From Macrocystis pyrifera (Eukaryota > Sar > Phaeophyceae > Laminariales > Laminariaceae): a stretch of DNA of 64,000 nucleotides. This document shows, one piece after another, positions 1-64,000 of this stretch. The stretch lies in contig JASSKH010000009.1 of the NCBI GenBank assembly GCA_031763025.1, positions 2,294,001-2,358,000 of the forward strand, written 5' to 3'. Under the pieces are notes generated by a model that was given only the letters and a program-made list of their open reading frames with translations, was not told the origin of the DNA and did not search any database. Made by a program: the position numbers and the translations under genes. Positions within the stretch are counted from its first letter, which is position 1. Each line of letters opens with the position of its first letter.

Positions 1-646
1 TTAAAAAAATATAGCCACACTGGGTTTCTATAGTGAGCGCTCCACGACAACGGGGCACGGCAGGTCAACGATTGCCGTACGATTATACAATAGGAGGAAA
101 CCACTGAAATCACCTCATCGCCACCGTCATGAAAGGCCAACAAAATTGTCTCCGGTGCATAAATCCCGCCGTGAAACATCCCGCATTGCACGTCAATGTT
201 GCACTACAAAATGGGACGCAAGACCTTCGTGAGACAGCCCGCAAACTGAAATTCGCACGAACGCCAAGGCGATGCACTCAAGCCGTATTTCCGTTGCTGA
301 TATCGGCAAAAAAAAAAAGATTTTGAGGTACAAAGTTAGAGGTGCGTGGCGCCTACCGCGGTGCCACTTACAGCCTGAGGAAACAAAACACAGGCCCCGG
401 CTCGGTGGTCAGTAGAGGTTGCAGCAAAGCTCTACAGTAGAAGCACCACAAACACACAACACATGTACAACACTTGCAACGTACTTGCGACAATCTTATA
501 ACTAAGACACCTCGTTGTGTGACTGCTGATACAAGGAGAAAGCACCATAATGGACGAAAGTCCCGCAAGTACTTCCCTTGCTCTCTTTTCCGAATGCGCA
601 GAAAGCAAAAGTTGCGCAAGTCACAATTCTTGCGGGAGGTATTTAC
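1..646. other. Intron sequence of gene A at the window edge
   Basis: No exon was recognised on either strand in this stretch downstream of the 743-647 exon. It contains a short poly(A) tract near 309 and no repeat shared with the rest of the window that I could see. Confidence 0.4.
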
Positions 647-743
647 CGATGACCATGAAGGTGAAGAACCTCCATCCGTTTCCATCAGGGCTGAATCCGA
701 CCATGAAATAAACCACCGGAGCGAAGATGACGGAGCAGAACAC
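647..743 (-). CDS. Gene A exon: TMD1 late helices
   Basis: Acceptor AAAATGCAG, donor GTAAATAC. It encodes [20 protein letters not shown] and then a segment ending FFTFMVI plus one base. It continues in frame from LVNSALT, 2.35 kb upstream. It matches the family's I-x-Y-F-M-x-G-F region. Further exons would be at positions below 1. Confidence 0.9.
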
Positions 744-3700
744 CTGCATTTTTGTCGAACGTATTCGATCGAAGAAGAGTATCCCACCCCACCGCACCCC
801 ATCCCAAAACAGCGTGCGGCAAAACACCGTACACAAGAGCGGTTACTGAGTCCGCCCCGAGACCTTAAGAGTGGTGGTTCGCCGATGGGGGGTCCAGCGA
901 AAATCGAACCCCCGTGTTCACCCCCGCAGCACGACATATATCAGTATCTCCGACAAAACTGCTTTCCCGGAGAGATAAAAAAACGTAGTCACATAGCGAG
1001 TTAGGTGGACCCTTCCACGTCCTAGATGGCGGTGGCTACGCTTCCGAACAATAAATAGCAAAGTAACACGGTACCAGAGGTAGACGTTGGACCCTGCGGG
1101 TACCCGCCACAAGGGTACCCGTCAGTTTCTGGAGTCCGGACTCTACCCTACCCGCCGGAAATGCCATCTGGACAAAAGGGTACCCGGCAATTTCCAGATT
1201 TGTTTTTTTCAGCTTATTTCAGTGCCACGAATACTGAAGTTCAAGCGGAGGATAATGCGTACTACAGTTTTGATTATCGATTCGATACAGAAGCCGCCTA
1301 AACTCGACTTCTCGAGTACTACCCCATACTGCGTGGGCGTGTTACTGTAGGCAATCTGGAACCAGAAGAAGAGGGGACGCCAGCAGCGTGGACCCCTTTC
1401 CGGGAAAGCCTCGTTGTTGAACTGGGAGAGAGTTGTTGAGTCTCGGTCCGTGAGCGACATCACAGCTTTACGGCAGCACGACAGAGCAGAGTGACTAGAA
1501 ACAACAGAGGTCATGTCGAACGCAGCAAAACCTGCGGGTGCCACATCGCTCCCTTCCCGCCGCGGGTGTCGCTCCTCAACGACGACGTGAGCGAATGTTA
1601 ATCCAGGAAAAAATGCTCGGAAACACTCCGCGAAAGGCTCTGTACCGACTAGACGCGTTCCCGGGTGCTTCATACCACAAGCGCATACCTAAGCGCACAG
1701 TCACTGTCGAGGGGTTCGGAAAATCGTACACCGCGTTCCCACACGACACCCAACGGGTAGCAGAACCCCTAAGCACCTAGGCTAGAAGTTTGGGGACAAT
1801 AAAGAAGAGAAGGAACCCGCAGAAAGCATGAGAGTCAAACGAGCGACGACCTTGAGATAAGGGAAGGGCAAACAAGTATGAGTGTGATCTCATGCCGCAG
1901 CAGAGAGGCTTCATTGATCCCAAACTATGTACGAAATAACCTACGACGCAATGTTACAACAGTATTCTGAAACCAGAAAACGAGGGGACGCCAGCAGAGC
2001 GGACCCCTTTTAGAGAAAGCCTCATTGTTGTACTGGGAGAATGGTCGAGTCTCACTCCGTGAGCGATATCGTATATCTGCAACAGCACGACAAAGTAGAA
2101 CGAGGCTAGGCAAAACAGACTATCCTGCCCGCCATAGTTGGAATCGAGGTGCACCGTGGACAGCGACATCAGTTTTGCTAGTGTTTATTTTGCCGGGGTA
2201 CCTACTCTCTGCGACGAGGTGCCGAGGATACTTGTTGATTGCCAGACAATTAAGGCGGGAGTAGTAACCCTGGGTGAGAGTCTCTGGCTAGTCACAGCAG
2301 GAGGTCTTCTTGATCCCAAACTATATCCGAATCAACCCCCGACGCAGTGTTACAACAGGATCGAATACACTAAAAATGTAGACATGTTAAATATAGGGAG
2401 GCGATGGTTCACGGCTTCCCGCTTCGAAGACTGTGGTACACATTTTCCGACCCACCACGTACCGGATAGCGGGGAGTAGCGATACAAATACAGCGTTAGA
2501 AGTAGATCACATCTATATCGCTGAGTTGCCGTACACAATGTACGAGTATGATATATTGTCTAGAGGAACAATAGCATATCAACGCACGGTACCGCCTGTA
2601 CTTTCCGATGCAGACTCGAGTTTAAAAAAAAAAATTGGACATTTTGTTTCTGGTTTTTTTTTTCGACATTTTTCGTTTTTTATCTTGAATTTAGTGTGAA
2701 TTTTTATTGGCATCAAGTTAGTGAGATACTTTTATGTTTAAATTAGTGTGGTACATCATCTTGAATTTAGTGTAGAGTTTTCAGTCTTGAAGCTGGTGCG
2801 GTAATCTTATGCTGAAGTTTGTATCGGAACGACCCCGGCGGTTATTGTTGCACTTTTCATTTCAAACTTCGTGTAGGAGTGTTTGTCTTGAAGTCAAATA
2901 TTGTATGTTTTCGAAGTTAGTGTGGGGACGACCCGGGGCTGGAAACGCGTCCGAAATGTTGGAATCCCCTAAAATTTGAGGTGTAACAAGACTCCCAGAG
3001 GGTCACATTGCCGGAATTGCAATTGCTAGCTAGGGAGCCAAAGGCGGGGGCAGGGGTGGGGTATGAGGGGCTCCATTCCAACCATCACAGCTTACCGTCA
3101 AGGCGGAGTTGACGAGAGTGTCCGACGCGACCTCGCAAGAGGTGGGGTAGAATGCGGCCATCGATTGCTTGTAGAAAACTCCCCGCTGGCTGATGGCCGT
3201 GGGAATCTGGAAGGAAACGAACGGCCGGTTGAACGAACGACTGAACCACCAACCAAAAAAGCAGAAGGTCTGTGGGCTGAAAATAAAGACGTCTCTCATT
3301 CTGACCCCTGAGGGGTGGTATGTGGCGTTATGTTATAGGTGTTGGTTTCTATTTATTTCGACTATAGTTTATTGGCAAACGAACGAATGGTTGAAGGGGT
3401 ACACGAGGCAAGAGCGAAAAAGACGTCCTGCTTACGGTCGAGGCGGGGTCAATCGATCGAGCACCCGCCTTCTTTCACCCGCGCGAGGAGGGGAGGCCCC
3501 TGAGAGCGGTAGCTCCGGTCGCACCCACTGCCGCGGCCGAGGTTGAACGTGCGTACTGCTATTGCCGGGACATAATGTCGTTGTGCCTCGGGATTATCGA
3601 CGTTAACAGCACCTACCAACATAGTTCTGCGTATGCTCGTAGACTTGAAGCACGGAAAAGATGTCCGATTGGTTATACATTGTTTTTAGGCGAGGGCCGC

Positions 3701-6700
3701 TGCCACCAAAAAGCTGCATGGAACACTGTATTGTACCACCCACCCATCCGAACAAAAAACCTTGGCAACGACGCAGCACGGGGTACCACCGAACGACGAC
3801 TCGTCCCATTGGACGCAAGCAGACCCTGAGGGCTGCGCAAACCTGGTTGTATGAGCTCGCGGCTTTGAGAGGAATCTAACCTAGCTAATATCGGACGGAC
3901 ACATACAACACGCAGACACCAACCGTGCGGATACCGCGCGTGTGAACACGAACGCACCTGGGCCATCCCCGACATCGCCAGGAAGAACAGCGCGAAGAAG
4001 ATCAGCTGCAAAATAATGCGTGCAGTAGAACAGACAGCGCCGATCGAGGGGATTAGGTAAGCAGCGGGCGATCAACGTGCTCTCGATGCTCTGCATGCAT
4101 ACCCAAGCCGACGAGAAAATGTTCTTACTGTTAATACTTGTTGCCAGTCGCTTTCAGCCATCCAGGTCGAGCGAAGGCACTCCCGGAGGCTTTCCGACAA
4201 CAGGGCCTCGAAGCCCCACGACCGTTGTCAGCTCTCTTCTTCACACGTCCCGCCTATCGGGGGTCTATCATAAAAGGTCTGGACGCTATAGCTAAGGAGA
4301 CACCACAATCCCGCCGTCAAGAATTTCGCGTGGTGCCGACTACGCCAGTACATCGATGCATGACGATGTACGGCAATTACCCCAGCCAAGAGGACCTCCT
4401 CCACTGCGTATTCCTTTCCGTTCCGCCAAGTTTCCTGGCCGCACCAGGGAGTTGGTACAGCATTGCGTCGGGTGTTCCGCTGCCGGCTAATAGACGACCC
4501 GTCTCCAAGCCGCCGTCATCAAAACATCAAATTCCTCTACTTTCCTGGTGACATCGACGTCATGACTGCTATAGCGGCGAGGGTAATAACGCTTACTCAC
4601 ACCAAACTTGGCGTTGGCATCGTCCAGGTCGAGGTCGTAGAAGATCGATCCCACGATCAGTCCTGAGGCGGCGCGGTGCGCACACGAGGACGGCAGTAAC
4701 GGTCATCGACGAAAGGGTGAAGCAGGGTGCGAGCCGACAAGGTGCTGTGTTTGGCCAGCGCACGGCAGTGATCGCGTCGGCGGTGACCACACGCGATAAA
4801 GACAGGCGTGGACATAAGCGGTCCCGCTGTTCCGCGCAGGGCTGTTGCGGCAGCAGCCTCGAGCGAGCGGGCATGGTAACGCCCGCAGTCTAAACTCTGT
4901 CCGCGACAGCAGCCGCCACTACGTAGCCGGAATATCACACAGGTATGTAACCGCGACAACAATGATAGTGCGCGAAAACTTGTATCTCGCAGGGAAACGA
5001 GTGCGGTTGCTGTGGCGAGTGTAAATACTCGGGAGAATCGCCTCACCCATCACAAGCGCGCTCATGACCTGGCTCCTGATGTACGCCGTGTCCCTGAGCA
5101 ACAGCATGTGCTTCTTCTGCAGGCACAACTTCATGTGGTACCACCAGGACTTGGGGTACCTATTCTTGTGCACTGCGTCCCACTCCGCGCCGTCGAGCTC
5201 TCCCTTACCCGCCAGCTCCTTCACGACAATGTCCATGGTTGCAAAAGGTCAGACGCCAACAGTCGCGAAAGCAATTTAAGCCATGGCAGCAGCATCGCTC
5301 CGAACGAAACTCCAGCAGAAGGGGGACTGAAGATCCATCGCCGCTCACTATACGACAGCTGGGATCGGAGTACAACCCTTTTACAGTAGTACTGCACTGT
5401 ACCTAACGTATACTCGACTCTAATTCCAAGTCTTTTGTCCCCAAAACGGGAGTACGGTCCTATAGATGTTAGTAGCTTAAGGCGAGAGTAAAGCCACGGC
5501 ACACTTTCACAAAGGTCTCCCCGCAGCTCCGTGCCGTCGCGCTCGGCTAGCTCCGATAACCCGCGATAGACAAGAAAGCTACAAACGCAAAACAATATAT
5601 ATCTATCTATCTATGTATATTCACGTTTCCTCTTTGATTCATCGATACCAAGAACGCTACATACAGGCGCAAACCAGATATTCGTGTTTCATCCCTTGGA
5701 TCCATCGATCTGTGAGCCTAAAAAATACCGACCTTATACTCGTATGCACCACAACACATTAATCAATACGCAAGCCTCAAAACTACCGCCCTTGTAGACA
5801 CCAAAACAGGAACACCTAAACCTTGCCTTCTCGATGGCTTTCCCCCAGTCGCTTTGCAGCCACTTCGCATGGAACTCCTCGGCCGTCACGGGCACCTTGG
5901 CCAGGCCCAGGGCCATCCTCTCCGCGGGGTCGGCGCGGTAGGGTTCCCCGGCACTTCCAGTCAGCTCGACCAGCCAATCAGCCTCATCCTTTCGCGGGGG
6001 GCAGGTCAGTCTGGCAACCGAACAGAAACAAATGTATATAGCGGTCAGCAAATAACGTTTTGCACGAGCACCTTGCGATGCGCATTAATGCAAAACGTTG
6101 GAACGACGTTGGTTAGCGCCATGGCCACGCCAATGCAGGCTCGAGAGAACGCGCGAGAACAGTATAGGGGGAGGGATACTATTAACTGAAACATATTTAT
6201 CCGACGAGCAAGGGTAAGGAGGGTAACGCCCTCGGTCGAGAGCGGTTACCCTGCTATTACGGGGGACCATAGTTAACAGGACCAAATATTGTTGGTAAAA
6301 ATAGGGAAATATATAGGTTTTTGTGTTTACCGTAGGTCCTATTAACTATGGACCACCGTAATAGCGAAGAAATAACTTCAAAGGAGAGCGTGTAATAACA
6401 TGAGCGCCCTACAAGAACACGAGAGCAGTGTGAATGAAGGAAGGGAGGGCGGAGGGAGCCGAATCCAAAGCCCCAGATCGGTCAAAATCCACCGATTACA
6501 TTGCCTGGTTGCACTGGACCTCAGCTCCGCGTTCACCGCCCATCTTTCACTACAGTCTGTAATTTACAGTCGGTTAGCTCACTGCAACGCGAGCTCACGA
6601 TTTTCTGTCGACTTGAGCTGAAAACAAGATTGGAGAACGTCTGGCGTTTCTCGGCTATTAGAGAGCCATGTTCATAACAGCCATGCGATGGTTGTACATA

Positions 6701-9700
6701 CACTACAGCAACCACAACGCGAGAGACAAAATTCCGGGAGCCAGTGCCCTCTTACCCGAGAGTGTTGAAGTAAGGCACGATACCCTTGCGCTCGCCTTGG
6801 TAGATGATCCTGCCCTCCGCCATGAGGCAAATGTTGTCGAACAGCTCGAACGTCTGTTTGTCCGGTGCATTTGTCATCCAGCAGAGACGTAAAACAGCAC
6901 GCAAACGCAAAACACACTGAGGCACTTCAGGTTACCGAGCAATCGGGCGTACAGCAGAACTATGCCCTCGATGGACACTCGGGTGATCCCAACATAAAAC
7001 CCTTTGGTCTCTATAAACATGCAGAGTCGCCGACTGTGCTGTAGACTGAACACGTTAACATCGAAAGCTGTATACCGAGAACGCGCGTCCACAAGTTTCT
7101 CTCCCGAGGCTTGATTCATGTGCCCCACCCGCCAAGCGTGTCCGAGAGTCAAATGAGACCCAAACCCCTCTCCCTCATACATACCTGGTACGATACGTGG
7201 AAGCCCCGAAAAATCACGCGCTGCTCACAGTAAGTATGTTGGCCCCTCGAGTGCCACGGCCCCCTTCTTACATCTGACAAAGGCTTAACCGCATCTTTCT
7301 ATGAGAAGGTATTACTACAGTACAAGGGTAGTGGTGGCCTACCTCGGGAGGCGGCCAGAGGACCCACAGCGGCACCCGGGGAGGATACGGCCCCGTTCGC
7401 AAGTATTAAATTCTTCCATATGTCTACAACTCCAACGAAGCGGGGGACGAAAACCTACCTCGGGAGGGGGCTGAAGGAGAGCAACGACCACCGTATTGCG
7501 AAACACGCGCGATGCCGACTGTAGGACAAATGAGTGAGCACGGGTAGAAGGGCAGTGCGAAGAGGAAACAAGGCGTCGTGATATTCTTAGTGGCGTAACT
7601 GATATTTGATGCGGCAGGTTCGGATGACGTTTTGGTGCAACATGGTCCACCGGAGCACTTGCGGTGAAGCAAGAGCAATAGCTTCGTCGCCTGGCTACGC
7701 GGAAGTGACAAAACCATTTTCAGCGCCCTCGACAAGGGCGTCTGAAAGCTGCGGAAGGCAGCAGCTGGTCTAGAGGAACCCACCCACCCCTCCCTCAGAC
7801 CCACTATACCCCGTGCTTATAAAATCGCGCAGCGAACCAAAAAAGCCGTCGAGCAACAAGTAAGCGCTCCAACGGAAATGTACTACGTACGAGCATTTTT
7901 TAATCCGAAACCGGGAACGCAAAGAGGGCATCCCCGGAGTGGGAGAAATCCTGCTGGAATTTCAGAGGAAGTCAGTAATTGTCGCTTGCTTGGTGTAATA
8001 TCATGCCGTAGCAGAGAGGCCTCATGAATCCCAAACAATGTGCGAGTTAAGGCGAAGACGACAAGTGTCTGCAGCAGCCCCCCTACTACCTTGAGAGTCT
8101 GCATGATGTCGAAGGTCGTGCTGGTGTCGAGACCGGTGCTGATGCTGTCCATGAGGAACGTCGCCTGGGGGCCGCAGAGCATCTCGCCTGGTGACAATTT
8201 CCAGCGTGCGTCAAGATGGCGAGCCAAGCCACAAACGAACCAAGACGTGTTACGATGCAGTAGTAGTGTCCCCAAAGCATCAAGGGAAATAGCATTACAT
8301 CAAGGAGACGGCACACGTGTCTTATGCGACGGAGAAATAATCGTAGCCTGTGTTAGTCAAGGGACATCCGAGGTACATCCCCGGGCTTCCTGTGTGGATA
8401 TGGATCTTGCGGCGCTGCTGCCCCGTGAGCCACAATATATTAAATCAGGCTGAGCACAGCAGCGTTCGTATGGGGCACAACCCGAGGGGGATATCAAGGC
8501 AAAGGTTTCCGCTAAAAGCAAAACTACCATGGCGGTGTCATCAAGGACCGACAAGGTGGCAGCTAGTGGTTAGCTCAGCAGCGGGTCTTCCACGCCAAAT
8601 ACCAAAAGTACAGAAGCGGCTGATAATAATGCACCAGGTTGGAGTAATGGTTCGAATTGTTAGAGGCCCTTTTCGCCTGGTCCGACCGAAAAAAAAAAGT
8701 GTTGTCAATTGCTCGGACGCCGAGCTGTAACCCCTTCCGCCAGCTCATTCGGCAGGCGGAAGGAGAAGCGCTCAAAAACGGCGAAAATATCAAAACAAAA
8801 AATTCATGCTCGTACGAGGACAAAATTATCGACGCTAGAGGAACTTCTGAAGGGTGTGAAGAAATGAAAAAAAACACAAAGCAACTCTTGCCTCAATATT
8901 ATTAATAGTACAAGCACTCGTTCGCCGCCACTGTTCGCGCAGGAACGTGGTTCCTGGAGCCTTGGAGTCAAGAACCAAGGGGCAGTCATTGCGTTGTACC
9001 CCCCTGAATCCGCGAGACGACTACGACACACATATCTTCAATCGCGCCAGAATTCACAGATGACAGTAGCAGTGGCGGGAGAGGTGGAGGACTAATCAAG
9101 GTTCCCGCGGCCGCACGCCCACCCGGTCACTCCCCCACTCACCCAGGGTGACACGCCTGCGTTCCCCACCGCTCACTCCTCTCAGGTCGTTGTTACCCAC
9201 GATGGTGTCCTTAGCGTTGTATAGCCCCAGGTTCCGGATGATCATCTCCACCTGCGGAGGAAGCAGCGGTTGCACGAGCGACGACATCGTATATGCAACA
9301 TTATATTTTAGCCCTTATCGTAGGCACAGCAACGGCCTCTCCGCAAACGCAGCAACGGACAAAACGCAGGTTGATTGGTAAACAAAACTACTGCAGGCAT
9401 GTCCGTGTCGGGTGATCTGGGAGAGAGTAACAGTATCACGCTGTATAGCGACGACAAGGCTGAACAATACCCTTCGCCGGGGTGTCAAATTAATGGCATC
9501 ATACTGTAAAGCGGCGACATGGCTGAGCAATGCCCTTCGTTGGCAGACTGTGTCGTATTTTGCGAAACTGCTACTAATAGTAGTAGCACAGGCCACCGAT
9601 ACTAGCCCCCATACGAAAGAGCATGTCCTTGTACCTGCCCCCTCTGCTACTCTTTGCCCATTGCCTACAGACAAATAGTGCCCGTAGGGGAAGGACAGCG

Positions 9701-12700
9701 CCGCGTCACCTATGGAAGGGTCCAACTTCAGGCACTATTAAGGCTGTGAATCGCTGTGAAGGCGCGATTTAATTTGAATGTTTTTTTCGGCAAAGCCGAC
9801 AAAAACTCATAAAAACCAATGCACTAAACCGATGGTCGGCTCGAATTTGGAGTGAAACCGAACGAGCGAGGCGAGCCTCGCTCGCCCCCCCCCCCCCCCC
9901 CCACCTGGTGAAGGAGTCGACAAACACACCGTTATATAGCCGTAAAAAAGAGGTTAAGAAAATGAACCACCAATCAATCGCAACCGTTTTGCGATTCCGA
10001 TGTCGATTGAACGTACGACTGAAGAATCGAACGAATCGGTTGCGCTTCACGGCCCTGACAGGCACAACAATACCACACCAGAGGTTGCATTTGAGGGCTG
10101 CAGTCCCGTTTTGGTGACAAACCACTCAAATTCCAAGTCGTTTGTCTCCAGAACGGGACTGAAGTACTAAAAATGCCAAAAACAAAAAAGCTACCGGCGG
10201 ACCTGCTGCTGGGGGAAAAACAAAAACAAAAAGAGTGTTTATTTCTCAACAGGCGGCTAAGCTTCCACCGAAGAAAAGCCAAAACATTTCGTGGGCTGAC
10301 TAACTAAACCTTGACGCGCCACTACTACGGGAGAACCTAGTTAGCAGAACCAAACCATGCGTCATTGACATAGGGGGGCATGTGGGGTTTTAAGGCCCAT
10401 CGTGGGTTCTGATTAATACGGCCCCTCGTAAGAGTTGGCCGCCATCACCTTGAGGTTTTTCGCGTCCATCCATGCCACGAGGTCTTTCTGCTCGTCGCTC
10501 AAGTTCAAGTCCTTTCCATCAAAGTTTCCGAGGTGAGTCCCGCCCGCCATGGAGTCGAAGGCGAATTTGAGCGTCTCCTCGACCGTCATCGTCGGCAAGT
10601 GCCTGTCCACCTGAAGAAAAAAAAAACCGGTGTCGGTAAACGGGCAAGGGGTTGGACATGGATTCCAAGGACGTTGTATCCTTGTTCTGATCATCAACAA
10701 CGAAAATAACACTAGACCCACCAGTCGTCCGCGTTCACCTAGAAATTACCGCCAAAACGGTCAAACACGAAGCGCGTCATTCGCTTGATTCGTCGCGCAG
10801 ATACCGCAGATATCAGACCACGTAACGTGAAATGTTGCCGTGATTGGTCGCCACCGCATGATAGCGCCATCTCATACGCAGACGTTGCCATGGACGCGCT
10901 ACACCGGCCACTAACGGGAACGCCGGAGCCACTCGAACGAAAAACAAAGAGAGGGAACAAGCACGCGTTGTTTCCTGGATGCCCTCGGTGGCAAGCACCA
11001 TGGGGACCTACACATGGGGCTCTTCTTAAGAGTGCTCTACCGAACAGAGAAGGCGAAGAACAGGGTCGTCGGGCTTCAACAAAGGTGTAGTTCGACGATC
11101 GCGGCGAACAGCATGCCCAGTCTCACATCAGACCACAGTAGATGATACAAGGAGTAGCCGTCATACCCTGCATTTTCATGTCGCGTCATAATCAAGGGGC
11201 AGCGATGCTCTCTGATAAGACCCTATTCCAATCCAACGTCTCGCTTCGCTTGAACGAAGGCATGGGGCTCTCCGCAATCCTTTTAGGACTGCAGCCAGTC
11301 CTAGAAGGGATAGGCGTGCTCTACCGAACAGGTCAGTCGACGGACAGAGTCGTCGGGCTTCGACAGATCTCTAGTTCGACGATCGTGGTGAACAACAAGC
11401 CCGGTCTCACATCCGATTAGACGATACAAGGAGCACCTGTCACACCGTGTCACAACCAAGGAGCAGCGATACTCCCTGAAAGCAACCGACCAACGCCCCA
11501 ACGGGTAGGGTGAACCGTAACTGGACCAAGTCCGGCGGGAAGGCCTCATAGCTTAGGTTTGTGTTATGGGGTAAGCTCGCGCGAGTCCCACACTACCCGG
11601 AGGAGATGACTCTCCCGGGTGGCTATCTCCACCGCACCTGCCCCTCTCGGGGGTCGGGGGTCAGCTCGGGTCAACGTGCCCAAGCGCCAGTGGTAACAGC
11701 AGCCTGCTCTGATGTTGCTACGGGAGCCACGGGCTAAATTGACACCCGGCACGAAATTTGAGCGTGGAAGTGTGGTGAGCTTAAGCTTTATTTTTACCAA
11801 TTCGCCGGAAGACTTGAAAAAATAAAATAAAAAAACGTCTCACTTCGCTCGATCTATACCTGGTACGCGTTGAGAAGAGGCGGTAGCAAGCTTCGACTAC
11901 AAGAAATGGTTCACCGGAGAACCATGCCCACGCGCGCGACAGATCATGTCCCACCTTGAAAGCGTATGCGTAAATTGCCGCGATATTATCATGTAGGCTC
12001 AGTAAAGTGACAAGCTCGCGTTTAAAAAAACGCTTACGTAGCGCATGTCATACATATTTTTCTTCCCTGCGCTTCTTCCACGCAGGTGATACGTTTGCTT
12101 CTCTCACCTGTTCCACGAAATGCACCAGCTTGGGTAGCGAAAAATCCTTAGAGTCCTTGGTGCGACCATTGTACGTCACGTTCCCTGTGTGGACGTGTCC
12201 TGCGTCGTGCTTCAGCAATCCCGCCATGGACTTGAGCAGCGTCGACTGTTGATACGGTTATGTATGTATGCGTTCAGGGCAACCGTTGGATTCATGCGAG
12301 AGGTGACGCACAAAAAAAAACATCCTCGGGCAACCGCTGCGACAGCAGACGAAGTGCTCGACAGCAACATATTTGCTTCCGGCAACAAGCAGAAGTTTCT
12401 TAAGGACGCAAACAAGCACCCCCTTCATGGTGTTTCGACGCCCCAAAAGCTGTACTACATCCCAAAACAGACGCGCGCTACGTAGTACTGCTGGCAGCTC
12501 ATACCTCATTGCGCCCAATCACCAATCCCTAATGTCTCCAGCATCATGCACGAGAATTTCGTAACGCCTTCATACATAGCCTCACCGGTGTGATCCTTCC
12601 AACGTTCAGATTTTAGCAGCATTTACTTGCTCTACACCGGCGAAGATCAGAAAAGTGTAAGATATTACGTTTCAGCAGATTCTCTACATGTGTTGAAGCT

Positions 12701-15700
12701 CATAGACACAGGTTACACCGCATTGGGATGAGATTGCGCCGCATATACGGATCCACAGCAGATTGACACAAAAAAACACCGCCCAGGGCCGTGGTCAGGC
12801 GCTGTCGGTAAGAAGAACAGGAGGCAGAGTCGTCGATCGCGGATAGCTTAGGGAGTTCCCAAAATGCAGACACAAATACTACGTACCAGGTATTATACAG
12901 CCCGCCGCCAAAACAGCGAAGCTGCGCGCTTTTGACTATTGGTTCGCACCTTGCCGCACCCCGGAGGGCCGAGGACGAGCGTGGTTGTCCCAGGTTTGAA
13001 CACGGCGCTGACGTCGTGGAGGATCGTCTTGCTTTCCATTTCCTGGGGTGGTCAGGTAGCGCCGGCGCAGAATAAGTTCGAGAATATGGCACACCTCGGC
13101 CAGATCATTCCCACATTTCAGGCTCTACAGTAGATGTCCAAGGCAGACATATTCCCGATAGTGTATGATCTCCTGTAGCTCGTGTTGCCGGGCGGGACCC
13201 GAAAAAACTGCATGAGCTATCTATTACGGGGGGCCATATAGTAGTAAATAGGACCAAATATTGTTAGTAAAAAAGGGTAAATATATAGGTTTTTGTGTGC
13301 AACGTAGGTCTTATTTTCTATGCTCCCCCGTAATAGCACATGTGTCCTGGGTTGGATCTGTACTATGATATGCAGATCCTGCACAACCTCTCACAACGGC
13401 AGGTGAGAGGAACTAGATCATCTAGATCATCTATCTGCAGATAATAATCTACCGGATGTGGAACAGCGCTGATCACACGTGGCAAATGCGTTCCCAAGCG
13501 ATAAATAACTGGCAGCATATTATGTTACCCTCCCTCCCCGCCTCTATGGACTCTAAAACTCTCCTAGTGCCAGACTTTTTTTTTCGGAGCTTGTCACCCC
13601 CGCAATCGGAAGGGGGTGACCCCGGGCATGGCTCGGTACACTGAACCTCAAAACGAAGCAGCTCCCAGCCTAGCACACTCCTCATTAGTACCGACCACCA
13701 CGCCCGCCGGCCCCAAGTTCACCACGCTTGGTCCAGCGATTTCGTCGATTTTTACAAGTATGCCGTGGCCCACAGAAAGCAGCGCACGCACACACCTAGA
13801 AAATTTGATGCCACGTTATTGAGTTCCATGATGCAAAACACCCACCGTCGCGAAGTTACTCGCATTTCCGTGCGTGTACCACTCCCGTAACGACACACAG
13901 CAGCAAAAGAGAGCGCTCAACGGCAGGGCATTCGAGTGTTGCTGTCTCGGTGAGCATCTGTAGCACACAACCAGTGTACCAGATGTGTACTAGGTCTGGG
14001 AGGTGATGGTACTTTAAACCCACGATGGGCCCATAAAATCACGTATGTCCTATTAATAAATGTTTTACGAAGCATCTTTGGCTCTATTTACTAATATTTA
14101 CAAGGGTGTGTTCGGTACGGTACGGGTACGCTCGGTACCGGTATGGACATGGTACCGAACGTACCGAAATTCTCGGTAAGGGTATGGACATGGTACCGAA
14201 CGTACCGAAATTCTCGGTACCGGTATGGGCATCGTACCGAACATACCGAGCTTCTCGGTATCGGTACGGTGTATCATACCGATACCGCCGGTAAGGGTAC
14301 GGACATCGTGCCGAACGTACCGAAGTTTTCGGTAGGGTATAGAACTCCAGACCGAACGTACCGAAATTCTCGGTACGATTTAGAACTCCATACCGAACGT
14401 ACCGAAATTCTCGGTACGGTATAGACCTCCATACCGGTACCGTACCGCAGATACCAGCGGTATTTGTCAAACCGAGCGTCGCTCCACAGCAGTACCATGG
14501 TATTGCCCATCAAGAATGTGTGTGTCTGCGACAGTTTTTTTTTTTTTTTTTTTTTTGTCATCACCTTCATTTCCAGAGTTCGATGGGCGCCTTACCACAC
14601 CGGCACTACGTACTCTGTGTCGCTACCCTTTTGGTAGATAGGAGCAGGCCCTCTCACTGGCACACTGCTGTTGCCTCCTCCGCCGTCCACGACCTCTGCC
14701 TCGACAACGTCTGCCTCCGGAGGAGCTGGCGCCGGCGCTGGCGATGATGAGCTTTGGTCGCCAGCGGCGGGGTCATCATTGTCGTTGTTGCTGGGGGGGG
14801 GTGTTGTGGTGCTCATGAGGGCCGCTGTACCGATGAGGCAGGGTACGCTGCTGTGCTGCTGTGCTGCTGCGTGCTATGTGTGTGGCGGTACTGTACCGGC
14901 ACCGGGTTGTCCCGAGCCTAACTTCCCGATTAGCCCGGGATCGGTACTCTCGGTAGGGTATAAGCTCGGTATCGGTACGTTGTGTCATACCGATACCGCC
15001 GGTACGATATGGACATGGTACCGAACGTACCGAGGTTCTCGGTGAGGGTATGGACATGGTACCGAACGTACCGAAATTCTCGGTACCGGTATGGGCATCG
15101 TACCGAACATACCGAGCTTCTCGGTATCGGTACGGTGTATCATACCGATACCGCCGGTAAGGGTACGGACATCGTGCCGAACGTACCGAAATGTTCGGTA
15201 GGGTATAGAACTCCAGACCGAACGTACCGAAATTGTCGGTACGGTATAGAACTCCAGACCGAACGTACCGAATCCTCTCGGTACAGGTATACCGGCGGTA
15301 TTTTACCGCCGGTAGGCCTCGGTAGTACCGTACCGAACACACCCTTGTAATATTATTCTTACGGAGGACCTTCCGTCATAATAATATTATAGTAAATATG
15401 CCAACCATGTTTGGTTCTGAGTAGTAAATACGTCAACCATCTTTGGTTCTGATTAGTACATGTGTTCCCCCGTGAGAGATCTGAGCGGGGGGATTTACGT
15501 GAGAGTTGGTTCAACGTACCTGGTAATAAACGCTGACACAGCCAACCCGTATAGCCTACCAGGGTATAGCACGTACCTTCCCCTTGGTGATGCGGTTGAT
15601 GAGAGGAAGGCACATTAAGCACTTGCCGACGGACATGATGCTGTCGCCAACAGTCGGCTCATCGGCGCTGCCCTTGGCCCGCTGCACGCAGAACCCGAGG

Positions 15701-18700
15701 CCGTTCACGCGCAGCTCGCAGCCGGCACCGTGGACCTGAGGCAACTCTTTCGTGAGCTGTTCGAACTTTTCCTGCGTGCATCATCAGAGAGCAGGAGGAG
15801 GCACGCACCGACAAATGAGGTACTGGTATACGCGTTTATAGCGGTAGCGGCTTCATTGCGCGTGTTACGGTAGGGAAATGTAGCATCCACACATAATACG
15901 TATATATATGATATCTAGGTACCAGGGATCATACAACAACACAAAAGCAACGATAGTACGTACGTATTTATGCAGAAGTAGTGACGACCGTCGCTCATTG
16001 GGCTCGCGACCGCCGTGTCCTTGTTCGACGAGTCTACTACTCTCCGCACTGCTGTATCCTGTACCAGGTGCCATCAATACAATAACATAAACTACGAAAC
16101 CACTAAATGGTAACACCTACTGTAGGGAACAGCAGGGCAACGATTGCCCTGATCTAATTGTACAGTGTATTAAACAGCAGTATTTGTATACCTCGCCCAA
16201 CAACCGACGTTAATCCTTTTAGTACTGCACCGTACATGTACCTAAATTTAACTCTATTTTCAAGTATTTTGTCCCCACGACGGGAGTGCAATCCTAAATG
16301 CCTAAAAGGGGTCACATTTGCCACTGGACCTTCATTTTTCAGGGACAACAAAAACACTACTAATAGGAGGAATTAGAGGTAGGATGATCATTCTTGGAAA
16401 TGGAAATGGGTTGGAAGAAAAAACGGAAGCTGTAATACGTACATAACCCCGATACACAAAAAATAAAGTATGTAAATTTTAGATATGCGAATCGGATCAA
16501 ACTATATTGCCTACTATATCTCCTCAGTTGCAATGACGGAGGAGTTCCGTCAGCGAGAAATGGTTCGGCTCAAAAGCGCAATCCATAGCTGCAACCTCTA
16601 GACGTGCCGCCCCTAATTGCAACCCCTACAAAGGTGCAACCAACTCCCGACTGCAACCCGGACAAGCGCAACCCCTGCTTGCAACCTCTATCTGCAAACC
16701 CTTCAAGCGTAACCCCCAATTGCACCTCTTACAAGGGCAACCCCTAATTGCAACCCCTTCGTGTGCAACCCCTAATTGCAACCCCTACAAGTGCAGCCCC
16801 TAATTGCACCGTTCCGTAGCAAGGCTTTGCGTGAAAGACGGCAACCTTACCCCAACGGACACACTCCGTACTGCCAGCGGCAGCCTAAGCCCCTACGCCT
16901 ACGCTTTGCGTCGCTTAGACGTACACATGAATATCAAGACTTGCTTCTAAAACAAAAGGGGGCGAATCCCACTAGACCGTGTTGAATCCCTACAAGTAGC
17001 CCACCCGCCATCACAAGTACGAGCCTGCAGCCCTGCGAAAAGCGCTACAGCAGTCGTTGCGACCTCCTCTGTGCGACCGTTTACCCCCAGAGTAGGTGAC
17101 GGTGAAACTTAGTAAATTGTCCATAAGCCGGCGGGAACGCAAATTATGGCTGAGCTATAGTCGTATAATCGGGTGAGAAAAATGTACTTCCTTCGTTGTT
17201 TCTTTGTTGCCTTCCCGGCAATCATCCCACCACATAACTACCCGCCGCCTGGTCGAGGAACAAGCATAAGCGTAAGGTGGAGTAACTGCCAGAACGGCCG
17301 TTGAGTTCGCACAGGGGTGGTGCGATCGCCTTTCAGCTCGACGTTTCCAGAACGGGAGGGTTGCCAAACACCGAAACAAGGGAGGCGTTTTTCGCTGGCC
17401 GAGAGACGTTCCGACAACATGATGTTCCGACTTTAGCCCCCTTACCGTAGTCGATACAGCGAGCGCTGAAAAACGATTGCCTAACCCCCTCTGCGCGAAC
17501 TCAATGCTCTACCATTCTGTCCCTAGATATAGGAAACGTTTTTATTGAATATTAGAATACAAAAAGTTCCTTAGATTTCGGGACAGAGTGGTATACGGTA
17601 ACACTGCACGTACGGGGAAGAAAAGAGTGTTGGCATCAATGTGGCCCTGGGTTAACTTCTGCATTGCGCAGCAGGAAAAACAAGCAACTAACCCCCGTGG
17701 AAAGCCCCGTGTCGGTGATGAACAGGGAGCGTTGGGCGAGTATCCCCCGCGCTTCGGGAGGGGTTGAAGGTGCGGCCGCCTCGTCTCCCTTTTCCCCCTT
17801 GCTTTCGTCTTCTTGCAAGAGGGGCTCGTGAGCTTTGTCCGCGAGGTGGTGCGACAAAGCTTCCTTAAGCGAGGCTGGGTCCTGGAAAAGTAAAAAACAA
17901 CAACGCACCAAAGGGGGTGGGGGGGGGGGGGGGGGGGGGGGGGGATGATCACGAAATAATGAACCATGTAGTCATATTACTGTACAGCATGACCACGGCC
18001 TAGAGTAAGGCATTGAGGCTCCAATAAATTTAAGATCGTCATCAACAACCACACAACCGAGTACATGATCGGCCAAGGCAGCTGTTGCCGTCGCGGTCAA
18101 CAAGAGGCTATAGCCGGGTTAACCTGAAGACCAACTCCATTGTCAACCATTTCCGACGGGGCGGCGACGGCGGCGTGAGGGGGGGTGGGGGGGTGTAGAT
18201 ACTGTAATATCATGCATGGCCGTAGTCATACGACGTTACGGCAAAAAAAAAAACCTAACGTTTATTTTTCCGTTTGCCGCTGCAAAGAAATGGCGAACCG
18301 AGTTACTCCGGGGGGAACAGCTTGATGGACAACAAACTGTTCGTACGAACCAAGCCAATCTGTGTATGGATGACACCCTTGTACAAAAAAATCTCCGGTG
18401 AGACCGGCTGTGGTGCCAATCGCGAGATGAGCAGGGCGGGTCCAAGGAGAGTAATTTGCTCGCGTGCGGATACAGGGAGTTGACATGGACAGCTGCCTGT
18501 CTCCACGGGGGTTGATATTGTTGCGAGTGAATGCGAGTTGATAATTTTGATGGCGTGTACATTTTTGCCTTTTTTCGCGACATGCCGTGGCACCACCTGC
18601 GGTAAAACCTTCCACGGCATCTTCCACGGCAAACCACCGAACCTTCCATGGACCTCCACGGCATACCATAGGACCCAAACCCTAACCCCAACCCTAACCC

Positions 18701-19667
18701 TAACCCTAACCCCAACCCCAACCTAGGTGCCGTGGACATTGGGGTGCCGTGGGGGTTGCCATGACATGCCTTGGGGTTGCCATGGAGTGCCGTGGCGGTA
18801 GCCCGGGGGTTGCCATGGTACTACCCATGGCATGTCATGGCAACCCCGACGGCGTGCCATGGAATCCTATGCCACACCATGGGATGCCGTGATGCCATGG
18901 TATGCCATGGGCGGTACCATGGCAATGCCACGGCATGCCCACGACAAGGTCAAATAGTGTAGAACCCCGACAAATAGGGGGGGGGTTTCGAGATGCCAGA
19001 AGCATTCGCCGTCACGGTGGTCACGGGGACGCACGCACACAAGCTGACGACAGTTTCGTACAGATATCCTGGCCCCGCCAGTTCCTATTGATGGCAACAG
19101 CTGCACTATCTTTATTGCAGAGCTCTGCGCGTGCTTCTGCTGGGTCACGTACATATGGTAAAGAATCGATACGGAATAGACACCAATGATCCCCGAGGAA
19201 ACGGAACGAGCATCCAAGTTGCCCATACATAGTATCAGGTGTACTACTGCATTTGAAAAAAAAAGTGGGGCGATGCTGGGGGAGGCCAAGTCGTTCATGA
19301 GTTGTCGCGACGCCTGGCGTAAATGGACCCGTCCCGATGTGTTGTTTCGGGTAGTGCGCGCCCAGTATCTGCGTGGCCGATTTTCACGTATGAACAATGT
19401 ATCGCAGCTATTCATAACGGCCAACGGAACACCCCATGTCCCGTAATGTTACCACCCCTTGCGTGCTACAGCAGTTAGCACCTAAAAAAATACAAAATTT
19501 CAACAGTACGCGTGCCGATTTGCGAAAGTAGCAGTCATACACACACGCACCGCGGGCAGATGGTACCCGTAGGCCTCCAGAAGGGACGTGAGCTGGCCAA
19601 TCACGTCCTTCTGAACGTACGCCTGCCGCTTGTAGTAGTTCCAATCGCCATCGTGACTGCTCGTATC
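647..19667 (-). CDS. Gene A: full-size ABC transporter, PDR/ABCG type (N-terminal part, NBD1 and TMD1; 3' end off the window)
   Basis: ATP-driven membrane exporter of the pleiotropic drug resistance subfamily, expected in the plasma membrane. Exons in coding order: 19667-19551, 17881-17693, 15771-15577, 13042-12950, 12245-12108, 10610-10449, 9251-9143, 8187-8090, 7741-7691 (weak), 6853-6756, 6010-5827, 5218-5047, 4662-4601, 4005-3958, 3206-3096, 743-647. Reading phase is compatible across nearly all junctions, which is strong evidence for one gene. Seen in order: pre-NBD segment, Walker [23 protein letters not shown], signature [14 protein letters not shown], Walker B/D-loop [33 protein letters not shown], then TMD1 helices including [16 protein letters not shown] precedes TMD, as in ABCG proteins. 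NBD2 and TMD2 would lie beyond the left edge. The start codon was not found and should lie upstream of 19667. Walker B has Ser where family members usually have Glu. Confidence 0.88.
1085..1200. repeat. Clustered GGGTACCCG palindromes
   Basis: The KpnI-like palindrome GGGTACCC occurs around 1098, 1111 and 1180, with CTACCC variants between. The flanks are TTTCTGGAG and its inverted counterpart CAATTTCCAG. It looks like a short diverged palindromic repeat inside an intron of gene A. Confidence 0.5.
1353..2106 (+). repeat. Tandem duplication in gene A intron, about 600-bp period
   Basis: Positions 1357-1490 and 1962-2103 share ordered blocks such as GAGGGGACGCCAGCAG, GACCCCTTT, AAAGCCTC(G/A)TTGTTG and CGTGAGCGA(C/T)ATC. 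A further block with GATCCCAAACTAT occurs at 1917 and 2312, and a similar one (ATCCCAAACAATG) near 8027. Divergence is moderate, so the duplication is not recent. Confidence 0.7.
2620..2990 (+). repeat. AT-rich degenerate tandem array (TTGAATTTAGTGTG-like)
   Basis: Blocks resembling CTTGAATTTAGTGTG recur at about 2684, 2759, 2783 and 2865 with 25-80 bp spacing, mixed with GAAGTTAGTGTGG. This is an AT-rich minisatellite-like tract in a gene A intron. Confidence 0.5.
3096..3206 (-). CDS. Gene A exon: TMD1, QRGVFYKQ segment (37 codons)
   Basis: Acceptor CCTTCCAG, donor GTAAGC, phase 0. It encodes [20 protein letters not shown] and then [17 protein letters not shown]. The R-x-V-F-Y-K-Q-x-x-x-x-F-Y-P pattern is diagnostic of ABCG TMD1. 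Confidence 0.92.
3958..4005 (-). CDS. Gene A micro-exon: TM2 (16 codons)
   Basis: Acceptor ATTTTGCAG, donor GTGCGT. It encodes exactly [16 protein letters not shown], a hydrophobic helix in the right frame between the KFG exon and the IPTAISQRG exon. It matches the family pattern L-F-F-x-x-x-F-x-x-x-x-G-x-A-Q. Confidence 0.88.
4601..4662 (-). CDS. Gene A exon: TMD1, [11 protein letters not shown]
   Basis: Acceptor GCCTCAG, donor GTGAGTAAG, 62 nt starting with two bases of a split Gly codon. It encodes [20 protein letters not shown], the TM1 end and the loop after it. Phase 0 at the 3' end. Confidence 0.9.
5047..5218 (-). CDS. Gene A exon: elbow helix and start of TMD1
   Basis: Encodes the connecting segment [19 protein letters not shown] and then [19 protein letters not shown]. 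The donor GTGAGG leaves one base that joins the next exon as Gly ([15 protein letters not shown]). The 5' limit is one of two AG acceptors 15 nt apart; the longer form is given. R-D-x-A-x-x-x-x-x-x-x-x-x-A-L-V-M-G is typical of the PDR coupling and TM1 region. Confidence 0.85.
5383..5462. repeat. Hairpin MITE family 1 copy
   Basis: A decayed copy of a small palindromic element whose arms read ACTGCAGTCCCGTTTTGGGG and its reverse complement, with CTAATTCCAAGT at the turn. The 3' arm TTTGTCCCCAAAACGGGAGT is clear; the 5' arm is degraded. Other copies are at 10097, 16209, 19873, 52126 and 59343. Confidence 0.65.
5827..6010 (-). CDS. Gene A exon: NBD1-TMD1 linker ([11 protein letters not shown])
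   Basis: Acceptor TTGCCAG. The first base completes the split Gly, giving the junction [21 protein letters not shown]. The C-P-x-x-K-D-x-A-D-x-L-x-E-x-T element is a PDR hallmark. The 3' limit is uncertain. A GC donor (AAG|GCAAGG) at 5826 keeps phase 0 with the next exon; a GT donor five bases downstream (exon end 5822) does not fit the next acceptor. Confidence 0.88.
6254..6364. repeat. MITE family 2 (CTATTACGG termini), 111 bp
   Basis: Termini CTATTACGGGGGACCATAGT and its reverse complement with two mismatches. The core is ATATATAGGTTTTTGTG. Two more copies (13221-13336 and 52422-52533) share termini and core, so this is a mobile family. Confidence 0.85.
6756..6853 (-). CDS. Gene A exon: end of NBD1 (TFELFDNI)
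   Basis: Acceptor AAACAG, donor GTAAGAG, 98 nt. It encodes [20 protein letters not shown] and ends YFNTL, leaving GG to be completed as Gly by the next exon. The E-L-F-D-N-I/V-x-L-M-x-E-G-x-I-x-Y-x-G pattern is typical of PDR NBDs. Confidence 0.93.
7691..7741 (-). CDS. Gene A candidate micro-exon between Walker B and the LFDN segment
   Basis: NBD1 needs a short stretch between QTLK and TFELFDNI. The 51-nt segment [17 protein letters not shown] lies in the right place, follows a CTTTCAG acceptor and is exactly 17 codons, phase 0 to 0. It resembles the family's A-L-K-x-x-V-x-S-L-L-Q-P segment but seems shortened. The donor would be GC (CAG|GCGACG), not GT. It is a weak or degenerate exon; a different exon may have been missed. 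Confidence 0.4.
7895..8005 (+). repeat. Short repeat shared by introns of genes A and B, copy 1
   Basis: GGGCATCCCCGGA(G/A)TGGG, CCTGCTGGAA and CAGA(G/A)GAAG occur in the same order at 49068-49150. It lies next to the Walker B exon in gene A and beside the 48757-48718 exon in gene B. Confidence 0.65.
8090..8187 (-). CDS. Gene A exon: Walker B and D-loop, with Glu to Ser change
   Basis: Acceptor TGTCACCAG, donor GTAGTA, 98 nt, completing the split Gly codon. It encodes [20 protein letters not shown] followed by [12 protein letters not shown]. Related PDR NBD1 sequences read F-M-D-E-I-S-T-G-L-D, so the general-base Glu position is Ser here (codon AGC). This could reduce ATP hydrolysis at this site, as in the degenerate site of many full-size ABC exporters. 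Confidence 0.93.
9143..9251 (-). CDS. Gene A exon: ABC signature (36 codons + 1 nt)
   Basis: Acceptor CCTCCGCAG, donor GTGAGT. It encodes [20 protein letters not shown] and [13 protein letters not shown]. The ABC signature (C motif) VSGGE is intact. It ends with one base of a Gly codon that the next exon completes. Confidence 0.95.
9886..9902. repeat. Poly(C) run
   Basis: Seventeen consecutive C, following GCGAGCCTCGCTCG. It is one of at least eight long poly(C)/poly(G) runs here (others near 17920, 41447, 47124, 47312, 48090, 48183, 53613). Confidence 0.9.
10097..10171. repeat. Hairpin MITE family 1 copy, both arms intact
   Basis: Arms CAGTCCCGTTTTGGTGACAA and TTTGTCTCCAGAACGGGACT are near-perfect inverted repeats around CACTCAAATTCCAAGT. 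This is the best-preserved hairpin of the family in the window. Confidence 0.75.
10326..10432. repeat. MITE family 3 copy (ACCCACGATGGGC core)
   Basis: Contains GGCCCATCGTGGGTTCTGAT, whose reverse complement appears near 14015 and 47777. Termini resemble CTACGGGAGAACC and GGCCCCTCGTAAGAG. Related diverged copies: 14012-14098, 15356-15474, 47762-47876. Confidence 0.55.
10449..10610 (-). CDS. Gene A exon: NBD1 helical domain (54 codons)
   Basis: Acceptor TTCTTCAG, donor GTGATG, phase 0. It encodes [18 protein letters not shown] and ends [12 protein letters not shown]. The x-P-T-M-T-V-x-E-T-L-x-F-A pattern is characteristic of PDR/ABCG NBDs. It joins in frame to [10 protein letters not shown] in the next exon. 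Confidence 0.93.
11013..11490 (+). repeat. Tandem duplication, about 248-bp period
   Basis: Two units, 11013-11260 and 11261-11490, share CATGGGGCTCT, TGCTCTACCGAACAG, TCGTCGGGCTTC, TAGTTCGACGATCG and GATACAAGGAG in order. It lies in a gene A intron directly before the dispersed repeat at 11490. Confidence 0.75.
11490..11810 (+). repeat. Dispersed 0.32-kb GC-rich repeat with hairpins, copy 1
   Basis: Matches 50538-50850 over its whole length by eye, in the same orientation. Conserved blocks include GACCAAGTCCGGCGGG, AGCTCGCGCGAGTCCCACAC, TGCCCAAGCGCCAGTGGTAA and GAGCTTAAGC. It contains evident stems (GCTCGCGCGAG; GCCCCTCTCGGGGG). It looks like a structured RNA-derived repeat or SINE; no known RNA family is assigned. 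Confidence 0.7.
12108..12245 (-). CDS. Gene A exon: end of Walker A to Q-loop (46 codons)
   Basis: Acceptor TCAACAG, donor GTGAGA, phase 0. It starts [16 protein letters not shown], continues [13 protein letters not shown] and ends LVHFVEQ. The terminal VEQ is the Q-loop glutamine region that contacts nucleotide and couples to the TMD. Confidence 0.92.
12950..13042 (-). CDS. Gene A exon: NBD1 Walker A (31 codons)
   Basis: Acceptor CCCCAG, donor GTGCGA, phase 0. It encodes [20 protein letters not shown] followed by PGCGK. The P-loop GPPGCGK is completed by the Ser that opens the next exon, so an intron splits the Walker A motif (GxxGxGK|S). The strand and the order of motifs match PDR NBD1. 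Confidence 0.93.
13140..13450. repeat. GATCATCTGCAGAT repeat, copy 1 (split by a MITE)
   Basis: Contains GTTGCCGGGCGGGACCCG before the MITE, then TCCTGGGTTGGATCTGTACT, CTCACAACGGCAGG and GATCATCTATCTGCAGAT after it. Copies at 44060-44365 and 49265-49480 have the same order without the MITE. Confidence 0.7.
13221..13336. repeat. MITE family 2 copy, inserted in another repeat
   Basis: Same termini and ATATATAGGTTTTTGTG core as the copy at 6254. It interrupts the GATCATCTGCAGAT repeat, whose other copies (44060-44365, 49265-49480) lack the insert. Confidence 0.85.
14101..15347 (-). mobile_element. hAT-like TIR element (1.25 kb) with subterminal 41-bp repeats
   Basis: Perfect 22-bp terminal inverted repeats: 14101-14122, starting CAAGGGTGTGTTCGG, and 15326-15347. 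The flanks TAATATTTA and TAATATTAT suggest a target duplication of about 8 bp with a slip. Alternatively, if the outer TA is counted in, a 5-bp ATATT duplication. Both ends carry arrays of a 41-bp unit (GGTACCGAACGTACCGAAAT...). The arrays at 14141-14460 and 15010-15300 are direct copies of one another. The centre holds a poly(T) tract and a coding exon on the minus strand. TIR length and the CA-GGGTGT start fit hAT elements, but this is inference. Confidence 0.75.
14596..14816 (-). CDS. Possible first exon of a transposase, inside the hAT-like element
   Basis: ATG at 14816-14814 opens 73 codons ending at a GTAAGG donor. The protein starts [20 protein letters not shown], is rich in Pro, Ser, Asp and Ala, and ends TEYVVPV before the donor. 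No transposase core domain is present in the element, so this is probably a 5' remnant in an internally deleted, non-autonomous copy. The function cannot be read from the sequence. Confidence 0.4.
15356..15474. repeat. MITE family 3 copy
   Basis: Begins CTTACGGAGGACC and ends TTCCCCCGTGAGAG, with CATGTTTGGTTCTGA and CATCTTTGGTTCTGA inside. It lies immediately right of the hAT-like element. Confidence 0.5.
15577..15771 (-). CDS. Gene A exon: region preceding NBD1 (65 codons)
   Basis: Acceptor CACGCAG, donor GTACGT, phase 0. It encodes [20 protein letters not shown], then [11 protein letters not shown] and a segment ending [15 protein letters not shown] proteins have a comparable L-P-x-x-E/V-R-x-x-x-L segment just before NBD1. 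It joins directly to the Walker A exon. Confidence 0.8.
16209..16300. repeat. Hairpin MITE family 1 copy
   Basis: Carries the family's ATCCTTTTAGTACTGCA start, TAACTCTATTTTCAAGT centre and TTTGTCCCCACGACGGGAGT arm. The 5' arm has diverged. Confidence 0.65.
16585..16815 (+). repeat. Minisatellite TGCAACCCCTA
   Basis: More than a dozen copies of (T)GCAACCCCTA with variable 2-6 bp joints (ATT, CAAGTG, CGTG). It is strongly strand-asymmetric. It lies in a gene A intron. Confidence 0.8.
17693..17881 (-). CDS. Gene A exon: acidic N-terminal linker (63 codons)
   Basis: Acceptor TTTTCCAG, donor GTTAGT, phase 0 both ends, 63 open codons. It starts [20 protein letters not shown] and continues through a charged, Glu/Lys-rich low-complexity stretch to DTGLSTG. 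It fits between the neighbouring exons in frame. A 25-base poly(G) run lies just upstream in the intron. Confidence 0.6.
17918..17944. repeat. Poly(G) run
   Basis: About 25 G on the plus strand, interrupted once by T at its left edge, in the intron immediately upstream of the 17881-17693 exon of gene A. Confidence 0.9.
18190..18240 (-). repeat. CATGCATGGCCGTAGTC retroposon family, 3'-end fragment
   Basis: A G-rich stretch is followed by ATCATGCATGGCCGTAGTCA. The same border recurs at 24143, 42960, 43505, 47030, 48183 and 50907. On the minus strand these end in poly(C). Confidence 0.6.
18555..18971. repeat. Dispersed repeat with interstitial telomere array, copy 1
   Basis: A core of CCCTAA/CCCCAA units (18672-18723) sits between two arms rich in CCATGG, CCACGGCAT and its inverse TGCCGTGG. 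The left arm has TGGCACCACCTGCGG. The right arm has GTTGCCATG and ends CCACGACAAGGTCAAATAGT. A near-identical copy is at 39640-40086. The telomeric units match the TTAGGG motif. Confidence 0.85.
19551..19667 (-). CDS. Gene A exon: N-terminal segment (39 codons)
   Basis: Begins after a pyrimidine-rich CCTCTCCAG acceptor and ends before a GTGCGT donor, phase 0 at both ends. It encodes [20 protein letters not shown] and ends YGYHLPA. It joins in frame to the next exon and looks like the helical N-terminal region before NBD1. It has no ATG, so at least one more upstream exon is expected. Assignment rests on phase and position more than on motifs. Confidence 0.6.
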
Positions 19668-19872
19668 CTGGAGAGGGGGAGGGGGAACAGACAGAGAAAC
19701 AAAAACAAAAGGGTATCAGATTATCGTACTCGTACAAAAGATGCCCCGCACAAAAGTAGTGACAGTACAAAAGTACCGTAAGATACAAACTCGCACAACG
19801 TCCCGTATAAATCCAGCAGCTCTGAGCCCAACCAAACTTCAACTTTTCGGTGCTCAATTCTGCAAACGGCGG

Positions 19873-19975
19873 GGTTAACCCTTTTAGCACCGCACTGCTG
19901 TACATAAAAATACCACGGTATATCTAACTCTAATTCCAAGTGATTTGTCCCCAAAACGGGGAGTACAGCCTAAAA
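19873..19975. repeat. Hairpin MITE family 1 copy
   Basis: Starts TTAACCCTTTTAGCACCGCA and ends with TTTGTCCCCAAAACGGGGAG. It lies just upstream of the first recognised exon of gene A. Confidence 0.65.
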
Positions 19976-20639
19976 CCGCACGGTACGGTACCACTTTGTG
20001 GCTGTTTCATCTCGATCTCAGAAACATGGTGCCCAAGAAAGTGGGTGTACATCTCGTGTGGACACCACCAATGTTGGTCCACCAGGTTTCCAAGATGTGA
20101 AAATCCAAGAAAAAGGCAAAAAAGGGCCTCATTTGCTACCATCTCGCCCCTGAGATAGTGGCGAACACAATACGCCACTATCTTTTTGCCGCCTTTTTTT
20201 GTTCCGCAAGCGTATACGATAATACATGCCCTGGTGCTATACACGAGAACGATACGTAAATTTTGTACGTGTGACGTATACCTGGTGCTACACAAGGGAA
20301 CGATACGTAAAATAATAAGTACGGGTACAGCAGATTTCTACCATACGCACTGCTGTTACACAGCCTATCATATACCTGGTACACTTTGCGTGGCGAAATA
20401 AGTATCGGGAAGATGAGAGAGCCACAAAGTGGCACTATAACGTGCGGTCTAAAGAAGTTCAACGTTCGCCGCGCATGTTCGGCAATTGTACAATTACCCG
20501 ATAGTGGTACTCGTATAATATTATAAGTATAAAGTAGAAGCGCTGCTGCCGGCGGGGCGCGATAGCCACGGACCCCCTCGCCTGCGAGCTACGTACATGG
20601 CATGCACGCGCGTCCCATCACCTCAAATTCCGAGCGTGT

Positions 20640-21540
20640 GCCGATTCGGTGGGCGATTCGAAAGCCGATTCGGTAGAAGATTCGGCATATCGCCATCGCG
20701 ATCGACCCTGCTGGGTGCCGTATTTGACGTAAAAAACCACCACGGGTGATAATTATTTCGCGTTCTGCTTTTTTTGTAACCCGGGGTGGCTTGGTGTGGT
20801 TGGGTGATATCTAACTAACCCCGCGGTCGTAACGGACATGTCTACTTCGAGTGTAGCTTTCTTTTTCACTGGGGCATCGTTTCTCGTGGGGGGTGATATC
20901 GATGAGGTTGATAGGGATACGATGGGTAACATTTGCTGCACTGCTGTGGCACATCCACCCACGCAGCAGAGGGGGTGATAACAAGGGGGGTGAGACCCCA
21001 AGCCCGGATAATTGGCACTTTCTGAAGTTTTCCACGCAGGCACCGGGTGGGGGTTGGTAAGAAGGGGGTGATACATAGCATCGCTTAGAAATACTCGTAA
21101 AAATAGTGTATCGCGTGATCTAAAAGAGCCAGGGGGGGTGATGACAAGGAGGTGGTATAATAGCAACGTGCAGCAGCACCCGTATCATGTGCGTGTCACG
21201 TGATGTCACAGGGCTTTGATGTTCCCATCGTCCTCATACATAATGCATATCGATGATAATTCCTCCCGTTTGAAACCCGGGGATGCCAGCCAGCAGCCCC
21301 GTACTTGCTGCAACAACCATGAGATGAAGGCGGTAGTTCAAAGGCATCCTTCCCGTTGGAAGGGCCCTGCCTTCTTCAATGTTATCCAAGATATATATGC
21401 GGTGCCGAAAATTACTGTTGTGCGAACCCCGGGTGATACGTCTATTTTGGGTATTGTTTGGAAGGCGTATCGGCCCGGGGGGTATCGGCCCGGGGGAGTG
21501 GTATCTAACGAACCCCGGTAATAAACCTGGCATTTTTTGT
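20640..21540. repeat. G-rich intergenic tract with repeated GGGTGATA blocks
   Basis: GGGTGATA or GGGGTGATA recurs near 20740, 20803, 20890, 20972, 21066, 21136 and 21430, with GATATCTAAC(T/G)AACCCCG at 20807 and GTATCTAACGAACCCCGG at 21501. No gene was seen on either strand. Confidence 0.5.
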
Positions 21541-21874
21541 TACCGGGGATAGTTTCTTGCAGTGGGGTGGCACATACTACTACTGCTGTAGGTACCTCGC
21601 AAGAGAATGGGGCCATCTTACGTCATATACGTAATGATACGCGTTTGTGAGGGTATTACCTACTGAGCTATAGGGGTGAAAGAGCGATCGATTGCCCAGC
21701 CCAGGGTAATCCTGTAATCTTTATAACACTCTCCCCCCCTCTGAGCAGCGGGATATTTGGGTGTCGATACCGTATACGGCCGTACGCTGACCTATCCGCT
21801 ACGTTTCAATACCTGGGGAACCAGGGAAATATACGTGTTCAGGGACGCACGCGCAAGCGCTTCAATAAAAAGAA

Positions 21875-22035
21875 ATGTGCGAAGTGAGATTCGAACCCGT
21901 GTCCTCGACGACGTCAAATGTGAGGGTATTCCCTACAGAGCCACAGGGGTAAAAGACCGATCGATGACGCAGCCCAGGGTAATCCTTATAAAACCTTTCA
22001 AAGAGCCGTCTAAAAAAAAAAAAACCGTGCATGTA
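21875..22035 (-). repeat. tRNA-derived SINE
   Basis: On the minus strand there is a tRNA-like A box (GTGGCTCTGTAGGG, about 21953-21940) and a B box (GGGTTCGAATCTCAC, about 21898-21884). A poly(A) tract lies on the plus strand near 22011. A partial copy of the same head is at 21650-21685. No clean cloverleaf was found, so it is a SINE and not a tRNA gene. Confidence 0.6.
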
Positions 22036-22606
22036 TAAAGTACAAAGCGAATCGAAACGAACGGTGACCGACGGGAAACTTCGAAGCCGAAATCAGGACC
22101 AAGCGTACCTGGGAAACCTCCCCACGGATAAGAAATAATATAATATTAATAATGAGAACATGATGCTCCCTTTTTAGAGGACGTTAAGAAATAAGATTAA
22201 TAAATCGTGCTTAGCGTTGAGCGCTACACTAAATCCGATATAATAGCATCACTTTGGCTGCGTTCTCCATTTTCCTTTGCTTTGAGTTCTGTCTTCTCTT
22301 TTGGTCTCCCTTTCGGTGGTTATTTTCAGTGAACACCCCCCCTTCGTGGTGTTCGGGTCTTATTACGAGGGTTGGGGGAATCTATAGCCTCATCTATTTT
22401 GTTTCGAATAGCCGCATCTCCGACCACCTTATTCCTGGTCGTTTGGGATGAACTTTGTCATCATCCTGCAACCATATTGAGGTCTGCATATGGGACTATT
22501 CAGTGTGGGCTAATGTGATCTGAGTGAAGTACTCATGGTCTATTGATATCGAGAATATAGTCTGCAGTTTTTGTGGTCTCAGGACTACGAGAATAGTCCA
22601 AACAAC

Positions 22607-22860
22607 GGATTATTCCGGCGGATATTCGGTTAGTCGAGAGTAACGTTCTTTTAGGAATGTTCTTTAAGGTGAATACAGGTGGCTCGTTAGACGAGAGTAA
22701 TGTTCCGTAACGGAGATACGACAAAATGAGAAGTTTTTGTATTACACGGAGAACGATCGGTAGGCATAGAAAAGTTCTATCGGAGGACATCAGACAAGAC
22801 GAATTTAGGAGAGCTTGTGGCGGGGGTGGGACGGGTATATCTGGGTGTCGAGTGCCACCC
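22607..22860 (+). repeat. Left arm of a long inverted repeat
   Basis: GGATTATTCCGGCGGATATT at 22607-22626 to GTATATCTGGGTGTCGAGT near 22855. The reverse complement, with about 15-20% divergence by eye, is at 25218-25482. Shared blocks include CGTTAGACGA, AACGGAGATA, AAAATGAGAAGTT and GGAGAGCTTGTGGCG. Confidence 0.75.
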
Positions 22861-22889
22861 CCACTCCTCTCACTTGTCTATGTGAAGTG

Positions 22890-24160
22890 ATGGCCGAGGT
22901 AAGGGTAAGGGACGCAGGTGATTCGGCAGCCGGGAAGCAATGCTTCGCTTCTTCTGATTTAGATCTTATTTATGGATGGCGAGAGCTAAGGAGGTGCTCT
23001 GGTAGAGAAGTGAGAGGCAGGGGGGGGGATACTCATGTGTTGCTTGCCTTAGTCATTATTATTGACCACGCATCGCTTTCGAGACGGAGCACCGTTCCTA
23101 CTCCTAAAAGAGACACCTCCAATAATCGGGCGCTCGTTACGTTGTTTCCATATATTACATAGAAACCTTTTGCTAATCTTATCCCCTTCCTGTCTGGCCG
23201 CCTGTGGCCACCATCTATCTCCTACGATAGCGATCGTTTTCTCGCTGCTATTCTCAGTGTATCAAAATCCTCCATGTCGCATTCGTCTATATCCCTCATC
23301 TCCTCTTCTAACACATCTCGTTCCTCCTTGTATATTTCACATTCTCCTACTATGTGAGTTCTACTCTCTATTGCTTTGCCACACGGGCACATCTGTGCAT
23401 CTACTTCCTCCTCCGGCTACTGGTATACCTCTTTCTTCTTTCTGGCAGGTCCAGGTCGCCTACACGAAAGCGCAGTTTCTGCGTTTTCGCGAAGTCCATT
23501 GGGCCATGCAATTACGTTTTCATTCCTGTTCCTTACCTCAATCCCCCGTATATCTCTAAGTGTTTTTCCGATTCCACCTTGTTTCTTAGCGCTAGCCTTT
23601 CCCTTCTTTCTATCATTTCTTCTACTTCTGCCTTGCACCAGCCAAACTTCCCGGCGGACATCATCTCTTCTTGGTTTCCCCCTACATCCTTCCATACTTT
23701 CTCAACTACGCCATCCCACCTTATTCCAGCTCGCCCTTTCGATACTTTCTCCCATACAGCTCAACTATGGCTGGCAACCTCTTTGATGGCATGCTCCTTA
23801 CTTTATATTGCCAGTTCAACTCCATGTCTCAATTTATCTTGAGTGGGTGCATTCCCAGTTCTGCTCTTAATATTGTATTACTAGTCGTACTTGAGCATCT
23901 TAGTTTTTTTTTAGCTGCTGTCATTTGTACTGTTTCCAACCGTTTTACGAGTTTCGCGTTCCCTTCCCATACTTCATATTCTAGCTTTGGTACTATCACA
24001 TTCATCAGGATACATCTCTAAATCCTAGTGCCAAGATGCGAGTCTGTTAGGATCGCATCCATCTTGCCTACTTGTGCCTTTCCCTTTCCTGTTGCTTTTG
24101 CTATATGTGTATCCCAAGACCAGTCTTTTGAGATCTCTACGCCAAGGTATGGGGGGTGTA
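22890..24160 (-). pseudogene. LINE (non-LTR retrotransposon) 3' ORF remnant
   Basis: Minus-strand reading from about 24155 gives YLGVEISKDWSWDTHIAKAT, then later RCILMNVIVPKLEYEVWEG and, near 23330, HIVGECEIYKEERDVLEEEM. The YLG(V/I)...W..HI block and the following helical region are typical of the segment after the RT palm in LINE ORF2. Stops and frameshifts interrupt it (for example near 23225). The palm domain itself is absent. The 3' tail around 23040-23100 recurs at 48108-48180. Confidence 0.7.
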
Positions 24161-24370
24161 CTCGATAGGAGAGATGTACTCGATCTCATGCATGTCCGTA
24201 GTCGTATGACCATAGACCCTCGCATCCCTACGCCGGGACGGAGCATGTCGGGTTTTCACCGACCAGGCAGACATTGCTTGCACCAAGCGCGAAGCGCCGT
24301 GAGGTGTCCGGCGAGTCGCATGAAGGGTGAGCTACATCCTACTAAGAACCGCTTGTGAGGCGGACTTGCA
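24143..24370 (-). repeat. CATGCATGGCCGTAGTC retroposon, 0.2-kb copy
   Basis: Ordered blocks CATGTCCGTAGTCGTATGAC, ACCCTCGCATCCCTA, CGGGACGGAGCA, ACCAGGCAGACATTGCTTGC, AAGCGCGAAGCGCCGTGAGG and GCGAGTCGCATGAAGGGTGA are shared with 42990-43190 and 50925-51120. Confidence 0.8.
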
Positions 24371-24494
24371 TATGGCAACCAAGAGGCAGTTACATAGTAC
24401 TCCCATTGCTGTCTGTGGAAGTGGCCACACCGGAAATTAAACTAACTCATTGAAGCTGTCATCTATATATATTTTTTTTTTTATTTTTTTATTT

Positions 24495-25135
24495 TTTTTT
24501 CTCACTTTTACTTTCCAGCCCACTCGTAGGAGGTTTTACCCTCGACGATCTTCTGGACAAGCCGTGGTCACAGGTGTCGTCCCTTGTCCCCCCCGGTACG
24601 TGCCTTTAGTTTTTATCGCGCATAGGGTTCAGCATTCCCACTGCTCGTCGATTTTCATCGAATGTACGGCTAACTCACGCTCTCGCGCTTTCCGCTAATC
24701 AATTTTATGCAAGAAAAAGTCCGTACGAGCATGCACTCGGTGAGACTCGAACTCACGAAATTGATCTTGATAGGCTCGCGGACCACCTACCAAGCCACCG
24801 GGGACGCCGGCATACGTTGAACACTACGTGATACGATCAATTCCCTTGTGCAGAGTAAAGGTTCTTTACTTCGCACAAATGATCTAACTAGACGACCAGC
24901 TGTGGGCGACCGCCAAAAAAAAAAAAAAAAAAAAAAACGGTACCCTGGATGTCTGAGCGGCATGTTTTACAGTGTCGTTGCCAACCGACGCCAACCCAAC
25001 CCATATGAACCCTATGCGCGATAAAAACTAAAGGCACGTACCGGGGGGGAGAAGGGACGACACCTGTGACCACAGCTTGTCCAGAAGATCGTCGAGGGTA
25101 AAACCTCCTACGAGTGGGCTGGAAAGTAAAAGTGA
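24495..25135. repeat. Nested inverted repeat (0.13-kb arms)
   Basis: 24497-24631 and 25008-25135 are inverted copies sharing CCCACTCGTAGGAGGTTTTA, CTCGACGATCTTCTGGACAA and TTTTTATCGCGCATAGGGTT. The interval holds a tRNA-like segment and a 23-base A run. Confidence 0.8.
24722..24812 (-). repeat. tRNA-derived SINE head
   Basis: On the minus strand, GGTGGCTTGGTAGGTGG (A box like) and GTGAGTTCGAGTCTCACCG (perfect T arm and B box). The acceptor ends do not pair, so it is a tRNA-like retroposon segment. Confidence 0.6.
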
Positions 25136-25139
25136 TGAT

Positions 25140-25140
25140 G

Positions 25141-25183
<43 letters not shown>

Positions 25184-25186
25184 ATA
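25140..25186. repeat. Microsatellite (A)n(TA)n
   Basis: A run of about 17 A followed by about 12 TA units, bordering the inner inverted-repeat arm. Confidence 0.9.
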
Positions 25187-25217
25187 TAATAGGGCCAGGG
25201 GGGGCCAAGGTATGGGG

Positions 25218-25482
25218 GGGGGCAACTCGACACCCAGATATACTCGTCCCACCCCTCGCCACAAGCTCTCCTACTCCTAAACATTCCTCTTCTCTGATGT
25301 ACTCCTTTTCTGATGTACTCCTATAGAACATTCCCAGCTATCGTTCTTAGGGTAATGTAAGAACTTCTCATTTTACGGTCCTATCTCCGTTTAGGGACAT
25401 CACTGTCGTCTAACGGGCTAACCACCTGAAAGAAGATTCTTACACGTTGCTCTCGACCAACGCAATATCCGCCGGAATAATC
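25218..25482 (-). repeat. Right arm of a long inverted repeat
   Basis: Inverted partner of 22607-22860, ending AATATCCGCCGGAATAATCC. The 2.9-kb interval holds a LINE remnant, two further inverted 0.13-kb repeats and SINE-like material. Confidence 0.75.
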
Positions 25483-26844
25483 CATATAATACTACAGCAG
25501 TATGGTGTGGGCCAAGGTGTGTGTGTACAGCAGTAGTTCACATTAACCATCGTTTCTACCCGTCGACATCTTTATTTTTTTGTTTCGAAAATTTCTTGTT
25601 TTCGCGCTTGATCCTCTCAGTGACTTTCATTTTCTTTTTTCTCTTCCTTTCTTCTATTGATGAGGAGTCGTGCGGCGTGGGGGGGTGACGAGCCTGTTTC
25701 GTGCTGTCTAACGCCGAGGGTCGGGGCATAGTTGACGAACGCAGGATGGAAACGGCAGACAGGGTAGCAAGGTCTATGCTACTCAAACCACAAACTACTG
25801 CCGCTACCTGCAGGGTATTTTGTTCGGTTTGCCTGTTATTTTCCCTTGGTTCTTACAGCATGCAGCAGTGGTCTCACTCTGTGTATTAGTAGAGAGGTGT
25901 TTTTTTTCTCTTGTGTCGGTCACATCCCTCCGATCCCTCCCGGCGAGGCACGACAGTTTTCTTTTCTTTTCTTTTTTTCTCTCCTTCACGTATCTGCTTT
26001 CGATTTGTTTTCTTTTTTCTTTGCTCTTCTCTTTCTTTATCTTATTTCGTTTTCTAACAGAAAATGCATGTTCTGCCTGTTACACCCAGTACGTACCTGG
26101 TATGGCATTGCATTGCATTGTGTACTATGTTGTGTTATGCGTACGTAACAATGTAGTATCCCTATCCCTGTGGCGTAGTTTTGTGACCACAGAAGAACTT
26201 GTAGCTCTCTAGGATTGAAGAATCGGCACGGACACACTGGTTGTGCTGGATGTCGACGGGTAGAAAGAACGGTTGAAGAACACACATCGCCTGTGGCGAT
26301 TTTTCATACACGCTCTGTGCTCACAAAACTACACGAGATACTACATTAATTATTGTGTGTGTGTTGTCTTCCCACTAAACGTTTCAAATATATCGGTTGA
26401 ACTCACAGCTGACGTGCTTTCTTAGTTTCTTATAAATATATATATATATAAAAATCTTCGAGGAACCTTTCGGTAATTATTTATTTTTCGATTCGGAAAT
26501 GTTATCTGACCAAAACAATTAAATAAATTGACCCCAATTTCAATTTAATTATTTCGTACTGGAAATAGAGAGAATTATTTATTTTCCGTCTTCGGGCACA
26601 CGAAAAGTCTTTTCTACCCACGGCTTCATCAGTACACCCAGTATGCGTCCTGATTCCTGATACTAGAGAGATGCTAATTCTGTGGTCACAGACTGGACTG
26701 GGAGAAAGCCCAAAGACAAAAAAAAAAAAAAAAAACAGGTAACAAAAAGCAAAAGAAATGCCATCACAACACACAACGAAGACCAGGAAACAAGAACACA
26801 AGACTATTTTTTTTTAATGTAAAAATCGGTAAAAATGGAATACA

Positions 26845-27062
26845 GACGAGGCGTAATACGCAGCTTGCACAGTTGAGTATCAACTATTTAATCAGTCGAA
26901 CTCACAGCTGACGTATTTCAAAATTTATTAAAAAAAAATTGAAATACGTCAGCCTGGAGTTCGACTGATTAAATATATATAAAAATTTGAAATACGTCAG
27001 CTGTGAGTTCGACGGATTAAATAGTTGATACTCAACTTTGCAAGCTGCGTAATACGTCTCGT
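26845..27062. repeat. Foldback element, about 78-bp arms
   Basis: The arm at 26845-26925 (CTTGCACAGTTGAGTATCAA, CTATTTAATCAGTCGAACTC, ACAGCTGACGTATTTC) is inverted at 26985-27062. A third arm copy lies at 26937-26980. Single arms also occur near 26395 and 41655, so the family is mobile. Confidence 0.85.
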
Positions 27063-27124
27063 CTATATACAAATAAAAAAAATACCAATGACGCAATAAG
27101 ATCAGAAAGGCTGCTGCTGTTTCC

Positions 27125-27854
27125 TATGCGGTTCGATTTCGAGCTTCAGATTTGTAGTTTTCGATCTCAAAGATGAATTTATTATGCAGTCCAAATATGC
27201 AAAATCCGACCGGAAAAATTCTCAAGTCGTAGGATTTCGGCCCGCAATCTGTCCGACGACTTGGGTCATCAGATTTTTAAATCGAAAAATGTCATGCACT
27301 TTAAATTCAAGATGTTATCCACGACAGCAGACAGCAGCAGAACGATCGATGAGTTTGGATGGTGAGACACAGCTGTATAGCGACGTTGCTTCACGCCCGA
27401 CGCGCAATCCGCGGGCAGCGCGTCTCTCCGTGGCCAGACTACAGTCGGCCGGCGCGGGCTCGGGCCTACAGATCAAGAGAAGCGCACTCGGCGCGCACCT
27501 CTCCGCGGATACGAGACCACACTGCCGTACAGCAGCAGCAGCAGCAGTCACATTATGAAACACAAAATACCAAGGCAGATTGACTCTATTAATAGCGCAC
27601 TCGGCACATCTCTTCGCCGCCAGACCAGAGGCAGTCAGCCTTGGACTCGCAGGGCAGCGCACCCAGCGCGTCTCTTCGCGGCGCCAAACTACAACAACAA
27701 CAGCAGTTGGTCTCGGCGTTTGCTCGGGTCTCTGCACGCACAATAATAATTCTGATTTTTTGGCATGCGAGTAGGGAGACTGTTTCGATTTGCCAAGTTC
27801 ACATCTGAAAATGCGGTCGGGTCAAAATCTGAAGCTCAAAAATCGAACCGCATA
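27125..27854. mobile_element. Non-autonomous TIR element, 0.73 kb
   Basis: Inverted ends: TATGCGGTTCGATTT...GAGCTTCAGATTT (27125-27155) and its reverse complement ending AATCGAACCGCATA (27841-27854). Homology continues outside as GTTTCCTA on both sides, with 17 extra bases on the right. The interior is GC-rich with CAG repeats and three copies of (G)CGCACTCGGC-like blocks. No transposase was recognised. Confidence 0.7.
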
Positions 27855-28269
27855 CGACCAGGTACAGGGTAGGAAACGGCCTGAAAACAAAAGGAAAGCA
27901 TAATCAAGAAGGACAGATTGTGCACGGACGAACCAACAACGACAAAGGACAGGGAGATCCCGACATAAGTTAGGCAGTACAGCAGAGTACTCAATGCGAT
28001 GACCATGCCATCATACTGGATACGACAGGCACGACGACATACACAGATTTTGTGAAAAAGAGAGAAAACAAAATAAACAAGTGCAGGAAGGGCGCAGCTC
28101 GTGCATGTTGGTTGTGCGCGGGAATTCGCGGAGAATTAAATTCCCGGCTGCCGGAAAAAACACCAAAAAAAAAAACTTTGCTTCTGTGTATGAATGAAAC
28201 GAGGCAGGACACCATAATTAGGCACGTGTAGCAGTGCCCATGGGTTGCGCTAGCGTGGTGGTCGTTGCA

Positions 28270-28386
28270 TAAATATGGTGTAGCGATAAAGACATGTGCA
28301 CTTCGTACCAGAGTCGTCGATGCGTTGTCGTGCTCTTCTTGCCCTGCCGCAATCACGGGTGTCGCTTTGGGATCATCCATGATCCG
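28270..28386 (-). CDS. Unknown conserved peptide segment, copy 1
   Basis: The minus strand encodes DDPKATPVIAAGQEEHDNAS and then TTLVRSAHVFIA. The second copy (61190-61085) encodes DDPESTATPMIAAWHAEEQA and TSPTLIRAHMYVS. Several changes between the copies are conservative, which hints at coding constraint. No known domain is recognised; it may be a transposon protein or a host exon. Limits are approximate. Confidence 0.35.
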
Positions 28387-28410
28387 CTGCTGCTGCTGCT
28401 GCTGCTGTGG
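28383..28410 (+). repeat. CTG microsatellite
   Basis: CTG repeated nine times, inside the duplicated segment; the partner copy at 61 kb lacks it. Confidence 0.9.
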
Positions 28411-29720
28411 ATCAGGCCTGTGCTTGGTGGGTTTTTACAGCAGAACAGGCAGGAGTATTATAGTATACCGGGACAAGTCCTTCGGCGCCTGGGTCGACAG
28501 TCGACAGAGAAACAGCGGTTGGAAGGAATGCAAGGTCGGGGTGGCTGGTGAGCTATAATAATTACGGATACGTTGACCAGATCACCAGATCATGGAGGAA
28601 ACGGATCGCCGTCCAACTATTATATATGCTTTGCTCGTGCCGTTGATATGGTGACAAGTCATAGAGGACTGATGAACCGAATAGGTTTTGATGACTTGCA
28701 CCTTGCACCTTGCACCAGCTATAATACATGAAACTAAAAGAACGGTAGCAGGGAAGCAGAAAGCAGCGCGGACGGTGTCTAGCTCCAACGGGCCTGGCTC
28801 TCAGGGTCCATGTTGCCATCCCGCCACAGGCTAAACTAGTCGGTGTGTGTCCTTCGCCCTGCAAGGTGTTGTGATCTACTCTACGCCGAGTTGCTTGAAT
28901 CGGAGGTGTAGTAGCGCAACACGGACACGAACAAAATCAGTTTGAATCCCACGTGATCTCTCTGCTCTATGACTCTGTCGTGCCGCGAGATCGCGAGAGA
29001 CCATCGCATTTTGACTTCGGTGGTCCCATCGCGCTTGGTAGTTCTCACCGTAACGCTATTGGAAAGCTTGCTCGCCTGGGGCAGGCTTGCCCACCAGCTT
29101 CTGACGGTGAGGGTGTTGGTGTGGATGAAAAATCCCAAGAAGAGCAAAAAGCCTCTTGAACTTTTATACGGGGACGGACGTGAATCTTGATCGAGATCGA
29201 AAATTGAGTTCGAATTGGTTGTACATGCCGTTTCTTACGTGGAATAGATTGCGGGATTCTCATTTGGATCAGAATCGGATTTCCACCGATAACATCTTCT
29301 GTGCCCGCATTGATCTGCTAATCTGACTGTTGGCCTTTTACATTTTGCCTCAAGCATCCTCGTCCACGCGCGGAGAAGAGACGCACCGAGTGCGCTTCAC
29401 TTGGAGTTCTTTGGGATTAATAGGATCCGAGCCCATAAGCTAAATTGTGCCGACTGTGTGCTGTGCCTAAATAATGTGTCTGTTTGCCTGTTTGCTGCTT
29501 GCCGGCTGCCGTGGCTGCTGGCTGCAGGTTTGCTGCGCGCCGTGCGCTGCTGTGATGATTGCAGTCTAGGCGCCGAAAGACACGCCGAGTACTCGTACGA
29601 GTTACTATAATATTATACTTTTTTCTTGGACTCGAGCATCCGGGCTCACGCTGACTGATTAATAGCAGTTTGGCCGCGGAGGGACTCACTGAGTTCGCTT
29701 CACGCGCGGAGCATCGTCGC

Positions 29721-30261
29721 TGAAAAGTATACTCACAGCATTGTCAGATTATCTTGAGAGGAAATATCCCGTGAGGTATTGCGGAGATTCGGGGGGGTTT
29801 CGTGTCTGAGTGGATCTACGATCGGGATACCATCTTTACCCCTGAATTGTGCTTTAGGCCGCATGTGTCTGTGACGTACGCTGTGGCTTGTTACTTCTTC
29901 TTGTAATCTACCTCCTTTCCCGACTCCGTGTCGACGACTCCGTGTCGAGGACTCCGTGTCCAGGACTCCGCGTCCTTCAATCCAAACTACTAAACAGGGG
30001 TTAATCAGCCACCGTACTAAACCGGGGTTAATCAGCCACCGTACAAAAGGGGGTCCGTCCACCCAGGGGCTAACACGCCACCGCCACCGCTGCTATCAAG
30101 TCCAGCTTCAATACATTTCATATCATCAACAGGGCTCCTCAGCCACGACAAGGGTACGGGTTGTTTATAGGGTTTATTTCGTCTTTCTTTTCCGCCGAGC
30201 ATCGGGCTATCCCCCTCGGCAACAACAACAAGGGCGCCCGGAGCACAGGGGCTACTCAACA
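29721..30261 (+). repeat. 5' LTR of the copia element
   Basis: Starts TGAAAAGTATACTCACAGCA and ends GGGGCTACTCAACA (TG...CA). It is 541 bp. By eye it differs from the 3' LTR at one base (CTACCTCC here, CTACTTCC there). Confidence 0.96.
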
Positions 30262-30312
30262 CGCTAGCGTTGGTACGAGTCGTCCACGCTTCTGTGCAAA
30301 AGGGCTGTGAGG

Positions 30313-32189
30313 ATGAGGTTCTTCCCGTTTAGGATTCCTTATCTGGGGACTTGGATTACGCCGGTCATCGATGGAGACATGGCGATGGGAGGAGGAGGAG
30401 GAGCAGCAGCATCTCCTCAGGATTCTGGTCAGGATGAGGCTGATCAGCGAGGGGTGGCCTCAGAGGAAAGGAGGGAGGATGCACGACAGGACCTGCCGAG
30501 TCCAGAGGACATCCGGCGGCTGACAATCCTGGCGGATCTGATACGTCAAGGGGTTGGGCAACAGAGCGGGCCCGCCCACCCTTCAGGCATGTCTACAACT
30601 GTAGAAGTACGAACTAAACTTGAGATTAGAGAGTGGACTGGTATGGTAGGAAAAGGAGAAAGCCTTCACACTAAGTTTAGGGTGTTTGAGAGTTCATTTC
30701 GTGCATATCTGGCAGCTGAGAAATTGTCTGACGTTCTTGGGTACGAGGACATTCCCGTAGGGTTGCCTGACGTGGATTTGGAAATGCTCAAATTGAACAG
30801 AGGTGCAGAAAGAGTGGAGAAGTCTTTGAGAGTATGGAACTTGCTGCTGACAAAAATCACCGACGGTCCGACTCAAAACCGAATCGTCGCGTCTGGGAGC
30901 CCTCAGCAAGGATGGAGGATTTTTGTGTCACAGTACAGAGAAGGATATGACATGGAGGGAGAGCGTTTAGAGAGGGAATGGAACGAGTTGTGGCAGGGCG
31001 ATGGTGAAGATGTCTTGGAATACCTTCGTCGTGGGGAGACTATCGTGATGAACATGAACTCCCGCTTGGGCCCTAGTGGCCACGGTAAAAAGCCTGAAGA
31101 TGTTGTATGTCGCCATATCGCCCGACGTCTAAACACCTCTTTTACCCGCGCTCGGGAATCCCTTATTTTTTTTCCGAATCTCTCGAGGAAACACCTGGAG
31201 TTTACCTTGACACAGGCCCAGCACGAGCGTCGGCAGTCCGGGGGAGAGGGACACCGAAGTGAGGAGACGAGGCACGCGCTCTACACTGGCGGCATGGGTC
31301 GGAGTGGACCATCCTACGGCAGGGGCCAGGATGATGGTGGAGCACGCGCTGCAGGATGGAACGGTGGAGGAGCAGGCGCTGCCGGATGGAACGGTGGCGG
31401 AGCAGGCGAGCGAGGCCCTCACCAACAGTCACCGATGTTCTGCAGACGACACGGCCCGAACGACTCCCACAACACCGCGGACTGCGTGGCCCTTCGACGG
31501 GAGTTCGAGGAATTCTTGGCCTTCCGCGAGCAGAGAGGAGCCCAGGGATTTGCGCATGAAGGCCGACAGACGGGGCGGGAAATTGACGGAATTCGCCGCC
31601 CGGACTTCGTGCAAGATCGACCCAGGGAGCAGCCACAACGTTCAGACGGGAATTGGGGTCGAGGCCTCCCGCCAAGGCAGGCACCTGGTCGTGGACGCGG
31701 GCCTGCAGGGTACACGGGTCGCCAACCGGGGGGGAGAGGTTTCGCGGACGGGCGTCCTTCCTCCTCCGGCGGCAGGGGGGCGAGCAGAGCACCGAATTTC
31801 CGCCCTAATTTTCCACCTCGCTCTGCCACCCACAACGGGCCCCCGCGTTACGCGAACTACGCTGGGCACAACGACGGCTACGGGTACAACGCTACTGCGG
31901 ACGAGCGCTGGGCTGCTTCGGAATGGCAATCCTACGAGGAGCAGCAGTACTCCCCCGAGACGCAAGAGTACGGCCTCGCAGCTCAAGCGAGCGGCTCTCG
32001 GGAAGGCTACGGAGACGTGAGCGGAGGATACGGCTCAGGCTATTTCTCCGGCGGCGGGGGAGTTTACCCGCCGCAGCCCGCCGTTCATGGCGATGGCACA
32101 TACGGCTCTTACGCAGGATACTCTCCAGCTGGACCAGACGCCTTTCAGCCGATGCGGTATCTGGAACCGAACGGCGCGTCACAGCAGCA

Positions 32190-32234
<45 letters not shown>

Positions 32235-33141
32235 ACAGCAATACGGAGTTCAGCAGGGTCGTTCGGCTCAGCAGCCCGCCAGCGCCGCCTCATTCTCTCT
32301 CACTTCGTCGTCTCCCTCTTCCGGATCGCCGTCGTCTCAAGGGCCTCTTCGTAGCTGTGTGGCATTGAATGTGTCTCGAGGCAAGTTTGATTTGGTGTCC
32401 GATTTGGTGTCTGATTCGGCGTCTGACTTGATTGATTTCGGTGTGGAATCTCCTGCTTCTGAGTGCAAGTCTGGTGTGACTAAGGAGAGTGAGACTGTGC
32501 TTGTGAGTGCGCATGTGACGGAATCTGCTGTGAGTGCTGCTTTGCTGTGCGAACCCCAATCCTCGCTCACTCCCTCCCCTCCCGGAAGTGAGAAATGGAC
32601 GTCTGATTCTGGATCCACGTCGTACGTAACGAACGACAAGACTCTCATGTACGATTTGCGTGACGTTGAGCCAAACCGCGAGTTCATCCAGATTGGAAAC
32701 AAAGGCATGATTCCCGTGGTAGGGGTAGGAAGCATCAACTTGCGATTCCACATGTATGATGAAGACGGATTCGTGAAGGATTTTGACGTGCAATTGAAGG
32801 AAGTTTTGTATGCACCACAGATCGGCTTCAACCTTTTTTCCGCGTGGAAAGCTTCTCACCGCCAGGTCGTTACCCTCGATCCCACGGGTACCCACCTCAT
32901 GGAAGGGCAACTCAACTTTGCACGTGGTAAATCGAGCGATTTCTTGTATGCCACACGTTTGCCCAACGACCCAAGCAGGCAGGTGATCAGTGTTCCCCGA
33001 TTGTTTCCGACTCCGTCTTGCCCGCCTGCATCAGATGACGTACGTGATGTTGCGAATTCGTTTTTCGACTTGTCTTTGTGTGCAGAAAAAAACGCATCCC
33101 GACATGCACCTCGGTCGGGAAGTCGAGGGAGTTCTGAGTGA
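30313..33141 (+). CDS. copia gag and protease ORF
   Basis: The first ATG is at 30313. A gag region of the copia type runs to about residue 320 (EWTGMVGKGESLHTKF, WRIFVSQYREGYDMEGERLE). A zinc-knuckle-like CX2HX5HX4C (CRRHGPNDSHNTADC) lies near 31440. Then comes a long Gly/Arg/Tyr-rich, RGG-like stretch, a poly(Gln) tract, and the aspartic protease with DSGSTSYVTND at about 32605. The frame runs out at 33141, because an A7 run at 33086-33092 shifts it relative to the integrase frame. Confidence 0.9.
32182..32243 (+). repeat. CAG/CAA repeat coding poly(Gln) in copia gag
   Basis: About 20 consecutive Gln codons, mostly CAG with a few CAA, between the RGG-like region and the protease. Confidence 0.95.
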
Positions 33142-34449
33142 CGTGAGGCCTGACGGTGGTTGTGATGAGAGTTCCAGTTGGTGTTTCTCGCCTGAAGTGA
33201 TCCCAGAGAGTGAAGCAGAAATGGACGCGCGACAGTTTGACAGAATAGAGCATGAGCAGGCGAATGCTGTTTTGGGTCCCGGTTCGAATCCGTTCTTTGT
33301 GGGAAACCGCACGTCACACATCGACGTTAACGACTTCCACCGTGCGAATGGCCACCTTTCCGAATTTCTGTTGCGAGAGACCGCCCGCCAACAGGGTATC
33401 ACTCTCACAGGTGTGATGCAGCCGTGTGGGGATTGCATGGCAGCGAAGGGGAGGAACACACCCGTGAGAAAAAGGGCGGGCTCGCGGGCGGAGGAGCCGA
33501 ACGACCTCGTGCACCTCGACTTCTGCGGGCCGTACAGCGCTTCCCTCGGCGGCAATTGCTACATGCTGTACGCCGTGGATAGCGCGACGCGGTTTTCCAA
33601 GTCGTACGCTTTGCGGCGGCGATCGGAGGGTCTCGTGGTGTTCAAGCGTCTCATCGTGGATCTCGCTCGCATCGCCAAGCGCCCCGTCCGCTGCATTCGC
33701 GTGGACAACGACGCCGTCTGGACCAGCGTCGCTTTCCGCGATTTCTGCGCGAGCGCGGGCATCGCCGTCGAGTTTTCTCCGCCCGGCGTCCAGCAGTACA
33801 ACGGAGTGGCCGAAAGCGCGATCTGGCGGGCGAAACAAGGCGGGGATGGCTGCGCGGCGCTGTGCCGCCCGTCTTCTCGGGCCTGGGGGTTTCTCGAACA
33901 TCCCCGGCCTCGACGAGCGCGGCGACAAGCTGTGGGCCGAGTCTGCAAAATGGGCGACGGAGGCGTTCAACCAGTCGGGGACGACCGCAAACGAGGGCCG
34001 CCGGTCGCCGCAGGAGCTGTTCACCGGGAAGAAGGGGCCTTTCCGTGTCCTGCCGTTTTTCCAGCGAGGATACATGCGCGTCGAGCGGCGGAACAAGATG
34101 GAGGACCAGGCCGCCGTCTGCCACTACCTGAACGGAGGCGACAACCACGCGGACTGCTGCGTCAAGGTCGTGAAGGCGCGCACGGGGCATGTTTGCTACA
34201 CGAGCAACGTGTCATGGGCGTCGCTGCCGTCGTCGGGGGGGGGGAATTCACGTGGAGTCGGTGTCCCTCTCTCCCCTTCCGCGCCTGCGCCGCCCCCGCA
34301 CCCAGGTTTCCAGATCCAGTTCGTGCCGCCGCAAGGGCCTGCCGCTCCGCCGCCGTTCAGGGCCGCCGCGCCGTCGCCGTTGTCCGTGGAGCCGACCAGG
34401 TTCGGAGCCATGCCGCTGCCCAGAGGAGCTTCGCCGTCTTCTGCGCCGG
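33093..34449 (+). pseudogene. copia integrase (frameshifted) and its C-terminal extension
   Basis: The HHCC zinc motif (FHRANGHL...QPCGDC) lies at 33340-33440 and the catalytic core follows: LVHLDFCGPY, RVDNDAVW and YNGVAESAIW supply the D, D and E. At 33842-33845 a GGGG run shifts the frame; dropping one G in reading restores continuity into the segment that starts MAARRCAARLLGPGG. The extension is Pro/Ala-rich (PPPHPGFQIQFVPPQGPA) and is cut by the palindromic junction at 34450-34460. Confidence 0.85.
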
Positions 34450-34460
34450 CCGCGTCATCG

Positions 34461-35560
34461 CCGGCGCAGAAGACGGCGAAGCTCCTCTGGGCAGCGGCAT
34501 GGCTCCGAACCTGGTCGGCTCCACGGACAACGGCGACGGCGCGGCGGCCCTGAACGGCGGCGGAGCGGCAGGCCCTTGCGGCGGCACGAACTGGATCTGG
34601 AAACCTGGGTGCGGGGGCGGCGCAGGCGCGGAAGGGGAGAGAGGGACACCGACTCCACGTGAATTCCCCCCCCCGACGACGGCAGCGACGCCCATGACAC
34701 GTTGCTCGTGTAGCAAACATGCCCCGTGCGCGCCTTCACGACCTTGACGCAGCAGTCCGCGTGGTTGTCGCCTCCGTTCAGGTAGTGGCAGACGACGGCC
34801 TGGTCCTCCATCTTGTTCCGCCGCTCGACGCGCATGTATCCTCGCTGGAAAAACGGCAGGACACGGAAAGGCCCCTTCTTCCCGGTGAACAGCTCCTGCG
34901 GCGACCGGCGGCCCTCGTTTGCGGTCGTCCCCGACTGGTTGAACGCCTCCGTCGGCTGCCTTGCTTGCGTAGTCAGCGTCTGCAAATGCAACCAAGTTCA
35001 GCCCCTCGACAGTACCTCTCTGAAATGAAATACCAAAATGGCTCGCCGAAACTGATTCACTGGAATGCGGCGCTCAATATCCTGGGGTATGCAGTGAGGA
35101 CGAGCCATTTTGGTATTTCATTTCAGAGAGGTACTGTCGAGGGGCTGAACTTGGTTGCATTTGCAGACGCTGACTACGCAAGCAAGGCAGCAGACAGGAG
35201 GTCGGTGTCAGGAGGAGTGATTCTGTGTGCGGGGGGGCCGGTCAGCTGTATCTCGAAGACGCAGAATTGTGTGACAAAATATCGTGCGCAACCATAGCCA
35301 TGCTCACATACTCTGCCTGCGTCGTAGATGTTGTCACACAATTCTGCGTCTTCGAGATACAGCTGACCGGCCCCCCCGCACACAGAATCACTCCTCCTGA
35401 CACCGACCTCCTGTCTGCTGCCTTGCTTGCGTAGTCAGCGTCTGCAAATGCAACCAAGTTCAGCCCCTCGACAGTACCTCTCTGAAATGAAATACCAAAA
35501 TGGCTCGTCCTCACTGCATACCCCAGGATATTGCAGTTCGCCGAAACTGACACCCGGGGG
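34461..35560. other. Rearranged insertion inside the copia element: five alternating-orientation copies of its own sequence
   Basis: Segments, read left to right: 34461-34954 is the reverse complement of about 33955-34449; 34955-35045 the reverse complement of 37308-37398; 35044-35277 a forward copy of 37251-37484; 35275-35533 the reverse complement of 37282-37540; 35529-35550 a forward copy of 37241-37262. From 35561 the sequence returns to a forward copy of 34245 onward. Junctions share 2-5 bases (CG, CAA, TATTG). The first inverted copy differs from its source at two places (one substitution, one G/C-run length). Confidence 0.9.
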
Positions 35561-37825
35561 AATTCACGTGGAGTCGGTGTCCCTCTCTCCCCTTCCGCGC
35601 CTGCGCCGCCCCCGCACCCAGGTTTCCAGATCCAGTTCGTGCCGCCGCAAGGGCCTGCCGCTCCGCCGCCGTTCAGGGCCGCCGCGCCGTCGCCGTTGTC
35701 CGTGGAGCCGACCAGGTTCGGAGCCATGCCGCTGCCCAGAGGAGCTTCGCCGTCTTCTGCGCCGGCCGCGTCATCGCCGGCGCCGTCGCCGCAGCAAGCA
35801 TCGGGAGCGCCGTCGTCCGGCTCGCACCCGCTTCCGGCATGGTCTCCGTCCCCGATCCATGGAGCTTCTTCGCTTGGTGGTTCATCATCATCTGAGCCGA
35901 CGCCGGCGGCGTCGTCGCGGCAACAGCGCCCGCCGCCGGCAGCTGCCGCGAGATTTCCGCCTCTCACTCCGCATGCTATGAGACAGGTCGGGGGTGAAGG
36001 GGATCGTCGGATTCAAGGGCGCACTCGGCTGCAAGCACGGGCGATCGCGGAGCAGAGGATGCTTTCCCCGATGGTGGATGGGGCCGTAAACTCGCCGCTG
36101 CCGGAGTCTTCGCCGGGAGATGGGCACCGTTTGGGTCTTGCTTCTCAGGTCGGGCCGAACGTGATGGCGGCGTGGGAGAGGACTGCCTGTGCGACGAGGG
36201 AGCATATCGATGCGGTCATTCGTGACGAGGTTCCGCCTCTTCAGCGTCCCGAAATGCCCACTTGACACGCGAGTGACCTTCACGTGCCGAAAAGTTACAG
36301 GGATGCCGTGCAGGGTGATCATTCGGTGCAGTTTTCAGATGCCATGCAGAGAGAAATTCACGGGTTGGCTGAAGGACAGGTTTTCGAGCCTGTGGCGGAG
36401 CAACAGCAGATAGACAATTGTATCGGGTCGAAATGGGTGTTTGACTGGAAGGTTGATGCGTTCGGTTGGCCTGTGAAAGCGAAGGCGAGACTTGTTGCCA
36501 GAGGTGATATGCAGAGAGAATTCTTGGATTTTGGGGAACTGTATGCACCTACTGTAGATGTGTCGTGTGTTCGTTTGCTGGCAGCCTTGGCGTGTGAGCT
36601 TGACTTGGGGTTGTTTCACCTGGATGTTGATCAGGCTTTCGTCCGAGCGGAACTCGAGGAAGAGGTGTTCATGCGTTTACCGCAGGGATGTGGTGCGTTG
36701 TCGGGGAAGATCGTGAATTTGGGCAAGAGTCTTTACGGGTTGAGGCAGGCATCCAGGCAGTGGTTTGCGAAGTTGAAGAAATGTCTTTTGCGTCTGAGTT
36801 TCGAACAGTGCCTGGCAGATCCATGTGTGTTTCGTCTGATTGAGGAAGGAAAAGTCGTTTTGCTCTTGGTGGTTCACGTCGACGACATTTTTGCAGTGGG
36901 AGAACAGGCAAGGTGTGATCAGTTCAAGGAAGACCTGAACAAATTGGTTCCAGTGAAGAACTTGGGGGATTTGACGTGGTATTCCGGGTGCTATTACGAG
37001 AGAGACAGGGAGGCAGGAAGATTGACGATTTCCCAGAAGACATACGTCGACAACCTGGCAGGAGAATACGGTGTTACGTGGGGGAAAAGTACGCCGTTGA
37101 GCACGACGTACAGACTTTGGGAGTTTGATGTAGATGAGCCGGAGGTGAACGAACCTTTTCGACAATTGGTCGGATCGCTTCTGTGGGTCGCTCGGTTGAC
37201 CAGACCCGATCTTTTGAACGCAGTACGGGCAGTAGCGAGGTATTGCAGTTCGCCGAAACTGATTCACTGGAATGCGGCGCTCAATATCCTGGGGTATGCA
37301 GTGAGGACGAGCCATTTTGGTATTTCATTTCAGAGAGGTACTGTCGAGGGGCTGAACTTGGTTGCATTTGCAGACGCTGACTACGCAAGCAAGGCAGCAG
37401 ACAGGAGGTCGGTGTCAGGAGGAGTGATTCTGTGTGCGGGGGGGCCGGTCAGCTGTATCTCGAAGACGCAGAATTGTGTGACAACATCTACGACGCAGGC
37501 AGAGTATGTGAGCATGGCTATGGTTGCGCACGATATTTTGTTTCTGAGGCAGGTATGGCGGTTCATGTTGCCGAAGGCTGGTATGCCGTGCATTCCTTTG
37601 TTTGAGGATAACGAGGGGGCGATTCAGATCGCGAAGCATCCGATTTCGAATTCGAACTCGAAGCACATTGACGTGCGGCACCACTTTCTGAGGGAGCTAG
37701 TGGAGAGGAAGGAATTGGAAATTATTCACGTAGCTTCGAGGTACCAGCACGCAGACTTTCTCACGAAGCCGTTGCCTGAGAGAGAGTTTGAGTTCCACCG
37801 GAATTTTGTGATGAATTTGAGGTGA
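35561..37825 (+). pseudogene. copia reverse transcriptase and RNase H
   Basis: The frame continues from the Pro/Ala-rich linker through a TGA stop at 36263-36265, then stays open to 37825. RT motifs: GSKWVFDWKVDAFGWPVKAK, FHLDVDQAFVRAELEEEVFM, LYGLRQASRQW and the catalytic VVHVDDIF. RNase H: FADADYASKAADRRSVSGG, TTSTTQAEYVSM, DNEGAIQIAKHP and KHIDVRHHFLREL. Both domains are intact; the only lesion seen is the stop in the linker. Confidence 0.93.
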
Positions 37826-38435
37826 TTTTTCGGATGACAGTTTTTGTATTCAGATGGAGGATTAAGTGTTCGTGATTTTATGGAGTTTGTCGGGTTCACC
37901 GTTTTCACTTGGTGACACCGCATGTTTTTTCTGGTTCTGTTGGAGCGCAGTTTGTGGAGGATAACATGAAATTACCGTTTTACAAGGGTGGTTTCCACTG
38001 CGCAATCTATATTTTTTAGTTTTGATACCTTGACGTGAAATTGGCGTTTTACCATGCGATTTCACGAAATTGGATATTTGAAGAAATGAAGAATTGCCGT
38101 TTTACCCTGGCGATTTTGAAAAGGGACTACATTTTAGGATTGATGAAACCTCGCAGAATTGCCGTTTTACATTGACGATTTGGGTAGGTTTCGAAAACAA
38201 TGTTTAAATCGTTGGAGTTATTTTCTCTGTTCGAAATATTTTTTGAATTCCAGGATGCGAGGATGGTTTGATTTTCTTGGAATTTATTTTTGGTATTGAT
38301 TGAGGAATGATTTGAATGATAGTGAGAACGTTGTTTTCTGTATTGAATGAGTACAAGTATGATTTCCGGTATGACAATTTGACGAGGAGTTGAAGATTCG
38401 GGTCGAAATCATGACAATGTCGCGAGCAGGGGGGC
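37826..38435 (+). other. copia 3' untranslated region with GCCGTTTTAC repeats
   Basis: Non-coding, AT-rich. (A/T)TTGCCGTTTTAC-like blocks recur near 37970, 38040, 38090 and 38158. It ends in the polypurine tract GAGCAGGGGGG before the 3' LTR. Confidence 0.75.
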
Positions 38436-38976
38436 TGAAAAGTATACTCACAGCATTGTCAGATTATCTTGAGAGGAAATATCCCGTGAGGTATTGCGGA
38501 GATTCGGGGGGGTTTCGTGTCTGAGTGGATCTACGATCGGGATACCATCTTTACCCCTGAATTGTGCTTTAGGCCGCATGTGTCTGTGACGTACGCTGTG
38601 GCTTGTTACTTCTTCTTGTAATCTACTTCCTTTCCCGACTCCGTGTCGACGACTCCGTGTCGAGGACTCCGTGTCCAGGACTCCGCGTCCTTCAATCCAA
38701 ACTACTAAACAGGGGTTAATCAGCCACCGTACTAAACCGGGGTTAATCAGCCACCGTACAAAAGGGGGTCCGTCCACCCAGGGGCTAACACGCCACCGCC
38801 ACCGCTGCTATCAAGTCCAGCTTCAATACATTTCATATCATCAACAGGGCTCCTCAGCCACGACAAGGGTACGGGTTGTTTATAGGGTTTATTTCGTCTT
38901 TCTTTTCCGCCGAGCATCGGGCTATCCCCCTCGGCAACAACAACAAGGGCGCCCGGAGCACAGGGGCTACTCAACA
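38436..38976 (+). repeat. 3' LTR of the copia element
   Basis: Same 541 bp as the 5' LTR with one visible substitution. The flank continues GTCGCTTTC, completing the target duplication. Confidence 0.96.
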
Positions 38977-39343
38977 GTCGCTTTCTTCACCACCCGCCAC
39001 AGCTCCTTCATAGCCACCATCACTTCAAACTCGTGTCTAGCCAGCGCAACACGATCACAGCCACACGCCGCAAGGGTGCGCTCGTCCATGCATACGCCGG
39101 CGCCGGACTATAGGAGCTTGAATGTGGTGCGCAGCAGCCATAAGCAACAGACGGGGCCAGCGTCTTCATCCGCAAAGTTTCATGGACAACCTTCGAGGAG
39201 GCCATCGTATATACTGTGTGTGACTGCACTGTCGTAAAAAGAGTCACTGTTAGTGGAACGTACTGCTACCTGGTATGTGAGGCAAGGGCGAGCAGCAAGA
39301 TAAACGTGCTGTGTGGCTGATGACATCATTGTGCTTATTCCCG

Positions 39344-39545
39344 GGTTCCCACGGGGAACACCCATAGCAACCAATGGGCCCGTGGTGGAAACCCGTGGGG
39401 CGTCCCACGGGAACCCACGGTGTCCGGTATCGTGGGTATTCCGAATTGTCTCCGCGGGAACTTGCTGAAAAATTCCCGCGGGGTCCCACGGGAGTCCGCA
39501 TGGGACGACCCATGGGATCTCATGTGGGTTCAATTGGTCGCGTGG
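39344..39545. repeat. CCCACGGGAACC-rich minisatellite, left block
   Basis: Variants of TTCCCACGGGAACCCACGG and the palindrome CCCGTGGG recur about every 20-30 bp. A second block (40160-40650) lies on the other side of the interstitial telomere repeat. Confidence 0.75.
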
Positions 39546-39639
39546 GGTAAACGTCAACCCGGCTTGCATGCAAGACACAAGGCCTACAGCGCGTACCTGG
39601 TAGATCTTATTATTCTTGCCACTCGACAATGTGAGGTAT

Positions 39640-40086
39640 GTACATTATTGTCTTTTTTCGCAATAATGCCGTGGCATGCCGTGGCACCACCTGCGGCAAA
39701 ACCTTCCACGGCATCTTCCACGGCATACCACGGAACTTTCCACGGACCTCCACGGCATACCATGGGACCTTTACCCTAACCCTAACCCTAACCCTAACCC
39801 TAACCCCAACCCCAACCCCAACCCTAACCTAGGTGCCGAGGACATTGGGGTACCGTTGGGGTTGCCATGACATTCCATGGGGTTGCCATGGAGCGCCGTG
39901 GCGGTAGCTGCGGGGGTTGCCATGGTACTACCCATGGCATGTCATGGCAACCCCCACGGCGTGCCATGGAATCTATTGCCACATCATGGTATGCCGTGGT
40001 GATGCCATGGTATGCCATGGGCGGTACCATGGCAATGCCACGGCATGCCCACGACAAGGTCAAATAGTGTAGAACCCTGGACAATG
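39640..40086. repeat. Dispersed repeat with interstitial telomere array, copy 2
   Basis: Same architecture and boundaries as the copy at 18555: TTTTTTCGC start, CACCACCTGCGGCAAAACC, a CCCTAA/CCCCAA core at 39772-39827, AACCTAGGTGCCG, CCATGG-rich right arm, and CACGACAAGGTCAAATAGTG end. The same orientation and equal end points indicate a mobile or duplicated unit and not two independent telomere remnants. Confidence 0.85.
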
Positions 40087-40159
40087 TGCAGCATTGGCTT
40101 CAACGTGGATCAATCATGATCACTCCGACAGAATCCAAGATCAAAGCGTATACTCTACT

Positions 40160-40650
40160 GCGGGAACAGCGGGAACCAACGCGAACTCAAGGGGAAAAAT
40201 CTGCAATTCTCACAATGTACCGTGGTTTCCCCAGGAATCCCCACCGTCCCCGGTCGTGACAGCGGTAACCCACAGCAACCACAATTCCCACGGTCTTCCG
40301 CCGTTTCCCGCGGGAATCCCCACAGACTCCCGTGGGAACGACGGTAACCCACGGGAACCCACAGGGACAACCTGTAGTTCCCATGCGATCCGGCTGAGAT
40401 TACGCATCGGACACCCACGGGAAAAGCGGGGACTTAGAGGAACCCACGACAATCATTTTACAATTTCACCGATGTTCCGCGGTTTCCCACAGAAACCCGC
40501 CGTCACCTTGGGAATTTCCCACAGGAACCAGTCGTGACCCACGGGAACCCGCGGTAAAGAGGGAATTCCCACAGGAACCAGTGGTGACCCACGGTTAACC
40601 CGCGGTTTACCATGGATTTCCCACGATAACCTGTGGGAACCCACCGTAAA
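40160..40650. repeat. CCCACGGGAACC-rich minisatellite, right block
   Basis: At least fifteen variants of CCCACGGGAACC, CCCGCGGGAA and GTGGGTTTCC-like units in both senses, so many short stems can form. No gene was seen. Confidence 0.75.
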
Positions 40651-40659
40651 CCATGGACG

Positions 40660-41444
40660 GGATCCCGGAATTGCCACGGCTTTTGGTCCGCGCGGCATCC
40701 TGCAGCTACGACGAATTGACATACTCGACGGGTTCAAAATGCATGGATACTGTCCAATTGCTATAGTATTATTCTGTCTCCCTACCGTGGATCATTTAAT
40801 GTAGGTATTAGGCCTCCTTCGCCGGCGGGGGGTCTTCGCCTGGTGTGTGTCCCCGCATTGAGTGAACGCTTGGCTAGCGCATCATATACCCGGCCGAGTT
40901 ACGTAGTACCTGTAAATGGTCTGGGCACATAAACCCTACCAATATTCCTGCCGAGTGGGTGGGATGATCTCAATAATTTCGTGACCAACTCTACGCACGA
41001 AGCATATGGAGCGATAAGAAGGACTGCCACTCGGCGATACAAATCCCAACACATTTCGACACATTTCGCGGTCCCATTATTTGTGCCAAATTTGGCCCTC
41101 TGATGGGATCGGCATTTTATTACTTGTAGCTCATACCAGGTACTCAACACGAGGTATTGGCGACCAGAAAAAGTCGTTGCCTGCGATCGGTGTAGTGGAG
41201 TGAAACCTATTCTTACATTATTGCCTTCATTCTTTCCGTCTTCGTCCTACTACCTTTCCCCGCCGCTCAAAGCCGGGGCTGGTCTGGGCATAACCTGGCT
41301 ACGTACTCAGCATACTGCCTGTGGTACAGGGCTGTGCTTCATTTTGAAACTTAGCTTGCATCGATACGTTATCGTCCCGCCCTCCCCTCGCTGTGAGGAT
41401 GTGGACACAGCACGTTTTTTTTAACGCCTTCGTCGACACATTAT

Positions 41445-41475
<31 letters not shown>

Positions 41476-43000
41476 CTGGTGATATGGCGGCGGTTTTCGG
41501 CGTTTGACGGTTTTTCCCGTATCCCTTACAGATAGGCTTCCTGTTTTCCCCTTTTTATTTTTGGCGTTCTTTCGCAGCTGCGTAGGCTCGCCGTTTAGAG
41601 GTAGGTGTGAGGGTGGGTTTTGAAGAGCCGCATCTTCGACTCATGTTATAAACAGTTGAGCATCTACTTGATCAGTCGAACTCACACAGCTGACGTATTT
41701 CATAAATTTACAAAACCGTGGAACGGACCGAGTTCTGCCCGGATTTCCCATATTTCTGCATACATGTACGGCTCATCAGAGTGGGCGACTGCGGTGTTAA
41801 GGTATTGTATTGGAAGGCCAGAGTAATCACCTACGAATTAGGTAATGAGAACGGAGTACGTATTACTGGGGAGGCGTGTCTGGAGAGGGAGACAGGGGCT
41901 CAGGACGGTGAACACCCAGCCCCTTGAACCGGTCGACATCGTGACCTGATACGTATTTCGTATTGGAATAAGTCTGCTCTTGTGTCTCTCTAAGCAAGCA
42001 GTGCGCGTGAGTAACAACGACAATCTGCTCAATAGGCGAACATCTAACATGGTAGGAAATGCTACGTGTCCCCATAGCAGTCGACTTACAAACTCCCATG
42101 AAAACTCGATGCACACATGGTACAAGGATGGAAAAATCGAAACTAATAAATAACCGGTTCTTCTGCAACGTGTTATCGTAGTTCGGGAATTCGTTTCGTC
42201 ATCCACTGACTGACGTCCCGCAGCGAGCTATACGCTATTCGTCGCAACGGCGCTGAGATGGCTCAGATGCCTTACACGAGCTCTCCCTAGTACCTTAACC
42301 CTTCTACTACTGTAACTGCAACTACACGAATGCCGAGTACTTTGTCCGCAACGTACGTGCAGTAAGTACTAAGGGGGGTAAAATTCCAACGACACATTGA
42401 GCCTCCGACTACTGTAAACTGTATAGACACATGATTGCCAACCCTCTATGCTTCGCAAAATAAAAGCATCCCTTCTTGCTCACCTAAAAACGGGTGCACC
42501 GTAACTGCCTAAGTAGCTTCAGCAGGTCGCTCGACAGTTTTTATGGCAGGGACTACGAGCTATGTCACCGGGTTCTTACGACTCAGTCGGTTTGTCAGAG
42601 CCAAACCAGTCTACATGACACGTACATGTAAACGAATCGTGAAAACAGAAAACAGAGCGCCTTTCTACCACAGCACTCTTTGTACATCATTTGTCATCCG
42701 ACAATGTGCGTCAGTCTGTGAGAGCAACCAAAAACATGATGAGGGAGCGGAAGATAAAGAAGACCATGATAACTAAAGCGTGAAGCACAACGCATCCGAC
42801 AGCCACAAACTAAAAATTAGAAAGAAACAAGTCCAGGAGAAGAAAAAACGTGAAACCTAAAACGAAATATGTAACTCGGTCGCTCTAGGTAAGGTCTTGC
42901 CAGCTACGACGTGTATAAAAATTTGACACCAAGAAAACAAAGGAGAGCGAACGCCGAGGGGGGGAAGGGGTGGGGGGGGGGTGGGTACTCATTATCATGC
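40660..43000. other. Intergenic spacer with no recognised gene
   Basis: No exon or domain was recognised on either strand. It holds a poly(C) run, a single arm of the foldback family near 41650 and two diverged TACC(A/T)GGT-type motifs. Confidence 0.4.
41447..41473. repeat. Poly(C) run, 27 bases
   Basis: Uninterrupted C27 in the spacer between the copia element and gene B. Confidence 0.95.
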
Positions 43001-43190
43001 ATGGCCGTATTCGTATGAACATAGACCCTCGCATCCCTACAAGGCCGGGACGGAGCACGTCGGGTTTTCACCGATCAGGCAGACATTGCTTGCACCAAGC
43101 GCGAAGCGCCGTGAGGTGATGGGCGAGTCGCATGAAGGGTGAGCTGCGTCCTACTACGTAAGAACCGCTTTAGAGGCGGATTTATTAGCA
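42960..43190 (-). repeat. CATGCATGGCCGTAGTC retroposon, 0.2-kb copy
   Basis: Same ordered blocks as the copy at 24143, with a G-rich left border (poly(C) when read on the minus strand). It is followed at 43194-43284 by the inverse of 24370-24450. Confidence 0.8.
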
Positions 43191-43478
43191 TACGGATGAC
43201 AGCATCAATGAATTGAATTAATTTCTGGTGTGGCCACTTCCAGAGGCAGCAATGGGTTTACTGTGTAGCTGCCTCGTGGGTGCCTCACCATGTACACGTT
43301 ACGTGATACGACCATCCCCCTTGTGCGGAGTAACGGTTCTCCCCCCACAAAAATGATCTAACTTGACCGCCAGCCGTGGTAACCGCCAAAAAAAAAACGG
43401 TATCCTGACTGTCTAGCTCACGCAGTGGAAGGCGTGTTCTAGAGCGTCGTCGCCAACCGACGCCAACCCAACCCATAT

Positions 43479-43504
43479 ATATATATATAATATATATATA
43501 TATA
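43479..43504. repeat. (AT)n microsatellite
   Basis: About 12 AT/TA units, at the border of a retroposon fragment. Confidence 0.9.
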
Positions 43505-43605
43505 CCTGGGGGTGTACTCATGTCATTACATGGCCGCAGTCGTATGGCTATAGACCCCCGCATCCCTGCAATGCCCGAACGAAGCACGTCGGACCATGGG
43601 GGGGG
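43505..43605 (-). repeat. CATGCATGGCCGTAGTC retroposon, truncated copy
   Basis: GTGTACTCATGTCATTACATG, then CCGCAGTCGTATGGC and CGAAGCACGTCGGA. It is preceded by an (AT)n tract at 43479-43504. Confidence 0.7.
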
Positions 43606-44059
43606 GGGATCCAAAAACTATCTATAAGATACTTCGAAGTATAATACACAGTCAAATACCGTCCATTGTGTTTCCGCGTAACACCCACAGCGGTGTCGCA
43701 GCCAAAATCCGGCTTCGCATTCGCGTTCGTTGCACTCCACGCATCTATCTGGCGTCTCCCCTCCCTTACAGGAGGCGGCACCGTCGTATGATTCGACTGC
43801 AAGCCCCGGCAGTCGCCAAGAGTTAAATAGATTTGGACGAAACAAAATTCACCCTGACGTTGCGTGATGGAGGGGGGCACCACTCGCAACGACATCCAGA
43901 CTAGAGATAAAAATCTTGAATCACAACCGTGAGCTAGAACTAGCCATTTTACACACGAGAAACGTTCAAGCGCTTGTACCCTCTTCTTCGAGATGGAAGG
44001 CACCCCACTCCGAACCTTGCACATACACGGAATATCACTGCCTGATCTAAAAGGGCTTC

Positions 44060-44365
44060 AAAGGGCAGATCAATATATTTGCCGCCGAATCCGTTCTTGC
44101 ATGTTACCATACATCGAACAGATCAGACAGATCATCTGCAGATTATTCCCACGGCATGATCTAGACCTTTCAGGACAGACAGATCATTCCTGATCTGTAG
44201 GATGTTGGTTATGTTGCCGGCTGGGACCCATATGATATGATGCATAATCTAGGACATGTTTCCTGGGTTGAATCTGTACTGTATAGATCCTACGCAACAT
44301 GTAGCAACGGCAGGCTAGGATCTGCATGATCTATCTGTAGATGATCTAGATCGTGATCTGTCCGA
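44060..44365. repeat. GATCATCTGCAGAT repeat, copy 2
   Basis: GATCATCTGCAGATTATTCCC at the left and CTATCTGTAGATGATCTAGA at the right form inverted ends. TTGCCGGCTGGGACCC, TCCTGGGTTGAATCTGTACT and GCAACGGCAGG lie between. It overlaps the 3' end of gene B. Confidence 0.7.
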
Positions 44366-44470
44366 CGCACGCATATTCCCAAGCGGTTGAGGTGCGTGAC
44401 GAACTTGAGGGCGTACAAGTACCCCAGGCGAGCGGCGATGATGAACAGGATCAGTCCCATCACGTCGTAC
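44290..44470 (-). CDS. Gene B terminal exon: last helix and stop codon
   Basis: Acceptor GATTCAAG. It completes a Glu codon, then encodes YDVMGLILFIIAARLGYLYA and LKFVTHLNR. The frame then runs 30 more codons to a stop at 44290-44292. The tail overlaps a dispersed repeat, so the C-terminus beyond HLNR may be repeat-derived or spliced differently. Confidence 0.88.
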
Positions 44471-47400
44471 CTTGAATCATCGCGGTAGTACAAGAGAGGG
44501 TGGGGCGGAGAGGGCGGGGGACAGGGGGATAGGGAAACATGCTCTTGTTTTACTCGACGAATACATGACGTGTGTTGGGCATTATGCACGTGCGAAGTCC
44601 AAACAAGCGACACCGTTCTAAAGACCAAGGGTCGTTCTTATCGGAGAGCTTTTTCCCCTTAATTTCCATGTATTTTTCGCGCTATTTTTTTATCTTTCAG
44701 ACTTTCCTGATTTTTTTTTCCGAATATGTGAAATTTAACAAACATGATTTTTTTGCTTCTGGAGAATTTCACGAATAGTGACAGAATGCCTCCGTATATT
44801 GATACATATCTCCAATTATTTCCAAACTTTGGAAATTGTGGAAAAAAAGCTCTCCGACAGGAATGAACCTAAGAGTATATGCCACTAATTCGAAATATAG
44901 ATGGACCTGCCAGCATCACGACTGTACTATCAATATCGGCGAGTCTAAAACGTTTGCTGATACGCAAAACGTCCATGTGTATTGGAAGGTAATGGCGAAG
45001 GTTCGAGAACGTGTATGTACATACCCCCCGAAAACACCTACCTCTACCTCAGTATATGGAGCACAAACTCGACAGGAGCTGACGAACCGAACTGGCCCGA
45101 GTTTATACGAGTAGACCTATTTATAGAAGGAAATAACACCAGCGGTGAGATCGAACAAGCCGTGTGTCATACTTTGATCGAGCGTACTGCGGGTTTTATA
45201 TTTCTTCTTGCAGGATATGTTTGTTTATCCCTTATTCGAGAAGAACAAAACCTGAAGCTGCAGAACTCAAGAAGTGTGTGATTATTTATATATAAAAGTA
45301 TGAAATATTAAATTTGCAAAATACGCAGGGGCTGCACGTAGTTTTACCACGAGACCTGCCGTGTTATAATGTTCCCCCACCCCCCGGGTTGGCACATGCC
45401 GAAAGAATGGTGAACCAGACAGAAGAAAAAAGCCGTGGGTGCTTCAGGCCTTCGCCATGTGGCGTCTGGGCCATTCTACGATATATCATATATCCTAGCG
45501 AGTTTCCTACTAATATGTATTGGTAGGCGTGCATGAGACATAAATACCTGCTGAGATGTGTCACCGTTAAAGTCAATCTATTTTTTTTGCGTGCCCCATA
45601 CATAGCCAGGAAGAGACGCTGGTGTACTGTATTAGAAAATCATTTTTTAAACCTTTCTTATTAGCAGTTTGTCGACCCCGAAGTAAGGTTCTGGCCCCTC
45701 CAAGATTAAGCGTCTGCCCTCCAGGGTCAATTGACACGCAATCCTCTACTCCAGAGAAAGAACTGCAACCGAAAGGTGCATCTCATCAGCGGATGGAGTA
45801 TTTGTACTCGCCCCCGAAGAAGCCATCGGCGAATTCTTCGGCAGTCAGCGAGTCGCCCGTCGCCGTCGTGACTACCGTGTCATCGCCCTTGTACTGTGTT
45901 GTGGACTGCACGCAGCAAACGTTTCCCCCCCCACGAGGAGCGGAGATTTTCAGGAAAGTTATAGTCTAGTACGTGCACAACGTTAATTTTTCTCTCGATG
46001 AAAATGCTGCAGTAGATTTCTGCATCTCTTTGGCGCTGTTTTTTTTTTCGCGCCCCCGTAAACCTTAATTGTGCCGTCATTACAGCATCATGTATGTATA
46101 TCAACTTTCGGAATTTTCTATAATTTTTCGTTTTTTCACAGTGGTTTTGCAAATGCCTTCCCTGCCGCGCTGACGACGAAGTCCCAATGCAGCCCTTCAA
46201 GGCAGTAATAGGATGGTGTCTTAACGCGTCGAAACGGCTTCAAAAATCGGTAATGTAGTCGTCCGTATATATGTCAATTCAAAAGCCGCTATCGGATGGG
46301 TATCGCTTTAAAGGGCCAGCCCCTTCCCACTCCATCCCACGGCCAAGCGCTACCGCCAGTCGCGATATCACAGCATGCAGATACGGCATCGCCCAACCTA
46401 TGCAACAGATGACCCGCCCTGTCTCACCATTCCCTTTCAAGCGCAAAGCGGGCCCGTTGTCAAAGAGACGAGACATCGCCGTTGCGGCGATTGGAGAGCA
46501 TCGTAGCGACGGGAGCACCACCAGGGAGGCACGCCACCGTGCGGCGACGGTGCACAGCAGCCATAGGCAGGGAACCCAAGGCATGCGGGGAGCGAGGAAA
46601 AGACGGAAAATGAAGGGGTAGACAAGGGGCCGAGGACGTTCAAAGCATACGGCTGGGAGACAATCGCTGATGCTGTCAAAACTGCTAGAGGTCCGGGGTG
46701 GTCGGAGGGCAGTGCGGCAAATCATCGAATCTCAAAGTACCTCACATACTTTATGTGCGTACTAGTGGTGGGCTTAAAAATTATTTTTATCCTTCCATCG
46801 GAGGAAATAAAGAAAACAACAAGCTCAAACCGCAACAACTCGTGTCTGTCAATCAGCCTGGGAACAGATTGGGTAAAACCGAGTGAGAGTAGATGCTGGA
46901 TCAACTTCCCTGCTCTTTCCAGACTCGAGACTTTCCCTCACCTCAACGATGTAGTGAAGAGGGTTGAGATAGTACGCCCACAGCCCAAACCCTGCGGCAC
47001 GCGCAAAATTGCAGATTAAGTCAGTAGGAGGGGGAGGGGGGTGTACTCAGTATCATGCATGGCCGAAGTCGTATGATCGTAGACCTCCGCATCCCTACAT
47101 TGTGTCAGTAGGAGGCGGGGGGAGGGGGGGGGGGGGGGGGGGTAGCATCGATTGTCTGGCCGTCCCATGAACAGTACTCGATGATGCAACTGCTGTACGG
47201 AAATTAGGATCGTTTTCGAATTAACATTTAATCCCAACGCTCCTTACATTTCGGGGCAGAGCTGTACGTACACTGCTGGTTCCGACACCAAGATGGCAAC
47301 GCAAGCGTGGGCGGGGGGGGGGGGGGGGCACGTGTCGTACGCACATGTGCCCCCGGAGTTTTTACCCCCCCCCGCCCCTCAACCCCTGCAAGTTATTTCC

Positions 47401-50400
47401 AACCTCCCGTCATACGTGTAGCAGACACTTTATCGGCAACTTCGGCTCGGGACACGAAAAGGGCGCATCATGACAGTCGCGCGTGCGGTATATACGCGAG
47501 AAAAGAAATCCGCGAAAACAAAATGTTTTTCGGAGATTTTTTTCCCGCTCCCGCGATTTCTCAGCCCGGGTTCCCACACGCTCTGTGTGTCTCCCCCTCT
47601 TGACGAGATTCCTAAAAGCACACCGCCGTGCTTGATACGCTTCACGACAGTTTTGGTTTTTTTACACTACGCTTCAACAATGCTTGGGCAAGAGTCCCCC
47701 CAGAGGCAACATATCGTGTCAATCAGATTTAACTCCGAGCGCAGGTGTATCTACTCATATTAAACCATAGCAATCAAAACCCACGATGGACTCAAAAGTC
47801 GTACCAGGTACGACTTGTCCTCCTACGTTTACACACCACATCTGGTTCTGATTACTGTGTTTCCCCCGTATTAGAAAGGAGCAGGACTGATCAAAGTTCA
47901 GTCAGGATGTGCCAGAATGTGTTTTTCTGAGGCGCACCTGGAACTTTAGCGGGGCTGATGAGGAAACACGCGAGCAGGCTGAACATGCTCGAAAGAGCGC
48001 CGGCCAGGGTCTGTGCCACCTTTGTGTCCGGAAGAACCTACGTACGTATCGAAGACAAAAGAACGTTGAAAGCGACAAGTTGTAGGGTCGGGGGGGGGGG
48101 GGGGGGGGGGGGTATTCATTTGTTGCTTGCCTTAGTCATTTGACCATTGACCACGTATCCCTTTCGAGACGGAGCAGGGCCGGGGGGGGGGGGGGGGTAC
48201 TCATTGTCGTGCATGGCCGTAGTCATATGACCACAGACCCAGCACACGCCGCGAATCAACGATAACAGCAACCACAACGGCAAGCTATGCCAATGAACAC
48301 ACAGTATATGATGATCTTCTCACAGTAGTTAAGTTCCCTGTAATCCTGTCTTTGGTCACCAAACAGACTGTAACAAAAAAAGCATCTCGATGGGAAAAAG
48401 CAAGCAAGTACGAAAGAGTGCGCACGACAGTACCAGTACGTGAGGGAGACGGTACTAACGAGCTGCACAAGATGCTCCTCGTGAGTACCCCCTCCCAATA
48501 CAGTAATGCTTGTCCCTCGCGGATCTCCACGGGATAGGCGGCAGTACCAGTGCTCAACGGAAACGATACTGTGGGCTGTGATATACTATCCTGTAATACA
48601 CGCAGAACACCATAATTCCACGATAACACCTATGGTACATACACCCCAGAGAAAAAAAAACGAAGTATACACCGGGTACTGTATACAAGGCATATAAGTC
48701 CAGCGCGTAATGCTCACCATGACGAACAGCATGCCGGTGAAGACCATGAAGGTCTCCCACAGGAGGAAGGAAAGCATTCGTCCACCAAACCAAATACTGC
48801 GGGCGCAAAGCGAACGCACATAGGTTGTGCGCCAGCGGAGATGGGGCGAGGGGAATGGACCGATCGGCGCGCACGAGCCAGAGACAGACAGACAGACAAA
48901 ACTACAAGGTTAGAATCGCGCAAGCTTATGATACCAACAAACCAACGTGTGAGTGACAAACACTGCGAGCCGTCGACGTTCAAAAAGGAACGCAAAGTCG
49001 GATGCGTGCAAAATACCAATAGCCATGGTGTTTTTTGGGCAATTTTGAACCCAAAACTGGGGGCCGCAATAAGGGCATCCCCGGAATGGGGAAAAGCCTG
49101 CTGGAAATACAGAAGAAGCATCTCATTGGCACTTGCTTCGTGGGTGACCTACAGCAGCGCGAGAAAGTAGGCAACGGTTAGGGAAATCAGAGCCTACCTA
49201 CCAACCATGTTTTTTTGTAGTTTTGATGTTACCAGAGCAACTATAAAATAAATCCACACCTCAAACAGATCATCGATTCCCACTCAATGATCTAGCTCTT
49301 TCAAGGCCGATGTATTGCCAACTTTGCATGATGTAGCCCCATGTTGCCGGGTGGGACCCGTATGCTGCGTATGATCTAGCGCATGTTTCGTGTGTTGGAT
49401 ATGTATTATGAAGACCCTGCACAACCGCTCACAACGGCCGGTGGAGAGCTTGCAGATGATCTAGACCATGGTCTGTCCTAGTTGCGAAACTTTCGCTTCC
49501 AGGTGAAGCGTGTACCGGTGTGTGCTCTGCCCGATTTTCTAAAGTCATCGGTGGGCAAGCGCATACCGCAGTCACCGCATACCACGGCCACCGCGCGAGG
49601 CCTCTTGGGGGGGAGGCGCAAGGTCTACGCAGCTGACGAACATACAGCACAACAGCGCATGTAACGTCACACGGCGAGTGAGAGCAGCTTTCGCTCGGTC
49701 TCACCAGTAGAACAAGAACTGCTCGGCAGAGCCTGCGAGCCCCGTGACCCAATAGATTATGGAGCAGAAGGCGAGCGCGATGAACAGGATGTAGGGCAGC
49801 TCGGCGAACGCGTAGCCAATGGTGTACGCCCTCACGCTGTACATGTTGGCCACCTGCGTGCGTCCGTGTCGTGCGGAATATAGGGGAGGGGGATGCAATG
49901 AGGCTCCAGCACTTGCAGTAAAGTATTCGGTCGGGCAAGTGGTTGCGGGTCCATTAATCATCTAGGAGATCTCGATGATACTAACGCAACCCCTATCCTT
50001 TTCCATCCTTGAGAGTATAGACATGCATCGATTGCCCTTTCCCCCCAGCGCCTGCGTGCGCCTAATCGCGGGTATTGGATGATCGAGAAGGTCAGCTTTT
50101 CCCATCGGTACAGTATGCGTTGGGGTGCAGTATGTGTTGGGGTACAGTAGGTGTTGCGGTACAGTAGGTGTTGAAGTACGTGTTGCGGTACAATAGATGT
50201 TGAGGTACAGTAGTTGTTGCAGTAAAGCAGTAGGGGTTGAGGTACAGTAGGTGCTGCAGTACAGTAGGTGTTGAAGTAAAGAGGCTCTGCAGTACAGTAC
50301 TCAGTACCAGGTAGGTGTTTGCTAGTGGACTCGCCTGCAGAAGACGATGTGCTCCTTGGCTCCCGAGGGGATTGCCGTTTGCAGGCAGATCACGCCGACG

Positions 50401-51898
50401 AACATGGTTGACATGTAAATCACGCCCAGTCGCGAGGCAACGTCCGCTTCAGTTTCAACGCCAGCGGAAGAAGAACATAGAGAACGCATACATACCGTGA
50501 ACGGCGAGGGGTGAGATTGGCATTAGGGTTTTGAAGACCAACGCCCTAATGGGTAGCGTGGACCGTAGCTAGACCAAGTCCGGCGGGGAGGCCTCATAGC
50601 CTAGGCTTTTGTTAGTGGGTGAGCTCGCGCGAGTCCCACACTACCCTGAGAAGAATCTCCCGGGTGACTATCTCCATCGCACCTGCCCCTCTCGGGGGTC
50701 GGGTCGGGTCAATGTGCCCAAGCGCCAGTGGTAACAGCAGCCCTGCTCTAATGTTGCAACGGGAGCTATGGGTTAAATTGACACACGACACGAAATCTGA
50801 ACGTGGAAGTGTGGCGAGCTTAAGCGTTATTTTTACCAATCCGCCGGAGGATAAACACGAAACAAACAAAAAGTTGGGAGGAGAGGGAGGCTTGGCGTGG
50901 CGTAGGGGAGGGGGGGGATGTACTCATTATCATGTATGGTCGTAGTCGTGTGACCGTAGACCCTCGCATCCCTACAATGCCGGGACGGAGCACGTCGGGT
51001 TCCACCGACCAGGCAGACATTGCTTGCACCACTTTCGAAGCGCCGTGAGGTGTTGGGCGAGTCGCATGAACGGTGAGATGCATCCTACTGAGAACCACTT
51101 TTGAGGCGGGTGTTTTTGCATAAGGATGACAGCGTGGCGTCGGGCCGGGGGGTGGGGGGCGAGGGAGAGAGGCACGCGCATTATGTTAAACGTTTGACGG
51201 CATTACTGTGCTGCCCGAGACGGTCGATTGTGTAGCGTCCCCGACAACAGCTGCGGACGGTCGCAGTGGGGGGGGAAACAATATTGTTTTACAGGGAAGA
51301 ATGTCGGAAAGCAGCACTACAAACGTTGTGAAACCCTTTCGGGCCATCAAGAATAACCGCCTGGCAACTTTGCCAGAAGCGCTTCACCCTTGCGTGGCCG
51401 TTGATGGTAAGTACACCTCAAGGGCGAGCTGTAAACAAGGTTATAACTCAAGGGGGCCGCCTCAAATGTAAAAACCCTTTGAGGTCCGGTATTAATTGAA
51501 AGGCCAGCTGGTAGCTCTGCGAATTTTACCCTTGCGTCACCGTTAATGGTAAGTACACGCCACCAACGGGAGCTGTAAACATCGTTAACATTGACTTTAA
51601 AGTAGGAAGGAGACCCTAGGGAGAGCTTGTAAACATCGCTGCCGTTGACTTGAAATTGAAAGGACACCGAAGGAAGAGCTGTAAACATCGTAACCATTGC
51701 TTTTTAACAGGAAGGACACCCAACGGAGAGTTCTGAGCATTGTTGAACGTAAATACTAACTTCTTCGTGCTGTTGAGTCTCACCGGCACCGATGAAGCTG
51801 CTGCTGAAGACGGCGGCCACAAGGACGGAGAGCTGCATTCGCATGAAATTGTAGGTCGGCTTGCGCCAGTACTGTTCAGGTCGAGCCACAGACAACAT
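44290..51898 (-). CDS. Gene B: PDR/ABCG-type ABC transporter, C-terminal TMD2
   Basis: Eight exons in coding order: 51898-51784, 50446-50331, 49853-49705, 48757-48718, 48019-47938, 46991-46942, 45905-45808, 44470-44290. All join in one frame. The product begins MLSVARPEQYWRKPTYNFMR, shows AKEHIVFCRR, then the VANMYSVRAYTIGYAFAELP helix, a short FMVFTGMLFVM helix, LWAYYLNPLHYIVE, and a last helix GLILFIIAARLGYLYALKF before the stop. This is the complete second membrane domain of a full-size PDR protein. NBD exons upstream of 51898 were not found in the window; they may lie beyond 64 kb, or the gene may be broken. Gene B ends about 25 kb upstream of gene A on the same strand: a tandem pair. Confidence 0.88.
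45808..45905 (-). CDS. Gene B exon: extracellular loop
   Basis: Acceptor GCGTGCAG, donor GTACAA. It encodes STTQYKGDDTVVTTATGDSL and then TAEEFADGFFGG, a polar Thr-rich loop of the kind found before the last PDR helix. It joins in frame to EYDVMGLILF. Confidence 0.82.
46942..46991 (-). CDS. Gene B micro-exon: FGLWAYYLNPLHYIVE
   Basis: Acceptor GTGCCGCAG, donor GTGAGG. It completes a Gly codon and encodes FGLWAYYLNPLHYIVE. The W-x-Y-Y-x-N-P-x-x-Y motif is conserved in PDR TMD2. Confidence 0.92.
47030..47101 (-). repeat. CATGCATGGCCGTAGTC retroposon, truncated copy
   Basis: GGGGGGTGTACTCAGTATCAT then GCATGGCCGAAGTCGTATGA and TCCGCATCCCTAC. It lies in a gene B intron beside poly(G) runs. Confidence 0.7.
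47124..47142. repeat. Poly(G) run
   Basis: About 19 G in a gene B intron; a second run is at 47312-47328. Confidence 0.9.
47762..47876. repeat. MITE family 3 copy carrying a TACCAGGTA palindrome
   Basis: Shares AAACCCACGATGG and TCTGGTTCTGATTA with the other copies. Its middle holds the perfect palindrome AGTCGTACCAGGTACGACT at about 47798-47816. Confidence 0.5.
47938..48019 (-). CDS. Gene B exon: TM helix ending ISPAKVP
   Basis: Acceptor CACAAAG, donor GTGCGC. It encodes VAQTLAGALSSMFSLLACFL and ISPAKVP plus one base. It matches the family's pattern of a helix followed by I-P-x-x-x-I-P. Confidence 0.88.
48090..48243 (-). repeat. Two retroposon 3' ends back to back, each with a poly(G)/poly(C) border
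   Basis: A 23-base G run (48090-48112) is followed by TATTCATTTGTTGCTTGCCT, matching the LINE tail near 23036. A second G run (48183-48197) is followed by GTACTCATTGTCGTGCATGG, the other family. Read on the minus strand, both end in poly(C). Confidence 0.75.
48718..48757 (-). CDS. Gene B micro-exon: FMVFTGMLFVM helix, unusual acceptor
   Basis: Encodes ETFMVFTGMLFVM with donor GTGAGC. The phase of the previous exon (ending TG) needs the join TG|G GAG ACC, which puts the acceptor after CCTCCTGTG, not after AG. Using the nearby AG (GTGGGAG|ACC) would create a TGA stop. Either a non-AG acceptor is used, a base has changed, or the sequence has an error here. Confidence 0.7.
49040..49150 (+). repeat. 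Short repeat shared by introns of genes A and B, copy 2
   Basis: Partner of 7895-8005. Placement in both paralogues may be coincidence or reflect a dispersed family. Confidence 0.65.
49265..49480. repeat. GATCATCTGCAGAT repeat, copy 3
   Basis: Contains ATGTTGCCGGGTGGGACCCG, GTGTTGGATATGTATTATG, CTCACAACGGCCGG and GCAGATGATCTAGACCATGG in the family order. It lies in a gene B intron. Confidence 0.7.
49705..49853 (-). CDS. Gene B exon: ANMYS to FLFYW
   Basis: Acceptor GCACGCAG, donor GTGAGA. It encodes VANMYSVRAYTIGYAFAELP, then YILFIALAFCSIIYWVTGLA and ends QFLFY plus two bases (TG). A very good match to PDR TMD2. Confidence 0.95.
50105..50305 (+). repeat. Minisatellite GGTACAGTAGGTGTTG
   Basis: About ten copies of a 16-19-bp unit (GTTG(A/C)GGTACAGTAGGT) directly downstream of the 50446-50331 exon of gene B. 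Confidence 0.85.
50331..50446 (-). CDS. Gene B exon: TM2 of TMD2
   Basis: Two bases complete a split Ala; then DVASRLGVIYMSTMFVGVIC and AIPSGAKEHIVFCRR. The donor is a weak GTCCAC, but phase and the family pattern (E-R-x-V-F-Y-R-E-R followed by A-N-M-Y-S) fit the next exon exactly. Confidence 0.85.
50538..50850 (+). repeat. Dispersed 0.32-kb GC-rich repeat with hairpins, copy 2
   Basis: Second copy of the 11490-11810 repeat, lying in an intron of gene B just upstream of the 50446-50331 exon. Both copies share the 5' ACGCCC(C/T)AA(C/T)GGGTAG start and the CGCCGGA(A/G) end. Confidence 0.7.
50907..51120 (-). repeat. CATGCATGGCCGTAGTC retroposon, 0.2-kb copy
   Basis: Third long copy, in a gene B intron, again with a G-rich left border and ACTCATTATCATGTATGGTC. 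The same plus-strand orientation as every other copy in the window. Confidence 0.8.
51340..51740. repeat. Degenerate tandem array AGCTGTAAACATCGTTAAC
   Basis: GAGCTGTAAACA(T/A) recurs at about 51427, 51569, 51625 and 51677, with CCGTT(A/G)ATGGTAAGTACAC at 51399 and 51540. It is a degenerate array in the intron after the first gene B exon. Confidence 0.55.
51784..51898 (-). CDS. Gene B exon: YWRKPTYNFMR, first helix of TMD2
   Basis: Acceptor CCCTCCAG, donor GTGAGA. It encodes MLSVARPEQYWRKPTYNFMR then a hydrophobic run ending FIGA plus one base. Y-W-R-x-P-x-Y-N-x-x-R is the hallmark of the second PDR membrane domain. Confidence 0.92.
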
Positions 51899-52125
51899 CT
51901 GGAGGGACGCGGATGGTATGTAAAAACCAGAGCGACAGACTAGGAGACATGTACAGACACACCCCAATAACCGACAGCGGAGAGGCAGGAGGGAGACAAC
52001 GACAGGGGGTGGGGCCGAGGGACCATAGCGACTTTTCCGATTTTCCATCCGACTTACAGTACCGATTTCTCCGCTCTTCCATCCGATTACAGCAGTAGGG
52101 GGATATGTCAGGCCTGCTTGACCTC

Positions 52126-52180
52126 TCTTAACCCCTTTAGCACTGCAGTCCCGTTTTGGGGACTACCACTCAAATAAACC
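52126..52180. repeat. Hairpin MITE family 1, single arm
   Basis: Contains TTAACCCCTTTAGCACTGCA followed by GTCCCGTTTTGGGGACTACC; the second arm is missing. It is followed by two tandem 116-bp-spaced blocks with GGTATTCCTTC and TGACCTCTCT. Confidence 0.6.
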
Positions 52181-52421
52181 CAACATATCTTCAAACCGCC
52201 ATGGGTATTCCTTCGTGTGTATTTTTTTAGACGCTCGCGCCAAGTCATCTGACCTCTCTCAAGAGTCAGCACTTCTCTTGAAAAACCGGCATGGATATTC
52301 CTTCTTAACACAGTTTTTGATATGTTCGTGCCAAACCATGTGACCTCTCTAAAAAAGCAGTACTTCTCTTCAAATCAGCATGGGTATTCCTTCGCATATT
52401 CTGTATGGTCGCCCCGGTAGT

Positions 52422-52533
52422 CTATTACAAGGGACCATAGTAAAAAGGACCTAATATTTTTAGCAAAAGTAGGGAAATATATAGGTTTTTGTGCGTACCG
52501 TAGGTCCTATTTACTATGGTCCCCCGTAAATAG
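52422..52533. repeat. MITE family 2 copy, next to a tRNA-like SINE
   Basis: Termini CTATTACAAGGGACCATAGT and ACTATGGTCCCCCGTAAATAG-like, with the same core. It lies immediately 5' of a tRNA-like B-box segment and may have split a SINE. Confidence 0.8.
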
Positions 52534-52537
52534 TGGT

Positions 52538-52612
52538 TACCTGCAAATGCTGCTAGCATAGGTACCCGAGTTCGAATCCCACCGTGGCGAGATTTCGACT
52601 TCACTTTGCCAA
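52538..52612 (+). repeat. tRNA-like SINE fragment
   Basis: GAGTTCGAATCCCAC at about 52568-52582 is a B box; the upstream A box is missing, replaced by the adjacent MITE ending at 52533. Confidence 0.55.
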
Positions 52613-52619
52613 ACAAAAA

Positions 52620-55535
52620 TGTAACCCATTGCCGAGAGTGTCTTCGTAGCGTTGTGGGTAAGCGGAATTAGACGCGAGTCGACGAGGGAAGAAAGAAGAA
52701 AGGGCTGCAGTCTTCTCTCTCGCGATAAAAATGCAAGGCAAGAACCGTAGTGGGGAGAGGGGGGATAAGCGCCTACTATGCTCCCCCTGATCTGAGCTAC
52801 TTCTAGGATGGAGAGAGATAAGGGGGGCGAAGACAATCAATGAGATAGAAAAACAAATGTATACCAGGTACGTGATAGTTTTTCTTATGATCGTGCGAAG
52901 CCGTTTTATCTCTCTAAATAAGCAAGACTTCTATTTCGCTCATTCCTCTACCATTGGCTCAATAATCGTCCTGGCCCTTCTCGCTCGGATCCAGAGTCTC
53001 AAAACAGCCCCCCCCCCCCCCTCCACCTCATGGCCGCCATGGTACACGCCTTGGTCTTTATCGCGCGATGAAGCGAGCACTTCCTTGACCCGTCGACCTA
53101 AATTGACGTGTGCCTCCCCTCGTCATTGCTTAAAAAAGTTTCTGGAAAGTCTCCAAATAAGTTTTCTCGTTGACTCGAATTCATCGCCTATTTATACGAC
53201 GAGCGTACTGCTGCTCGCGTGCGCGTGCGTATACTTCTTTATTCAATATTTTAAGCTAAGGTTACGATAGGCTAAAATGTACACCATCTCTGTGCGTTCA
53301 GGGGAAAGAGATATCATATCTCGTTGCAACCTGCGTGTGACAAAAGTCTGCCGCACACAAGTTACCGGTACAGCAGATGTATCTCTAACTCTCTGTCATG
53401 TTCTTCTACCCGTCGACATCCAGCACACTCAAGTGTCCGCTCTACAACAGCGCTAGAGGTAGCTATCTATCGTACAAATAGATCAATGGATTAAAACCGT
53501 ACTTTTTTGGGGGGGGTTACAACCCATACCAGGTACATGCAGATCGTCGCCAGTGTTTGTGTAACAGGGTACGTGGCGAAAAAAAAAATTTGCGACTCCA
53601 TGTGGCGGGGTGGGGGGGGGGGGGGGGGGAATCGAAATAGAGGGGGGAAAACATCGAATGTGCTCGTGTATGATGGAGCTGTTAATAAGTATATTCACCT
53701 GAGAGCAGCAAGCATGACACCAAAATAATAATAGCAGACTTGCACAGAGAGGACTACTCGTCTCTTTGCTGTGTCTACTGCCTGCATTTCGAAAACACGG
53801 CAGATCGACCGTCAATACGACAAGGAAATATAAAGGCACCAGCATGGCGCGAAACAAAGAGCTGTTAAATTTGTCGAAATGGGCAGTAAAAAATACTACC
53901 AGGTACTAGAGTTGAAGACAAACAAACTATTATAGTGCTTACTATGTTTGATTGGGTGTGATTTGATTGGCTTAGGGCTTAGGGTCAGGGTTAGGGTTAC
54001 AGAAGTTATGTTCGTATCGTACACAGCAGTGTCTCTCAAGCACAGAGTTGAACAAGACTTGAAGTGGTGAACTCCTCTCCATCAAAGGTAGAACTGGAGA
54101 AGTGCGGAATGAAGGTCGCAAGGTGGCACTGTTAAGTGTAAGACCGTATGGACCTAGGGACCGACTACTGCTAGCAGGTTGATGCCTTTGGCTCTGTTCT
54201 GGTCACTCACACAAGGTGCTTGACGATGTTATAAGCTCTTGTATTAGTTGCTGTTTGCCTCGCCAGATGTCTTCTGAACGAAGGAGCGAGGCGCTCATCA
54301 GAAAAGCAGGCGACAACGCCTTTCAGGTATGATGAGGGGACGATTGCTACAAACCATAACGCCGCAACAGGGGAGAGGGGATACCATAACACTAGCCCAC
54401 CCTGAAGGGCCGTATATGCAGATTCATAGAAAACTCAGGTAAGAACAAAAACAATCCCGAGAATTCGGAGAATGGATCGAAGATGCGGCCCTTCACAACC
54501 CACTCCCACACCTCTAACATGTAAGGCGGTAGCCGATTACACGTGGACATTGCGAATCAGACAACAACAAGTCCGAAAGTACGGATACGCGGAAGCAGGC
54601 AAACCAAGCTAGAACTACCCGGAAGTTAAATCGAGGACTTAAACTCGAGGAAGCGGTGTGGCTCGCGTAGCCAGGAGCGGCATAAGCTAACCAGAGAGCG
54701 AGACACAAACACAAAGAACAAAAAAAAAAACATTACACTACCCACTGCGAAGGCACGGGGTGCTTCGAGAATTCAAACGGACGCGGGGGTAACGCAAGAC
54801 AAACAAGTGCTGGCGCAAAGGGGTTCACTCGAATAGTGAGAACAGTGTTGGAAAACAGGAAATCACGCTATGGGAGAACCCAAGACAGCCAAGACCCGAT
54901 CCCATAAAAGAGGGCAGGAAGGACGCGTGCGAGATTTCTCCGACACTGAGCGCGCTAGAACACAAAACAAACAATGAGCAGACATCGTTACGGCCTATTG
55001 TTAAGGTCTGAGTCCGTGGGGTTATCGGTAAAAGGTTCACCAATCGCTTACTACCGAATCTAAACCTGTTAACACTCTGCAATATCGCGCGGGAGAGGGC
55101 GGAATGCAAACGGTCGCGAAAAAAAAAAGAAATCTATCACCTCGGCCTGCTTGGGGATGTTAAGAAGGCGGAGGGGGAACGCATGAACGGCAAATGGGGT
55201 CAGACCTAAACCTAGGGCAACCTGTACGATGCGTATAAAAGGCTCACGAACATGGCCTCGGGAAAACCAAAGAGGGACCAAGCGATCCAAGAAAAACAAC
55301 GAAAAAAAAACTGGTACGACTGAAGGAATCGAAACGCGAACGAACGTTTCCGCCGCTCTCGAAGAGGGGGCGAAAACAATCGCAGATACGGAACGCAAGA
55401 GACGCATGACCGAATGGCGAGGAGACTGAAGTGAATCCAACCGGTAGCCCAATTGGAGCAAGAACTCAGCAGCCAGCTGTCGTGAAAGCTGGGAAACGAC
55501 TGGAGAGTTCGTGAAAAGTCAAACAAACATTACAC
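52620..55535. other. Non-coding stretch upstream of gene B
   Basis: No exon was recognised. It holds poly(C) at about 53008-53020, poly(G) at 53613-53629, a short TTAGGG tract near 53970 and three TACCAGGT motifs (52862, 53527, 53897). The part from 54.2 to 55.5 kb may include the gypsy 3' end. Confidence 0.4.
53968..53999 (+). repeat. Short interstitial TTAGGG tract
   Basis: GGCTTAGGGCTTAGGGTCAG followed by GGTTAGGGTTA. This is a degenerate five-unit telomere-like tract without the CCATGG arms of the other two sites. Confidence 0.7.
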
Positions 55536-56517
55536 CTACAGCACAACAGAACAAAGAAACCACACAACAGTGACACGATACCAAACCCAGCCCCGGCGAC
55601 TACGGCAGACACGCATACGAAAAATTAAAATTGACCACGGGTACGTATTCAAGTCGGCAGAGCCAGCTAATTCGGCTCCGCGGGACTGGTCAACGTTACG
55701 CACAATACGACGCATGAGGGAGCTTCCTTGGTGCACTTGCAGACACCACGAGCCGCGAACGGCTCTATCAGCCGTAGTATACCGAGCAGAAGATGGCGCG
55801 AGCTTGACCGGTCCGGGGTCGTCCAAGAAGCGAACGACGTACTGTCCAGGAGTTGAAGTGTGGGCAGAAATGTTTCCGAGCCACCAAAGATGATCTTGAC
55901 CCTTGTACCAAACGTGAGCGCCGATAGGCAAGGTGGTGCCGCTGAACCGGCGAGTCCACGTTTGCTGGTCGACGTAGCTGTATCCAGGAGGCAGAAAACG
56001 GGCGCCCTTGTCGGGGGCGAGCTCGCGCTGAGCAGCACCCACGCGCATACGGCAGTACGCCCTGTTTGCCTGTCGAAGTTGCAGGGGCGCGCCGGCCCAG
56101 TAGTTGAGGATGTGCTGACAAAACGGGCGCCCTTGTCGCGGGCGAGCTCGCGCTGAGCGGCACCCACGCGCATACGGCAGTACGCCCTGTTTGCCTGTCG
56201 AAGTTGCAGGGGCTCGCCGGCCCAGTAGTTGAGGATGTGCTGTGAAGGAGGTCCGATTCTCGTTCCCAAGACGGCCGGAGGAGGCGTTTCCAGCGTGTTT
56301 GGTAGAGAACGGCGATGACTCCGCCCCGGCCTCGTACTGACCGGTGACTGGAAATCTTGTCGACTTGCAACGCTCAATGGGCACGGAAACGTCGTCGGCG
56401 ATGACGTGGAAGGGGGGGGGGGGGGACTTAGTGGTATGGTTGTCGAGGACGTATTGCGTAAGTCCAGCGGAGAGGTATCCGGGGAGGTCGGTTGTGTCAT
56501 GTGGGTTGGTGCAAGGT
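55536..56517 (-). pseudogene. gypsy post-integrase region with a Tudor/chromo-like segment
   Basis: Open on the minus strand. Near its end comes GAHVWYKGQDHLWWLGNI, then GQYVVRFLDDPG. The pattern VWxKxxxxWWLGxI...YxVRFxDDPG resembles a small beta-barrel reader (Tudor/agenet/chromo-like). Upstream, a 125-bp tandem duplication (55995-56119 and 56120-56244) repeats a segment with LLGRRAPATSTGKQGVLPYA. The fold assignment is inference. Confidence 0.6.
55995..56244. repeat. 125-bp tandem duplication in the gypsy element
   Basis: AAAACGGGCGCCCTTGTCG starts at 55995 and again at 56120; the two units are almost identical through AGTAGTTGAGGATGTGCTG. Since 125 is not a multiple of three, the duplication shifts the frame between units. 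Confidence 0.9.
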
Positions 56518-57717
56518 TTACAGCGGGCTACCGACACGCGACAGTGGGCGTCGGCGCCGCATGGCGTTAGGAACGTCCAAGTAGAGCAATTTGGCGGCCA
56601 AAGGGCGGCCGTCCGGCGTCGAGTCGGAAGGCGCGGGGCCGACAGCTAGTACCTTGAATGGGCCTGTCCAGTTGAGCGATAGCTTCCCCTTGAAAACCTT
56701 GGCGTCGGTGCCAGATTTCGCACCCTGGCGAATAGTGGCAGCGGTGTGGTAGATCCACACCCAGTTATCGATGGTGTAGGTACGGCGTTGTTTAAAGGTG
56801 TCTGAGAGTGCTGAGTTACGGTGCTCCACGCGAGAGACCGTTATAACGTGTTGTTCACGCACCAGCGCATACGCACGCCGTTGGCGGTCGGCGGCGAGGT
56901 CGTAGTACTCTTGTTGGTCGCGGGCGAGGCTTTGGTGGCCTCGGGCGTAGTGTTGTTCGAAGATGGTGAGGGGAAGGCGGGGGAGGCGGTTCATGTGCAC
57001 CTCACTGGGGGCCAATCCGGTGGCGGCGCTGACGAAATCGTTGTAAGCAAATTCCACGTGCGGCAAATGGATGTCCCAGTCGTCCTGTCGTTCGTTGCAG
57101 ACCATCGCTAGCATTTGGGCCATGGTATGCTTGACGTGCTCGACGCCGCCGTTGCCGTTGGGATGGTAGGCGCTTGTAGCAATTTTACGCATTCCCAGAA
57201 GTTTGGACACGGCATGTGACAGCTTGGAGCAGAAGTGCAGTCCATTGTCGGAAAGAAGGCTGACCGGACATCCCCAAAGAGGTACGTACATATTGACTAA
57301 GATGTCGGCGGTGCCTTCAGCCGTGAACCCCGCTGCCGAGACGGCGTACATGTCTGCGCGCCGGCTGAACCTATCCGTGAAGAGCAGAATGTAGCAGTTA
57401 CCCCGAGGTGTGACGGGAAGGGGACCGAAGTAGTCGACGCTCACCGCGACACCAGGGCCGGATGGTAACGGAAGGGAGAGAATGGGCCAACGTACCGTTT
57501 GCCTGGAAGACTTGCGCGCCTGGCATTGGAGACAACGACGAAGCCACCACCGCGTGCAGATGCTCTTGCCGATCCACCAATAAAAGCGCTCGAGCATCGA
57601 GAGCGTTCGAGCGACGTCGAGGTGGCAGGAGGCGTTAGCATGGCAAGCTTGCATAATCCACGGACGCATATGCAGCGGGACGTGGATTCGCTTCGTCGTC
57701 CAAAAGGCGGGCGGCAC
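56518..57717 (-). pseudogene. gypsy integrase
   Basis: The zinc domain HHCC (ACHANASCHLDVARTL ... CLQC) is followed by the catalytic core: VSVDYFGPL (D), LLSDNGLHF (D) and NGNGGVEH (E). A GPY-type segment follows (LNWTGPFKVLAVGP). The reading frame is open over about 400 codons, so this domain is intact although the element is not. Confidence 0.92.
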
Positions 57718-58835
57718 GTCCGCCAGACTTGTCGGGACAAGCCAGAGCGGGGGGCGTCAACTTCCGCACGAGCAGGAGGACACCGTCGTCACCGTCGTCG
57801 TCTGTGTAAAGTCGTCCTTTTTCGGCTAAGAAGCGCACTCCGGACAACGGGGGGCGTTTGTGAGGCGCCAGATGTAGGAGGAAATCGTCGGGGAGGACGG
57901 AGGGGCTGCCAAGACGAAGATACCGAATGGCGACGTCACAAACCGGTTCAGCGCGTTGTTCACGCGCCCAATCGGAATGCGTGTATTGCTCGACAGATTC
58001 GATGAACTCGACCTCTGCCGGTGACGGTATCTCAGGGAGGGGCTGGCTGTGGTGCTGGCACGCCCAGGAGCCTCCGGAGGGAGGGTGCCGAGCAAGGGCG
58101 GAGCAAGTGTGACCGCATCGGTGGTAGGGTCGATGAAGGGCCGGGGAGAATCCTCTGAAGGGGACGTAGTCCGAGGCGGGCGCGGCTTGCGCGCCGTGGG
58201 GCTGGTCGTGGGACGGTGGGTGGAGTAGGAGGTGGAGTAGGATGCGAACGAACGAAACCATAGTCCACGGCGGTCGTAGGCTTGCCAGCAGCGGCAGCTT
58301 GGCGACGGCGGCTCCGAGACAAAATAAGCTCCGACAGGAGAAGGGACGGCAGAGCCGTCTGTGAAGATGAAGGCAGCAGAGGCGGAGCCACGGGCACAAC
58401 CGAGACTCGATCACGGTTGGTCCGACACGCGAGGCTGAATGAGACACAACAGAGGGCTCTTGAGAACCTGAGTCCGTTGGGTGCTTGGCTGAGTCGTGCT
58501 GGACTGGCCGAGCAGGAGGGAGGGTTTCCCAAGCTGCTTTGCCGAGGGCGACCGTGGATGAGACGGGGACCGCTATAGGGCTAGAGTGCGGCACGTCGCT
58601 TGGGTGATGGGGAAGGCTCGGAGGAAGTGGCGCGTCGGCCGGGGTCCGTGCCTTCGGTTGAAGCGGACAGAGGTGCAACAGGGACTGCGAACACAGAAGC
58701 GGCGAGATAATCGCTGGTATATGTGTTGGTAGGAAGGGTCCAGTTGGGACCTCGCGAAGTGACGTAAGGGGGAGCACGGGCAACGAATTCTCCAGTTGGA
58801 GCATTGAGGTCGTCAATCCTCATTCGGGGCCCGTG

Positions 58836-59306
58836 TTAGCGAAAATCGCGGAAATCGTGTGGGGAGAGCGGAAGCCCACCCAAGCCTAAGCTCGGGTCGG
58901 AGGGCGCCAGCCCACCCAAACCGACGCGCACGGCCGAGGGTCCACCCTGGAGTAGGCCGTGAGAGCGGATGAGAAAGACGCGTTCTTCGTCGGACGGAGT
59001 GAGACTGCTGGGGCCGTCGCGGTCGCGCCCCGTCGCAGGTAAGGGCAGGCGGGACAGGACGTCGGCGTTCCCGTTGGTACTGCCTTCACGATATTCCAGA
59101 GTATAGTTGTACGCAGTGAGGAATGCCAGCCATCGCTGTACCCGCGGGTTATGTTCTGTGATCTTGTCGAGGCTTTCGAGCGCCTTGTGATCCGAAAAAA
59201 ATCGGAATTTCGTACCCCAAAGGTAGCCGCGAAGGCGCTTGATACTCCCGACGATGCTGCCTGCTTCCAGACCTGAAACTACTTCCCCATGCCGGAATGA
59301 GCGCAT
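58836..59306 (-). pseudogene. gypsy RNase H (truncated)
   Basis: Reads LRGYLWGTKFRFFSDHKALE and YREGSTNGNADVLSRLPLP, the end of a Ty3/gypsy RNase H (S/T-D-H-K-A-L and N-x-x-A-D-x-L-S-R-x-P). The upstream catalytic residues and the RT are absent. Confidence 0.9.
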
Positions 59307-59342
59307 GGGACGAGACGCGATAAATTATTTGAATATTGTTGA

Positions 59343-59405
59343 TCTTAACCCCTTCAGTACCGCAGTCCCGATTTGGGGACAAACCACTCTAATTCCAAGT
59401 GGTTT
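59343..59405. repeat. Hairpin MITE family 1 copy at the gypsy truncation point
   Basis: TTAACCCCTTCAGTACCGCA, GTCCCGATTTGGGGACAAAC and CTCTAATTCCAAGTGGTTTG are present. It sits directly next to the broken end of the gypsy element, so it may mark the breakpoint. Confidence 0.65.
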
Positions 59406-59639
59406 GAGAAACGTTGCGATTTTCGCGGGGAGTATACTTGTACTGTAGATGATTCTTGGTACTGTGGAATGAATGCAACGAAACGGCAAAGGGGGCGTTG
59501 CTCTATCGCTGTGGGAGTGTTGCGAGTATATACTACGGCCTTGGCGGTAAGCGTGCAACACAGCATCATAACGGGGTGAATGTTGCGTGACTTTATGACA
59601 GACAGGGTAGGACACAAGAGACAAAAGTGATGAGAGAAA

Positions 59640-60690
59640 GGGCGACCTCGCACCCTCTCTCTATATATCCTCAAAAACACAAAGCCCACCCACGGGAAGA
59701 GAAACGGTATTTACAAACCAAGTACAGACTGGAAACAATCGAAGATTCCGTTGGGCCGAGCAGCGCTCCATACGTACGAAGAGCACAGCATCGCCGTATC
59801 AAGGCAGGACACAAGAGATAAGACTGAGGGCCATTCCTAACGAACCGAAAAAAAATCACGATTCGTGATTTTTAGGCATGCCAAAAGATCACGATCCGTG
59901 ACATTTCAGTTCTAACGAAAAAAGCCGAAAAAAAAACGTCGCGTTTCGTGATATTTTCAAATAGTTAAAGTTCTGATATTTCAAACCCAACGTTTTTTGG
60001 GGGTGTGGACCAAACTCTCGAGAGTGGGGCACGGCCAGGCCGGGCTGGGCCGTCCGCACCTGGCCCAGCCCGTGACATACTCGAATCGCGGGCCGAAGCC
60101 TGACCCAGCCTGCGAGATTCCAACTTCACCGGCCGTCGGCCAAGCTCGTTTCGCGAGATTCCATCTCGCAGGCCGTCTGCCCCGCCTGGCCTGTGACATC
60201 CCCAGGTCATTTTCGCTTTAGTCTTCCAGCAGTGGCTCCTCCTCCTGGAAATTTCGAGGCCACAACCTCCTCGTTAGCCCGCGCCCAGCGGTATCTTTGG
60301 GCAGCCGCCCGTTGTCCACAAGCGGCGTACGAAGCAGAGTCTGCCATGCCCCTATGCCGACCATCGGATACCGTTGGTGCACGTGGGTTGCGTAGTGCCT
60401 TGATCAGGCGTATTTTGAGACACGACAAATGTCACGAATCGTGATTTTGTTTTTTTTTAGGGAAAAGCTAAAAAAATTGATGTCATGAATCGTGATTTTT
60501 TTTGTCGTGATTCACGACAAAAAAATCACGATTCACGACAAAAAAATCACGATTTTGATTTTTTTTGTTCGTTAGGAGTGGCCCTGAGAGGGAGAAGGCG
60601 ACCTCGCATCCTCTCTTTTTTGGACAAGATGCCCACCCGCGGGAGACACAACCATTCACATTATATGAAGAGCGCAGCATCGTTGTGCGT
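59640..60690 (+). repeat. Direct repeat flanking the TIR element
   Basis: GGGCGACCTCGCACCCTCTC (59640) recurs as AGGCGACCTCGCATCCTCTC (60596), then GCCCACCC(A/G)CGGGA and AGAGC(A/G)CAGCATCG in the same order. The TIR element sits between the two units. Confidence 0.75.
59829..60583. mobile_element. Non-autonomous TIR element, 755 bp, flanked by CTGAG
   Basis: Inverted ends GGCCATTCCTAACGAAC (59829) and GTTCGTTAGGAGTGGCC (ends 60583); 5-bp target duplication CTGAG on both sides. Subterminal palindromes ATCACGATTCGTGAT and variants occur at both ends. The middle is a GC-rich block (60020-60200) of GGCC-rich palindromes. No coding sequence was seen. Confidence 0.85.
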
Positions 60691-61069
60691 ATGAAACGAA
60701 ACGAGGCACAGCAGCAGTAGTATGCGCATTCGACGTGAGACATGATTACGCATGTACGTTTGTATGCCTTCCAACGCTCAGTCAGTGCTAACTGTGCCAC
60801 AGGATACAGCATTGCAGAGTCATACATACGTATACGCCGAGCTCAGGTGTGGCGCAATGTTATTGCCCATATTTATTGTATGGATTAATGTACGCGAGGT
60901 TTTCGTCCCGGACAGAATATTCTAGAACTAAACCACTTTCGCCCGCGCACACACGACATACCGCTGTTGATGATACTAAAAAAACACGAAGAAGGTTCTC
61001 CTGCGGGGAGGATATTTGTCACCCATGCCGCGAATTGTTGAGGAGCTTCGTTGCATCGATGGGTGTATA

Positions 61070-61680
61070 CGGTTTGTCGATACATACATATGCGCTCGTA
61101 TCAGAGTTGGCGATGTCTTGGCTTGCTCTTCGGCGTGCCAGGCCGCAATCATGGGAGTGGCAGTAGATTCAGGATCATCTATGACGATGCTGTAGAACCC
61201 TGGTGGATCGGCACACACCTGTAAGGGTTCAGCGCGGGTGCTTGCGCTCCAGAGCGGGAAACGCTTACGGAGGTAGTTCCTCCAGCGCCTGGGTTGACAG
61301 AAAGCAGCGGTTGAAAGGGAAGCAGGTTGGGGCGTGCTGGTGAACGTCAACTAGGATGGTGCATGTGGATCAAACAAACACGCTGTTTTTCACCGTTGAT
61401 CTCTTTTATCATGCGATTTAGCCAGAGAGGTCAAACGAAGGCTGCCGCTCTATCGCGAGACGAGAGACCACCGAACTTTGTAGCCGGCCGGCCCCATACA
61501 CCTTGCTATCTCCCACCGTGACGCTCTCGGAGGCCTTAGTTGGCTGGGATAGGCTTGCCCGGCAGGTTATGTGGGCGGGGGCGTCAATGCATCACGAAGC
61601 CCAAAAAAGCCTCTTGCCCTTCAGGCGGGGACTTGAATCTTCCACGGGATGTAGAAAGATCGAAAATCTCAAAATCGAGA
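61070..61680 (+). repeat. Duplicated segment, copy 2
   Basis: Partner of 28264-29195 in the same orientation. Both contain, on the minus strand, a related short peptide-coding stretch (see the adjacent entries). Confidence 0.7.
61085..61205 (-). CDS. Unknown conserved peptide segment, copy 2
   Basis: The minus strand reads GFYSIVIDDPESTATPMIAA and continues WHAEEQAKTSPTLIRAHMYV. It aligns to the copy at 28386-28270 without a frameshift apart from one or two codon gaps. No family is recognised. Confidence 0.35.
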
Positions 61681-62399
61681 AAAAAACGATGTACCCCCTG
61701 TGGACCAGGTATTGGGGTTCCTGCATTTTGATTGGCTAGAGTTTAATGGGTTTGGGTTTGGTGTTTGGGATGGTTCTTTTTCCCCCTTTCCCCTCCTCAA
61801 CAAGGCCTCAAAATCATTGTGTGGCTTTCGCGGCGCTGGGGCCTCCACTTGCTGCGGGAGCCAGCTCAAGCAACGCCTCTAAGGTAGGAGGGTTGACTGG
61901 CACGTACCATGTAGAATGCGGTGTTCTGTTGGGTGCATCCGAGATTTTCTGTGTCGAGGGTATTCTATGAGTTCACGATAAGTATTTGCACGTCTACCTC
62001 TCGGATGAGATTTTGAGGCGCCTACAGCAGCAAGCAGGCGCTTTCTCGACGACCGAGTGTGTGTCAACTCTTCGACGAGACCGAACTACGTTCGCCGCTG
62101 ACCCGCCCCATGGAGAGGAGGGCCTCATGGATAGGAGTGCCCCATGGAGAGGAATGGAGAGTTGGTGTCGATGCCGTCCATCCATGGATGAACGAAGCAA
62201 AGCATAGGATATGTTGAGCAACAGGTGGAAATTTGATGGAATGCCATGAGTCGGTGCTTCACCCTCGCTCCGCAATCGATGGTGGTCTGTCATCTCTTGA
62301 GTTGCGTGGATGGACGGACGTAAAGAGGGAACCTGAACTCGCGATTCAACGTGCGTCGTTGCAGGCAGTATATACGAGTACCCGTTTCGCTTCTCGTAC

Positions 62400-62566
62400 T
62401 ATGTGTGACTCGACTCCTGTGCTCATCAACTGTCCCCCTTCGTCTTCGCCGCTGCTCGCAAACGTTCCCCTTTACGTTTCTGGTCGTTTTGGACGACTGC
62501 TCTGCTTCCTGCCGGTGCTACGGATGCTGCCTTGGTGTGTTTCCAGTTCTAACAGCCGGCACCACC
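62400..62566 (+). promoter_or_regulatory. Probable promoter/5' UTR of the eL21 gene
   Basis: Pyrimidine-rich stretches (CAACTGTCCCCCTTCGTCTTC, CTTTACGTTTCTGG) precede the ATG, as is usual for ribosomal protein genes. No TATA box is obvious at the expected place. The start site cannot be fixed from sequence alone. Confidence 0.35.
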
Positions 62567-62671
62567 ATGCCGCACTCTTTCGGTTACCGCGCGCGTACGC
62601 GCGACATGTTCGCGCGTGACTTCGGCAAGAACGGAGTCAACGAGCTCTCCATCTATCTCAGGAAGTACAAG
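62567..62671 (+). CDS. RPL21: Ribosomal protein eL21, first coding exon
   Basis: Component of the 60S ribosomal subunit. ATG at 62567 in the context CACCACCATG. The exon is exactly 35 codons and ends at AAG|GTAAGC. It encodes MPHSFGYRARTRDMFARDFG followed by KNGVNELSIYLRKYK. The R-x-R-T-R-x-x-F-A-R-x-F-x-x-x-G-x-x-x-L-x-x-Y-L-x-x-Y-K pattern is the N-terminus of eL21. A TTTCCAG acceptor at 62545 suggests a 5' UTR intron. The next exon (continuing V-G-D-x-V-D) was not found before the window end, so the intron is at least 1.3 kb. This is the only plus-strand host gene seen. Confidence 0.8.
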
Positions 62672-64000
62672 GTAAGCTTCGCAATGGCCTTGCGTTGCAC
62701 TTAACTATTGTCCTGCTGTATTTCGTAAACTCGGGAGTATAGGCAGGAAGGAGCCTGCAACTAAGCGCAGTACGAGTACTTGTATACACAAGCAAGTAGC
62801 GGCAGCAGAGCAAGCAGTATTATCTACAGCAGCACCAGTAAGTGCTGTGTTTGAGTAGCAATCCTCGTACTACCAATGCCTCGTCGCTGTTCGTCGTTGT
62901 GTCGCGGAAGCTCTTGTCATACTACCAGATACGTTTGAAGTAAGCTTTGACATGCGTACCAGTATGTATCGCCTTTTGTGACCCGCGTATAAAATACCAC
63001 GAAAAGAGAATACAGAGCACTTTGGTGAGAGGTGCTTTTGCGCTCGGCGGGGCAACTCACCCGTGAGCAGAGCAAAGCGGACGTCAGTCTCTACAGGATA
63101 CGCATGTACACCGTCTGTTGGTAGCTCAAGATCGATGACAAACTGTGTATTTATTCGAATGATGTATGCCGTTACTCAGCAGCAACGCGTTGTGCGAGTA
63201 TATCCAGGTTCGCGGCGATGCATCAGCCATCGCAACCAACGACAGCAGCAGCAGTATGTAACCCCGAAATGCCAACGCCAGCGCCAAGCCGAGCAGTGAA
63301 GGACAGCAGCTCCCACCAGCCCAAAGCAAGCTAAACCACTTTTATCACACCTTGGACCTGTCTTGACGACCCTGCCTTGCCTCAACCTCTCGATCGCGAG
63401 TCAACTGCTACATAGAGCAGAACTGGTCCCAGGCGCACTTGCGGACTACCTGGTATACTCGAACGGGTACAACAACCCGTGTTGATTTGATTGGTCAACT
63501 TCTCCCTTACCTGGTACATACTAAACACGTACCCAGCTTCGCGGCCATATAGTGTCGACGACGCTGCTCTTTATTTTGGCAATACTCAACGTACTATGTA
63601 TATACCTGGTATACCAGGTAGATTTCACCCACCATCAATTATATCGAAGTATGTTGTCAGTTTGAGCTCTGTGATGGAGCATGCTTGCTGGCGGGAAGAG
63701 GACTGGTGGTGTACTGCTGCTGTACCGCAACTGCCTATAAGCGGCAGGGAGTAGAGAGTACCTGGTACGGCTTACACCGCAGTCTGGGCGGCTAGATGGT
63801 ATTCCCACCATCTAGTGATGGCGTTGTGGTACTGCTGTGATGTGACACTCTTTATGCGCATGCATACCCCTGAACCAACATGTAAACAGGAGAACAAGAG
63901 CCTGTAACCCCTTTGGGTGTTCAAGATAAAAACGAAAACAATGATATATTTGGGTGTTGGCAATCTCGCGTAGGAGCAGCGTGAGCGGCCAGCAGTACGA
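62672..64000. other. Presumed eL21 intron and window end
   Basis: No further exon was recognised. The stretch is notable for five TACC(A/T)GGTA palindromes between 63448 and 63767, two of them fused back to back at 63604-63619. Confidence 0.4.

What the first reader, a model, noticed from the sequence alone, without database searches (positions are those of the whole stretch)
34461..35560. Chain of template switches inside a young copia element
A 1316-bp insertion consists of five pieces of the same element in alternating orientation: inverted linker, inverted RNase H, forward RNase H, inverted RNase H, forward 22 bp. It then returns to a direct repeat of the linker from 34245. Junctions share 2-5 bp. 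This could arise from repeated strand switching during reverse transcription, from microhomology-mediated replication repair, or from an assembly error. Two small differences between the first inverted copy and its source argue mildly against a simple assembly duplicate.
Basis: seen in the sequence. Interest (0 to 1): 0.75.

Follow-up and report, generated by a model that had tools for sequence, protein, structure and literature searches.

The report
Fold-back scar inside a kelp retrotransposon
A very young copy-and-paste element, most likely in giant kelp, carries a 1.3-kb insertion made of five pieces of itself in alternating directions, probably left by a DNA-copying enzyme that repeatedly folded back and jumped while the element was being duplicated.

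Summary
The structure is real in the assembly. Junction overlaps are 8, 0, 3, 4, 5 and 0 bp (the last with 5 unexplained bases), not 2-5. None of 39 other near-identical insertions fetched has it, and junction 5/6 occurs once in the 537-Mb assembly. The first inverted piece carries two SNPs that this copy shares with only one of those 39, so its template was this lineage. At its one substitution (34114) the piece keeps the family base; the change is in the source. Self-copying alone cannot explain the chain: piece 3 runs past pieces 2 and 4. The four U-turns have 3-8 bp microhomology; the two long jumps are blunt. A second copy (C190, LTRs identical) has another fold-back chain, TSD ATCCG, and a junction 5 nt past the inner end of its 5' LTR. 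Best explanation: template switching and fold-back priming at the cDNA stage, before integration (0.55). Chromosomal break repair is the main rival (0.30). Artefact is unlikely (0.10), but no reads were available.

The parts
29721..30261 (+). 5' LTR (TG...CA), preceded by target-site duplication GTCGC
   Evidence: 543-bp match to the 3' LTR region with 1 mismatch; flanks and TSD read; the single LTR difference is at 29912/38627
30307..33141 (+). gag-protease ORF
   Evidence: the ORF listing; Pol_BBD PF22936, 1e-12
32990..34467 (+). integrase region and linker, up to the point where the forward path leaves (34467)
   Evidence: rve PF00665, 2.7e-10, on the ORF 32990-34744
34443..34467 (+). natural hairpin, 8-bp stem and 9-nt loop, where the first U-turn happens
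   Evidence: arms 34443-34450 and 34460-34467; the stem is in the predicted single-strand fold of the second linker copy
34460..34954 (-). piece B1, inverted copy of 34450..33955; 8-bp overlap at its start, blunt at its end
   Evidence: two differences, a run length and the substitution at source 34114
34955..35045 (-). piece B2, inverted copy of 37398..37308 (RNase H), 0 mismatches
35043..35277 (+). piece B3, direct copy of 37250..37484, 0 mismatches; 3-bp overlap with B2; extends past B2 on both sides and past the end of B4
35274..35533 (-). piece B4, inverted copy of 37541..37282, 0 mismatches; 4-bp overlap with B3
35529..35550 (+). piece B5, direct copy of 37241..37262, 0 mismatches; 5-bp overlap with B4
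35551..35555 (+). 5 bases of unexplained filler
35556..35783 (+). return to the linker: direct repeat of 34240-34467 (228 bp, 0 mismatches), entering inside the G10 run 34235-34244
36284..37825 (+). reverse transcriptase-RNase H ORF; source of B2-B5
   Evidence: RVT_2 PF07727, 7.1e-44
38436..38976 (+). 3' LTR, followed by target-site duplication GTCGC

Best explanation
The insertion is a fossil of faulty copying of this element's own DNA, most likely at the cDNA stage before integration. Shown: five self-derived pieces, four microhomology U-turns, two blunt jumps, return 228 bp upstream of the exit with nothing lost, a B1 template of this lineage, and a normal TSD. Inferred: a plus-direction 3' end reached the 8-bp hairpin at 34467, snapped back and copied about 490 bp in reverse to 33955, jumped to the RNase H region, made three more U-turns on intact copies of both strands (offsets 41-58 nt), then jumped back into the G10 run of the linker and resumed. 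The LTR-bounded product was then integrated by the usual route.
For: Piece map and microhomology excess. The first U-turn lies on a perfect 8-bp stem; only one other perfect stem of at least 8 bp with a loop of 3-15 nt was found in 6.9 kb of internal sequence (whose scan missed the present stem at a segment edge). TSD and near-identical LTRs. B1 carries 34211G and 34214A, otherwise found only in L010 among 39 insertions, plus 34395A, so its template was this lineage and not a random family member. Of the 39 other insertions, 37 are plain over this stretch, one has a simple deletion, and one (C190) has its own fold-back chain with TSD ATCCG, an 8-bp-overlap jump, a U-turn at an imperfect natural hairpin, and a junction 5 nt past the inner end of its 5' LTR. 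C190's two LTRs are identical over 514 bp, so its chain is hardly older or younger than its integration. This copy also looks like a two-parent recombinant: 31113C, 34211G and 34214A shared with L010, but 36395G and 38386G shared with L033 and L046, crossover between 34214 and 36395. Pairwise recombination during reverse transcription is documented for Onsen (PMC5668417, passages).
Against: Both strands of intact templates are needed beyond what one nascent strand offers, so one RNA plus its own cDNA is not enough; a second cDNA or a duplex must have been present. Two joins are blunt, as in end joining. In yeast the same mix (longer microhomology inside inverted pairs, NHEJ-like outer joins) arises in chromosomal break repair (PMC11724301, section 19). 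One substitution and one LTR difference in this copy are too few to date the event against integration. Recombinants are common, so a crossover interval covering the site is weak evidence. The 39 copies were the best matches to B1 (40 of 301 first-look candidates were scored), not a random sample.
Confidence: 0.55

Rival explanations
1. Post-integration chromosomal event: a broken or stalled fork in the linker folded back at the hairpin, switched templates along the same element (MMBIR/FoSTeS, or fold-back synthesis plus end joining), and was rejoined 228 bp upstream.
For: The junction classes resemble yeast inverted insertions: microhomology median 6 (range 2-11) between inverted pieces, median 2 (0-4) at outer joins, 30-119 bp between junctions in rtt105 mutants (PMC11724301 section 19); here 3-8, 0, and 41-58. 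Duplex DNA supplies both strands. Nothing is lost. B1's template was this lineage.
Against: Two of 40 near-identical copies carry inverted chains, while the window outside the element has inverted pairs of at least 40 bp only at 83-93% identity. C190's LTR-edge junction has no reason to exist in chromosomal repair, and its LTRs are identical. B1 was copied before, or from a template without, the private change at 34114, which leaves less time after integration.
Confidence: 0.3
2. Library or assembly artefact (chimeric read or mis-assembly among near-identical copies).
For: No reads could be examined; the element belongs to a family with many near-identical copies; the junction 5/6 string is unique in the assembly.
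Against: Overlap assembly does not join inverted pieces at 0-8 bp, so a physical molecule must have carried them. If the assembly is that of PMC10498591 (size and sequence count agree), it is about 100x PacBio of a haploid gametophyte with 15.8-kb mean reads (passages), so single chimeric reads should be outvoted and no second allele exists. B1's base at 34114 differs from its supposed source but equals the family base.
Confidence: 0.1
3. Autointegration, or a nested mobile element inserted in the linker.
For: Integrase-driven self-insertion can rearrange LTR-element cDNA (recalled, no call).
Against: No LTR end and no short duplication at any of the six junctions; every base of the insertion but five is explained by the element's interior.
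Confidence: 0.02

Closest known systems
[quoted passage not shown] abstract, outline and passages seen)
   Same: Copia elements, flanking 5-bp TSD, highly similar outer LTRs, explained by abnormal template switching in reverse transcription
   Different: Those are two-element fusions with a third, internal LTR; a search of the text for words beginning 'inver' gave 0. Here pieces alternate in orientation and there is no third LTR.
Fold-back and distant inverted insertions at DNA breaks in yeast (PMC11724301; abstract and section 19 read)
   Same: Microhomology-joined inverted pieces with longer overlaps than the outer joins; similar offsets in one mutant
   Different: There mostly two inverted pieces, at an induced break, in repair mutants; here five pieces inside a retroelement flanked by an intact TSD
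Pairwise recombination of Onsen during a transposition burst (PMC5668417; passages seen)
   Same: LTR retrotransposon family, strand transfer between two co-packaged RNAs; this copy also looks like a two-parent recombinant
   Different: Exchange between parental members rather than fold-back; a search of the text for words beginning 'inver' gave 0
Defective HIV-1 proviruses with sequence inversions (PMC9238239, review; passages seen)
   Same: Integrated retroelement copies carrying internal inversions
   Different: A review statement only; no junction-level comparison was made here

Membership tests
Ty1/copia LTR retrotransposon (host element) | RVT_2-type reverse transcriptase with integrase upstream of it | tested here: met
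   rve in 32990-34744, RVT_2 in 36284-37822
Ty1/copia LTR retrotransposon (host element) | LTRs with TG...CA ends and a 5-bp TSD | tested here: met
   541-bp LTRs, GTCGC on both sides
Template-switch complex insertion of Sabot and Schulman | Flanking TSD and highly similar outer LTRs | tested here: met
Template-switch complex insertion of Sabot and Schulman | Third, internal LTR between two internal regions | tested here: not met
   The insertion is accounted for by integrase, linker and RNase H sequence plus 5 bases; so it is not filed as a member
MMBIR/FoSTeS-type rearrangement | Several templated pieces with short microhomology at the joins | tested here: met
   5 pieces; overlaps 8, 0, 3, 4, 5, 0; 4 of 6 joins have microhomology; excess over null for five joins
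MMBIR/FoSTeS-type rearrangement | Arises in chromosomal replication, after integration | tested here: inconclusive
   No carrier of the same site without the insertion available; timing by private changes too weak
Fold-back inverted duplication | U-turn at a short natural inverted repeat | tested here: met
   8-bp stem, 9-nt loop at 34443-34467 for the first U-turn only; the other three U-turns share 3-5 bp
Self-primed snap-back of a single nascent strand | Every piece can be copied from the already made strand | tested here: not met
   B3 (37250-37484) runs past B2 (37308-37398) and past B4's end at 37282
Autointegration product | LTR end and short duplication at a junction | tested here: not met

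The most novel reading that the evidence does not exclude
In this kelp copia family, reverse transcription regularly yields fold-back, strand-alternating cDNA chains that still carry both LTR ends and are integrated normally, at a rate of the order of one in twenty insertions (2 of the 40 read here). Inverted chain formation would then be a standing product of retrotransposition rather than a chromosomal accident.
Probability: 0.35. Interest if true: 0.6.

Novelty: new variant of a known kind. Interest (0 to 1): 0.42.

Why it matters
It is a base-resolved chain of copying errors in a copy so young that pieces and sources are still almost identical, with 39 close relatives as controls and a second, independent case in the same family. 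That makes a question usually argued from single examples testable: whether complex inverted scars in LTR elements are made in the particle or on the chromosome.

Tried and rejected
Single-strand self-priming was rejected because B3 extends past B2 and B4. Autointegration and a nested element were rejected (no LTR end, no short duplication at the junctions). Copying of B1 from a random family member was rejected by the lineage SNPs; B2-B5 cover no SNP shared between copies, so their template within the family is undetermined. A second allele of the same locus: the closest relative over the integrase-linker stretch, L010 on C44, has different flanks, so it is another insertion. Protein search with the 241-aa chimeric minus-strand ORF: 124 hits, 120 listed, none of the listed covers more than 49% of the query. 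Search with the 235-aa ORF: 19 hits, none covers more than 63%. Both are weak negatives, because such ORFs need not be annotated. Viral contigs and genome contigs gave no relative of the RT protein, and the phage collection no match to 33955-36300. The 5 filler bases have an 8-bp partial match to inverted RNase H by eye; a hit of that length has about 0.24 expected by chance (own estimate), so it was dropped. Searches aligned copies in assembly orientation, which misplaced run-length gaps; one search repeats the table with copies turned to the element strand and is the one to use. The stem scan missed the 34443-34467 hairpin at its segment edge. An earlier reading of C190's U-turn point as 33917 was wrong; one search gives 33911. 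The remark that an apparent primer-binding site (TGG at 30271) follows the LTR is read by eye, not tested.

Full report
What is there. The window lies at G000:C223:2294001-2358000 in a 537,376,219-base, 223-sequence genome. Total size and sequence count agree with the giant kelp Macrocystis pyrifera assembly of PMC10498591 (537 Mb, 223; largest 26 Mb; passages seen); the longest sequence I met is C189, 26.5 Mb. The host name is therefore an inference. Brown-algal origin is supported by reverse-transcriptase hits named Ectocarpus, the best of them at 67% identity. The element is Ty1/copia: LTRs 29721-30261 and 38436-38976, one difference in 541 bp, TG...CA ends, TSD GTCGC on both sides, rve before RVT_2.

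The chain. Forward to 34467; B1 inverted 34460-34954 from 34450..33955; B2 inverted 34955-35045 from 37398..37308; B3 direct 35043-35277 from 37250..37484; B4 inverted 35274-35533 from 37541..37282; B5 direct 35529-35550 from 37241..37262; five unexplained bases; forward again from 34240. B2-B5 and the 228-bp return show 0 mismatches; B1 shows one substitution and one run-length difference. Overlaps are 8, 0, 3, 4, 5 and 0 (with filler). For the five junctions without filler the sum is 20; 20,000 draws within 150 bp of the same breakpoints gave a mean of 3.5 and a maximum of 15. The four U-turns have all the microhomology (8, 3, 4, 5); the two jumps between linker and RNase H region have none.

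Geometry. The first U-turn is a fold-back at a natural hairpin (8-bp stem, 9-nt loop) that appears in the predicted fold of the second linker copy; the whole 81-nt fold is not unusually stable (z 1.15, 180 of 200 shuffles at least as stable). The other three U-turns restart 58, 57 and 41 nt ahead of where the path stopped, read in the plus direction. B3 covers 37250-37484 and so extends beyond B2 (37308-37398) and beyond B4's end (37282): intact templates were needed, not only the growing strand. The return enters the G10 run 34235-34244, the longest G run in the 6.9 kb of internal sequence scanned. All original sequence is retained.

Is it unique? The query 34461-35560 gave 45 places, 5 of them this locus; the other 40 match only the first 494-500 bases, that is B1. 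Only 40 of 301 first-look candidates were scored there, so the family is larger than what I read. The junction 5/6 pattern with up to 2 mismatches occurs once in the genome. The junction 1/2 pattern could not be searched (service busy). The six junction strings are absent, as exact strings, from the 75 fetched loci other than this place's own three. I fetched the integrase-to-RNase H stretch at all 40 places, which are 39 distinct insertions because L038 and L049 are two parts of one. In 37 the stretch is plain, with the linker uninterrupted; L035 has a deletion of about 0.84 kb; the C190 copy is rearranged. The 5' halves of 20 of the 39 show no inverted piece inside the element; one (L067) has a 40-base inverted match in its flank to the CAG repeat.

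What the relatives say about the template. At 34114 this copy's source has C; the others have T (40 of 40 loci; 39 of 39 insertions), and B1 has T. In the protein alignment 6 of the 10 relatives that reach this position have valine, as B1 would. So the change lies in the source, after or outside the copying of B1. At 34211 and 34214 this copy differs from 38 of 39 and agrees with L010 only, and at 34395 it agrees with 4 of 39; B1 carries this copy's states at all three. The template of B1 was therefore this lineage. The run-length difference in B1 is of a kind that is frequent between copies here (for example several 1-bp indels between this copy and L010) and is not used.

A recombinant copy. 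31113C (1 of 20 like own), 34211G and 34214A are shared with L010 only, whereas 36395G is shared with L014, L033 and L046 (3 of 38) and 38386G with L033 and L046 (2 of the 6 copies read there), not with L010. L033 has no substitution against this copy over 35784-37700. This is what strand transfer between two co-packaged RNAs gives; [quoted passage not shown] The crossover lies between 34214 and 36395, an interval that contains the insertion; since recombinants are common this is only mild support, and the exchange may have happened in a parent.

A second case. The copy at C190:14826000-14832500, read in element orientation, runs 5' LTR to 30266, one extra base, inverted 31026-30884, inverted 35921 down to about 33911 (linker uninterrupted), U-turn, forward from about 33877 to the 3' LTR; both LTRs are present and the TSD is ATCCG on both sides. 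Its two LTRs are identical over 514 bp. The jump between the two inverted pieces shares 8 bp exactly; the U-turn shares 3 bp and sits at an imperfect natural hairpin; the first junction is blunt with one extra base and lies 5 nt past the inner end of the LTR, before what looks like the primer-binding site (read by eye). Such a boundary is expected near reverse transcription intermediates and not from chromosomal repair. Unlike the window's copy, this one has lost sequence.

Weighing. For the cDNA stage: two of 40 near-identical copies with inverted chains, both in complete LTR-TSD frames; the LTR-edge junction and identical LTRs of C190; the recombinant nature of this copy; the lineage-specific template. 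Against: need for a second duplex or cDNA, two blunt joins, and the close match in junction classes to yeast break repair (PMC11724301, section 19). Mutation counts cannot decide: one LTR difference, one substitution among the duplicated pieces. The window outside the element has inverted pairs of at least 40 bp only at 83-93% identity (exact seed 16), so fresh inverted scars are not common in this stretch of chromosome.

Novelty. Template-switch insertions in Copia elements are known (PMC1950507) but as fusions with a third LTR; inverted chains are known from break repair and inversions from defective HIV-1 proviruses (review passages). My searches did not show, in their listings, a base-resolved multi-piece inverted chain in a plant or algal LTR element, but the library holds only open-licence papers and I opened only six, so this is not a claim of absence. 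I file it as a new variant of a known kind.

Noticed in passing
L052 and L073 (G000:C190:14824900-14832500): A second family copy with a fold-back chain, both LTRs (identical over 514 bp), TSD ATCCG and a junction 5 nt past the inner LTR end.
   Followed up: yes
L035 (G000:C191:13189271-13191921): A family copy with a simple deletion of about 0.84 kb (36219-37054 in window terms) between linker and RNase H region.
   Followed up: partly
window 33000-36300: The pol reading frame of this copy is broken at several places besides the insertion; some of the breaks may be sequencing noise of the assembly.
   Followed up: partly
window 29988-30014 and 38703-38729: A 27-bp tandem unit in the LTR present once more here than in 19 of the 20 copies whose 5' LTR was tabulated; both own LTRs have it.
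   Followed up: partly
window 56518-57717: Minus-strand integrase (H2C2 zinc finger plus rve) of a second retroelement, probably Ty3/gypsy type, beside a 125-bp tandem pair at 55995-56242.
   Followed up: no
window 18673-18723 and 39773-39829: Short telomere-like ACCCTA arrays, each next to an imperfect repeat of period about 32.
   Followed up: no
window 24461-25176 and 26840-27068: Older inverted pairs (92-93% identity), possibly remains of fold-back elements.
   Followed up: no
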